DNA from: a virus
DNA length: 38,007 bases
Reading direction: 5' to 3' (one strand)
Virus record (IMG/VR): IMGVR_UViG_3300006638_000010
Coordinates: 1 to 38,007 of that record
Position 1 is the first letter of the stretch; every line of letters starts with the position of its first letter. The notes under the pieces are model-generated. The model searched no databases. It was given only the letters and a program-made list of their open reading frames with translations, and had not been told where the DNA came from. A program made the position numbers and the translations under genes. This document shows, in pieces, positions 1 to 38,007 of the stretch.

Positions 1-312
1 GTCCAATGCCGCCTTGTTCTCGGTGTCAGTCGCTACGTCGGCAGCCGTCCCGGACCCGCCATAGACCCCGCTCGCGGCCAATGTCGCCTTCTGCGATCCT
101 TCGACCGTCGATACCTGGCGATTCAAATTCTGCTCTTGAATACCCTCGGCAGATATCACTGATCCCGTATTGAGATTCGCCGTCTGTAAAACTTTCGGGA
201 CTTGCTGAGTATTCTGAGATGCGAGGTATGAGTAGTAAGCCTTCTGTCCCTGGCCTTGGGCGTTCGCGCTATAGGCTGAAGCGGCGGTCCCGAGTCCCTG
301 AAGGGCCATCAT
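1..312 (-). CDS. Internal virion protein, T7 gp14-like (C-terminus cut by window edge)
   Basis: Reading leftward from ATG-ATG at 312/309, 104 codons stay open to the window edge. The product starts MMALQGLGTAASAYSANAQG and continues as an Ala/Gln/Ser-rich helical chain. That composition, and the place directly after a gp13-like gene, fit the short internal or ejection protein gp14 of T7-like podoviruses, which helps form the DNA channel during injection. The start is odd: a good AAGGAGG lies at about 339-345, 26 bases before the ATG, which is too far for normal use. The HNH promoter on the other strand overlaps that ribosome binding site. The family call is from composition and synteny, not a diagnostic motif. 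Confidence 0.6.
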   Translation of the reverse strand, partial: MMALQGLGTAASAYSANAQGQGQKAYYSYLASQNTQQVPKVLQTANLNTGSVISAEGIQEQNLNRQVSTVEGSQKATLAASGVYGGSGTAADVATDTENKAALD

Positions 313-346
313 TGAATTAGGTGTGCACGTATCAGTACCCTCCTTG

Positions 347-355
347 TGCTATAAT
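347..355 (+). promoter_or_regulatory. Extended -10 promoter of the first HNH gene
   Basis: TGCTATAAT is a perfect extended -10 element (TGnTATAAT). No convincing -35 box is present, as expected for extended -10 promoters. Only six bases (gtgtaa) separate it from the ATG at 362, so transcription should start at or within a base or two of the start codon. Confidence 0.6.
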
Positions 356-361
356 GTGTAA

Positions 362-862
362 ATGAAGATAATCCACCTTACACAAGGAAAGACGACTCAG
401 GTAGACGACGATATTTACGAGGCTATTGGCCATTTGAAATGGACTCTGGCTCAAGACGGGCCACGCTTTTACGCATATTGTTCTTACGCTAAAGACCCTC
501 AAGGGATCAGAGGCAAACATTCTGCTGTCAAAGGATCGGGTGGCCGAGTACAGATTCGGCTTCACCAAGTCGTCATGGGAAGACCTCTCAACGGGTTCGT
601 CATTGACCATATCGATAGGAATGGGCTCAACAATTTGAGATCGAATCTCCGCATCGTCACTCATCGCGGAAATATGAGCAATTGCTTTTATAGGAAAAAG
701 AGAAAGACGAGTAAATTTGTTGGCGTTCATCGCCATTCTGACAACGATTGCTGGACCTCTCAGATACGCTATGGTGGGCGCACCCGCCATCTGGGCTGTT
801 TTAATTCCGAAGAAGCGGCACACCGCGCTTATCAATCCGCCCTTTCTAAGATTCCCCACTAA
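362..862 (+). CDS. HNH homing endonuclease with AP2 domain
   Basis: This 166-residue protein has an HNH core at about residues 65-105 (HQVVMGRPLNGFVIDHIDRN, then LNNLRSNLRIVT), followed by an AP2-type DNA-binding domain at about 118-160 (SKFVGVHRH, a W, IRYGGRTRHLGCF, EEAAHRAY). This HNH-AP2 layout is classic for free-standing phage homing endonucleases, which cut unoccupied alleles. The gene is opposite in strand to its neighbours and sits exactly between the gp13-like and gp14-like genes. Its TAA interlocks with the TAG of the convergent gp13-like gene (CTAA, 859-862). It has no Shine-Dalgarno but a -10 box just before the ATG. Confidence 0.93.
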   Translation: MKIIHLTQGKTTQVDDDIYEAIGHLKWTLAQDGPRFYAYCSYAKDPQGIRGKHSAVKGSGGRVQIRLHQVVMGRPLNGFVIDHIDRNGLNNLRSNLRIVTHRGNMSNCFYRKKRKTSKFVGVHRHSDNDCWTSQIRYGGRTRHLGCFNSEEAAHRAYQSALSKIPH

Positions 863-1356
863 GCCACCGCCTTCATAGACTTTTCAAGCGTGAAATATTG
901 GAACATAGCCCCATCCTTGCCCACCGGCTTCGGGTCATCGAGCGAGGCCCCGCACCACAAAAGCCATCGGATCGTCGCCGTATTTTTCGGGTCAATGAAA
1001 TTCCAAAGGAGAGGGTATCGCGCCTGCATCAACTTGACGTACCGTCTGGAAAGTCGTAAGAACGAATAGCGCATCAAGTAAATCCCATCGCTTGCTAAGA
1101 GCCACACGGCGGCCGCGGTCTTAACTTTAGAGTCCGGGACCACGCCAAACATGGCTACCGGCTTATCCTTAAACAAGACCGTTGCGCAGAACGTCGAGTG
1201 ACGCCTTCCGTAACTGAGCGCTTGATAGGGCGTCTGCCCGTTGAAAGCCTGTAATTCAGCCCGGTCGACTTCGCGCAGGCAATCGCGCAGATCTTCAACG
1301 TCACGCTCGACGGAAGATCGGATCTTCACATCGTCCTTGCAATAGATAAACGTCAT
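859..1356 (-). CDS. Phage GNAT-fold acetyltransferase-like protein (T7 gp13-like)
   Basis: The product has 165 residues. It begins with a strand and an acidic helix (SVERDVEDLRDCLREVDRAE), then has STFCATVLFKDKPVAMFGVVP and the segment YVKLMQARYPLLWNFIDPKN, and ends in WLLWCGASL. This is the pattern of the small GNAT-like proteins found between tail tubular protein B and gp14 in many T7-like podoviruses, corresponding to the T7 gp13 position. The start overlaps the end of the gp12-like gene by ATGA. Whether it has enzymatic activity is unknown; it may have a structural or internal-virion role. Confidence 0.7.
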   Translation of the reverse strand: MTFIYCKDDVKIRSSVERDVEDLRDCLREVDRAELQAFNGQTPYQALSYGRRHSTFCATVLFKDKPVAMFGVVPDSKVKTAAAVWLLASDGIYLMRYSFLRLSRRYVKLMQARYPLLWNFIDPKNTATIRWLLWCGASLDDPKPVGKDGAMFQYFTLEKSMKAVA

Positions 1357-3809
1357 ATGTTCCCCGCTTCAATGATCGGGAATGCGCCGGTGAGCGTGAA
1401 CGGGAGCGGGTCCGTCTGACGGAAGAACCAGCGCCCGTTATTCGTCCAGTCGCCAGGGAGAGGGATCTTCGGATAGTCACCGGAGAATAGCGGCATATAG
1501 GTCGCCAAATGAGGTAAAACGGGGTTAGGATTAATGGCGTGGAGATTAGTCGACACTTGCCCGACCTTCCCACCCAAGGAATTAACAAACCTGAGCGTGA
1601 CCGCTGCGACGCGTTGCCGTCGTCCCTGGCTGGTTCCATCCTGGCTAGGAAGTTCGATGTTAAGCGATTCCGCGTCGCACGTATAAGAAAGGCCGATATG
1701 CGCGAGAGAGACGGCTTTTCCAAGGGTGATTGATCCGCTCGATACCACAAACGGGCCCATGACGTTTCCATCTCCCAAGACCATCACGGATTGACCCTCA
1801 AGATAGTCAAGTCCGGATATCCCGGTTGTCGGAGCCCCGCTGTAATCGATCCCACAGTCAACGTGAAACTGATCTTTGGTGTCGGTGGTCGGGAGACGTT
1901 GCGCGAGGCGTTCAATAAATGTTCCGAAAGGCCGATTGACGACTACCCATAACTCGTCGTAGGTGCCATTCGGAATGACGGCACAGCTCTCGAATGATCC
2001 GTTGGTATCCCAATGCGTCCAGCCAAGAACCTGCTGCTCTTTAAGATAAGTAAAACACAGGAGAATACCGTCGGACCGGACCGTGAATATCGTCGAGTTA
2101 GGGCTTTCGGCATAGCACATGTCCGTAATCGAATAGCCGTCAAAGAGATGCGTCGCCATTAAATTCAGGATTTCGCCATTAAAGATATTCGTGAAATATT
2201 GGTACTGGATGCTGCGCACCTGTGACGACCTGGCCTGGATGAATACCGCCTCATTGTTAATGAGGACCGGAGGACACGGCGCGGCGCCATGATAGGTTTG
2301 AGGAAGCACCGAGAGAGAGGTCGGCGTAAAGTCTCCGGACCCCCCGGCGCCGATCGATATCTCCCCAGATGACGTGAGCGCGAGTACTTGAAACATCGGA
2401 AGAAGATGCTGGCATTGATTCAGCTTTCGGGTCGGCATGTTAAACGATATGGAGTCAGAATCTACCAGAGGATCGCTGATCCCGTAATCGACGTAATTGC
2501 CCGTCTGGCTCCACCATGAACCAAGAGGGTTAGCAGGAGTCGAGGCCCACCCCAAACGGTCCTGATAGAACGTGACCGCCGACGGCCATCCCCGGTACGT
2601 TGACCACGCGCCCTCGAACCACTCGGTTGTTGTCCATACAACGCCGGTCGCGTTTGAAGCGATACCAAAAGGTATCTGAGACGGAACAGTAAGCGCAATA
2701 CCGACAACCGTTGAACTGGGAACTGAAAACACTTGATAGATCACTGGAATAATAAAAGCATTTGATGATAAAGTGATCTTAAGCGTTCCCGCCGTCACGC
2801 TGATGACGAAAATTCTTAAAAGACACATCTCTGCGGCATCTCCATTGACATTGAAGTTCGCATCGCTGCTCGATGAAAAAACCTGGCTCGTATCCAGCCA
2901 TGTCACGCCGCCATCCGTCGTCCTCTGGATTTTGAAGCTCCCAGTCCACGTCCCGCTCGTGCTGATATTGAAATCGTGAGCGCTTGACACTGATATGGGA
3001 TCAATGTAATTCGTTAATGTCGCGGAAAAATTAGTGCTGCGATATTGCGCCGGGACTCTAGCATTGACCTTCCATAAGGAAGACAAATGATTGGCGTTAA
3101 AGAGCGGGGCGCTTGCCGTCAAAGTATTCGCCGGAACCGAAGGCGTTATTGTTATTGCTGTCGCATTCTCGTCCATAAACGGGCCGTTGGCAAACGGAAA
3201 CGCTGCGAGCGTCCAGTTCGTATCAGTGGTTCTGATTAGCGTCATAGGCGCATAGTTGGGATGCGCGAGATAGAGGTTGCTCGCAGACTGGACATATTTA
3301 ATGAGTGGAAGATCGGCAGAGTCATAAGGCGTAGGGATTTCAAAGATATTTTGAGCGATCCACCTGCCCGCCGCCAGGTCGGTCGCAAAAGTCCCAGACA
3401 TGTGCGGGAGTAGGCAGTAGTATTGAATACCAGACTGCGTGACGAAATTACCAGCGGCGTACACCGTGCCAGTCACCCACCCAGCAGCGCCAACCATTTG
3501 GATCTGCGCACCATTAACGTAGCAGCGTATGTATTGGTGCCCTACTTCGAGCATGTAAGATTGCGTGTCAGAAACATCAAACGGGATCATCCGGCAAGAG
3601 TGAGTCGCATACGGGTACTTAGCCTGTGCCACCATTCTCAGTCCAGACCGGTTACTGACCCCGCCCTGCGGCCGGACAAAGACATTCCGCCCCGTGCGCA
3701 GGCCCGTTGAATATTTGGCTAGGTCAATGCGGGAATACATCTCGGGCGACAATTCGCCAGAAGAAAAAGTAGGCTGCGAGGGATGGGCTAAGGGAGGGGC
3801 GCCTGGCAT
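1353..3809 (-). CDS. Tail tubular protein B (T7 gp12-like nozzle protein)
   Basis: The 818-residue protein starts MPGAPPLAHPSQPTFSSGEL, followed by SPEMYSRIDLAKYSTGLRTG and RNVFVRPQGGVSNRSGL. This opening (a target of tail placement, then 'rN.fv.p.GGv..R.G') is characteristic of gp12-type tail tube proteins, which form the nozzle of the short tail. An upstream in-frame extension of 101 residues was rejected because it covers the end of the gp11-like gene in another frame; the ATG at 3809 overlaps that gene's TAA as TAATG. Its place between gp11-like and gp13-like genes matches T7 order. Confidence 0.88.
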   Translation of the reverse strand: MPGAPPLAHPSQPTFSSGELSPEMYSRIDLAKYSTGLRTGRNVFVRPQGGVSNRSGLRMVAQAKYPYATHSCRMIPFDVSDTQSYMLEVGHQYIRCYVNGAQIQMVGAAGWVTGTVYAAGNFVTQSGIQYYCLLPHMSGTFATDLAAGRWIAQNIFEIPTPYDSADLPLIKYVQSASNLYLAHPNYAPMTLIRTTDTNWTLAAFPFANGPFMDENATAITITPSVPANTLTASAPLFNANHLSSLWKVNARVPAQYRSTNFSATLTNYIDPISVSSAHDFNISTSGTWTGSFKIQRTTDGGVTWLDTSQVFSSSSDANFNVNGDAAEMCLLRIFVISVTAGTLKITLSSNAFIIPVIYQVFSVPSSTVVGIALTVPSQIPFGIASNATGVVWTTTEWFEGAWSTYRGWPSAVTFYQDRLGWASTPANPLGSWWSQTGNYVDYGISDPLVDSDSISFNMPTRKLNQCQHLLPMFQVLALTSSGEISIGAGGSGDFTPTSLSVLPQTYHGAAPCPPVLINNEAVFIQARSSQVRSIQYQYFTNIFNGEILNLMATHLFDGYSITDMCYAESPNSTIFTVRSDGILLCFTYLKEQQVLGWTHWDTNGSFESCAVIPNGTYDELWVVVNRPFGTFIERLAQRLPTTDTKDQFHVDCGIDYSGAPTTGISGLDYLEGQSVMVLGDGNVMGPFVVSSGSITLGKAVSLAHIGLSYTCDAESLNIELPSQDGTSQGRRQRVAAVTLRFVNSLGGKVGQVSTNLHAINPNPVLPHLATYMPLFSGDYPKIPLPGDWTNNGRWFFRQTDPLPFTLTGAFPIIEAGNI

Positions 3810-4828
3810 TAGGATCTCGCCCGCTGATACGAAGACATTCTTTGATGGGTGTCTCTGTCTTCTTCTGCATCCAGCCGCTTGGCTTCGCTCACGACCGACA
3901 TAAACATTTGCATCGCCTGAGTAGCAAGATCCGTATTGCCAGTGAGTTGCCTGGCCAATGTCGCCGCGATGTTCCAACTCATAGCGTCCGAGAAGTATTG
4001 ATCCCACAACGTCGGGTCTGTCACCAGATAGGTATACTCGATGTATGCCGGGTTCACATGAGCCGCGATGGCTTTCACGAATGGAGCCGATGGCGTCATT
4101 ACAAGCTTCCACCGATACAGCGTGTCCTTATACATATCGTAGTACTCGACGAAATCAGGGTAGTAGGTATAGCTCACGAATCCCACGCCGCCTAAGTTCC
4201 CGCAGCACGCCGGGTCAAACACGCGCCGCAGCTTGACGCACGTTGTCGGGTAAGCGTAGAGATATTCCCATCCCGGGAGCGGATCCCCCGTTGAGTCGTT
4301 CGTGGCGTCAAAGGCCGGATAGCTAAGAAGGGAGGGGATTTGTACGAAACTCGCAAACTTCCACCAATGAGAGCGAAGAACCGCCGTCAAAATGCCGTTA
4401 TAGACGCTGTTCGCCTGAATCGCCGCTTCCGAATCATCTGACAGTGACGTGATTTGAGATACGGCTAGAAATTGTAAAGCTTTGTTAATGACCGATATGA
4501 CTCCCGCTGACGTGGATGCCGGGGATATCCCGCCTGTGTCCGGAGGGCCCATTTGAGCGGCGCCGATAGGACTGAGCATGTTTGCTGTGTCATAGGTAAC
4601 GACCTGAAAAGTCGCGCCTGTTAAAGCTGACGGGAACGCGCCCGAGTACCATCCGACACCATTGGCGTCAGTCAGTGAGACCTGGTAATGAGCGGCATTT
4701 GAAGGATTGTACGCCTCGTAAGCAGACGTATTGGTATTCCATACGTTGTCCATCGTCATATCCCAAATGAGGGAAACGACAGGCCGGCCTGGCTGATATG
4801 CCTGCGTAATAGGCTGTGGGCTACTCAT
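3809..4828 (-). CDS. Tail tubular protein A (T7 gp11-like adaptor)
   Basis: The protein has 339 residues. Near residue 110 it has VINKALQFLAVSQITSLSDD, then SEAAIQANSVYNGILTAVLR and SHWWKFA. This 'N..L..ig...i.sl.d.s..a......Y......lLr...W.fA' signature identifies the gp11-type ring between portal and nozzle. The first about 100 residues contain a beta-rich domain (MSSPQPITQAYQPGRPVVSL) that is extra compared with T7 gp11, which is about 196 residues long, so this looks like an added N-terminal decoration domain. It overlaps the gp12-like gene by TAATG. A strong hairpin lies just upstream. Confidence 0.87.
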   Translation of the reverse strand: MSSPQPITQAYQPGRPVVSLIWDMTMDNVWNTNTSAYEAYNPSNAAHYQVSLTDANGVGWYSGAFPSALTGATFQVVTYDTANMLSPIGAAQMGPPDTGGISPASTSAGVISVINKALQFLAVSQITSLSDDSEAAIQANSVYNGILTAVLRSHWWKFASFVQIPSLLSYPAFDATNDSTGDPLPGWEYLYAYPTTCVKLRRVFDPACCGNLGGVGFVSYTYYPDFVEYYDMYKDTLYRWKLVMTPSAPFVKAIAAHVNPAYIEYTYLVTDPTLWDQYFSDAMSWNIAATLARQLTGNTDLATQAMQMFMSVVSEAKRLDAEEDRDTHQRMSSYQRARS

Positions 4829-4853
4829 GGTTTCCTTGAAAAGCAGAAGCAGA

Positions 4854-4876
4854 CCGGGGGATTTTCAGACCCCCGG
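4854..4876 (-). terminator. GC-rich hairpin, weak terminator or mRNA stabiliser
   Basis: CCGGGGG and CCCCCGG form a perfect 7-bp stem around a 9-base loop, between the 87-residue gene and the gp11-like gene. On the minus strand it is followed by TCTGCTTCTGCTTTT rather than a clean U run, so it is a weak terminator at best. A role in setting transcript levels or in RNA processing is equally possible. Confidence 0.5.
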
Positions 4877-4890
4877 CCTGTCCGCTTACG

Positions 4891-5154
4891 CTATCTTTTC
4901 GATGACCTACGTCCGAGAAGGTTTTCGGTCTTCTGAGAGTTTTCCTGCACTTCCACGAGCGTTGACGGCTCGGGCGGCAAGAGAGACGGATGCGGCGGCA
5001 CTTCGTCAGACTCTCCCTGCTTAATCAGAGAGAAGTGAGTCTTAACGTCAATGCGCTCGGCCTCCGTCTTGGTGACGTCTTCAGCGACGTCGCCCATTTC
5101 CCAGAACGTGCCTCTAAACCCATAGCTCGAACGGATCGCTCGATATTTCGCCAT
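4891..5154 (-). CDS. Small virion-module protein, unknown function
   Basis: The 87-residue product starts MAKYRAIRSSYGFRGTFWEM. It then has an acidic stretch with GDVAEDVTKTEAERIDVKTH and a Pro-rich, charged tail (VPPHPSLLPPEPSTLVEV). The opening resembles the short proteins of many phages that begin with a 'y.a....g..g.y..G....l....a..L...g.i' strand pattern and sit between capsid and tail genes. I do not recognise a specific family. It lies three bases downstream of the Bbp16-like gene and must be co-transcribed with capsid and tail genes. Confidence 0.7.
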   Translation of the reverse strand: MAKYRAIRSSYGFRGTFWEMGDVAEDVTKTEAERIDVKTHFSLIKQGESDEVPPHPSLLPPEPSTLVEVQENSQKTENLLGRRSSKR

Positions 5155-5157
5155 GGC

Positions 5158-5571
5158 CTAGTAGTTCAGGATGTTGTCTGCGTCCGATACGACGAACGCG
5201 TCAAACGCTCCACCGGTCAAGCTCTCAGTCCCAATCGTGAAATACACACGAAGGAACTGGCGCACTCCTAGCGGAATTAACGATTTGATTAGATACGTTC
5301 CAGAAGGAAGCGCCGTGATGATAATCGCTCCGGCAGCAATCAATACCGTCTTGTTGACGCTGAACGCGGAATCATCCGCCGTTTCCAACTGCGCCTGAAC
5401 GGTCGCCGTACTATTTGTGGATGTCGGCAACGTCCGGACTTTTACGACGATCCAGTCGTGAGACCCGATCGCGTCGCCCTGCGCGCCTGCGTCGTAGATG
5501 TTCGTTGACGCGGCGCTGGCGGTGATGCCTGTCTGGTTATCAGACAGTTCAAGCTGTTTATCTTTAATCAT
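5158..5571 (-). CDS. Bbp16-like capsid cement protein
   Basis: The 137-residue protein starts MIKDKQLELSDNQTGITASA and contains YDAGAQGDAIGSHDWIVVKV. It has alternating beta strands (TATVQAQLETADDSAFSVNK) and a typical end (GVRQFLRVYFTIG). This is the pattern of the Bbp16 family, first named in Bordetella phage BPP-1, a capsid cement or decoration protein that follows the capsid gene. The ribosome binding site AAAGGAGATTCTAATG supports the start. Position directly after the capsid gene fits the role. Confidence 0.82.
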   Translation of the reverse strand: MIKDKQLELSDNQTGITASAASTNIYDAGAQGDAIGSHDWIVVKVRTLPTSTNSTATVQAQLETADDSAFSVNKTVLIAAGAIIITALPSGTYLIKSLIPLGVRQFLRVYFTIGTESLTGGAFDAFVVSDADNILNY

Positions 5572-5603
5572 TAGAATCTCCTTTGGTTTAAAAAACCAGT
5601 TCT

Positions 5604-6608
5604 TTAGCTCAGAGCCGTCTCAGTGTTCGAGATTTGATCGACGCGCCGTACAGGCACACCGTCAAACGATAGGATGTGTTTACCCATCACTTCCTCGAAG
5701 TTCAACCGAGCGTTCGTCTTATTCGCCATTTGCCGGCGAAGGAACGATTTGATGGTCTTGTTGCAATAGAAGACGGGAGATCCCATCTGTTTTGCAGGCA
5801 AGATTTCAAACGCTTGAACCATGAGATCAATCAAGTTCGCCCCGGCGCTCGCATCTTTCGTCAATGCGGTCACGTCGATGTTGGCGATGCGGACTTGGAA
5901 ACGCCAGTCGCGCACGGTCAATCCGCAATCCCATTTGTAGTGGGTACGGTATCCCTGGTATTTGCCAGGAGGGGTCTGATTGTCCCAGAGAGTTTGCTCT
6001 CCAAGATCCCGGTGCTGGAATCCGCCAATCGATCCTTTGGGATAAATTCCAAAGGCTGTCTCAGGGCCCCAGTGAACGAGCCATACCGAGGTATTGGTCG
6101 CTCCGCGTCCGCCGCCGTCCAAGACGTTTGCCTTGGTTCGGAAGTTTCCGGTCAAGCCAGGATAGCGAGGCGAGAATCCGGTGATCTTCTCGGAGTTAAC
6201 CGATTGATCTCCGTAGAACAGGGCATTGGCCAAAGTCTGGTTCATGCCTTCCAGCTGCCCGCGATCTTCGGACAAGCGCCATTCCGCTGAATTTCCATTC
6301 AGGTCGGCAAGGTCTTTGTCGATTTCCGCATAGGCTTCCAGCATCCCGCATGTGTCGACGATCTGCGCGGTGGTGCTTTTCGACGGCTGAACGCCGTAGT
6401 TAAGCTTGCGCCAGGTCGGAGTCGGAAGACCGGTACGGATGGTCGTCTTTTCTCCTGTGGGGAGGTTTCCCTCTTTCCAGAGCATGTCCTCTAGAATTTC
6501 GTTGTACTGCTCCATGATCTCAGCGATCAAGGCGATTTTGCCATCCGGGTCTAAGCGGCGAGCCAGATCCAGGAACGTTTGATACAGTGGTCCACCAAGT
6601 GTTGCCAT
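5604..6608 (-). CDS. Major capsid protein
   Basis: The 334-residue protein starts MATLGGPLYQTFLDLARRLD. It contains ILEDMLWKEGNLPTGEKTTI, the 'P.w..ln.G' segment TPTWRKLNYGVQPSKSTTAQ, and later YCNKTIKSFLRRQMANKTNA and FDGVPVRRVDQISNTETALS. The final 'f.g.pvr..D.i..tE..v' is the usual end of podovirus capsid proteins of the BPP-1 Bbp17 type (HK97 fold). It lies after the scaffold gene and before the cement gene, as expected. It has a strong ribosome binding site (AAAGGAGAAACACAATG). Confidence 0.9.
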   Translation of the reverse strand: MATLGGPLYQTFLDLARRLDPDGKIALIAEIMEQYNEILEDMLWKEGNLPTGEKTTIRTGLPTPTWRKLNYGVQPSKSTTAQIVDTCGMLEAYAEIDKDLADLNGNSAEWRLSEDRGQLEGMNQTLANALFYGDQSVNSEKITGFSPRYPGLTGNFRTKANVLDGGGRGATNTSVWLVHWGPETAFGIYPKGSIGGFQHRDLGEQTLWDNQTPPGKYQGYRTHYKWDCGLTVRDWRFQVRIANIDVTALTKDASAGANLIDLMVQAFEILPAKQMGSPVFYCNKTIKSFLRRQMANKTNARLNFEEVMGKHILSFDGVPVRRVDQISNTETALS

Positions 6609-6634
6609 TGTGTTTCTCCTTTGAGGCTATGCCT

Positions 6635-7348
6635 CTATTTGTTGTTCGGGTAAATGATCTGAGCGGCGGACTTTCCTGCGTTCTTTCCGCCTCCGCCCTT
6701 CTCACCTTTTCCCTCTACGAATGTGTCCTCACTGATGGCTTTACCAATCGAGATGAGTGATTTCACTAATGCGGGATGGTTGGCTAAACCGGATTCGTTA
6801 AGGACTTTCATCGCGTCTCCGGTAAAGAACTTATCCCGCGCTACGGCTGCAAACCCAAGCTGTTTGTCGGCGTCAGCGCCAAGCGCTTTGCGGGTCTCGG
6901 AAGCCCAGCCCTTCTGCATGTCTTCAAAGGATTTGAGATTCGCGTCCTGCGCGGCCTTGATGCGTGTCGTCTGAAAATCCACAAGTTCCTGAGCGGCGGT
7001 TTGCGAAAGGTTCATCTTCTTAGCGAGGTCCGTGAATCCTTTCACGGCTTCTTCGTCAAGCGCAATGCCTTCCGGCGCCTTGAATGGTTCGTACTTTTCA
7101 GGCGCTCCGGTCGCTCCTTTGTCTTGCGTCTTTCCAGCTTCAGTCTTGTCATCCCCCGATTTGGAGGTTCCATCAGCGGCCTTCTTGGCGGCGTCTGCGG
7201 CCTCACCAGTTGACTCGCCTGTTTTACCCGGAGCTTGCGCCCCGTCTAAAATCGATTTACCTTCTGCGCCAGCGTCAGCGCTTTTACCGGCATCTGCTCC
7301 TGCCGCGGTCCCGGCGTCTGCAACTGCTCCTGCTGCGTTATCAGCCAT
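6635..7348 (-). CDS. Capsid scaffold protein
   Basis: The 237-residue protein has a long Ala/Gly/Asp/Lys-rich disordered N-terminus (about residues 1-85). Next come EKYEPFKAPEGIALDEEAVK and a helical region with LVDFQTTRIKAAQDANLKSF and WASETRKALGADADKQLGFA, then a Gly/Lys-rich tail. The 'y..f..PeG..ld...l..f...a....ls...AQ.lvd' signature is typical of phage head scaffolding proteins. The next gene is the capsid protein. Scaffold acts during prohead assembly and is then lost. The start overlaps the Bbp19-like gene by eight bases. Confidence 0.85.
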   Translation of the reverse strand: MADNAAGAVADAGTAAGADAGKSADAGAEGKSILDGAQAPGKTGESTGEAADAAKKAADGTSKSGDDKTEAGKTQDKGATGAPEKYEPFKAPEGIALDEEAVKGFTDLAKKMNLSQTAAQELVDFQTTRIKAAQDANLKSFEDMQKGWASETRKALGADADKQLGFAAVARDKFFTGDAMKVLNESGLANHPALVKSLISIGKAISEDTFVEGKGEKGGGGKNAGKSAAQIIYPNNK

Positions 7349-7661
7349 TTGCGATGCTCCTTAGCTCAACATCGTTGAGCAGCTTGTCGTTGGCGGCTTC
7401 CCGCTTCATCGCAAGCTCAGTCTCTGGTGAGATGTCCTTCAAGAGAAGGTTTCCGACCGAGCGCTTTCCTTCGTTAAAATTGGTTTCCCACTGCGCCTCT
7501 CCAGCGTAAGACAGAGCAAAAACACCGGACATCGAGAGTATTTTCCAGACGAGCCGACGGCCCTCCCGCAGGCTAAGCACCTTCGCGAGGTCCGACTGAT
7601 CCCTGGCTTTCCGCTTCTCGCGCAACTCCTCGATCTTCTGATTGACTTCCTCATCGTTCAT
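7341..7661 (-). CDS. Bbp19-like virion-module protein
   Basis: The 106-residue protein starts MNDEEVNQKIEELREKRKAR, then DQSDLAKVLSLREGRRLVWK, ILSMSGVF and FNEGKRSVGNLLLKDI. 'R.v...Re.GR..l...L...gvf......' followed by 'FnEGkRsvG..ll' is the signature of the Bbp19 family next to portal and scaffold genes of BPP-1-like podoviruses. Its molecular role is not known. The start has AGGAAAGCATG, and a rho-independent terminator lies only about 20 bases upstream, so its expression depends on read-through or a hidden promoter. Confidence 0.8.
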   Translation of the reverse strand: MNDEEVNQKIEELREKRKARDQSDLAKVLSLREGRRLVWKILSMSGVFALSYAGEAQWETNFNEGKRSVGNLLLKDISPETELAMKREAANDKLLNDVELRSIANG

Positions 7662-7678
7662 GCTTTCCTCATGACCCG

Positions 7679-7727
7679 AAAAAAAAGACGGGATAAAAAG
7701 AGCGTTTCCACTCTCTCAATCCCGCCT
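7679..7727 (-). terminator. Rho-independent terminator inside the morphogenesis operon
   Basis: On the minus strand GGCGGGAT pairs with ATCCCGTC (one G-U), with AGAG/CTCT able to pair inside, and is followed by eight T residues. It separates the portal side of the operon from the scaffold/capsid side. A partial terminator between structural genes is used in T7 to adjust capsid against tail levels; that use here is inference. Confidence 0.85.
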
Positions 7728-7794
7728 TAGAATCCGGGTGTTTACCGCCGCTCTAGGAGCGTAAAGGCCTGATCAGGGCCAACGGCTAAATTTT

Positions 7795-7884
7795 TTAATG
7801 CCTGTTTCTAAACCTGTTCACCACAAACAAAATCATCGTTGTCGCTACAACTACCGATAGCTTGAATCCAATGTCGAGCATCAT
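7795..7884 (-). CDS. 29-residue single-span membrane peptide
   Basis: ATG at 7884 overlaps the TGA of the upstream gene as ATGA. The product is MMLDIGFKLSVVVATTMILF followed by VVNRFRNRH. It is one hydrophobic span with a basic C-terminus, so an inner-membrane orientation with the tail in the cytoplasm is likely. A similarly placed tiny membrane or virion peptide is common in podoviruses, but no family is recognised. Translational coupling is the main support, together with the clean hydrophobic segment. Confidence 0.55.
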   Translation of the reverse strand: MMLDIGFKLSVVVATTMILFVVNRFRNRH

Positions 7885-8081
7885 TTACCCTGCATCGGAT
7901 AAACCTTTGAAGCGTCCATCCCCGGCATCGGAGGCGCCTGAGGCGACTGTTGGCCCTGCTCGTTTTCCATCTGTTCCGACAAGCTCATCAATTCCGCGAG
8001 TTTTTCTTTGCCGAGCTTCTTGGCGGCCTCAGCCATGAGGCTCTTGTACTTGATCTGATCTGCGGGTGATAACGGCATCAT
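7881..8081 (-). CDS. Small protein downstream of portal, unknown function
   Basis: The product has 66 residues: MMPLSPADQIKYKSLMAEAA, KKLGKEKLAELMSLSEQMEN, then a Gln/Pro-rich tail QQSPQAPPMPGMDASKVYPM. It is a helical hairpin with a disordered end. It overlaps the portal gene upstream and the 29-residue peptide downstream by ATGA each, so it is translationally coupled to portal. The tail composition matches the Pro/Gln-rich end of the portal protein, so a virion or assembly role is plausible but not shown. Confidence 0.75.
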   Translation of the reverse strand: MMPLSPADQIKYKSLMAEAAKKLGKEKLAELMSLSEQMENEQGQQSPQAPPMPGMDASKVYPMQGK

Positions 8082-9856
8082 TGCCCTCCTGGTGCTGGCG
8101 CTTGCGGCTGCTGCGCGTTCGGCTGCCCGCCGCCCAATCCGGCCATCACTTGATCCAGTGCCGAGTTTTGGCCCACGGGCGTCTGAGATAGTGTTTTCGC
8201 GCCTTCCGTCATGCGCTCGGCAGCCTGAGCCTGTTCCTGAGCCTGCTGCTTCTTAGCCCTGTCCGCACGTATGGCCTTGATATCGTCATCGCTGCGCACC
8301 AACTCTGGCGGAGCGCCCACCATGTCCATGTACTTCTTGGCGGTTTTGTCCGGGTCAATGTTATCGGCCACTTCTGGATAGACTGATACGAGCGAGCCGA
8401 CGAAGCGTAACCCCTGCTCAATTGACGTGGTTCCTACCATCTTCTGCGCCTGCGCGAGTGTCGAGATATATTCGACCTTCAGCTCATGGCCATGTAAGTC
8501 AACGGGCGGCGGAGGGATGACTCCGGCGCGAAGGCATAGGTTAAAGATACGGTCAATCGACGGGTCAAGCAGCTCGAACTCTAAAGCTTCAATGACAGGG
8601 CCAAGCATTTGAAGCTTTTCCTCGTGCCGCTCTACGATCTCTCGTGCGGTCACGGCGGGCCTGTCATCGGAGATCATCATTTTGAACAGGTCGACGTAAA
8701 AGTTCCTGTCAATGCGCGTTTCAACAATCTGAATCATTGCGGTTATCGCGTTAAAATCGGGCTGGATCTGATAGACAGGTTTTACTCCGGCGCTCGGCGT
8801 TGTGCTGGTATATCGCGTGAGCCCGCCCGGGAGAGTGTTTACGGCGTCGACATTGGCGTCCGCCTGCGTTGGAGGGTCAACAACCTTGTCTAAAGCTTTG
8901 AGTTTGTCCTTTTCCATCTTCTGAAGCATCTTAGAGTCGCCGAGCGCTTTCCAGCCAGGCGATCTTCCGTAGGTATCGGCGGTTGTTGTGATCTGCCACC
9001 GCGGACCCTGGACCGGCATCTCCTGGTATCCGGACACGCGAGCAGCGGTATCGGACGGGCTGGATTCTTCCCACGTCACTGATCGGAACTTCATACCCCT
9101 GAAATCTTTACGGTCTTCAATGCGGTCATCGTTCGGTTCAATCAAATGCCGCATCAAGCGCCAGGCGTCGACATTGTTCTGCTTGTACGCCGATTGCACA
9201 AACTGAGAGCAGTTCTCATACCCAAACTCTTCTACGATCTGCCCGACCGTCATCCAATACTGCCGCGCAAACGCATTGATTCGATTGTCCGGCCCGTTAC
9301 CAAGGAAGTATTCTCCGATCGTAAAGTTGCGGCCGCGGATAACGCTCTTATAATCCGGGAGAATGATCTCGGCGCCGGTCCCAAACCCTCCGATTTCGGC
9401 ATACAGGTTGTGCCAGGTCTGGTACATATTCGACTTGGCCAGGACCGCATAGAGCCGTTCCATCACTTGCGCGAGCCATTCCTTGACCGGCTGGAACTCA
9501 GAAAGGTCGGGATCGGTCGTACCAAGCTGAAACCAGGGCCGCATCGGAGTCGTCATGCCAGACGCCATGCCAGCCGCCATCGTGTCCAGGGCGTCCATCG
9601 CGTGAGAATTGATAATCCTCTCGTGATCGATACGCTTGCCCCAATTTGGATTTTCGTATTCGAACATGCCGCGAGTCGGAGCTATCTCGTCACGGATCTC
9701 CCGCCACGCTGGGCGCCATTTCCAGCCTTCAATGCGAAGTCGGTCCCAGCGCTGATTGGTTGCTTTACGGTCAAATTTAACCGCTGACCCCGTAATCTGC
9801 ATAGGAGTCTTGCCGTCTTTCTGAGCGTTTCGGTCGTCTTGAATTGAGATAGCCAT
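8078..9856 (-). CDS. Portal (head-tail connecting) protein
   Basis: The 592-residue protein has RWDRLRIEGWKWRPAWREIR, then DEIAPTRGMFEYENPNWGKR, then ALDTMAAGMASGMTTPMRPW. This is the start of the podovirus head-tail connector family (PF12236 type): '..r.pf...w.ei.....P.rg', and 'a...La.gl..g.t.P..pWf.l'. Later MMISDDRPAVTAREIVERHE is the family's 'vTAtEi..r..E' helix, and the C-terminus is Gln/Ala/Pro-rich. Twelve copies form the DNA gate at the capsid vertex. It lies one base after the 125-residue gene and two genes after the terminase. Confidence 0.93.
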   Translation of the reverse strand: MAISIQDDRNAQKDGKTPMQITGSAVKFDRKATNQRWDRLRIEGWKWRPAWREIRDEIAPTRGMFEYENPNWGKRIDHERIINSHAMDALDTMAAGMASGMTTPMRPWFQLGTTDPDLSEFQPVKEWLAQVMERLYAVLAKSNMYQTWHNLYAEIGGFGTGAEIILPDYKSVIRGRNFTIGEYFLGNGPDNRINAFARQYWMTVGQIVEEFGYENCSQFVQSAYKQNNVDAWRLMRHLIEPNDDRIEDRKDFRGMKFRSVTWEESSPSDTAARVSGYQEMPVQGPRWQITTTADTYGRSPGWKALGDSKMLQKMEKDKLKALDKVVDPPTQADANVDAVNTLPGGLTRYTSTTPSAGVKPVYQIQPDFNAITAMIQIVETRIDRNFYVDLFKMMISDDRPAVTAREIVERHEEKLQMLGPVIEALEFELLDPSIDRIFNLCLRAGVIPPPPVDLHGHELKVEYISTLAQAQKMVGTTSIEQGLRFVGSLVSVYPEVADNIDPDKTAKKYMDMVGAPPELVRSDDDIKAIRADRAKKQQAQEQAQAAERMTEGAKTLSQTPVGQNSALDQVMAGLGGGQPNAQQPQAPAPGGQ

Positions 9857-10234
9857 CTAGCTCCCTAAAGTGGTTTTCATGCCAGTCGCAAACGCCTGCG
9901 GAGCACTCACGAGTGACGCCGGTGGCGGTGGCTGTCCGTTCGGGCCAAACGTCGACACCATCCCTGCCGCCAGCGCTGCCTGCCGTTTCTTATTAGCAAC
10001 TGCGAGAGTAGACGCCTGATCTTGAACAGCCGGCGATGTCTGAGCCGGACCAATCTTGGTTGCCTCTGCGCTTGCCGCATTAGCGAATGTCTGCTGCGCC
10101 TCTGCAGCGCCTTTAGCGTGCTGAGTCGCCTGGTTCTGCGCGACCATTGAAGCCGCTGTTCCGGCCGTCGCCACGCCAGCCATCACCCAGGGCAAGATTA
10201 CCGCTGCTGCACCACAAATTTTAAGCCACCTCAC
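9857..10234 (-). CDS. Ala-rich virion-associated protein between terminase and portal
   Basis: The 125-residue protein starts at GTG 10234, overlapping the terminase TGA as GTGA. It has a hydrophobic N-terminus (MRWLKICGAAAVILPWVMAG), then an Ala/Gln-rich helix (TQHAKGAAEAQQTFANAASA), then a Gly/Pro-rich end. The 'a.qa....q...a.' helix pattern resembles internal virion or ejection proteins, which are short Ala-rich amphipathic proteins. A later Met (residue 19) could be the start. The function is inferred from composition and place only. Confidence 0.6.
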   Translation of the reverse strand: MRWLKICGAAAVILPWVMAGVATAGTAASMVAQNQATQHAKGAAEAQQTFANAASAEATKIGPAQTSPAVQDQASTLAVANKKRQAALAAGMVSTFGPNGQPPPPASLVSAPQAFATGMKTTLGS

Positions 10235-11706
10235 GCATAGACTTTGTACCCTTCTCGCGGTTCAGAGTTTTCCATCCGTCTCTTAGGATCGTTCCTGATC
10301 TTCTTCCGTACCGGGAAAGCGAATGTTAGCGCCAAAGCGTCGGCCCGGTTAGGACTCGGCATCCCGCGCTCTTTCATGTCATCTTTGGACTCAATAACGA
10401 TGTCGCCATTGAGTTTGACCTGATATTCTGGGCCGGGGATCTCCTCGCAGAGTCTCGGATCGTCCGGTATGGCGCCGCCTTCTTTAAGCCAATCGCGCAT
10501 CGCTCCCCACATCTCAGCGCGTTTATTGGCGTATCCTGGCGTGTTAGAGGCCGCGCCAAACGATACAAGCGTCCAATTCCGGCCCATGAGCTTGCCAGCC
10601 GAGTAAATACCAGTGCCGTATCCGAGATCAATAAACACCGCATCCGCTTGATGTTCATCCTCGAACCCTGCCAGGAATCCAGCAACCATCGTATCGTCAT
10701 CGTTCTTGGCCAGTTTCATCAGCATTTCGCAGGCAAGGCCCTGGCGCTTGTAAATGACTAATTCATCCGATCCTGTCCAAGCTGGATCGCACGTAAGAAT
10801 AACAGGAGCGAAATTATACTGGTCAATGGGAATGTGTTTTCCTCGCGCAGCGTCAACAAGGGCAGTAGAAATAAACTGTTTTTCGCCCGTCGCCGGGAAC
10901 TCCCCGAGCACGCGGACTTTGAAGAAATCCGAGTCTTTGCCATAGTCTTCCTCCCAATCCTTAATCTTGATTTTGTTCGATAGCTTGACGGTTCGGGAAT
11001 CGATCTGGCGTGTTTTCCAGCGGTGTTTCAGTTTGTGAAAGCAATCAAAGAATCGCCCGGTGTTACGAGTCGGATTGCCAAATGCCGCCCAAATGATCTC
11101 GGTGTCTTCATCTGTGGTTGCGCCTTCCGTCACTTCCCAGATCTGCTGCAAGATGGCGCTGGCTTCATCAAACAGGATAACGACGCGCTTGCCCAGATTG
11201 TGGAGACCGGCGAAAGCTTCCGTGTTATTGACTGACCATGGAATCGCGTCAATACGCCAGGTCTTCTCATGGCCGGGCTGTTTGGAGAAGATGGACGTCG
11301 CGGTGACTTCAAAGAGGTGTTTGGCGATAAACAAGTTGTGCCATTTGGATAACTCCGGCCAGGTTTTCGTCATGAGCTGCGTCGCGGTGTTCGCTGTCAC
11401 CACGCCGCGAGTATCTTCAAACGTCGAAATACCGAATAGGATGATCCAGGACACGAGCGCAGACTTGCCCACGTCATGGCCGGAGGCGACTGCCAAGAGA
11501 ATCGCCTGCTCAATGGTCATAAAGCCGTCATCGATCTGCTTTAAAATGTATCGCTGCCATTGCTCCGGCGCCCGGCCAAGCAATTCGCCTTCGCCCCACG
11601 GGAACGCAATATCAATAAGCTTTGACCAGTTATGCTCGTAATCAATGAGCATTTCGCATAACTCTACGTTCGGATCTTTCTTAGCTTGAGTGTTTGTGCT
11701 TTTCAC
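10231..11706 (-). CDS. terL: Terminase large subunit
   Basis: The 491-residue protein has an ATPase domain with the Walker A-like loop ASGHDVGKSALVSW near residue 75, Walker B and catalytic carboxylate in RVVILFDEAS near residue 175, and motif III in AAFGNPTRNTGRFF. The nuclease domain shows TCDPAWTGSDELVI near residue 310, FIDLGYGTGIYSAG and PNRADALALTFA. It pumps DNA into the prohead through the portal and cuts concatemers. It overlaps the small subunit by 26 bases, a typical packaging cassette arrangement. The length is normal for the family. Confidence 0.95.
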   Translation of the reverse strand: MKSTNTQAKKDPNVELCEMLIDYEHNWSKLIDIAFPWGEGELLGRAPEQWQRYILKQIDDGFMTIEQAILLAVASGHDVGKSALVSWIILFGISTFEDTRGVVTANTATQLMTKTWPELSKWHNLFIAKHLFEVTATSIFSKQPGHEKTWRIDAIPWSVNNTEAFAGLHNLGKRVVILFDEASAILQQIWEVTEGATTDEDTEIIWAAFGNPTRNTGRFFDCFHKLKHRWKTRQIDSRTVKLSNKIKIKDWEEDYGKDSDFFKVRVLGEFPATGEKQFISTALVDAARGKHIPIDQYNFAPVILTCDPAWTGSDELVIYKRQGLACEMLMKLAKNDDDTMVAGFLAGFEDEHQADAVFIDLGYGTGIYSAGKLMGRNWTLVSFGAASNTPGYANKRAEMWGAMRDWLKEGGAIPDDPRLCEEIPGPEYQVKLNGDIVIESKDDMKERGMPSPNRADALALTFAFPVRKKIRNDPKRRMENSEPREGYKVYA

Positions 11707-12205
11707 GCCTGGCCCTCATAATCGCCGCGTAGTCCGTTACGTCTGTGACTTCGACTTTATCCGTCAACAACTTGAAATGGCGCGCGAGCGTCTCAAGCGC
11801 GTTATTCTTAGACCATAGTTTGATCTTCCTAAGGTCGCCGACGTTCGTCTTTTCGCCTCTTTCAAACTCAAAGATCTCTTCTGATTCGATTCCGGCCACA
11901 GCACGGCGCGCATCTTCAGGCCATTCAGTGATTGGTTTGAGGGTTCCGTCCGGTCGATAAAGTAAACCGAGGTCACTGAAAGCAAGTCTCCCGAGTTCCG
12001 CAATAACGCGCTCGGCTGTGACTTCGCATTTGTCCGTGATCTTTTTGAATCCTTTTGCGACGAGTTTTTTGATCTGAACTTTTCTGAGCAGACGAGGTCC
12101 GCACGTCTCTGCTGTCTTCTTAGAATAGCCAGCACGGATCGCCGCCGCTCCGGCTTTACGGTCTTTGAGGTATTCCGCGACGAATAGGAGCTGTCTTTCA
12201 TTCAT
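11681..12205 (-). CDS. terS: Terminase small subunit
   Basis: The 174-residue protein starts MNERQLLFVAEYLKDRKAGA, then AAIRAGYSKKTAETCGPRLL. 'q..Fv.eYl.d.na..AairaGYs...a...g..ll.' is the Terminase_2-type helix-turn-helix. KCEVTAERVIAELGRLAFSD and LKPITEWPEDARRAVAGIES follow, as in this family. It recognises the packaging site and loads the large subunit. ATG 12205 is preferred over upstream GTG codons because it overlaps the TGA of a small Cys-rich gene as ATGA. Confidence 0.93.
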   Translation of the reverse strand: MNERQLLFVAEYLKDRKAGAAAIRAGYSKKTAETCGPRLLRKVQIKKLVAKGFKKITDKCEVTAERVIAELGRLAFSDLGLLYRPDGTLKPITEWPEDARRAVAGIESEEIFEFERGEKTNVGDLRKIKLWSKNNALETLARHFKLLTDKVEVTDVTDYAAIMRARREKHKHSS

Positions 12206-12336
12206 GACCTCTGTCGGCACTCGCACGTACAGATAGGCCAACTGCACCCGTTATGCGGATGAATACCCCAGGCTAATTTCATAAGGCAGGATGGACAACG
12301 ATTGCCATTCTCATTTTCTTTAGCTATACTTTTCAT
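12202..12336 (-). CDS. 44-residue Cys-rich (zinc-knuckle-like) protein upstream of terS
   Basis: The product is MKSIAKENENGNRCPSCLMK, LAWGIHPHNGCSWPICTCEC, RQRS. CPSC, then HPH and CxWPxCxCxC, give enough ligands for one or two metal sites. TGA overlaps the terS ATG. The 5' end is odd: the two possible ATG codons (12336, 12339) lie over the ATG of the plus-strand HNH gene, and no ribosome binding site is visible. The HNH insertion may have replaced the original start, so the gene could be truncated. Confidence 0.5.
   Translation of the reverse strand: MKSIAKENENGNRCPSCLMKLAWGIHPHNGCSWPICTCECRQRS
12302..12330 (+). promoter_or_regulatory. Sigma70-like promoter of the second HNH gene
   Basis: TTGCCA (12302-12307), a 17-base spacer, and TATACT (12325-12330) form a near-consensus promoter. 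Seven bases separate the -10 box from the ATG at 12338, so the predicted start point lies at the start codon and the mRNA is essentially leaderless. Confidence 0.65.
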
Positions 12337-12337
12337 C

Positions 12338-12901
12338 ATGAAACCATGCGCTTGCGGGTGTGGAAATTTGATCGAAGACTTCGATGCGAAGAAGCGACCA
12401 CATCGTTTCATTCCAGGACACAACTCGGCTGGACTGAAGGCTAATCCATCTAAAAAAGAAACGATCATTTGCGCTGTCTGCATTAAATCTTTCGTTGGAT
12501 ATAAATCTTTGAGAAGAAAAGTATGCAGTTGGAAATGTAGAGCAATTTGGATTGGGAAAGCCCAACGAGGAGCCAAACATCACTTCTATAAACGCGGATG
12601 GTCTATCGATAAAAGAGGCTACATCGTGGAGTCCAATATTGACCATCCTCTCGCAAATCGAAACGGACAAGTTTTTCAGCATAGACGTGTGGCTTTCGAC
12701 TTCCTTGGATTTCTTCCAAAACGGTGCATTATCCATCACATCGATGAGATCAAAGCTCACAACATGCCAGAAAATCTTGCAATTTGGGATCAATCGTCCC
12801 ACATAAAACACCATGACCCGCTTTCGCAGAGACATGGCCACTCTACCCACTTCAAACAAAAACCTCTTAAATATATTCCGCTTCTTGAATTTAAACGATA
12901 A
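12338..12901 (+). CDS. HNH homing endonuclease with zinc fingers
   Basis: The 187-residue protein starts MKPCACGCGNLIEDFDAKKR, a CxCGCG metal site followed by RFIPGHN. A second zinc finger (CAVCIKSF...CSWKCR) is at about residues 45-75. The HNH region is at about 115-165: QHRRVAFDFLGFLPKRCIIH, HIDEIKAHNMPENLAIWDQS, SHIKHH. It is opposite in strand to the phage operons and lies between the early-operon terminator and the packaging genes. The ATG at 12338 fits the CxCGCG start of such proteins better than the in-frame ATG at 12302, which lies inside the promoter. It is visibly more A/T-rich than its neighbours. Confidence 0.9.
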   Translation: MKPCACGCGNLIEDFDAKKRPHRFIPGHNSAGLKANPSKKETIICAVCIKSFVGYKSLRRKVCSWKCRAIWIGKAQRGAKHHFYKRGWSIDKRGYIVESNIDHPLANRNGQVFQHRRVAFDFLGFLPKRCIIHHIDEIKAHNMPENLAIWDQSSHIKHHDPLSQRHGHSTHFKQKPLKYIPLLEFKR

Positions 12902-12931
12902 AAAAAGCCCTCCGACCTTTCGGGCAGAGGG
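12900..12931 (-). terminator. Rho-independent terminator ending the early operon
   Basis: On the minus strand CCCTC and GAGGG, with GCC/GGT pairing inside a GAAA-type loop, are followed by C and seven T residues. It lies about 90 bases after the last early gene. The plus-strand HNH gene ends with its TAA on the terminator's U-run. The strip 12932-13021 shows nothing else that I can recognise. Confidence 0.85.
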
Positions 12932-13021
12932 TTGCGTAATTCTTTGGGAGGCATACGCATAAAAAAAGAGATGGTTCCGCATCAAATCGACGCGATACCT
13001 CCCAAGTGATCTAAGTCTACG

Positions 13022-13198
13022 CTACTTTTCTTTTATTTGCTCGTTACATTGCGTTACATGACGGTGACGATAAAGTATCTGCCTCACGTTGATAACGGTT
13101 ATTTTTAGCTTCTTCGCCACATCCTTGTGAGGTATACCGCGGCGCTCCACTAGAACAACTACGTTTCGATTTCTCCGTTCATTATAGGGTCTTGTCAT
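13022..13198 (-). CDS. 58-residue helix-turn-helix DNA-binding protein
   Basis: ATG 13198 overlaps the upstream TGA as ATGA. The product starts MTRPYNERRNRNVVVLVERR, continues GIPHKDVAKKLKITVINVRQ, and ends ILYRHRHVTQCNEQIKEK. Residues about 12-46 fit a helix-turn-helix of the sigma-region-4 or Trp-repressor-like type: helix, 'G.ph.dvAkkL.it...Vrqil.rh', then recognition helix. Being the last gene before the operon terminator and facing the packaging module, it could be a late-gene regulator. That role is inference. Confidence 0.7.
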   Translation of the reverse strand: MTRPYNERRNRNVVVLVERRGIPHKDVAKKLKITVINVRQILYRHRHVTQCNEQIKEK

Positions 13199-13395
13199 AT
13201 ACGTTTTTGCTTTTTTTTCTTAAATTTTCGCCAGTCAATCTTTAAATCTGAGTCGTCCCACGCCTCTACGATGATCTCCCTGTTTTCTGGTATCCCTGTC
13301 GGCTTCGGTTTCCAGTTAACTTTAACGCCTCGCTTTAAGATCCTGACTTTCTTCCCATGGCACATCACGTAATCGATTCCGCGCTTTTCTTTCAT
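13195..13395 (-). CDS. Small basic protein, unknown function
   Basis: The 66-residue protein starts MKEKRGIDYVMCHGKKVRIL, then KRGVKVNWKPKPTGIPENRE, and ends in a very basic helix (WRKFKKKKQKRI). ATG 13395 overlaps the TGA of the upstream Cys-rich gene (atgcaATGA), so a longer in-frame start at 13491 was rejected. A nucleic-acid-binding role is suggested by charge only. It is followed by ATGA overlap with the helix-turn-helix gene. Confidence 0.72.
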   Translation of the reverse strand: MKEKRGIDYVMCHGKKVRILKRGVKVNWKPKPTGIPENREIIVEAWDDSDLKIDWRKFKKKKQKRI

Positions 13396-13634
13396 TGCAT
13401 CCTGATAATATTCGCATTGCTCGGGATTAGCCCGGCGTCTTTCAACTTCTGGCCAAACTCTTTCGGATGCTGACCTATGCGCCAGCTGCATCCCGGCCTG
13501 TGAACGAAATTCAGGAAATTGTCCTTATTACCATGCTTCAAGTTCAACTCCCAGGCGCCGTAAGCCATTCCGCACCGGCTACAGATAGGAGAATCGTCAA
13601 TCATATTTCCAGCACGAATAATTTCTGTTGTCAT
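13392..13634 (-). CDS. 80-residue zinc-finger-like protein
   Basis: The product starts MTTEIIRAGNMIDDSPICSR, then CGMAYGAWELNLKHGNKDNF, and has HRPGCSWRIGQHPKEFGQKL. CSRCGMAYG and HRPGCSW form a likely four-ligand zinc site (C, C, H, C). The C-terminal helix ends in NANIIRMQ, whose last codons overlap the next start. It sits four bases after a 33-residue membrane peptide gene in the early operon. The family is not recognised. Confidence 0.75.
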   Translation of the reverse strand: MTTEIIRAGNMIDDSPICSRCGMAYGAWELNLKHGNKDNFLNFVHRPGCSWRIGQHPKEFGQKLKDAGLIPSNANIIRMQ

Positions 13635-13638
13635 CGTT

Positions 13639-13740
13639 TCAGACCCCTCTTAAATAATGATGCGCCGTCATCTGTGAATGAACCGCAATAAACACCGCCC
13701 ACGCCGGAATGAGCAGAAGCCAGAAGAATTTCACTATCAT
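13639..13740 (-). CDS. 33-residue membrane peptide
   Basis: ATG 13740 overlaps the upstream TGA as ATGA. The product is MIVKFFWLLLIPAWAVFIAV, then HSQMTAHHYLRGV. It is one hydrophobic span with a short polar tail, or an uncleaved signal peptide. No family is recognised. Coupling to both neighbours and the clean hydrophobic profile support it as real. Confidence 0.6.
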   Translation of the reverse strand: MIVKFFWLLLIPAWAVFIAVHSQMTAHHYLRGV

Positions 13741-14087
13741 TTCATCCTCCTGATTTCGTCGGCGACGCGTGGCAAATTACACGTACAAATCCCACATGGC
13801 ACGTTTACATAGTTACAGCGTGTCGTATGACAATCTGGAGATATAAGACTTTCTACACGCCTCGCCGCCTTCTCCAGCCCGCGCTGTTCGGCTTGCTTCT
13901 CTCTGATTTGCTGGATCTCGAACTGTTTAGCCAAACCTTTCTCATACGCTTCTTTGTCGACGGCGCGGAGGGCTTCAGAGACAATGGTTGTCATTCGAGC
14001 CCATATCTCCCGACTAGATTGGCACAAATCACAATCTATATCCTGAATTATTTTCTTCGCCATCTCCGCGAATTTGTCGTCAGTCAT
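13737..14087 (-). CDS. Early protein with helical body and Cys-rich tail, unknown function
   Basis: The protein has 116 residues from ATG 14087: MTDDKFAEMAKKIIQDIDCD, then a long helix EAYEKGLAKQFEIQQIREKQ, ending in SPDCHTTRCNYVNVPCGICT and CNLPRVADEIRRMK. The tail has six Cys and one His, so it may bind metal. GGAGGGAAGTGAAATG marks this start. An in-frame upstream ATG at 14171 has no ribosome binding site of its own but overlaps an 8-codon mini-ORF that has one (14168-14194), so the longer 144-residue form is possible. Confidence 0.75.
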   Translation of the reverse strand: MTDDKFAEMAKKIIQDIDCDLCQSSREIWARMTTIVSEALRAVDKEAYEKGLAKQFEIQQIREKQAEQRGLEKAARRVESLISPDCHTTRCNYVNVPCGICTCNLPRVADEIRRMK

Positions 14088-14220
14088 TTCACTTCCCTCC
14101 GGCCTGGGTGTCAGGATCATTTCCCACAAGCCACCATAAATAATTATTTCTTTCTGGCGCTCTTTAGTCATAGATTAGTCTTAAGTTTAGTCATAAACTC
14201 CCCCTCGGTCTAAGGCTTCT

Positions 14221-14420
14221 TCACCCACGCCGCTCACGTTGCCTTTGGTATTCAAGCTGGCGGGCCCAATGCTGACATCCGACTGTCAAGCACGTGTCCT
14301 CATCTTAAAATCGCGCACCCTATCGCATCGCCAACACAAACACCCACGTATGGCCTTTCCGGGAATGTGCTTCTTTGTCTTTCTCACCGCCGTTCTGATC
14401 CAGGGTTTTAGTTTAGCCAT
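14221..14420 (-). pseudogene. Small zinc-finger gene broken by a one-base deletion
   Basis: The frame from ATG 14420 reads MAKLKPWIRTAVRKTKKHIP, then GKAIRGCLCWRCDRVRDFK, and stops at 14286. A second frame picks up at about 14304 with DEDTCLTVGCQHWARQLEYQ and RQRERRG, ending at 14221. Adding one base near 14303-14310 (the TTTTAAG stretch) joins them into a 66-residue protein with CLCWRC and CLTVGCQH, a sensible zinc site. Neither half makes sense alone. It could be a true mutation or a sequencing error. It overlaps the upstream 105-residue gene by 13 bases. Confidence 0.6.
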
Positions 14421-14725
14421 TTCGGACCATATCCCCAGGCAAAGCAAACTAATCCCGTCAGAATCATGAACAGGACATAGGCAATGTGAGTCTGCCACTG
14501 CGTGTCGCAATCGTGCGGCTTAAACTCCTGAACAGGTCCTGGATGTTTGCAGGCAATGACTTGAGATGATTTTAAGCCTCTCTCGAAGATGGCATCACAT
14601 TCTTTGCAAAGCGAACTCATATGCTCATGCGGAGCGCAGCGGTGGCCTAAGAGCGCCTTTCGATTCTCTCGCATCATCCGCATTTCATCCAGCGCTAAGT
14701 TCTTAGTCTTTGGTTTGCGTTTCAT
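14408..14725 (-). CDS. Membrane-anchored Cys/His protein, unknown function
   Basis: The 105-residue protein starts MKRKPKTKNLALDEMRMMRE. It has H/C residues in HRCAPHEHMSSLCKECDAIF and ends in a transmembrane span (IAYVLFMILTGLVCFAWGYG) before PKWLN. It is a cytoplasmic Cys/His domain with a C-terminal membrane anchor. AAGGAGGACAAATG is an excellent ribosome binding site. It is the first gene after a 207-base gap that holds a three-way-junction-like element. Confidence 0.75.
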   Translation of the reverse strand: MKRKPKTKNLALDEMRMMRENRKALLGHRCAPHEHMSSLCKECDAIFERGLKSSQVIACKHPGPVQEFKPHDCDTQWQTHIAYVLFMILTGLVCFAWGYGPKWLN

Positions 14726-14819
14726 TTGTCCTCCTTAAATTCGCCGCCCCCGCGACTCCCATCGAAAAGGGCGGCTTAAACTAATGGCCCTGGCCTGGAG
14801 AATATGCCCAGACGCTCAT

Positions 14820-14923
14820 CTCGCACAGCGATGTCCGCCTGTGTAACAGCAGGGCCAAAATCATTCCCGCCTAGCGTGTATTCTGTCTGACAGGTCAAGA
14901 GAGACCGTATTCCCCGCTAGGCG
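14820..14923. other. Structured intergenic element (possible three-way junction)
   Basis: Inside the 207-base gap 14726-14933, CGCCTAGCG (14868-14876) and CGCTAGGCG (14915-14923) form a perfect 9-bp outer stem. Inside it lie CTGTC-T-GACAG (14883-14893) and GGTC-6-GACC (14893-14906), and GAATAC occurs on both inner shoulders. A further CACAG-10-CTGTG hairpin lies at about 14825-14844. This is either a structured RNA in the leader of the next gene or a DNA element such as an origin or protein-binding site. Confidence 0.5.
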
Positions 14924-14933
14924 AGAAAATTCT

Positions 14934-15519
14934 TTATGGATTAGCTTCAAAGAACGCCATAGCGAAATCTATTGGGCATCGGCTGCGCGTTTGCATGTCG
15001 TGGCTAGTGCGTTCTCTCGCACTGCCTAACGTCGATCCTACTGGTAACGGATTTGAAAGTATCGGGCGTTTCGGTAAATTGAAATCTCCCCATAAAGCTG
15101 TTCGTTTAGTCATGAGGCCACCATACTCCCCTTGCGAATACTGAAATGCCGGGGTTCCTAAAAACCATCGCAGAAAGCCTGAGGCAGGGTTTTCTATTGC
15201 CCAGAACTGCAAAGGGCTTCGTTGATTGGAATTTCCGATGCAGACGTACTGACACTCCCAAATTATCCGAAGGCACTCTTTTACTAATCGCATTCCTTCT
15301 CTTAAATCTCTTGGCTCTTTCGCCGATGATCGAGCTATAGAAAAATGGGTGCATGGTGGATTGGCAATAATGCCGTACACATTGGGGGGGGGGCGTGTAG
15401 TTTTCGACCCCGATTTCTTCGCCAATAATTCGCACGTCATAGCCAGCATCTCGATAGGGCTTAGAGTCTGATCCTTCTTTGGCGCATAGATGCAAGATGA
15501 TCTTATTGCTGTTAACCAT
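14934..15519 (-). CDS. Cytosine-C5 DNA methyltransferase, frame broken at a C10 tract
   Basis: From ATG 15519 the frame reads MVNSNKIILHLCAKEGSDSK, PYRDAGYDVRIIGEEIGVEN and YTPPP, then leaves frame at ten C residues. The next frame carries NVYGIIANPPCTHFSIARSS (motif IV Pro-Cys with FS), QFWAIENPASGFLRWFLGTP (ENV-like motif VI) and GGLMTKRTALWGDFNLP. Nine C residues would give one 194-residue protein, the length of compact phage methyltransferases. As given, only a fragment is made. It could protect phage DNA from restriction. The start overlaps the 41-residue gene by eight bases. Confidence 0.78.
15384..15393. repeat. Homopolymer G10/C10 tract in methyltransferase gene
   Basis: Ten G residues on the plus strand (ten C in the coding strand) lie exactly where the methyltransferase frame breaks. 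Tracts of this length slip readily in replication and are also error-prone in sequencing. C9 (or C12) restores the frame. Confidence 0.95.
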
Positions 15520-15637
15520 GTTCCCCACCAAGCGGGAAAATCTTGTTGAGTATAAAAGAGATCCCAATTCCAACCGAGATACAGATCGTCAGCAATAAAA
15601 TAAGAGGTGACGCAAGAATGATTTTGAACTGCTTCAT
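15512..15637 (-). CDS. 41-residue membrane peptide
   Basis: ATG 15637 overlaps the upstream TGA as ATGA. The product is MKQFKIILASPLILLLTICI, then SVGIGISFILNKIFPLGGEH, then G. It is one long hydrophobic span, with basic residues at the N-terminus. It is the last of four consecutive exported or membrane proteins (16684-15512). Holin-like or inhibitor roles cannot be separated from sequence. Confidence 0.65.
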   Translation of the reverse strand: MKQFKIILASPLILLLTICISVGIGISFILNKIFPLGGEHG

Positions 15638-15900
15638 GCGCTCATCCTGTTCTTGCTCCATCTCTCATAAATCGTGTGCGACCGCCATTTTAAGTAGATC
15701 TTGACCCACTCTTTTCCTGGAGTAATGTTCAACTCCTCTGGCACAATCAGAAACTCATGATCGGGATAACTGCGATTGAGAATGTCTTTGATGTAATGAT
15801 AGTCCCGCAGAAACTCTTCCTTCGAGTCGTGGCTGTTGTGTCTTCCGCTGAAGTTGGCGGGGAGTCCTAAGGCACAGATGAGGAAGAGCGTGGGGATCAT
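15634..15900 (-). CDS. Small exported protein, unknown function
   Basis: The protein has 88 residues from ATG 15900: MIPTLFLICALGLPANFSGR is a probable signal peptide or membrane segment, followed by a polar domain (EEFLRDYHYIKDILNRSYPD, HEFLIVPEELNITPGKEWVK). ATG 15900 overlaps the TGA of the collagen-like lipoprotein gene as ATGA, so the longer in-frame start at 16053 was rejected. It is probably periplasmic. No family is recognised. Confidence 0.65.
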   Translation of the reverse strand: MIPTLFLICALGLPANFSGRHNSHDSKEEFLRDYHYIKDILNRSYPDHEFLIVPEELNITPGKEWVKIYLKWRSHTIYERWSKNRMSA

Positions 15901-16328
15901 TGGTTTTTTATCCCACTCATGACCCATCCCACTAAAGGCGCTGAAGGACCGATAACGGTTGTGAGTGACACGACATTTCCATTGACCGCATAACTTCCCG
16001 CCATGCCGCCCACCCAAGTGCTTCCGATCTGAGTCCAGGGCTGGTTTTGCCATTGAACGTAGACGTTAATAACGTCGCCCTTTTCGAGGTCAAAACCTGG
16101 GATCGTTTGGATGGCGCTTACGACAGGAAAACTGTAGCTTCCGCTGTACGTGAAAGGAATACTGCTTGTTATTCCAGGAGGGCCGCCAGGTCCTATAGGG
16201 CCCGTCGGTCCCGTTCCGCCTGCCGCTCCGCCGGAGCCATTCTTTCCACTTGAGCCGTCCCGGCCGTCATGACCACGACACGCTCCGAGAGACAACAACG
16301 CACATAGTAAGACGAGTTTCGTTTTCAT
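15897..16328 (-). CDS. Collagen-like lipoprotein
   Basis: The 143-residue protein starts MKTKLVLLCALLSLGACRGH, a lipoprotein signal with lipobox LGAC and acylated Cys at about residue 17. About ten GXX triplets follow (GHDGRDGSSGKNGSGG, GTGPTGPIGPGGPPG), then a beta-rich domain (SYSFPVVSAIQTIPGFDLEK, YVQWQNQPWTQIGSTWVGGM). The start at 16328 overlaps the previous TGA by ATGA. It is predicted to be a lipid-anchored trimeric fibre facing the periplasm or cell surface. A surface-exclusion or spanin-like role is possible but unproven. Confidence 0.75.
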   Translation of the reverse strand: MKTKLVLLCALLSLGACRGHDGRDGSSGKNGSGGAAGGTGPTGPIGPGGPPGITSSIPFTYSGSYSFPVVSAIQTIPGFDLEKGDVINVYVQWQNQPWTQIGSTWVGGMAGSYAVNGNVVSLTTVIGPSAPLVGWVMSGIKNQ

Positions 16329-16684
16329 TTTGGCTCCTTCCCGCAATCTTCTTCCCCGCACGCCTCTTTGTTGGTGATCATTTTGCCGGGGTTGGCCTGC
16401 ACGTCGTCAGTGTCCAAATCCGCTTTCTTAGAGTCTTTCCACGGAGTCTCGGCAGGGATAAGTCCAATGATGTGATTTGTTCTCCGCTCATGCGCTTCAT
16501 TGAGCGCGGCGGCGAGGTCTTTAGCCCATTGTTCTGAATGATCCATGCAAAATGCCCACTGATTGGTTGAGGCAATATAAACATCGGTAGTTTGAACGAT
16601 TGGCCCGTTAACAATATAAGTTCCAGAAGAATTATTAATTCCCCAACATAACGGCAACGCCAACAGCCAGAGATAACGGCTCAT
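16325..16684 (-). CDS. Exported protein, unknown function
   Basis: The 119-residue protein starts MSRYLWLLALPLCWGINNSS, a probable Sec signal peptide. Next come GTYIVNGPIVQTTDVYIAST and a helical region WAKDLAAALNEAHERRTNHI, with a Cys/Lys/Glu-rich end (EACGEEDCGKEPK). It overlaps both neighbours by ATGA. It leads a cassette of four exported or membrane proteins in the early operon. The two C-terminal Cys could form a disulphide in the periplasm. Confidence 0.68.
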   Translation of the reverse strand: MSRYLWLLALPLCWGINNSSGTYIVNGPIVQTTDVYIASTNQWAFCMDHSEQWAKDLAAALNEAHERRTNHIIGLIPAETPWKDSKKADLDTDDVQANPGKMITNKEACGEEDCGKEPK

Positions 16685-16890
16685 GATTTATTCCTCCCTT
16701 CGTAAATATTTCTAATGCGGCGATCCGCGCTAATTTCAACTCTCGTTCCATCCGAAAACGGTTTCGTCGACATCAACCAACATTCACACCGTTCGACAGG
16801 CGCACGCATCGTGATAATTTCTCGCTTGCCTTTCTGAACGTAAACGAGCGCTTCTTTCAAGTACGGCTCGAATTTGTGTTTGTGCTTCAT
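16681..16890 (-). CDS. Small protein, unknown function
   Basis: The 69-residue protein is MKHKHKFEPYLKEALVYVQK, GKREIITMRAPVERCECWLM, STKPFSDGTRVEISADRRIR and NIYEGRNKS. 'H.hkf..........RCEC' with a basic/strand pattern resembles small phage proteins that bind a metal through His and CxC. No ribosome binding site precedes the ATG. Instead an 11-codon mini-ORF (16887-16922) bridges it to the resolvase gene by ATGA on both sides, suggesting translational relay. Confidence 0.68.
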   Translation of the reverse strand: MKHKHKFEPYLKEALVYVQKGKREIITMRAPVERCECWLMSTKPFSDGTRVEISADRRIRNIYEGRNKS

Positions 16891-16918
16891 AGACTGTTAA
16901 CGACGAATTGCGTTTTGG

Positions 16919-17287
16919 TCATTCAATTTCCTCCAAAGTTACTTCGACTCTCGGATTTAAAGGGTCAATTTCTGGGAACCAATGCGATATGCCTTTTACC
17001 CACTTTCGCCCGTCATTGGGCAAAATCCCTGCGGATACGAGGCCATCTAGAAGCACCTTCGTACCACCGGCCGACACGTTGTCAATATCGCGCCGCCGGT
17101 TTGGTTCGTACCAACAAATTGAGATCGTGACTGGCTTGTGAATGGGGGAAATTCCAACGACTGCCATCGCGCAGCGCCTGGTTTCTTTGCGTTTCAGATC
17201 CGCGCCTTTCCATCGGTTTGCGTTCATGGCTCCGATGAAATCATTCATGCCAGGTAATCTTCCGCTGATCGTGAATTTAACAGTCAT
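16919..17287 (-). CDS. rusA: RusA-family Holliday junction resolvase
   Basis: The 122-residue protein starts MTVKFTISGRLPGMNDFIGA. It contains RRRDIDNVSAGGTKVLLDGL and VSAGILPNDGRKWVKGI. 'R.rDiDN....kv..DgLv.aGil.nD....v' is the RusA active-site pattern; the Asp residues of RDIDN and of LPNDG are the expected metal ligands. The length matches the family (about 120). It resolves recombination intermediates in phage DNA before packaging. It overlaps the upstream gene by ATGA. Confidence 0.92.
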   Translation of the reverse strand: MTVKFTISGRLPGMNDFIGAMNANRWKGADLKRKETRRCAMAVVGISPIHKPVTISICWYEPNRRRDIDNVSAGGTKVLLDGLVSAGILPNDGRKWVKGISHWFPEIDPLNPRVEVTLEEIE

Positions 17288-17517
17288 ATCGCGATCCGCA
17301 TTTGGCCTGACGTTTCACGCTCATAAAGCACGTACAAGTTTTCACTCGCCTTTTTACCCTTTCGCAGAACCAAGTCATAGCGTCCCTGCTTACGAAGGTC
17401 CGTTTTTCTTGCATTAAATTCGTGGCTCCAAGGTTCGCCGCTCATCAAGATTTCACGCAGCGTCGCCGCAGATCCTCGAAACTTAAACCAGGAAATGATC
17501 GATTCGATATGACTCAT
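17284..17517 (-). CDS. Early protein, possible winged-helix, unknown function
   Basis: The protein has 77 residues from ATG 17517: MSHIESIISWFKFRGSAATL, then REILMSGEPWSHEFNARKTD, LRKQGRYDLVLRKGKKASEN, LYVLYERETSGQMRIAI. 'G....tl.Eil...w..e...r.tdLrk.G.y.l' is the pattern of small winged-helix proteins of phages. GGTGAGTGATATG supports this start over the TTG at 17529. It couples directly to the resolvase gene by ATGA. Confidence 0.7.
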   Translation of the reverse strand: MSHIESIISWFKFRGSAATLREILMSGEPWSHEFNARKTDLRKQGRYDLVLRKGKKASENLYVLYERETSGQMRIAI

Positions 17518-17518
17518 A

Positions 17519-18010
17519 TCACTCACCAACGGCGGCTATACGGACGGCGATATCTTTGCCATAGCCATCGCCATAGCCATAGCCATCGCCAGAGCCAGAG
17601 CCATAGCCATCGCCAGAGCCAGAGCCATCGCCAGAGCCAGAGCCATCGCCATAGCCATAGCCATCGCCAGAGCCAGAGCCATCGCCAGAGCCAGAGCCAT
17701 CGCCATCGCCAGAGCCAGAGCCATCGCCATAGCCATAGCCATAGCCATCGCCAGAGCCAGAGCCATAGCCATAGCCATCGCCAGAGCCAGAGCCATAGCC
17801 ATCGCCAGAGCCATCGCCATCGCCAGAGCCAGAGAACGTCCAAAGCGGACGACCAAAAGCTTTCAACTCCTTGAGAGAAAACATCTTCTCAGCCCATATA
17901 AGACTTGAAGTTGAAAAGTCGCTCACCGCTTGGCCGACCTTTGGAATCGAACAGGCCCCAAAGAGAATGCAGCGGATCGCGATTTCTCTTGTGACTTTTA
18001 AGAGTTCCAT
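17519..18010 (-). CDS. Protein with long (Gly-X)n repeat tail
   Basis: The 163-residue protein has a globular start (MELLKVTREIAIRCILFGAC, SIPKVGQAVSDFSTSSLIWA, EKMFSLKELKAFGRPLWTF). It is followed by about 90 residues of strictly alternating Gly and Ser, Asp or Tyr (GSGDGYG type), and ends KDIAVRIAAVGE. The tail is coded by a hexanucleotide array. Such a chain should be extended and flexible. The start overlaps the upstream gene by 13 bases; the array lies in frame with the downstream stop. The function is unknown. That the frame is open through the whole array, with a non-repeat end, supports a real product. Confidence 0.72.
   Translation of the reverse strand: MELLKVTREIAIRCILFGACSIPKVGQAVSDFSTSSLIWAEKMFSLKELKAFGRPLWTFSGSGDGDGSGDGYGSGSGDGYGYGSGSGDGYGYGYGDGSGSGDGDGSGSGDGSGSGDGYGYGDGSGSGDGSGSGDGYGSGSGDGYGYGDGYGKDIAVRIAAVGE
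17558..17834. repeat. Degenerate hexanucleotide array GCCATA/GCCATC/GCCAGA
   Basis: About 46 consecutive six-base units beginning GCC alternate between three variants, ata, atc and aga (coding strand GGCTAT, GGCGAT, GGCTCT for Gly-Tyr, Gly-Asp, Gly-Ser). The order of variants is not regular. Six-base units keep the frame whatever the copy number. Confidence 0.95.
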
Positions 18011-18270
18011 TTCTTTGCCGCCTCATCTGAAACTGGCATGATGCTTGTGATTTTGAATAAGCGCAGTTCAGGAACTTGCGTCCCAATCTTGCATCCACTC
18101 GTTGGGCCAGCAGACGCGAGCCCAAGAAAACCTCCGCAATCACTTGACCAATAAATACAGTTCTTCGCATTGGTTAGTGTTATCTCGTCGGGCAAATGCT
18201 TATCTTCTTTCACATATCCAAAGAACACTCCGCGAAACTCCGTCGTAACTAACACCGCTTTATTTTTCAT
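17998..18270 (-). CDS. DUF6948-like phage protein
   Basis: The 90-residue protein starts MKNKAVLVTTEFRGVFFGYV. It contains EITLTNAKNCIYWSSDCGGF, then LGLASAGPTSGCKIGTQVPE and LRLFKITSIMPVSDEAAKKW. 'vvvtTe.rGvffGy........l..ar..iyW....g...LA..Gp...ckI......l.l..vt.v..vs.eA...W' is, from memory, the DUF6948 family of phage early proteins, of unknown function. It overlaps the replication gene by ATGA and has a GGAGCC ribosome binding site. Confidence 0.75.
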   Translation of the reverse strand: MKNKAVLVTTEFRGVFFGYVKEDKHLPDEITLTNAKNCIYWSSDCGGFLGLASAGPTSGCKIGTQVPELRLFKITSIMPVSDEAAKKWNS

Positions 18271-18998
18271 GCTGGCTCCTTTTGATTTTCGTTAGGGTCA
18301 AAAATATCTTTCTCATCCGGTATGTTCTCTTTGAATTTTGGCAGCGCCGGCGCCGGCATGGATTCACGGGATGGGGAAAACTCCTTAGGACGATGCTTCC
18401 AAGTCCGCACTGCTGCCTGCCAAGACTTCATGGGACTACTTCCGATTTTCCAGCCCTTCGATTCGTAAAAGTCGCAGAACGCGGAACCATCAATCTGGAA
18501 ACCAATAGAGGCGCCGTAGGCCGTGACTTCTTGAGCAGAGGGCCTAGAAAAAACATTCTTTTTATTGTTATGTACTGCACTGCTATGTACTGCACTGCTA
18601 GGGGACTCCTTAGCTTCATGTTTAGGAGTCCTTGTAGGAGTCCTTGATTTACGATGCTTTCCCCATCTGATTTTGTTCGCTTTTACAGCACGTTTCTTAA
18701 AAGCTGATAGGTGACCACTATGGTCATGCCAATCATGTATTTGGTAAAAATCACCATCACGTTCCAAAAATCCTATTTCGATCATTACGCGTACCATTTC
18801 ACCTTTATCACCCCACCAGCGACATATGCGTTCGAGTTCTCCTTCAAGCATTTTTACGCGCCCATGCTCCGGGCTATGGCGGCCTACATAGGTCCATAAA
18901 CGGATAGGAAGAACGTCCGCGCCATTGCCCAAAATCGTTTCAAGTCTCATTGGTTTTGCATGATCGAAATAATTGAGATCTAGATTTAGAGAAGGCAT
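18267..18998 (-). CDS. DnaD-like phage replication initiator or loader
   Basis: The 243-residue protein has an N-terminal winged-helix region at about residues 1-100 (LNYFDHAKPMRLETILGNGA, LWTYVGRHSPEHGRVKMLEG, MVRVMIEIGFLERDGDFYQI, HDWHDHSG). A basic linker follows (KRAVKANKIRWGKHRKSRTP), and then a C-terminal domain (FCDFYESKGWKIGSSPMKSW, QAAVRTWKHR). This layout is typical of phage replication proteins related to DnaD and replisome organisers, which load helicase at the origin. No primase or polymerase is in the window, so it probably recruits host enzymes. The linker and the 18560-18640 stretch contain short direct repeats. Confidence 0.75.
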   Translation of the reverse strand: MPSLNLDLNYFDHAKPMRLETILGNGADVLPIRLWTYVGRHSPEHGRVKMLEGELERICRWWGDKGEMVRVMIEIGFLERDGDFYQIHDWHDHSGHLSAFKKRAVKANKIRWGKHRKSRTPTRTPKHEAKESPSSAVHSSAVHNNKKNVFSRPSAQEVTAYGASIGFQIDGSAFCDFYESKGWKIGSSPMKSWQAAVRTWKHRPKEFSPSRESMPAPALPKFKENIPDEKDIFDPNENQKEPA

Positions 18999-19058
18999 AT
19001 AGACCTATTTTTCATTGGGCCTTTTCTTTACAAGTTTGTGATTGATGGGTAAAAAAAA

Positions 19059-19244
19059 TCACGAGACTTCGCCAGCCGCTTTCTTCAGATTATCTCTCTC
19101 GATCTCCAAGTGCTGAAGATCTGTCCGAATCATCCACTCCTTTTCATGCAGTTCGAGAAGCTTGGCTTCCAGGCCAGTCAATTCCGCCATTTTGGATTGC
19201 CAATCATTTTCAATGTCATCGAGCGTTCTTAATTTAGCGTTCAT
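19059..19244 (-). CDS. Small coiled-coil protein
   Basis: The 61-residue protein is MNAKLRTLDDIENDWQSKMA, ELTGLEAKLLELHEKEWMIR, TDLQHLEIERDNLKKAAGEV, S. It is almost entirely one amphipathic, charged helix with heptad-like Leu spacing. AAAAAGGAGGTTTTAAATG is a strong start signal. The family is not recognised. It overlaps the upstream 42-residue gene by 11 bases and is followed by a 60-base gap with no gene. Confidence 0.75.
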   Translation of the reverse strand: MNAKLRTLDDIENDWQSKMAELTGLEAKLLELHEKEWMIRTDLQHLEIERDNLKKAAGEVS

Positions 19245-19362
19245 TTAAAACCTCCTTTTTAGATCTGGCCATCAGCCTCATCCATACTTGCTCAGAAACC
19301 TCAAGCTGAATCCCGTCGTCGAACAACAGATAAAACTTTGCATCGGAGAATAAGAATTTCAT
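19234..19362 (-). CDS. 42-residue protein, unknown function
   Basis: ATG 19362 overlaps the upstream TGA as ATGA. The product is MKFLFSDAKFYLLFDDGIQL, EVSEQVWMRLMARSKKEVLN, ER. Two short strands and a helix suggest a minimal folded unit. Its last codons hold the ribosome binding site of the coiled-coil gene. No family is recognised. Confidence 0.6.
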   Translation of the reverse strand: MKFLFSDAKFYLLFDDGIQLEVSEQVWMRLMARSKKEVLNER

Positions 19363-19571
19363 TCGTTTGCGCTCCATGGGATTTCGGGGGGATTTTGTTT
19401 CTGTAAACAACGATGTCGAGCACGATAGCCACCTGCGACAAAGCGCACTTTCTCGCCTTCGACGATTTCATAGACCGCAAGAAGGTTGTCGAGAGGAATA
19501 AGCTTTCCGCTGTCAACGTCCTTGCCAAAGACTATTTGCTCGTCGCAGAATTCGCAGACTTTGGCGCTCAT
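19359..19571 (-). CDS. Zinc-finger-like early protein
   Basis: The 70-residue protein starts MSAKVCEFCDEQIVFGKDVD. It continues SGKLIPLDNLLAVYEIVEGE and ends with GGYRARHRCLQKQNPPEIPW. CEFC and HRC give a C-C-H-C metal site. 'C..C...i.f......gk.iplD.......' with a final 'H...C' is a common layout in small phage zinc proteins of unknown function. It overlaps both neighbours by ATGA. Confidence 0.78.
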   Translation of the reverse strand: MSAKVCEFCDEQIVFGKDVDSGKLIPLDNLLAVYEIVEGEKVRFVAGGYRARHRCLQKQNPPEIPWSANE

Positions 19572-19753
19572 GATTTTGCTCCTATTGTTTCCGGCAGAAC
19601 TTCGATAGCGATCGACAAAGGCTTATCCATAAGAAAATCGATATCCTCCACCGATCCGTGGACGGCGAAAAGGATTGTCTTTTCCTTCTCGCCGCCCGCG
19701 GTGCGCCGCACTCCAAACTTCGTGATCGTTCCGACTAATTTTGTGACAGTCAT
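19568..19753 (-). CDS. Small protein downstream of SSB-like gene
   Basis: The 61-residue protein is MTVTKLVGTITKFGVRRTAG, GEKEKTILFAVHGSVEDIDF, LMDKPLSIAIEVLPETIGAK, S. It is mostly beta strands, and the first strand pair resembles half of an OB fold. Its ATG overlaps the TAA of the SSB-like gene as TAATG, so the two are translated together. A partner role for the SSB-like protein is inferred from coupling only. Confidence 0.7.
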   Translation of the reverse strand: MTVTKLVGTITKFGVRRTAGGEKEKTILFAVHGSVEDIDFLMDKPLSIAIEVLPETIGAKS

Positions 19754-20217
19754 TAGAAAGGAATTCCTTCGTCGATCTTGATTTTCACCAATCCATCTGG
19801 GACGGGTTGCACGGACGTTCTTAGCGTGACGGCATATTTCTTATTCATCGCAGCTCCTTCGGCTTCCATTTTTAGATCGAAGTTTAAAATGTCTTGGTCT
19901 TCTTCGGACAAATTAATGGCGATCTTCTTAATGAGTTTTGCGATCATCGGGCCATACTCAAAGAGCTGGACTTTATGGAGCGTGTGGTTATAGACATTCG
20001 TGATGAATTTCTGCGTCGGTTCCTGTCCGTCCTGGCATAGCTCACACATATCCTGGCCTTTGCATTCGACTTGAAACTTACCATCAACGGCGCCCTTCAG
20101 GGTGTGTTTAAAGACCTCGACCGGCGTTGGGTCCAATAGTCGAATGACCATCGGTGTTCCAGCCTCAATCTTTAAGAATTTACTCGTCTGTTTTATTTCT
20201 TGATCTGCATAGCTCAT
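19753..20217 (-). CDS. Single-stranded DNA-binding-like protein with zinc site
   Basis: The 154-residue protein starts MSYADQEIKQTSKFLKIEAG, then TPMVIRLLDPTPVEVFKHTL. A metal site is in ECKGQDMCELCQDGQ, and FITNVYNHTLHKVQLFEYGP and a helical/strand C-terminal part follow. 'fLk...G....rlL......h......g.....C......C..C' followed by 'n...nVyn...' recalls T4 gp32-type and related phage SSBs. It lies just after the nuclease gene in a recombination/replication cluster. GGAGGAATAAAAGAATG is its ribosome binding site. The SSB call is moderate. Confidence 0.68.
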   Translation of the reverse strand: MSYADQEIKQTSKFLKIEAGTPMVIRLLDPTPVEVFKHTLKGAVDGKFQVECKGQDMCELCQDGQEPTQKFITNVYNHTLHKVQLFEYGPMIAKLIKKIAINLSEEDQDILNFDLKMEAEGAAMNKKYAVTLRTSVQPVPDGLVKIKIDEGIPF

Positions 20218-21080
20218 TCTTTTATTCCTCCCAGTTTTAGTTGGATCGTTGCCGGAAAACTGAACGTCTCCGGCTGATCATCTGCGTGTTCGCGCTCCCA
20301 TAAAGCGGAAGCGTGACGGTAGTCCGGATAATCCTTTTCAAGCAAGGTCTGCCGATCCCGAACGAGCGTTTTGAGCCCTTGGATACCGCCCTTGATAGTG
20401 GCTGAGGTGTGCGTGATGAGGGCGCCCGCCACCTTCATTTGGTGCATCTGTTCATACATGAAGGCGTAGGCCGCAAGCTGAAGCCAGGTATTTTCGCCCA
20501 CGACTTTTCCTGTCTTTAAATCATTGATATAAGTGCCAGCCTTTAAATGGATAGGCTTTGATCCCGCGACAAGATAATCACCTTCGTCGATCCATAGAAT
20601 GTTGTCAATAGTCCCGGCATCCTTATTGGCGATGTCGTAAACCTTTTCTTCAACGCCAATCACAAAAGGCTTCAGCGCATCAAATTGCTTTTGAAGTTTT
20701 ACTATGGTCCACATCTCATCCTGGGTACGGAGAATAGACACGTTGCCATTGTGTTCCGCTTTTAATGCCGCGATTCCTTCTTCCGTAAAAACGGGATTTT
20801 GCCAGGGATCGTAAACCACCATGCCGCCTTTGAGCGCGATCTCATAGGCCCAATGAATACGTTTTCCGCGCTGCCCTGCTTCGTACATCCGAAAATCAGC
20901 TTCGCGGTTTCCGATGTCGCCGCGCCATTTGGCGAGGAAAGGCTTATCAATGATCCCGAGCTTGGTTGTTACGGAGGGGAGATAGTGAGTCGTCCCATCT
21001 TTTGTGATTTTGTAATAGTGATCGTCGAAGTACTCAACTAAGACAGGTTCGACGACCGCTACAGGATTAGAAGATTGCAT
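20214..21080 (-). CDS. PD-(D/E)XK nuclease (RecB/Cas4-like exonuclease)
   Basis: The protein has 288 residues from ATG 21080. It has HYLPSVTTKLGIIDKPFLAK with W then GDIG, and RGKRIHWAYEIALKGG (motif with catalytic His). VIGVEEKVYDIANKDAGTID (Glu and Asp ligands; AGTID...) is followed by TYINDLKTGKVVGENTWLQL (the D-x-K-T-G core) and AAYAFMYEQM. 'E..v......aGt.D.........i.DlKTGk.....lQlaaYa' is the classic signature. It probably degrades or processes DNA ends in phage recombination. An earlier in-frame start at 21122 would overlap the upstream gene further and has a poorly spaced ribosome site. Confidence 0.9.
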   Translation of the reverse strand: MQSSNPVAVVEPVLVEYFDDHYYKITKDGTTHYLPSVTTKLGIIDKPFLAKWRGDIGNREADFRMYEAGQRGKRIHWAYEIALKGGMVVYDPWQNPVFTEEGIAALKAEHNGNVSILRTQDEMWTIVKLQKQFDALKPFVIGVEEKVYDIANKDAGTIDNILWIDEGDYLVAGSKPIHLKAGTYINDLKTGKVVGENTWLQLAAYAFMYEQMHQMKVAGALITHTSATIKGGIQGLKTLVRDRQTLLEKDYPDYRHASALWEREHADDQPETFSFPATIQLKLGGIKE

Positions 21081-21261
21081 GGACGGCCCCCTTTTCGAGC
21101 CACGGCATTCCTTCTTTGGCAATCTGCTCGTGCTTTTTCCATGAAACCCTATTTACGATATGGCTGAGAACGCTGTCCTGTGTGTCGATTAACTCCTTTT
21201 CCGTCATCGTCACGTTCATCTGATTAGCTACATCTCGAATGATGTCTGTCAGTAAGTTCAT
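21067..21261 (-). CDS. Small early protein, unknown function
   Basis: The protein has 64 residues: MNLLTDIIRDVANQMNVTMT, EKELIDTQDSVLSHIVNRVS, WKKHEQIAKEGMPWLEKGAV, HAIF. It is helical throughout. GGGAGGCAACAACGATG marks the start, and the ATG overlaps the TGA of the 41-residue Cys-rich gene. It overlaps the nuclease start by 14 bases, so the pair is coupled. Confidence 0.73.
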   Translation of the reverse strand: MNLLTDIIRDVANQMNVTMTEKELIDTQDSVLSHIVNRVSWKKHEQIAKEGMPWLEKGAVHAIF

Positions 21262-21383
21262 CGTTGTTGCCTCCCAGTTCTTCGTATGTGACAAAAGCAA
21301 TCGCAGCGCCAACCTTTCGGGCACCCGCACGAATCACATTCAGGCCCGTCATACTCTTCGATCTCGTTAAATGGGTTTAGCAC
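21258..21383 (-). CDS. 41-residue Cys-rich protein
   Basis: GTG 21383 overlaps the upstream gene end, and the TGA overlaps the next ATG. The product is VLNPFNEIEEYDGPECDSCG, CPKGWRCDCFCHIRRTGRQQ, R. CDSCGCPKGWRCDCFCH offers six Cys and one His within 17 residues, a compact metal site. No family is recognised. A GTG start with coupling at both ends supports it. Confidence 0.6.
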   Translation of the reverse strand: MLNPFNEIEEYDGPECDSCGCPKGWRCDCFCHIRRTGRQQR

Positions 21384-21562
21384 GGCAGCTCGACCGCATC
21401 AAAAAGCATCGAGTAAAGTCCTAAGAGGCGTAGGCCAAAAGGTTCCTTGGCAATGCGCTCTCGAATTCCCTGAAGTAAGTAGCTCCTGTAATTTCTTCGT
21501 GATTTCATATGACCTCCTAAGTTCATCCATTCATCCTCGGCTGGCTGGATTCCGTAATTCAT
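21377..21562 (-). CDS. Small early protein with two possible starts
   Basis: The protein has 61 residues: MNYGIQPAEDEWMNLGGHMK, SRRNYRSYLLQGIRERIAKE, PFGLRLLGLYSMLFDAVELP, C. ATG 21562 follows GAGGAGGCCGC, and an in-frame ATG at 21508 follows AGGAGGTCAT, so both starts are strong and two nested products (61 and 43 residues) may be made. The C-terminal part is helical and hydrophobic. The family is not recognised. Confidence 0.68.
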   Translation of the reverse strand: MNYGIQPAEDEWMNLGGHMKSRRNYRSYLLQGIRERIAKEPFGLRLLGLYSMLFDAVELPC

Positions 21563-21669
21563 GCGGCCTCCTCAAAATATTCAGGCTCTAAGAAAATGGC
21601 CTTTTCCTCAATGACAATTTGCTCGCGCCAAAACATCTCAATAATCGCGCGTGGCCTAAGATCAGCCAT
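21559..21669 (-). CDS. 36-residue protein, unknown function
   Basis: The product is MADLRPRAIIEMFWREQIVI, EEKAIFLEPEYFEEAA. The ATG lies in the last codons of the Cys-rich gene upstream, and the TGA overlaps the next ATG as ATGA. Its final codons (GAG GAG GCC GCA) also provide the ribosome binding site of the next gene. It is a charged helix, probably a small accessory protein. Confidence 0.55.
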   Translation of the reverse strand: MADLRPRAIIEMFWREQIVIEEKAIFLEPEYFEEAA

Positions 21670-21814
21670 TGGAAGCCGCCCTCATATCGCTGGCCTTGAG
21701 CGCTTCATAAACTTCTTCACACCCGGCGCCGCAGAATCCTCTCGTTTGCGCGACCTGATCTGGATAGCGGCCCCCAGAAACAATTTGGCAACCGCAGACC
21801 TTGCATTCATCCAT
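21662..21814 (-). CDS. 50-residue zinc-finger-like protein
   Basis: The product is MDECKVCGCQIVSGGRYPDQ, VAQTRGFCGAGCEEVYEALK, ASDMRAASNG. CKVCGC, then CGAGC, is a treble-clef-like zinc site, and the second knuckle leads into a helix. GGGAGGTCTTAAATG marks the start; that ribosome site lies inside the last codons of the HNH gene and its TAA, so the HNH gene has been fitted without loss of the site. Confidence 0.65.
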   Translation of the reverse strand: MDECKVCGCQIVSGGRYPDQVAQTRGFCGAGCEEVYEALKASDMRAASNG

Positions 21815-22471
21815 TTAAGACCTCCCTTGCAGGATATTTATGTCTTTCCATGTTTTCCCAGAACCGATGTACCAGACACTTGATTTCGTTACTCCGTATT
21901 GCGAAGCAATATCTGCATAAGGGATTCGATTAAGAAACAGAATTTTTATTTCTCGGGCTTGTTCACGGTTTAATTTTGCGAAATGATTCTTTTCACCATG
22001 AGGCAGTCGAAACTTTTTAGACGCATCTCGCATATTGTCGGCCTGCGTCCCGATGAAAAGATGTTTAGGATTAACACAGGGGGGGAAATCGCACGAATGG
22101 CAAACTAATTCATTAGGGCTAAGAATTTTATTGTTAATGAGCATCCACGCTATGCGATGAGCGCGACGGGTCTTAAATTCCGCTGACCGGAGGGATATGT
22201 AATGCCCATATCCATCTGGACCTAAAGCTCCAACCCACTTCCAGCATTCGCTTGCGGGTCCGTGAATTGGTCTTTTATCAACGAAATTCCAAAACGCTTC
22301 GATGCGCTTTTTTTGACCGTGATGGGGAAGAAAGTACCGAGCAACACCTTTTTTGTCATAGAGCCTCTTTTCAACTCCACATCCGCATCTACAAAGAATT
22401 TTTGCGTTGATGCCATTGCCAATGAGAGGTTTCATGGCATTTACAGAGAAACGGATTAGGCGGTTGGACAT
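21815..22471 (-). CDS. HNH homing endonuclease in early operon
   Basis: The 218-residue protein has a CRCGCGVEKR metal site near residue 28, then RYFLPHHGQ. WKWVGALGPDGYGHY, RRAHRIAWML, ELVCHSCDFPPCVNPKHLFI and GTQADNMRDASKKF make up the HNH core (H...C..P.CvNP.HL..GT..dN..d). A C-terminal helix-turn-helix follows (REQAREIKILFLNRIPYADI, ASQYGVTKSSVWYIGSGKTW). GGAGGCGCTATG gives a normal ribosome site at 22471; Met13 (22435) is an alternative start. Unlike the other three HNH genes it lies with the operon. It overlaps the 91-residue gene by 83 bases, suggesting insertion into its 3' end. Confidence 0.92.
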   Translation of the reverse strand: MSNRLIRFSVNAMKPLIGNGINAKILCRCGCGVEKRLYDKKGVARYFLPHHGQKKRIEAFWNFVDKRPIHGPASECWKWVGALGPDGYGHYISLRSAEFKTRRAHRIAWMLINNKILSPNELVCHSCDFPPCVNPKHLFIGTQADNMRDASKKFRLPHGEKNHFAKLNREQAREIKILFLNRIPYADIASQYGVTKSSVWYIGSGKTWKDINILQGRS

Positions 22472-22664
22472 AGCGCCTCCGGGTTGCCTCTTTGTGATCC
22501 TTCCACCAATCCAAAATCATATTGGCCTCTTTTAGGTGTCTTAAGGCTCTCTTCCGGGATTTGAGCATCTGCCACGGTTGCCGCGCTTCCCTGATCTGCC
22601 AGGCGTTGCGCTCCATTCGCATGGAAAGACGCGCTAACTGCCTTACTACAACGTGATTTTGCAT
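22389..22664 (-). CDS. Basic early protein, 3' end overlapped by HNH gene
   Basis: The 91-residue protein starts MQNHVVVRQLARLSMRMERN, then AWQIREARQPWQMLKSRKRA, LRHLKEANMILDWWKDHKEA, TRRRYVQPPNPFLCKCHETS. It is a strongly basic helix, likely nucleic-acid binding. AGGAGGACCCAAACCCATG is the start signal. The last about 27 residues lie inside the HNH gene in another frame and may be foreign, so the original C-terminus was perhaps near RRRYVQ. It is the first gene after the control region. Confidence 0.62.
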   Translation of the reverse strand: MQNHVVVRQLARLSMRMERNAWQIREARQPWQMLKSRKRALRHLKEANMILDWWKDHKEATRRRYVQPPNPFLCKCHETSHWQWHQRKNSL

Positions 22665-22857
22665 GGGTTTGGGTCCTCCTGGTTAAGGTTGACCCTACCT
22701 GAAAAGCGTTGGAATGGAGCGAATGACTAAATCGCGCCACTAGATGGCCTAGAAGCGATTCGTAAAAGTTATGAGGGATTGATACGGTTTGATGGGCGAT
22801 CGGGCCAGGAATGGCAAGGAAACCACGCAGAAACAACTTCCGATAAGGGCCTGTTAG

Positions 22858-22885
22858 ATTATCTATCTGCTCCACATTTTGTAAA
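22858..22885 (-). promoter_or_regulatory. Early-operon promoter
   Basis: On the minus strand TTTACA (22885-22880), 16 bases, and GATAAT (22863-22858) each match the sigma70 consensus in five of six positions. The start point would be about 22851, giving a leader of about 190 bases before the first early gene at 22664. No gene is convincing in that leader, which has an imperfect palindrome AGGTAGGGTCAACCT at about 22684-22698. Confidence 0.6.
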
Positions 22886-22903
22886 GAAAGCATGGTTTTG
22901 CAT

Positions 22904-22960
22904 AAAAAATGAAGCCCGGTAGCACTTTCTAACTTGCGATTGGAAAGGCGGCCACCGGGC
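22904..22960 (-). terminator. Second hairpin with U-run in control region
   Basis: GCCCGGT and ACCGGGC form a perfect 7-bp stem. The 33-base loop contains CTTTC/GAAAG, which can form an inner stem. The minus strand then reads TTCATTTTTT. It lies between the first terminator and the promoter at 22885. It may be a second terminator or a structured regulatory RNA. Confidence 0.5.
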
Positions 22961-22973
22961 GAATTTGGGCATG

Positions 22974-23005
22974 AAAAAACCCCGCCCGGAGCTTCTCCGT
23001 CGGGG
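22974..23005 (-). terminator. Strong rho-independent terminator
   Basis: On the minus strand CCCCG-A-CGGAG, loop AAG, CTCCG-GG-CGGGG form a 10-bp stem with a small bulge, followed by six T residues. It ends both transcripts coming from the fibre/lysis side and those from the promoter at 23071. Its U-run is about 60 bases from that promoter's predicted start point. Confidence 0.92.
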
Positions 23006-23032
23006 ATTCCATGCTTGATGACCATTTCCAAT

Positions 23033-23071
23033 CGCATGGCAATTTCTACCATGCGTTCGCAAACCTGTCAA
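23033..23071 (-). promoter_or_regulatory. Strong promoter overlapped by palindromic operator
   Basis: The minus strand has TTGACA (23071-23066), 17 bases, TAGAAA (23048-23043). CGCATGG and CCATGCG (23033-23039 and 23049-23055), a perfect 7-bp inverted repeat with a 9-base centre, exactly covers the -10 box. A dimeric repressor bound here would block initiation. Expected start is about 23036, only about 30 bases before the terminator stem. Confidence 0.72.
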
Positions 23072-23119
23072 GAACTATTTTTCTCTACCGTCAACGAAAT
23101 AATTTACGGCAGAAAAATA

Positions 23120-23497
23120 TCAAACGGAGGGAATCTGATTTTCGCGATCAGCATTGAAACTGCTTTTCCCGCCGATAGCGACGCCCGTATAAATAGCATC
23201 GCGTTCCACCCAATCAACACAAAGATCTTCCATTGCCTCTCTCAGAAGGTCGTCACAAACATCTTTAGGGATATCGGTTGATCGGTATAGGTAGTCGTGT
23301 AAAAACGCCGCCATCCAGTAGGTCCCGAACGGTGGGATAAAGCACCAGATTTCGCGAGGCGTACTCGCCCCGTCTGACGTTGCTCCTACTGGAACCGTTA
23401 TCACTCGTCCTGTTTTAGAGGTATAGCTAAACGGGTCCAGTAGGACCATATTGCGACCGTCAGAGGTTCTGACGTTTAGCGACTCCGTCGAAAACAC
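23120..23497 (-). CDS. DUF1353 family protein
   Basis: The protein has 125 residues from GTG 23497 (TAGTG overlap with the upstream gene). It contains VITVPVGATSDGASTPREIW, CFIPPFGTYWMAAFLHDYLY and RSTDIPKDVCDDLLREAMED. 'i.vp.G..tDgaStPr..w.....G.Y..aailHD.Ly......s...aD.lf..am' is the DUF1353 signature, a family of phage and prophage proteins usually near lysis genes; its biochemical role is unproven. It is the last gene before the strong terminator. Confidence 0.88.
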   Translation of the reverse strand: MFSTESLNVRTSDGRNMVLLDPFSYTSKTGRVITVPVGATSDGASTPREIWCFIPPFGTYWMAAFLHDYLYRSTDIPKDVCDDLLREAMEDLCVDWVERDAIYTGVAIGGKSSFNADRENQIPSV

Positions 23498-23610
23498 TAC
23501 GCCGCTTTAACTGTCGTCTGAAACTTCTGGATGGCCTGAAGAATAACAATTAAGGCGTTCAAAACCTCCGGCTCGGCCTGGATCATGGCTATTATCATTG
23601 CTGGGTTCAT
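23497..23610 (-). CDS. 37-residue peptide, unknown function
   Basis: The product is MNPAMIIAMIQAEPEVLNAL, IVILQAIQKFQTTVKAA. It is an amphipathic, hydrophobic helix. AGGAGGACCCAAAATG is a strong start, and the TAG overlaps the GTG of the DUF1353 gene. The same 13-base ribosome-site motif (AGGAGGACCCAAA) precedes the 22664 gene. The plus-strand HNH promoter lies just beyond this ribosome site. Confidence 0.65.
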   Translation of the reverse strand: MNPAMIIAMIQAEPEVLNALIVILQAIQKFQTTVKAA

Positions 23611-23632
23611 TTTGGGTCCTCCTTTAATTAGT

Positions 23633-23638
23633 TATACT
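23633..23638 (+). promoter_or_regulatory. -10 box of the third plus-strand HNH gene
   Basis: TATACT, with seven bases (gatacac) before the ATG at 23646. The -35 region is weak (TTGGGT at 23612, 15-base spacing). The spacing again places the start point at the ATG, as for the other two plus-strand HNH genes. Confidence 0.5.
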
Positions 23639-23645
23639 GATACAC

Positions 23646-24194
23646 ATGAACTGTCCTACCTGTAATAAAGAACTCTTCGATCCTCGCAGTAAAACGTGCC
23701 GCGACCATATGTGGCTTCCAATGAGAGAGCGATTCCTTTCTCACGTCAATAAAACCTCTCATTGCTGGATCTGGATGGCAGCTAAAAATAAAAAAGGCTA
23801 TGGATTGTTTGAGGGCCTGGCTCATCGATATTCTTATCAGATTAATAAAGGACAAATTCCAAAAGGAAAAAACGTTTGTCATAATTGCAAACCATCCTCT
23901 GACAACCCATCCTGCGTAAATCCGAATCATCTTTGGATTGGAACTCAAAAAGATAATATGAGGGATGCCTCTTTTAAAAAAAGCTGGAAACGTCGAGGAG
24001 AAAGTCATCCTAAATCCAAGATTAACTTTGAAATAGCCGGCGCAATTAGAAACCTCTACCTTGATGGCTTAACACAAAAGGCAATTGGTCGCCATTTTAA
24101 TATCAGTTCTCAATTAGTCAGCATCATTGTCAGAAATGAAGCATGGGTTAAGATACCTTTGCGGGATCTTCCGCTCTCACGCCCTCCGCAATAG
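23646..24194 (+). CDS. HNH homing endonuclease
   Basis: The 182-residue protein starts MNCPTCNKELFDPRSKTCRD (CxxC zinc ligands). HCWIWMAAKNKKGYGLFEGL and AHRYSYQINKG lead into the HNH core KNVCHNCKPSSDNPSCVNPN, then HLWIGTQKDNMRDASFKKSW. A C-terminal helix-turn-helix follows (EIAGAIRNLYLDGLTQKAIG, RHFNISSQLVSIIV). It lies antisense to the operon, between a 120-residue membrane protein gene and the 37-residue peptide gene, and overlaps the 3' end of the former by 47 bases. No ribosome site is visible. It is A/T-richer than its flanks. Confidence 0.93.
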   Translation: MNCPTCNKELFDPRSKTCRDHMWLPMRERFLSHVNKTSHCWIWMAAKNKKGYGLFEGLAHRYSYQINKGQIPKGKNVCHNCKPSSDNPSCVNPNHLWIGTQKDNMRDASFKKSWKRRGESHPKSKINFEIAGAIRNLYLDGLTQKAIGRHFNISSQLVSIIVRNEAWVKIPLRDLPLSRPPQ

Positions 24195-24510
24195 GATTCT
24201 TAGGACTAGCAGGTGGCGCACTTTTTTCAACCTGGATTGTCGGTGACCCTGTAATCTTCTGATTTTCAAAGAATTTCCACGCGGCATGATCTACAACCAA
24301 CCATGCAATCCCTATCGTCGTCGCCAGTTTCGCTTCAAAGGCCCCCTTGTCAATGATCGTCGGGGCAGACAAGGACCAACTCGCCCAGAAATGCGCATAG
24401 TCTGGCGTGGTCGTTAAGACCGCCAACTTTGACGCAAGAAAGGACGAGAAGATCCCCACGGCCTTGGTCGCGAGATGGGACACTTCCCAATTCTGCCACC
24501 AGTTTTTCAT
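24148..24510 (-). CDS. Probable membrane protein, holin candidate
   Basis: The 120-residue protein has two moderately hydrophobic segments, AVGIFSSFLASKLAVLTT (about residues 17-34) and LATTIGIAWLVVDHAAWKFF (about 62-81), separated by a polar stretch. Its hydrophilic tail is rich in Pro, Glu and Lys. Size, two spans and the place in the likely lysis block fit a holin, but nothing is diagnostic. The 3' end overlaps the convergent HNH gene, so the last about 15 codons may have been changed by that insertion. Confidence 0.65.
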   Translation of the reverse strand: MKNWWQNWEVSHLATKAVGIFSSFLASKLAVLTTTPDYAHFWASWSLSAPTIIDKGAFEAKLATTIGIAWLVVDHAAWKFFENQKITGSPTIQVEKSAPPASPKNPIAEGVRAEDPAKVS

Positions 24511-24511
24511 T

Positions 24512-24841
24512 TTATTGCGCGTTCAACTTTGTGACTTCAGCAGACAAAGACGCAGTGTCCGTGGTCGCGGTGGCGATCATTGACTGAACTGCTACGGCTT
24601 CGTTCGTCAAGTCTGCGCTTGCGGTTCCAGTCGCCGCTACTGCCGCAACCAATTTAGCGATAACGGCATCAGAGGCCGTGAGCGCCTGTGTGATTGTCGC
24701 GTCTTCTCCTGTGATCGTGGTTCCCAACTGCGCCAGCAATGTATCGAACTGAGCTACGGATGTGGCCATGGTTTGTATCTCCTTTTTGATGTCATTTAGT
24801 GCGTCCAAAATAGGTTGTCCCATCCATTCTCTAATTTTCAT
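24512..24841 (-). CDS. Helical coiled-coil-like protein, unknown function
   Basis: The 109-residue protein starts MKIREWMGQPILDALNDIKK, then EIQTMATSVAQFDTLLAQLG. An Ala/Thr/Val-rich body follows (ITQALTASDAVIAKLVAAVA, MIATATTDTASLSAEVTKLN). Heptad-like spacing suggests a coiled coil. ATG 24841 lies one base after the upstream TGA, so a longer frame start at 24907 was rejected. It resembles short phage proteins of the 'hypothetical tail/lysis helix' kind; a spanin-like role is not supported by a membrane segment. Confidence 0.72.
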   Translation of the reverse strand: MKIREWMGQPILDALNDIKKEIQTMATSVAQFDTLLAQLGTTITGEDATITQALTASDAVIAKLVAAVAATGTASADLTNEAVAVQSMIATATTDTASLSAEVTKLNAQ

Positions 24842-24842
24842 C

Positions 24843-25439
24843 TCAGATCCCTGTCGGTGGAATAGGTGTCGGAGTCGAGAGAGACATTTCATAGAGTTGA
24901 TCCTCAATCGTCGAAATCATGTCAAGGCACGTATTCGTGTCAAACGTCGCCGTGGTCGTATTGACTAAATTAAAGTTCGTTGCCGCCGAACAAAGACTAC
25001 CTTCAAACCCGACGGACTTTTCTTCGACATGCTGTTGATAGGTCATGCCGTCCACAAACCCGTAAACATAGACGGTCGCTCCGAGCGAAAGCGACTGTTC
25101 AAGAGTCGTCGGAGGAGGATTGTAATTTGGATTCACTCCTAAAAGCGTAAGCTGATAAGTTCCGGCGAAGAGTGGATTGACGAATAGTGTTGACAGAAAC
25201 TGATTGGTGGTCGCGGCAATAAAGCTCGTCTCTAGTCCCCGAGGGGCGGAAGTTGAAGTTTGAACAACAGTATATGCTTGGGAATTGCCGACGAGCGTCA
25301 GGGATAAGACGAAACTTATAGCACTCGCACGCCACCATGTACTCCGCGAAATCGCTGAACCAAACCACGTGGACTCCTGTGCATCCGTCTTCCGATTTGT
25401 GGTATTCATAGTGATCTTCCTTTTCGTGTCCACATTCAC
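24843..25439 (-). CDS. Exported protein with overlapping start, unknown function
   Basis: The protein has 198 residues from GTG 25439, whose GTGA overlaps the DUF5675-like stop. A long polar, Arg-rich region precedes a hydrophobic segment AISFVLSLTLVGNSQAYT (about residues 40-57) with a likely signal peptidase site after QAYT or SQA. The mature part is beta-rich (ATTNQFLSTLFVNPLFAGTY, LGATVYVYGFVDGMTYQQHV) with two Cys that may pair, and a Pro/Thr tail. The n-region of about 40 residues is unusually long because it is read through another frame that codes a Cys-rich protein. Confidence 0.65.
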   Translation of the reverse strand: MNVDTKRKITMNTTNRKTDAQESTWFGSAISRSTWWRASAISFVLSLTLVGNSQAYTVVQTSTSAPRGLETSFIAATTNQFLSTLFVNPLFAGTYQLTLLGVNPNYNPPPTTLEQSLSLGATVYVYGFVDGMTYQQHVEEKSVGFEGSLCSAATNFNLVNTTTATFDTNTCLDMISTIEDQLYEMSLSTPTPIPPTGI

Positions 25440-25470
25440 ACAATGTCCCTGATTTCAATAGTGATTCCAT
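25099..25470 (-). CDS. Cys-rich 'CGH' zinc protein overlapping in another frame
   Basis: From ATG 25470 (GGGACAACAACATG) the frame reads MESLLKSGTLCECGHEKEDH, YEYHKSEDGCTGVHVVWFSD, FAEYMVACECYKFRLIPDAR. C-x-C-G-H, H, C, then CEC-x-x-F is a recognisable small phage zinc protein layout, and such proteins usually end near CxCxxF. The frame stays open to 25099 over the exported protein gene, but only about the first 60-65 residues look meaningful. Either two genes overlap, or an indel joined them. Confidence 0.5.
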   Translation of the reverse strand: MESLLKSGTLCECGHEKEDHYEYHKSEDGCTGVHVVWFSDFAEYMVACECYKFRLIPDARRQFPSIYCCSNFNFRPSGTRDELYCRDHQSVSVNTIRQSTLRRNLSAYAFRSESKLQSSSDDS

Positions 25471-25825
25471 GTTGTTGTCCCAATAGTGCGTAAAGTTGAT
25501 TGAACGGAATTAGAGATTGGTCAATCGAGTCCCCGTCCACCGCGGTACCCACGGCGATACAGCCTTCGAGTTGCGCCGGGAAGTTCGCCCAATGGATACG
25601 AATACCCGCATCACCGCCAGCGGAAAGATCGCGAGAAGACACAAGAATATGAGGCATGATTCGATTAAAGTGAGGAGAATAGTTAAAATCGATTTCATAG
25701 ATTCCTTTTGGGATCGCTTTGTTTAAATTCTCAAGCGTCACGCATGTAAACGGATTCCAATCAAGGGTCATCGCGCCAAAGAGGCCGTCGATAGACTTTG
25801 ACTGACGCTGAACGATAATATTCAT
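25436..25825 (-). CDS. DUF5675-like protein
   Basis: The 129-residue protein starts MNIIVQRQSKSIDGLFGAMT. It contains FTCVTLENLNKAIPKGIYEI, DFNYSPHFNRIMPHILVSSR and GIRIHWANFPAQLEGCIAVG. 'G.l........tLE.......IP.G.Y.......sp.f....p.l.........iriH.gN.......GCi.vG' is the DUF5675 signature, found in phage lysis regions and other bacterial systems. The conserved His and Cys (IHWAN..., EGCI) recall L,D-transpeptidase-like folds, so cell-wall action is possible but unproven. It is coupled by ATGA to the upstream gene. Confidence 0.85.
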   Translation of the reverse strand: MNIIVQRQSKSIDGLFGAMTLDWNPFTCVTLENLNKAIPKGIYEIDFNYSPHFNRIMPHILVSSRDLSAGGDAGIRIHWANFPAQLEGCIAVGTAVDGDSIDQSLIPFNQLYALLGQQHGITIEIRDIV

Positions 25826-26034
25826 CTTGGTGTCCCCCGCTGATCCAAACCTTTGAGTTCATCCCATTCGCAGTAATCGGTCCATTTGCATATTGAGAAA
25901 TCGGAACAGGTCAATTTAAATGTTCCCCCGCCCCACCGTTGGGCCATTACCGCGCTATCTCTTTTCTTACGTTGACAGTCAGGGCACAAGGCATCAATCG
26001 GGAATCGGCGTTTAAAATAGTCGTTATCAACCAC
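25822..26034 (-). CDS. Zinc-ribbon-like protein
   Basis: The protein has 70 residues from GTG 26034, one base after the upstream TGA, with GGCGGTGG before it. It reads VVDNDYFKRRFPIDALCPDC, QRKKRDSAVMAQRWGGGTFK, LTCSDFSICKWTDYCEWDEL. CPDC, TC and ICKW/YCEW provide four or more ligands. A longer in-frame start at 26115 was rejected because it would run back over 80 bases of the membrane protein gene. The family is not recognised. Confidence 0.65.
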   Translation of the reverse strand: MVDNDYFKRRFPIDALCPDCQRKKRDSAVMAQRWGGGTFKLTCSDFSICKWTDYCEWDELKGLDQRGTPR

Positions 26035-26035
26035 G

Positions 26036-26311
26036 TCATTTCCACCGCCTTGCGGCAAATGCCTTATCAATGCGGTCGGCAATCCTGTCAAGAGACGCCG
26101 AGATACGGTTGTCAAATTCCTTGTGTTCGGTCTTGGTCATAAACACGACATGAACGAGAGTTGTTAGCGTCTCAGCTTTCGTATAGGCTTCATTGGCTTT
26201 GCTTTTTATTTCCTTAATATCTTCAACAACCCTGTTGCGCTCGGAGCTTAAGTACAGGACCCACCCTCCGAAACAGATGCCTAGCAGCCACTTTAGGATT
26301 TCAATGCTCAT
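26036..26311 (-). CDS. Membrane-anchored coiled-coil protein (lysis-associated candidate)
   Basis: The 91-residue protein has an N-terminal span ILKWLLGICFGGWVLYLSSE (about residues 5-24). A long charged coiled coil follows (VVEDIKEIKSKANEAYTKAE, EFDNRISASLDRIADRIDKA). This layout, one N-terminal membrane helix and a coiled coil, is seen in i-spanins and in small phage membrane proteins near lysis genes. It overlaps the 991-residue gene by ATGA. Its exact role is not shown. Confidence 0.7.
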   Translation of the reverse strand: MSIEILKWLLGICFGGWVLYLSSERNRVVEDIKEIKSKANEAYTKAETLTTLVHVVFMTKTEHKEFDNRISASLDRIADRIDKAFAARRWK

Positions 26312-29283
26312 TGTGTCTCCTGTACTTCTTGAGTTCCCGAAGCCAAAACAGCGCTACCGGATGAAAGATAACTGATCTGCACCAAATGGTTTCCTTGCCT
26401 CTTATCACCCGCCACCTGGCAGGGCGACGTCGAACAGGTGTTCGATACGACTGTCCCATCTGGCCGCGTCAAGCTCACCATCACTTGTGTGGCATTCGGG
26501 ACACTTGAAAGTTTGAAAGCGACGTTGATGGGAGCGCTTGAAAACGCTACATGCCCGCCAATGCGCCAGGCCACTTCGTTGTCACTGGCGGGCGCGCCGA
26601 AAGTCTCTCCGAAGTTCTTGCCCAAGTTCCCTGTGATATAGGCTCCTGGCGTACAAGGCGCGGGGCTTCCGGTACTGCAGTTTGGCGCTGAAGCGATTGT
26701 GTCTCCGATATACCCATCACAAGAAGGACCCACGCACGTCGCCGCAAATCCTCCTATTCCTGTATTGCTATCAGGACCGCTGGCAGGGCCGCCCAAGGTC
26801 GCCGAATAACATTCGTCGCCCCATGTCTTATAGGTGGTTGACCCTGTCGCCATGTAAAGCCATCCCATCGCCCCGCAGCCGGTGCGCGTCAAGTTCCGAT
26901 CTCCCGTACTTCCGAAGCAGTACGTGGCCGATGAATTACAGACGGATGACGGACTAGGCGCAACGGAATAACTGCTGGAAACAACGTTTGAAGATTCGCC
27001 GTAAAGACCGAAAGCGGGCGTGATCGTTATGGCGGTATCGCTTGCACAGGAAGCAATTTTGTAGACGGTATACGATGTTTCAATTCCGATGAAATGAAGA
27101 CCGTCGCAATATCCTTTTGTGTTAAAAGCGGTTCCAGATCCCGTGAGAGTTGTGGTTCCGACATTGACAGACACAAAACCGCCTGGCCGATAAACCGTCT
27201 CCTGATCGCTTGATTGGCTGTTGACTTCATAAAAGTGACCACGGTCAACGTTGTCCCTGCCATAGTTCTCGACCCACGCTTCTGCATTTTGGATGGCCGT
27301 TAACGCCAGACCCGCCACAGTCGCGCTACTGCACCCCTGAGCGCTCGTGTCATTCAATGATTCGTATGCGGCTTCCATAGACTTTAAGTTGATTGCTTCC
27401 CGCCAAGGAGCGCCACCATAAATAAACGGAGCCGAAAACGCTTTTGGGGCCGAGACATAGCTTTGATTGTTAACGTATGCATTTTCAGGCCAGCTTCCGT
27501 CTGCCGCCTGGACTCTTGACCACGTATAGGTATAAGTCGTCAGCCACGTACAATACTGCGAATGGCGCGTAGGATCTGGGTCTGTCTTTGCTCCGAGCGC
27601 GATGTTCCATAGCTCGTACCCCGACTCGCGGTTATCAATAGCAGGGCTGTAACTCGGATTGGCCCAGCGCGGAACTTGAAAGGCGATCCAGTTATATAGC
27701 CCTGGAAACCGTTCTGGATGACCATCTAAAGCCCGAAAGAATTGGCTCACCATAGTCGATGCGCGTGGCGATACGGATCGATAGCCATGATCTAATGTCC
27801 ATTGCCACTCAATGTCGGCAAACTGACGGGCATAGGATTGGAAAATGGCGTTTCCGGTTCGATAGTAAAGCCGGTAAAGACCAATCGCTACGTCGTAGTA
27901 GTTCCAGACGGTCGACGGGTTTTCTGTTGTCCAGGCCTGAAAATCAAGACCGAGCGGCGCGGCGGTCGAAGGGAGCATGTAGGCCGTCCATCCAGCGAAA
28001 GCAGGTTCTTCGGAATTTTCCTGGCAAATAATTTGAGTTGAATTTACGCTTGAGATGGGGCAGAGCATCCGTCCTGTCCCTACCCCGTCAACGCTATCCC
28101 ACGCGACCGCGACCCACGATTGAGTTGACAACAGCGTCGAAAGGTCTGAGGTGGTATTGATGATATTGCCAGCCGTATTCGAATCAAACGAAACGGTTCC
28201 AGGAAGAGCCGATCCGAGACCAGGAGGAACAGTCAACGCGACCGCTCCGATATTTTTACCGACTCCAATTTCAGCCAAGTCGGCATAAGGCCATGGGTTG
28301 GCTTTTGCGTCGGCAATGAGAAGAGGCCCTAAAAGGTTGTCCTGGATCGCCGAGAGGCCCGTGACGGCCACGGAGTTTGAGTCTGTAGCAACCGCGCTCA
28401 CGACGGAAGTCGTCGAAGCACAAAGGCCAGACGTATTGCACCCCTGTACTTGTACGCCATACGTTCCAGCGATAGGCACTGAAAAAGAAGGTGCTGACGA
28501 GGTATGGCTCGAAAATGAACCAACGGCTGGCCCTGAAAGCTGTTGCCAGAAATAGGAGAGTGTTGAGTTCTCCGTCGCATCATAAGAGCTATTCACTATC
28601 GGAAGTGACGACCCCGCCTTAAAAACGTTTGTGATCGGCCATGGATTAAACCCGACGATGGGATTGTAAATAGGCGTCGTGACGTAAGACGCACCTGATG
28701 GAGTCAAGTTCAAACCAAAACCTGAGCAGTCGTTCATATTCCCTTCTAGCTCATAATCGGTTTCGGTCGCCGTACAAATAGCGTTACTAATGGGTGTTGT
28801 GATGGGAACAGTCGATATATAAGTACGAACCCAAGCAATATCGCCAGCGTCAAGAGGGCCTAGAGTGACTCCGCTACTCGCGTCGGTGGGTGTTCCTGTC
28901 GAAGAATTGGGACATAGGTTTGTAAATTCCTGGCCTGTTTGTGTGATGGTGTAAGAGGCCGTTAGCCCTGCAACGGTGCGCTGAAATCGGACAAGGACAT
29001 CCGTTCCTGCAGGGGGGACGACTCCACACGTATTAGAACCGTCTAACCAGGACGTAAAATTAACGAAGCCATTAAAGATACGAAGATCGTAATCGGTTGT
29101 CGAATAAATGTACTGCTGAGTCTCTTCGTAAAGCCATGATCCATGCAACCGAAACTCCACCCGCCAGTTGGCGACGTTGTTATAAGGCGCTCCGCTGCCC
29201 GCTGTCCCGCTTCCAGATCCGGCGCTAAGAGATTGAGAAGCGTAAGCGGGAACGGATAGAAGAAGGAGGAATAGCCATTTCAT
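26308..29283 (-). CDS. Exported multidomain protein with PKD-like and alpha-toroid-like domains
   Basis: The 991-residue protein starts MKWLFLLLLSVPAYASQSLS, a clear Sec signal (cut after AYA). It has a beta-rich N-terminal region, a PKD/Ig-like domain at about 215-300 (DATENSTLSYFWQQLSGPAV, FSVPIAGTYGVQVQGC), and a helical, Trp/Tyr-rich region at about 450-720 (WNYYDVAIGLYRLYYRTGNA, QFADIEWQWTLDHGYRSVSP). The helical region resembles the (alpha/alpha) toroid of polysaccharide lyases and some glycosidases. An inserted beta module follows (TLTGSGTAFNTKGYC), then a C-terminal Ig-like domain. Many Cys suggest disulphides. It is probably a polysaccharide-active surface protein, but no catalytic motif is proven. 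Confidence 0.72.
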   Translation of the reverse strand: MKWLFLLLLSVPAYASQSLSAGSGSGTAGSGAPYNNVANWRVEFRLHGSWLYEETQQYIYSTTDYDLRIFNGFVNFTSWLDGSNTCGVVPPAGTDVLVRFQRTVAGLTASYTITQTGQEFTNLCPNSSTGTPTDASSGVTLGPLDAGDIAWVRTYISTVPITTPISNAICTATETDYELEGNMNDCSGFGLNLTPSGASYVTTPIYNPIVGFNPWPITNVFKAGSSLPIVNSSYDATENSTLSYFWQQLSGPAVGSFSSHTSSAPSFSVPIAGTYGVQVQGCNTSGLCASTTSVVSAVATDSNSVAVTGLSAIQDNLLGPLLIADAKANPWPYADLAEIGVGKNIGAVALTVPPGLGSALPGTVSFDSNTAGNIINTTSDLSTLLSTQSWVAVAWDSVDGVGTGRMLCPISSVNSTQIICQENSEEPAFAGWTAYMLPSTAAPLGLDFQAWTTENPSTVWNYYDVAIGLYRLYYRTGNAIFQSYARQFADIEWQWTLDHGYRSVSPRASTMVSQFFRALDGHPERFPGLYNWIAFQVPRWANPSYSPAIDNRESGYELWNIALGAKTDPDPTRHSQYCTWLTTYTYTWSRVQAADGSWPENAYVNNQSYVSAPKAFSAPFIYGGAPWREAINLKSMEAAYESLNDTSAQGCSSATVAGLALTAIQNAEAWVENYGRDNVDRGHFYEVNSQSSDQETVYRPGGFVSVNVGTTTLTGSGTAFNTKGYCDGLHFIGIETSYTVYKIASCASDTAITITPAFGLYGESSNVVSSSYSVAPSPSSVCNSSATYCFGSTGDRNLTRTGCGAMGWLYMATGSTTYKTWGDECYSATLGGPASGPDSNTGIGGFAATCVGPSCDGYIGDTIASAPNCSTGSPAPCTPGAYITGNLGKNFGETFGAPASDNEVAWRIGGHVAFSSAPINVAFKLSSVPNATQVMVSLTRPDGTVVSNTCSTSPCQVAGDKRQGNHLVQISYLSSGSAVLASGTQEVQETQ

Positions 29284-31397
29284 TTGAAGGTCACAACACC
29301 CTTCATTTGACAGGTTCCCGTGAAGGTTTCCGTCGTCGACGTTGTCGTCGCAACAGCCGCAATCTGAAGGAGTGATTCGCGGGTTGTTTCCCAGCTGTTA
29401 AGATTTTCATTCCATGGCCGAGGGCCATATGAATAACTGCAATCGCCCATTGTAAAGCATTGACGTTTGTACATGACATCTTGCACTTGTTGATTAACCA
29501 AGGCCGTGGTCGATGACGGATTGACGGCATAAGCCGCATTAATAATGTCCACGTCCTGAATACCGCGCGTGAGTTGATTAAGCCGCCAGGAACCAATAAC
29601 GCCGTTAAAGCCATAGCTCGGGCTGGCGTAAACCGTGTCGGTGGATGGATAAAGCATGTTCCCGTCGCCGTTCGAGAAGCCAAACCCTAAATGACCTTTG
29701 ACGGGATCTGTGGAAGGATAGGAATCGTAACCGAAATCCTTCGCGAGATTGAACATATTGTTATCGTTGGCGGCGTTGGCGTTCCATCCGTTATTGGTTT
29801 GTCCGCTGTTATTGGAATCATTCCAGTAGTTTATTTCCCATAGAAACCAATACTTCTGGGACGTTGCATAGGCTCCCCACATAACCTCGCGTGGTCCGAG
29901 TCCTTCCTCTTGCATATTAAAAAGCGAATCCGTCCCTGGCCCTCCGGCATTGTATCCGCCCGCTGAATGCGTCGAGCTAGTGTTGTAAAGAGATTCCGCT
30001 GTTACCCATGTCGCAGACGAATACTCAAGCCAGCTAGTACTAAGAACGGTATTGACGTAAGGCGCGGACGATTCAACCGTCGGGAGCGTTCCGGTCTGTA
30101 AAAACGGGAGCCTATGCCCGCCATTCGCGCAAGCGGTTGCAGTGGACGACCACGTTGAGAGCGTATTGACCTCGCCGCCTAAAATCGTCGTTGAAGCTTC
30201 ATCGTTTGACGTATAGAGTTGGCAATTCAGGTTATTGTTTTGGCAATAGTACGTCCAAGAACTGACGTTGTCGCAGTAGCCCGTTGACCCGTTTGTTACT
30301 GTGGTCGTACTCCAATTGACGCTCTGCCAGCCGCCATAGGTCCCGACCATATAGAACTTGTCGCCCGCGCCTGCCCCTGGCCCGTTACCGTATCCGTAGG
30401 TAGGCGTATAAGCTGTCCCGTCAATGAACTTGGAATAGAGGGCAGACGGATAATCTTGCGTAGAAGCGGGCTGATCGCCAATGGCAATAATTTTATGACG
30501 ATGCAAGAAAGCTCCGACACGAAGGGAATTTGTCAAATAAGGATCTGCAAAATAGCTGGTCGGAAAGCGCGTCCCTGTCAGACGCATGGACAGATCCGCA
30601 AGCCCTAAATCAGCAATGACGGGAAGCGTGGCTGTTCCTGGGAGCGTGACGTTGTATACCAAGAGACTTATGGGGATCGTCGTTGATACGGAAACCCCTT
30701 CCGTCACGGTTAAAGTAGCTGTATAAGTTCCAGCAGGAAGCGCCGTTGAAATATAGACTTCTCCGCCAATCGCCTGAGAAGACGAAGCCGAAACCGTGAA
30801 ACTTGAAATCCCGAACTCTTCTATAGGCACAGCGGGATCAGGATAAAACTTGTCGTGATCCGCGCGGTCTGTCCAGAGCGTACCACCATTGGGAATGGAA
30901 TCATTATTCCCGTTTAAAGTGGAAGGCCGTCGCCACCGTGGGGCTACTTGTTGAGAATCGTATTCGGACGGGTCCCAAGCTTGTCCGTGCTGTCCCATTC
31001 CGACAAGTTGGAGGTAACTGTATTTATAGAGGCTGTAAGGCCGCGTCGAATAATCCCACACGTTTGAACTTGAAACAGCGACTGCCGAGAACCCTGACCC
31101 TAACGCGGTCCCTGTTCCTGTAAAGCTTGAGATAGACACCATGACATTCGTCGCATCCGCTGTTCCTCCGATGAGATAGGTCGCCCACGTTAAAAGTTCG
31201 CCTTTCCCGCCAAAGAGTTTTATGGTTGTTCCGTCCCAGCATCGGCTGATTGTGTTGGTCGAGAAGTTTCCTGGATACTTATCTTCCCGCGCCATCTTGT
31301 AATCGCCAGACTCTGACCACGTGGCGCTCGATATAAGGTTACCGGCAAAGGCCGTCGAAGTTAAAAAAAAACAACCGATCAGGATAAATCGTCTCAT
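29280..31397 (-). CDS. Exported glycosidase-like protein (DUF4091/GH123-like C-terminal domain)
   Basis: The 705-residue protein starts MRRFILIGCFFLTSTAFAGN, a Sec signal cut after AFA. A beta domain at about 30-230 ends in AGTYTATLTVTEGVSVSTTI. A TIM-barrel-like region contains GPREVMWGAYATSQKYWFLW and EINYWND. The end has FGFSNGDGNMLYPS, then IGSWRLNQLTRGIQDVDIIN. 'R...W......g..g.LyW..n.w' followed by 'nGdG.l.YP......SiRl...R.GieD.e.l' matches what I know of the DUF4091/GH123 group. It probably cleaves host polysaccharide. It overlaps both neighbours by ATGA. Confidence 0.72.
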   Translation of the reverse strand: MRRFILIGCFFLTSTAFAGNLISSATWSESGDYKMAREDKYPGNFSTNTISRCWDGTTIKLFGGKGELLTWATYLIGGTADATNVMVSISSFTGTGTALGSGFSAVAVSSSNVWDYSTRPYSLYKYSYLQLVGMGQHGQAWDPSEYDSQQVAPRWRRPSTLNGNNDSIPNGGTLWTDRADHDKFYPDPAVPIEEFGISSFTVSASSSQAIGGEVYISTALPAGTYTATLTVTEGVSVSTTIPISLLVYNVTLPGTATLPVIADLGLADLSMRLTGTRFPTSYFADPYLTNSLRVGAFLHRHKIIAIGDQPASTQDYPSALYSKFIDGTAYTPTYGYGNGPGAGAGDKFYMVGTYGGWQSVNWSTTTVTNGSTGYCDNVSSWTYYCQNNNLNCQLYTSNDEASTTILGGEVNTLSTWSSTATACANGGHRLPFLQTGTLPTVESSAPYVNTVLSTSWLEYSSATWVTAESLYNTSSTHSAGGYNAGGPGTDSLFNMQEEGLGPREVMWGAYATSQKYWFLWEINYWNDSNNSGQTNNGWNANAANDNNMFNLAKDFGYDSYPSTDPVKGHLGFGFSNGDGNMLYPSTDTVYASPSYGFNGVIGSWRLNQLTRGIQDVDIINAAYAVNPSSTTALVNQQVQDVMYKRQCFTMGDCSYSYGPRPWNENLNSWETTRESLLQIAAVATTTSTTETFTGTCQMKGVVTFK

Positions 31398-32131
31398 TGA
31401 TGGTTAAACGCCGCTTGTGCCGCCATCCAGTCAAAAGGACTTGTTTGGTTCCATGTCGAAATATAAACCGTAGAAGTAGGAATATTCGCGTCTTGAGCGT
31501 AGAGGTATGGGTTTGCCCCTCCTGCATAGCGGGAAGTGCCTGTTTGCGATGTAATGGCTCCTGATGCATCGGCCCAAGCAATAGAGAACATCAATTCATT
31601 CGTTCCTGTGGTTGTCGCCGCAAGCGTAGTTAGGGGATTAATACCCGTGGCTACAGGAGCACTTGCACTAAAAACGTCAAAGGTTGTTGACGTATTTTGG
31701 CCGCTGTATTCAGCCAGGACGCAATAATTGACTCCGTTGCATCCGCCCGTTGCCGCTGTGACGGTTGTTGCTCCCCCTACGGCACTTTTCACATACCAGA
31801 TTCCAATAAAGTTAGAACCTGTGATGCTAGATCCAGCGGTCAGCCATGAATCACTGGCATCTGTAGGTGTAATCCCTGAAAAGTTGGCTGTGGTTGCGCA
31901 CCCCAAAACCAGAAGATCACCTGCCGCGACCGTGATCGTGTTCAAGACAGACCCGCACCCTCCGTCAGTTGATGCCGTCGAAGTGGCTTGAACAAACGCA
32001 AGGGGTGATCCGCCACCCGCCGCCGCCGTCCCTGACGAAAAGGTGATGGTCCCGAGCGGCGCGAAGGACGTCGTGATCGTGCCCGCGTGAGCCACGCCAG
32101 CTAAGAATAAGAGAGCGAGTAGTTTTTTCAT
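31394..32131 (-). CDS. Exported beta-sandwich adhesin-like protein
   Basis: The 245-residue protein starts MKKLLALLFLAGVAHAGTIT, a textbook signal peptide cut after AHA. The mature part is beta-rich: TVAAGDLLVLGCATTANFSG, SDSWLTAGSSITGSNFIGIW, YVKSAVGGATTVTAATGGCN and YCVLAEYSGQNTSTTFDVFS. 'D..g......s........wY...a.gG..tvt.........v.EysG........' is a module seen in bacterial and phage surface proteins, where it may bind glycans. TAATG couples it to the fibre gene upstream. Confidence 0.75.
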   Translation of the reverse strand: MKKLLALLFLAGVAHAGTITTSFAPLGTITFSSGTAAAGGGSPLAFVQATSTASTDGGCGSVLNTITVAAGDLLVLGCATTANFSGITPTDASDSWLTAGSSITGSNFIGIWYVKSAVGGATTVTAATGGCNGVNYCVLAEYSGQNTSTTFDVFSASAPVATGINPLTTLAATTTGTNELMFSIAWADASGAITSQTGTSRYAGGANPYLYAQDANIPTSTVYISTWNQTSPFDWMAAQAAFNHQ

Positions 32132-35100
32132 TATCGTATCCTTCGGGCAGATAATCGTCCTACCGCATTGGGCGTGGCGATGCTGAAAGAGGCTTTGTAT
32201 TTTAGATAGTAAGTCTTAGAAGCCGTCAAAGAAACACGGAAGTTAGGGATAGAAGCAAAGGTGTCGGTTGCCGCCGTAGGGCCAAGCGAGTTTACGAGGC
32301 TATCTCCTTCAATGAGTCCTGCGGCTGAATTGCCAGTCGTTGAAGAGATCCCGACCGCCATCGTGGTGACGGTAGCTCCGTTGCCGATAGACCCTAAAAC
32401 AGCGGTCAAGTCCCATTCTCCAGCCGTAACAGTCGTAGAGACTAAATCACCGTAATTGCCTGTAGTGGGAAACGCTACGGCGACAGGTGCGGCTGTTGAA
32501 ATGTATTCACCGATAGAGCCAGAGATCGCATTTCCTCCTGACGTGGTTCCCATCGAAATTGGGAAAGTGACGCTAGAAGCCGTTACGGAACTACCAGCGT
32601 AATTGAAGTAAACACCTATTGCCGTAACAGTAGAAACGTTCGACTGAACCACCTGACTCATGTTCGTCATCGTGATCGTGGTCCCGTTGTTCGTGAAGTT
32701 CGCGGAACTTGTGATGACGTTTGAAGAAGACAGGGCCATATACCCGATCTGATATTGAGGGGTCACGTTTACCGTCCCAGAACCGGACCCTCCGCCACTG
32801 CCGCCGCTACCACCGCCCGTACCCGTCGAATAGGTTACGGTCCCGTTCGTGCTTGAGACAACCAGGTAGTCGCCAATGATCGGCGTGGTACTGGCACTCA
32901 CAACGCCGTAGGTCGATGAATTGATCGTGAGTTGGATCGCGCCGTTGCCGGAGCCTGTGACGACTACCGTTGCGTTGGTCGTTATAGCCACACTATTCCC
33001 GCCGACGGTCGCCGTCGAGAAATAGCCTACGTAGGCGTTAGACGTACTGCCCACGACTTTAAGCTGAGTGTCCGTGTCGGTATTGGTCCCGATCACCACA
33101 TTCCCCGCGCCTGTGACGCGCATCGCCTCAATCTGCGTTCCGGCATTGACAGGATTGATCGTGATGTCCGCTGTAGGCGAGCCACTCCATGTCGTTGAAA
33201 TGCCTTCGATAGATCCTAAAAGTTCCTGCCGATTGACATCCGTTCCATAGAAATCGTAAGCCACCCCTAATCCTGCGCTTGCGCCGCCGCTGGATCTTGC
33301 GTCGGCCGCAATGGCATGTCCTACGCCTCCTGTAACGATTCCGACATCCCATGGATCTACTGGAACGTTCGTCGAACCCGCTCCAAGATTTATCCCGCCA
33401 TTAGCCGTGGACCCTTCCATCGATAGAGTCAGGGCATTATTGTAAACAGGAGAGCCACTAAGGAAAGTACCTCCCAAGAATAAACGATAGGTAGAGCCAT
33501 AGGCTCCCCCCGTTGTAACGTTGTCGGGTACAAAGGTTTCATATCCGACGGATAAAGGACCGACATCAAATTGGGTTTTATAGTTGACCTCCACGCCTTC
33601 GCCTTGCGCCAAAGTGCCGGAGCTTGCTCCGATAATATTCATGGCCGTAATAGGCACTCCGTTAAGAGGAGAGGATGACGTAACGACTAATGGGATTCCG
33701 GTCCCCGTGACCGTGACGGTTGCGCCGTTGAATTGGAAATTGCTAGACCCCGCAAAAGAACCAGAATTGTTATATTGGATTTGGTTCGTAGATCCCCCTG
33801 GAGTTCCAGACCCACCTCCGCTTCCCGATCCACTGCCACCCTGAATGATCCATCCTGTCGAAGAAGGACTGCTGAGACAGACCGTCAGAGGATCGCCCGT
33901 CGTGATCGCACCCGTTGAAAGAGCCGCACCGTTAAAACCAAGGATAGACTTAGATCCGAGCGTGTCTACGTTCAAAGTCGCCGTCGAGAAGGACACATTG
34001 TTTGTCGAAGTGACCACCGTCAGGCACATCCCTGTGGTGTAGGCCGTCAGTGTCGGGTTCATAGAGCAAGCAAACGTTGTCGAAGCGCCAGAGGCATAGC
34101 AGAGCCTATCCGTGTTCGCCTGGTCTGTCGCGCGAGCGAGCATGACGGCGGTATCGGCCGAATAGGTGAGGCTGACATTGTTGGCCGTCGGAGTCGATCC
34201 CGAAACGAGGAGGCCCGTTCCAGGAATGAAATTGAAGTTGGTCGTTTGAGCCGAGAGCGTCGTTCCGTTGAGTTGAACGGTGGTCGTTGACGAACCGCCG
34301 CCCGATCCGCCCGTGACGGTAGTGCTGATTAACTGACCGAAAGAATTGGTCGCTAGAATCGTATTCGGTAAAGCAGGGATCGTCAATGTCCCGACATAGA
34401 GACCATAGGTAAATGTGCTGACCTGCGGAGCGGCATCAAAAAAAGCACCGTTCAGAATATAGGCTCCATAATTTGTTCCTGTTCCTGCCGAATTTAAATA
34501 GGCAGCATAGCAGGTAGATGGACCTGAGCAACTGGCATTAATACCTTGAGCATAAGTATTTCCAGAAAATGATGTCCCATTGAAAAACGCTCCTACGGAA
34601 GTGCAAGTTCCGTTTTCGCAAGTCGAATTTCCATTGATCGCGCTCTGGAGTCCGTGAGTATTAGAAGAGTTTACCTGGACGTAAAGAAGAGAATCTGCCG
34701 CATTGACATCCGCAGGGCCAGTCAAATACATCGTGTAGCCAGTCCCGTTATCCCACCAACCAGCCCCCACATTTGATGTCCCTGCTGTAGTCCCTATTTG
34801 CGTAGTCGTTATGCCTCCGCTACTGGCAATGAGAAACGGTTTTATCGTGTTGCTTCCCAATCCAAGAGGAGAAAGATTGTAATTTTTGAGGTAGGGTAAA
34901 TTTAACTGAGAATTCACCGTCCCGCTCGACACATAGAACGTCGCGCCGGATTGGAGGGTGGAAGTGTTGTTTATTGTTGCACTGGCGAGATTAAGCGTTA
35001 CAGACCCCGACGTTCCGCCGCCAGTTAATCCTGTTCCGGCCACAACTCCCGTGATAGTTCCGACGCCTTTTCCATTGACCTGAGACTGCAAGGAGTTCGT

Positions 35101-36345
35101 GCTGACGTTCAAGGCGCCAGTCGACACGGCGATGGAATTGGCCTGATTCTGAAGCGTTACCGTTGATGCTGAAAGAGATGTCGTCGAAACCGCTAAGAGA
35201 TTTTGATTTGTCTGAAGCGTCGCCAGGCTGATCGTATTGCCTTGGGCCGTTATGCTTGAAGTGTTAACTCCCAAAAAGAAGGTCGTTGATCCTTGAAGCG
35301 ATCCAGTTAGAGTATTGCTATCGACGACAATATTTGACGTGGGACTCGATACGATAATTGAGTTAGATGCAGAGCCCGTCGAAAGTGCCAAGGATGATGT
35401 CCCGCCGCCGCACCCGACATTGACAACCTTCCCCGTCGCGTCCGTTGTTATACATTGCGCCGGGGTGAGATAGGGAAGTTGGAGTGCCGTTCTATACGTT
35501 CCGCTCGATATATTGGAAGTGGCCGTTTGTGCGTTTGATCCATTAAAAATAAACTGTGTTGTCGAAATAATTATTGATCCGTCCGGCATCGTGTATCCGT
35601 AATTCGGAGAATTTACGGGACCAAATAAAGTGGTCACACCGTTAACGCTAAGTTTCGCGGTATCGGTGATATCGCCATTCGTTGTAAAGCCATTAGGAAA
35701 TATGGCGCCGGTGGCATTTAAAGAAGTGACTGTTAGGCTGGAAACGGTCATCGTCGATGACGTAACTGGCCCTATGAGAGTGATCCCATCGTCTCCTTCT
35801 ATGGTCAATTTTTGTTTCCCTGTCGCTCCATCGTTCCAGATAGCAGCACTCGTGTTATTGGCAGCGTTATCAAAATATTGCACAGCCCCAGCCTGCATTT
35901 CGGTTGCACCGCCAACCTTCAAACCCCCGACGATGTCCGCTACATTTGTCTGGAAAGAAGAAACAAATAAAGACTGATCGGTAGGGTCATACCTGAAATT
36001 AGTGTAATCGCCAGATACCGCATTCGATGATCCCGTGACAGAATAATAGGGAACTGCCAGTTTAGTAGCATTATTGATCGTTCCGTTTGGGCCTCCGCCT
36101 CCACCACCGGAGAGACAAGAAATGCTTATGACGGTTCCTGTTCCATCGGTAGTTAGGCATTGCCCAATGGTTAAATAGGGCAATTTAAGACCTTGTGCGA
36201 TGGTCCCATGCTGAACATAGAACGTCGATGGAACTTGCAAGAAGTTCTGATTCAGGATCGGCGCGCCGCCAGGGGGTCCGACGGGACCCCCCAGGGCGAC
36301 ACTCGATAATCCTGCGATGAGAAGGGCTGTTTTAAATAATCTCAT
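32131..36345 (-). CDS. Giant tail-fibre-like protein with Sec signal peptide
   Basis: The 1404-residue protein starts MRLFKTALLIAGLSSVALGG, a probable signal peptide, then GPVGPPGGAP. A module 'TFYVxxGTxxxxLxLPYL' occurs near residue 41 and again near 480. 'LPYLTxxQCxTTDxTGxVVxxxC' occurs near 55 and 295. Gly/Ser linkers (GGGGGG, GSGSGSGGGSG) separate domains. GVVAGTGLTGGGTSGSVTLN, VVIGTNTDTDTQLKVVGSTS and a C-terminal beta domain (WDLTAVLGSIGNGATVTTMA, ASKTYYLKYKASFSI) are typical of phage fibres. A fibre with its own export signal is unusual, as virion proteins normally assemble in the cytoplasm. Confidence 0.8.
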   Translation of the reverse strand: MRLFKTALLIAGLSSVALGGPVGPPGGAPILNQNFLQVPSTFYVQHGTIAQGLKLPYLTIGQCLTTDGTGTVISISCLSGGGGGGPNGTINNATKLAVPYYSVTGSSNAVSGDYTNFRYDPTDQSLFVSSFQTNVADIVGGLKVGGATEMQAGAVQYFDNAANNTSAAIWNDGATGKQKLTIEGDDGITLIGPVTSSTMTVSSLTVTSLNATGAIFPNGFTTNGDITDTAKLSVNGVTTLFGPVNSPNYGYTMPDGSIIISTTQFIFNGSNAQTATSNISSGTYRTALQLPYLTPAQCITTDATGKVVNVGCGGGTSSLALSTGSASNSIIVSSPTSNIVVDSNTLTGSLQGSTTFFLGVNTSSITAQGNTISLATLQTNQNLLAVSTTSLSASTVTLQNQANSIAVSTGALNVSTNSLQSQVNGKGVGTITGVVAGTGLTGGGTSGSVTLNLASATINNTSTLQSGATFYVSSGTVNSQLNLPYLKNYNLSPLGLGSNTIKPFLIASSGGITTTQIGTTAGTSNVGAGWWDNGTGYTMYLTGPADVNAADSLLYVQVNSSNTHGLQSAINGNSTCENGTCTSVGAFFNGTSFSGNTYAQGINASCSGPSTCYAAYLNSAGTGTNYGAYILNGAFFDAAPQVSTFTYGLYVGTLTIPALPNTILATNSFGQLISTTVTGGSGGGSSTTTVQLNGTTLSAQTTNFNFIPGTGLLVSGSTPTANNVSLTYSADTAVMLARATDQANTDRLCYASGASTTFACSMNPTLTAYTTGMCLTVVTSTNNVSFSTATLNVDTLGSKSILGFNGAALSTGAITTGDPLTVCLSSPSSTGWIIQGGSGSGSGGGSGTPGGSTNQIQYNNSGSFAGSSNFQFNGATVTVTGTGIPLVVTSSSPLNGVPITAMNIIGASSGTLAQGEGVEVNYKTQFDVGPLSVGYETFVPDNVTTGGAYGSTYRLFLGGTFLSGSPVYNNALTLSMEGSTANGGINLGAGSTNVPVDPWDVGIVTGGVGHAIAADARSSGGASAGLGVAYDFYGTDVNRQELLGSIEGISTTWSGSPTADITINPVNAGTQIEAMRVTGAGNVVIGTNTDTDTQLKVVGSTSNAYVGYFSTATVGGNSVAITTNATVVVTGSGNGAIQLTINSSTYGVVSASTTPIIGDYLVVSSTNGTVTYSTGTGGGSGGSGGGSGSGTVNVTPQYQIGYMALSSSNVITSSANFTNNGTTITMTNMSQVVQSNVSTVTAIGVYFNYAGSSVTASSVTFPISMGTTSGGNAISGSIGEYISTAAPVAVAFPTTGNYGDLVSTTVTAGEWDLTAVLGSIGNGATVTTMAVGISSTTGNSAAGLIEGDSLVNSLGPTAATDTFASIPNFRVSLTASKTYYLKYKASFSIATPNAVGRLSARRIR

Positions 36346-36358
36346 TTAGGTCCTCGGC

Positions 36359-37993
36359 TCAGGTCGCTCCGTTCTTTTGGTAAACAACCACTGAGTAATT
36401 AACCGATCCTGTCGTCGGAGCGCCGTATAAGATCCTCAGATACCGCCAGGGCCAATAGCCTATCGCCCATGTCGTCGTTCCCGCTGCCCAGGGCGTTGCC
36501 AACGATATAGGCGTAATGCTCACCCCGTTTTCGATGGATGTGACCGACGCGAAGTTTACTCCGTCGTTGCTGGCCTGAAGCGAAAACATGGCCGACCCCG
36601 AGATAGGAGCATTTGTCAGCGTGAACGTGTCCGCACTTGTTTTCGTCTGTGAGGATGTTATGACGATCCCTAATCCCGCCGCAGAACCAGTTGACGTTGT
36701 CGCTAATGCGAACTGATTGGCATTTATAGCGATCGCGTAGTAGGTCGTGTTAAGAGCCAGGGGAGACAACGTTACACCGGCCGCTGAGAGATAAACCGGC
36801 ATCCCTGTCGTAAGTCCGTGGTTTGTGACGTTGATCGGCGCCGTTCCAATCGTATACGCCGAGGACGTCCCGCCGAAACTCGTGCCGGCCGCAATACCCG
36901 TCAATGTGCTGCTTGACGTGAATGGCGAGAGCGTAAGAACCGCCTGCGTAGAAGAGGCGATCGCATACCCAGGTCCGACAGCCGTCGCCGTCGCCGTCAC
37001 GACGTTTGATATCGCCTGCGCGGTGAACCCGAGCGTCGTGCTGCTGTTATTGATGGCGGCAGCAATGGAAGTCGCTAAGTTCGCCGTTGTGGAGCTAGCC
37101 AATGGCGGAGCCCACGCGATTCCTGTGGTCAGGATGTAATTGCCGATCTGGATAGACCCGGCGTTTTGGCCCAGGGCTGACGTGTTATTGGCCGTCAATG
37201 CGCCGGTAGAGGTAGAGAATACGTCTGCATTCCCCCAGGCGCCGGCTTTGTTGGCCGTGAATGTGACGACTGTCGCCGCGGTTGTGGCTGCCGTGATCCC
37301 GTATCCACCCGTTGCGTTCCATCCGTTAGCGATACTAACCGCCGTATTGCTGGAATACGTGGGGTCCGCGATCCATTGCTGACCCTGCGTTAACGTGACA
37401 GTGGAATTAACGGATGGGTTAAAGTAGGAGATGACAGCATTATCTACGCCGCCCGTAAATGCTCCCGCGGGCATGGCCGCAGAAGTCGAGCTTGTGATCG
37501 TCCAGCTATTGGCGAAACTGCCCGCCATGTTTGCCGTGAGCGTAATAGACGAGCTTCCAACAGGACTCACCGCCGCTATAAGACCGGAGACAGAGTTTGA
37601 CGCGTAGCCCGTGAAACTGGCAATCGCCTGATTCATCTTGTAGTTGATGCTGGCGGCCAACGCTATAGCCGTCGCGTTAGACGAAGCTCCTACCTGATAG
37701 TCCGTTCCTCCGACAAAGGTAAACGTGGTCTGTACGACATTCCCGCCGGTCGGAATAGACACTCCGATAGTAACGGTCGAAGCGTTCAGTGCCGCGGTCG
37801 AATTGGACGAGATGTTAAGCGTAGCTGCCGCTTTTGCGGCGATTAGCGCGGAGTCTATCGAAACCGTAATTGTATCCTTATCAGCGATTCCGACCGTTGA
37901 CGCCGTAGAAACGACCGTTACCGAGAACGTCGAAACGCTGCCGTCTTTAAACGAAACCGCCGGGACCGTGGCGGATGCGTAATTAATCTGCAT
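36359..37993 (-). CDS. Repetitive structural/adhesin protein (start possibly outside window)
   Basis: The protein has 544 residues from ATG 37993, but the frame stays open upstream to the window edge (GAC CTC ATC GGG ATG), so it may be an internal Met of a larger protein. It is Ala/Ser/Thr-rich, with three related modules: ATAIALAASINYKMNQAIAS with SSITLTANMAGSFANSWTIT; AVSIANGWNATGGYGITAAT with VVTFTANKAGAWGN; and NLATSIAAAINNSSTTLGFT with VVTATATAVGPGYAI. The C-terminal domain FSLQASNDGVNFASV ends with WPWRYLRILYGAPTTGSVNY, as in phage structural proteins. No signal peptide is visible. GAGGACCTAA before the next gene links it with the fibre gene. Confidence 0.75.
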   Translation of the reverse strand: MQINYASATVPAVSFKDGSVSTFSVTVVSTASTVGIADKDTITVSIDSALIAAKAAATLNISSNSTAALNASTVTIGVSIPTGGNVVQTTFTFVGGTDYQVGASSNATAIALAASINYKMNQAIASFTGYASNSVSGLIAAVSPVGSSSITLTANMAGSFANSWTITSSTSAAMPAGAFTGGVDNAVISYFNPSVNSTVTLTQGQQWIADPTYSSNTAVSIANGWNATGGYGITAATTAATVVTFTANKAGAWGNADVFSTSTGALTANNTSALGQNAGSIQIGNYILTTGIAWAPPLASSTTANLATSIAAAINNSSTTLGFTAQAISNVVTATATAVGPGYAIASSTQAVLTLSPFTSSSTLTGIAAGTSFGGTSSAYTIGTAPINVTNHGLTTGMPVYLSAAGVTLSPLALNTTYYAIAINANQFALATTSTGSAAGLGIVITSSQTKTSADTFTLTNAPISGSAMFSLQASNDGVNFASVTSIENGVSITPISLATPWAAGTTTWAIGYWPWRYLRILYGAPTTGSVNYSVVVYQKNGAT

Positions 37994-38007
37994 CCCGATG
38001 AGGTCAC

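Follow-up and report, generated by a model that had tools for sequence, protein, structure and literature searches.

Gene content of the window

The stretch analysed here, referred to as the window, is 38,007 nt long and corresponds to positions 1 to 38,007 of IMG/VR record IMGVR_UViG_3300006638_000010, a soil-type virus of bacteria. Judged by its capsid (phrog_212), portal (phrog_332), connector (phrog_394) and nozzle (phrog_376) families, which follow the gene order of epsilon15/phiV10-like podoviruses (Uetakevirus) and of Cobetia phage Carin1, the window is a fragment of an epsilon15/phiV10-like podovirus. In a capsid tree it groups with a relative of 69% identity (L004). IMG/VR lists the record as linear and both contig ends lie within the structural module, so that large internal virion genes, and possibly a conventional spike as well, are missing from the window. 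A second contig of 17.7 kb (IMGVR_UViG_3300025862_000027) is 100% identical to window positions 1-17717 and stops at almost the same base. The search for a host of the window phage found none and gave just more distant capsid relatives from one bacterial class. The genes considered here are the following:

1353..4112, minus strand: tail nozzle protein (TTB, phrog_376), which assigns the phage to the epsilon15/phiV10-like podoviruses
5604..6608, minus strand: major capsid protein (phrog_212), bait for relatives and for the tree
8078..9856, minus strand: portal (phrog_332)
25436..25825, minus strand: DUF5675 protein (PF18925, 1.9e-17), probable lysis-cassette member
25822..26115, minus strand: 97-aa ORF, overlapping the 91-aa ORF out of frame in a possibly Rz/Rz1-like layout
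26036..26311, minus strand: 91-aa membrane-type ORF, spanin/holin/lipoprotein-like, starting within the stop of the 991-aa gene (ATGA)
26308..29283, minus strand: 991-aa protein, predicted Sec signal aa 1-15 (window 29239-29283), 22 mature Cys
aa 235-294 of the 991-aa protein, minus strand: PKD-like domain, below cut-off
29280..31397, minus strand: 705-aa protein, predicted Sec signal aa 1-18 (window 31344-31397), 8 mature Cys
29538-29732, minus strand: C-terminal part of the 705-aa protein, weakly GH123-catalytic-like (sub-cut-off profile match)
31394..32131, minus strand: 245-aa protein, predicted Sec signal aa 1-16 (window 32084-32131), 4 mature Cys
32131..36345, minus strand: 1404-aa fibre-like protein, predicted Sec signal aa 1-19 (window 36289-36345), 12 mature Cys
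32134-32556, minus strand: C-terminal tip of the 1404-aa protein (aa 1264-1404), resembling phage tail fibres
36359..38007 (36359-37993 as called), minus strand: 544-aa ORF, Ser/Thr/Ala-rich repeat protein, 5' end lost at the contig edge

The initial annotation had described four consecutive, translationally coupled genes for proteins of 1404, 245, 705 and 991 aa. All four are present on the minus strand, and their coupling was found as well: the 1404- and 245-aa genes share one base (TAATG), and the 245/705 and 705/991 junctions are ATGA overlaps. An ATGA missing from that annotation also joins the 991-aa gene to the downstream lysis-type ORF (26036-26311). The run is probably longer than four, however. 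The frame of the 544-aa ORF is free of stops up to the contig end at 38007, and a homologue in IMGVR_UViG_3300032046_000103 (42% identity over aligned columns), which is the last large gene ahead of the lysis genes there, begins with MNKKLFIFILLCLTLAGVSKA, a predicted signal peptide. On these grounds the 544-aa ORF is probably a fifth signal-bearing member, its signal lying beyond the window edge, and the run probably comprises five or more such genes. A scan with the 544-aa family gave nothing beyond this homologue.

Signal peptides

Signal peptides were called with a home-made score for n-, h- and c-regions rather than with SignalP. For each ORF, core or accessory alike, we took the start codon with the maximal signal score at most 60 codons from the first start. 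At a score of 6.5, false positives amount to 0.7% of core phage proteins, 0.4% of internal 45-mers and 0.7% of shuffled N-termini. By this score, the four window proteins show the basic n-region, hydrophobic core and small residues at -3/-1 of Sec/SPI signals. Cleavage is predicted between MRLFKTALLIAGLSSVALG and G in the 1404-aa, MKKLLALLFLAGVAHA and G in the 245-aa, MRRFILIGCFFLTSTAFA and G in the 705-aa, and MKWLFLLLLSVPAYA and S in the 991-aa protein. The scores are 6.3, 8.9, 9.3 and 7.7, respectively, and shuffling of each protein's own N-terminus reached the real score in 1.4%, 0.08%, 0% and 0% of cases, the 1404-aa protein thus having the weakest signal. Score and shuffling nulls support the Sec-type signals that had been proposed for all four.

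Elsewhere among the tested window genes, only one scored above 6, a 125-aa membrane-type ORF between terminase and portal (9857-10234, minus strand; score 7.9), whose N-terminus contains a hydrophobic segment. If an internal start is permitted, a 154-aa ORF outside the structural module (15897-16361, minus strand) passes as well; its start is of lipoprotein type (MKTKLVLLCALLSLGAC), and a collagen-like stretch comes next.

Resemblance to known proteins

The C-terminal 140 aa of the 1404-aa protein share about 30-34% identity with the tail fibre of Enterobacter phage Mulvp2, which has no signal peptide, and with a huge-phage ORF. Together with its place before the lysis genes, as in phiV10 and Carin1, this homology to a tail-fibre domain makes it a candidate tail fibre or spike. 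The initial annotation had placed the run where podovirus fibre genes lie, in agreement with this spike-before-lysis order, and had read it as a fibre plus glycosidase operon. The fibre part of that reading stands through the 1404-aa tip and carbohydrate-active enzymes are probable, but the glycosidase is weakly supported: the 705-aa protein matched the GH123 catalytic model (PF13320) with 12.9 bits, below the gathering cut-off of 23.1, and over profile positions 267-322 only. The 991-aa protein matched PKD below threshold and a tail-fibre PHROG weakly. No relatives of the 705- and 991-aa proteins came up when each was scanned as a single sequence against viral, genome and phage collections, against PDB sequences and against 297 genomes from a single phylum, the sole PDB match being a PKD-like stretch with an E-value of 1.2. 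AlphaFold modelling of the mature 705-aa protein alone gave a pLDDT of 31. No further relatives of the four window proteins were found in the collections searched, and a motif search of the window ORFs gave no match to the virion-anchor domain of this phage family (YxGNGxTTxFPYxF).

Recurrence among relatives

Relatives were fetched with capsid profiles (80 + 80 viral loci and 43 genome loci); loci were oriented, ORFs called, core families tagged by iterated HMMs, and near-copies dropped at 80% identity. In this non-redundant set, 70/257 accessory ORFs of the structural module carry a signal peptide vs 4/547 core proteins (0.7%; Fisher p 5e-33). Signal-positive ORFs make up 50/133 of those between capsid and connector (MCP-TTA), 8/23 between connector and nozzle (TTA-TTB), 7/44 between terminase and capsid (terL-MCP) and 5/57 after the internal proteins. 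Arrays of 2-6 such genes occur, most of them in the capsid-connector interval, and show the 4-base overlaps also seen in the window; arrays of the type MCP, cement, four signal-bearing genes, connector are common in one soil clade. The pattern is common among soil relatives, where it is found chiefly at the capsid end of the module. It is not unique to this phage, a point missing from the initial annotation. Among the cultured or named controls phiV10, BPP-1, Shamal, Carin1, Vibrio 1.021 and vir555, none has a signal-bearing fibre or spike, and only lysis-type proteins scored positive.

On a quick capsid tree the signal label needs 18 changes vs 34 in shuffles, the number of changes being uncertain and all rates being lower bounds because short contigs without a signal gene were scored 'none'. 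The label covers 24/26 rows of one clade and 13/18 of a delta/Myxococcota-type clade and is scattered elsewhere, with the window among the scattered carriers. With the delta-type nozzle as profile, a scan returned a single locus. Pfam and PHROG matches of 45 proteins of the relatives include GH66 (2.6e-84), GH30, GDSL, M14, BNR and an outer-membrane barrel, furthermore tail protein, tail fibre and Hoc-like decoration, while the majority had no match. Several signal-bearing proteins of the relatives are presumably of tailspike type, as indicated by motifs such as WWGAKGxxTxDDTAAIQ.

Evidence for export

Folding in an oxidising compartment would be expected to pair the cysteines of the mature proteins and hence to give even counts. 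Mature cysteine numbers in the window are even throughout (12, 4, 8 and 22). This parity was first seen in the window set and was tested afterwards in relatives, the signal score being blind to cysteines of the mature part. The count is even in 53/62 signal-bearing accessory ORFs that have any mature cysteine (p 1e-8), and in 31/38 if one per sequence family is taken (p 1e-4), vs 63/128 (49%) of signal-less accessory and 166/363 (46%) of core proteins. Alanine occupies position -3 in 50/70 and -1 in 59/70 of the signal-bearing ORFs, which, unlike the parity, is partly built into the score. Signal peptides usually change fast in sequence while remaining signals; in a pair of 675-aa homologues, pN is 0.49 in the signal and 0.11 in the mature part, with the type of signal kept. 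From such sequence features, we are highly confident that export of these proteins is real. Late expression tied to lysis is also very likely.

Virion parts or free proteins

The family FAM7, encoded by the first ORF behind the cement gene, has a signal in one clade and lacks it in another at the same capsid-side place. Its signal-bearing members have a common cysteine pair at positions where the signal-less members have none, which would fit a gained export step rather than speak against export. The initial annotation had named signal-less homologues that are virion parts as evidence against its view. Such homologues exist in part, namely in FAM7 and in the signal-less tail fibre that shares the 1404-aa tip, but the FAM7 cysteine pair argues for export. 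In one FAM7 member (L187), the N-terminus is long and hydrophobic and shows no clear cleavage site. A PHROG search gave no useful match for FAM7, and its model is a jelly roll like that of uncharacterised tailed-phage proteins. Since the PDB matches (a plant virus coat as the best at Z 9.1, the HFTV1 turret at Z 8.0) reflect a common jelly-roll arrangement, a role as head turret is suggested by position more than by fold.

One relative, G769, is complete (44,082 bp, with a 66-bp overlap of its ends); apart from core genes, its late strand has just two ORFs above 220 aa, one for a tailspike-like protein of 620 aa and one for a protein of 541 aa, each with a signal. G768 resembles it, although its completeness is not confirmed by overlapping ends. 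G770 and G772 each encode a fibre with a signal (550 and 716 aa) beside a short conventional anchor protein that has none (314 and 316 aa). By contrast, Myxococcota/delta-type relatives and the complete G765 have a full conventional signal-less spike beside the signal-bearing genes, so that the signal-bearing proteins need not be receptor binders in these phages.

Proposed explanation and alternatives

We propose that the window run encodes late, Sec-exported, disulfide-containing appendages together with carbohydrate-active enzymes, which would be held in the periplasm until lysis and then act on virions or polysaccharide; we put the chances of this explanation as a whole at about even. The late-gene products would leave the cytoplasm via the host Sec pathway, lose their signal peptide and fold with disulfide bonds in the periplasm, where they may stay until the neighbouring lysis genes bring about rupture of the cell. 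At lysis or later, the fibre-like proteins (1404, probably also 544 and 245 aa) would encounter completed virions and attach to their outside as appendages, and the enzyme-like members (705 and 991 aa) may act with the fibres on surface polysaccharide. This proposal draws on the signal scores and their nulls, the ATGA coupling to lysis, the enrichment in relatives, the even cysteine counts, the fast-changing signal and the tail-fibre homology. Docking on virions, as opposed to free action, is a balanced call. It is supported by the position of the genes at the places of the head-spike base and depolymerase spike of Carin1, by the signal-less FAM7 homologues, by G769 with its lack of other fibre or spike candidates and by the anchor beside the fibre in G770 and G772. 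It is weakened by the conventional spikes beside the signal-bearing genes in delta-type relatives and G765, by the enzymes and the outer-membrane barrel of the relatives (GH66, GH30, GDSL, M14, OMP), for which there is no reason to be in a virion, and by the fact that a virion-anchoring domain was not recognised in the window proteins. As the window is a fragment, a conventional fibre may moreover lie in the missing part. The further notion that this phage lineage makes its head spikes, tail fibres and spikes via Sec and periplasmic disulfides and fits them at lysis, part of virion assembly thereby taking place outside the cytoplasm, is tentative and falls somewhat short of even.

The same export evidence also fits proteins that never become virion parts: freed at lysis or through type II secretion, they could strip or bind the polysaccharide of neighbours and debris for the spread of progeny, or block receptors. 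We regard this as possible, at clearly less than even chances. The enzymes and the OMP_b-brl barrel just mentioned, the conventional signal-less spikes that coexist in several relatives and the unrecognised anchor in the window all favour it, whereas the complete G769, the head-spike and tail-spike places of the genes, the signal-less FAM7 homologues at the same place and the tail-fibre tip domains speak against it. Lysogenic conversion, in which prophage-made proteins are displayed on or secreted by the living host and alter its surface or biofilm, is improbable. Some carriers are indeed prophage-like regions of the genomes of hosts (Bombella, Gluconacetobacter, delta/Myxococcota), and relatives offer an outer-membrane barrel and one protein with a weakly matched exosortase-type C-terminus, but both in the window and in the arrays the genes are part of the late operon and show translational coupling to genes of lysis or structure, and a non-exhaustive search recognised no integrase in the window.

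That the hydrophobic N-termini do not serve export, being uncleaved anchors or segments removed or buried during cytoplasmic assembly, is very unlikely; L187 of FAM7 would fit, but the alanines at -3 and -1 and the cysteine signature would not. Least probable of all is an artefact, through wrong start codons or the fusion of host genes for secreted proteins to phage sequence. The linear contig does end in the structural region, but the 991-aa gene overlaps the lysis-type ORF, composition is continuous and a like layout recurs in independent contigs and host genomes; a chimera with host DNA was rejected on lysis coupling, composition and recurrence.

Comparison with known systems

By the usual teaching, tailed phages are assembled in the cytoplasm and depolymerase spikes belong to the virion. 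The spike genes of phiV10 and Carin1, in Carin1 for a depolymerase spike, precede lysis like the window run, and the head-spike base of Carin1 lies between capsid and connector, where the signal-bearing arrays of the relatives mostly occur. However, spikes of epsilon15/phiV10-like phages and Carin1 start with the virion-anchor domain (YxGNGxTTxFPYxF) and have no signal, whereas the window genes carry predicted Sec signals and no recognised anchor. Soil phages carry secreted-type glycoside hydrolases as auxiliary genes; unlike these, the genes described here are coupled to fibre-like genes in a structural/lysis operon, and an enzyme domain was recognised in a minority of members only.

The mosaic adhesive trimer (MAT) fibres of Bdellovibrio are tail-fibre-like, have a signal peptide and lie outside the Gram-negative cell (PMC10769870). 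They are bacterium-encoded, serve predation and have a conserved beta-rich domain of ~130 aa after the signal, whereas the window proteins come from phage late genes. Exported phage endolysins (fOg44 Lys44, SAR endolysins) pass through Sec and are kept outside the membrane until lysis (PMC6116005), but are single lysis enzymes rather than an array of fibre-like and carbohydrate-active proteins. In the open-access literature we found no description of a phage with signal-bearing fibre or spike arrays, in line with the initial annotation, which is weak evidence of novelty.

Export tags on fibre-like and sugar-cutting proteins raise the question whether they mark a route to the virus or a role without it. 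In a widespread group of soil podoviruses, export signals and paired cysteines on such proteins would mean that either assembly is completed outside the cytoplasm or the phages have a secreted arm in their attack on host polysaccharide. For annotation, such genes are easily mistaken for host secreted proteins or auxiliary metabolic genes.

Further signal-bearing proteins of relatives

In prophage-like stretches of acetic acid bacteria, signal-bearing glycosidase-type proteins of 785 and 659 aa with a GH66 match lie in the connector-nozzle interval (L108/G033 and L136; Bombella). An outer-membrane beta-barrel-type protein with signal is encoded in L219 (1222-1935), L231 (4337-5135) and G768 (L300, minus strand); OMP_b-brl matched one relative with 5e-13, and in two the gene lies in the terminase-portal interval. 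A function as receptor decoy or exclusion protein is possible. Finally, a signal-bearing phage ORF in L226 (10636-11331) ends in VTPLPPALPLFAAGLLALLTLRR, an exosortase-sorting-like C-terminus with an NCBIfam match of 0.013 only.
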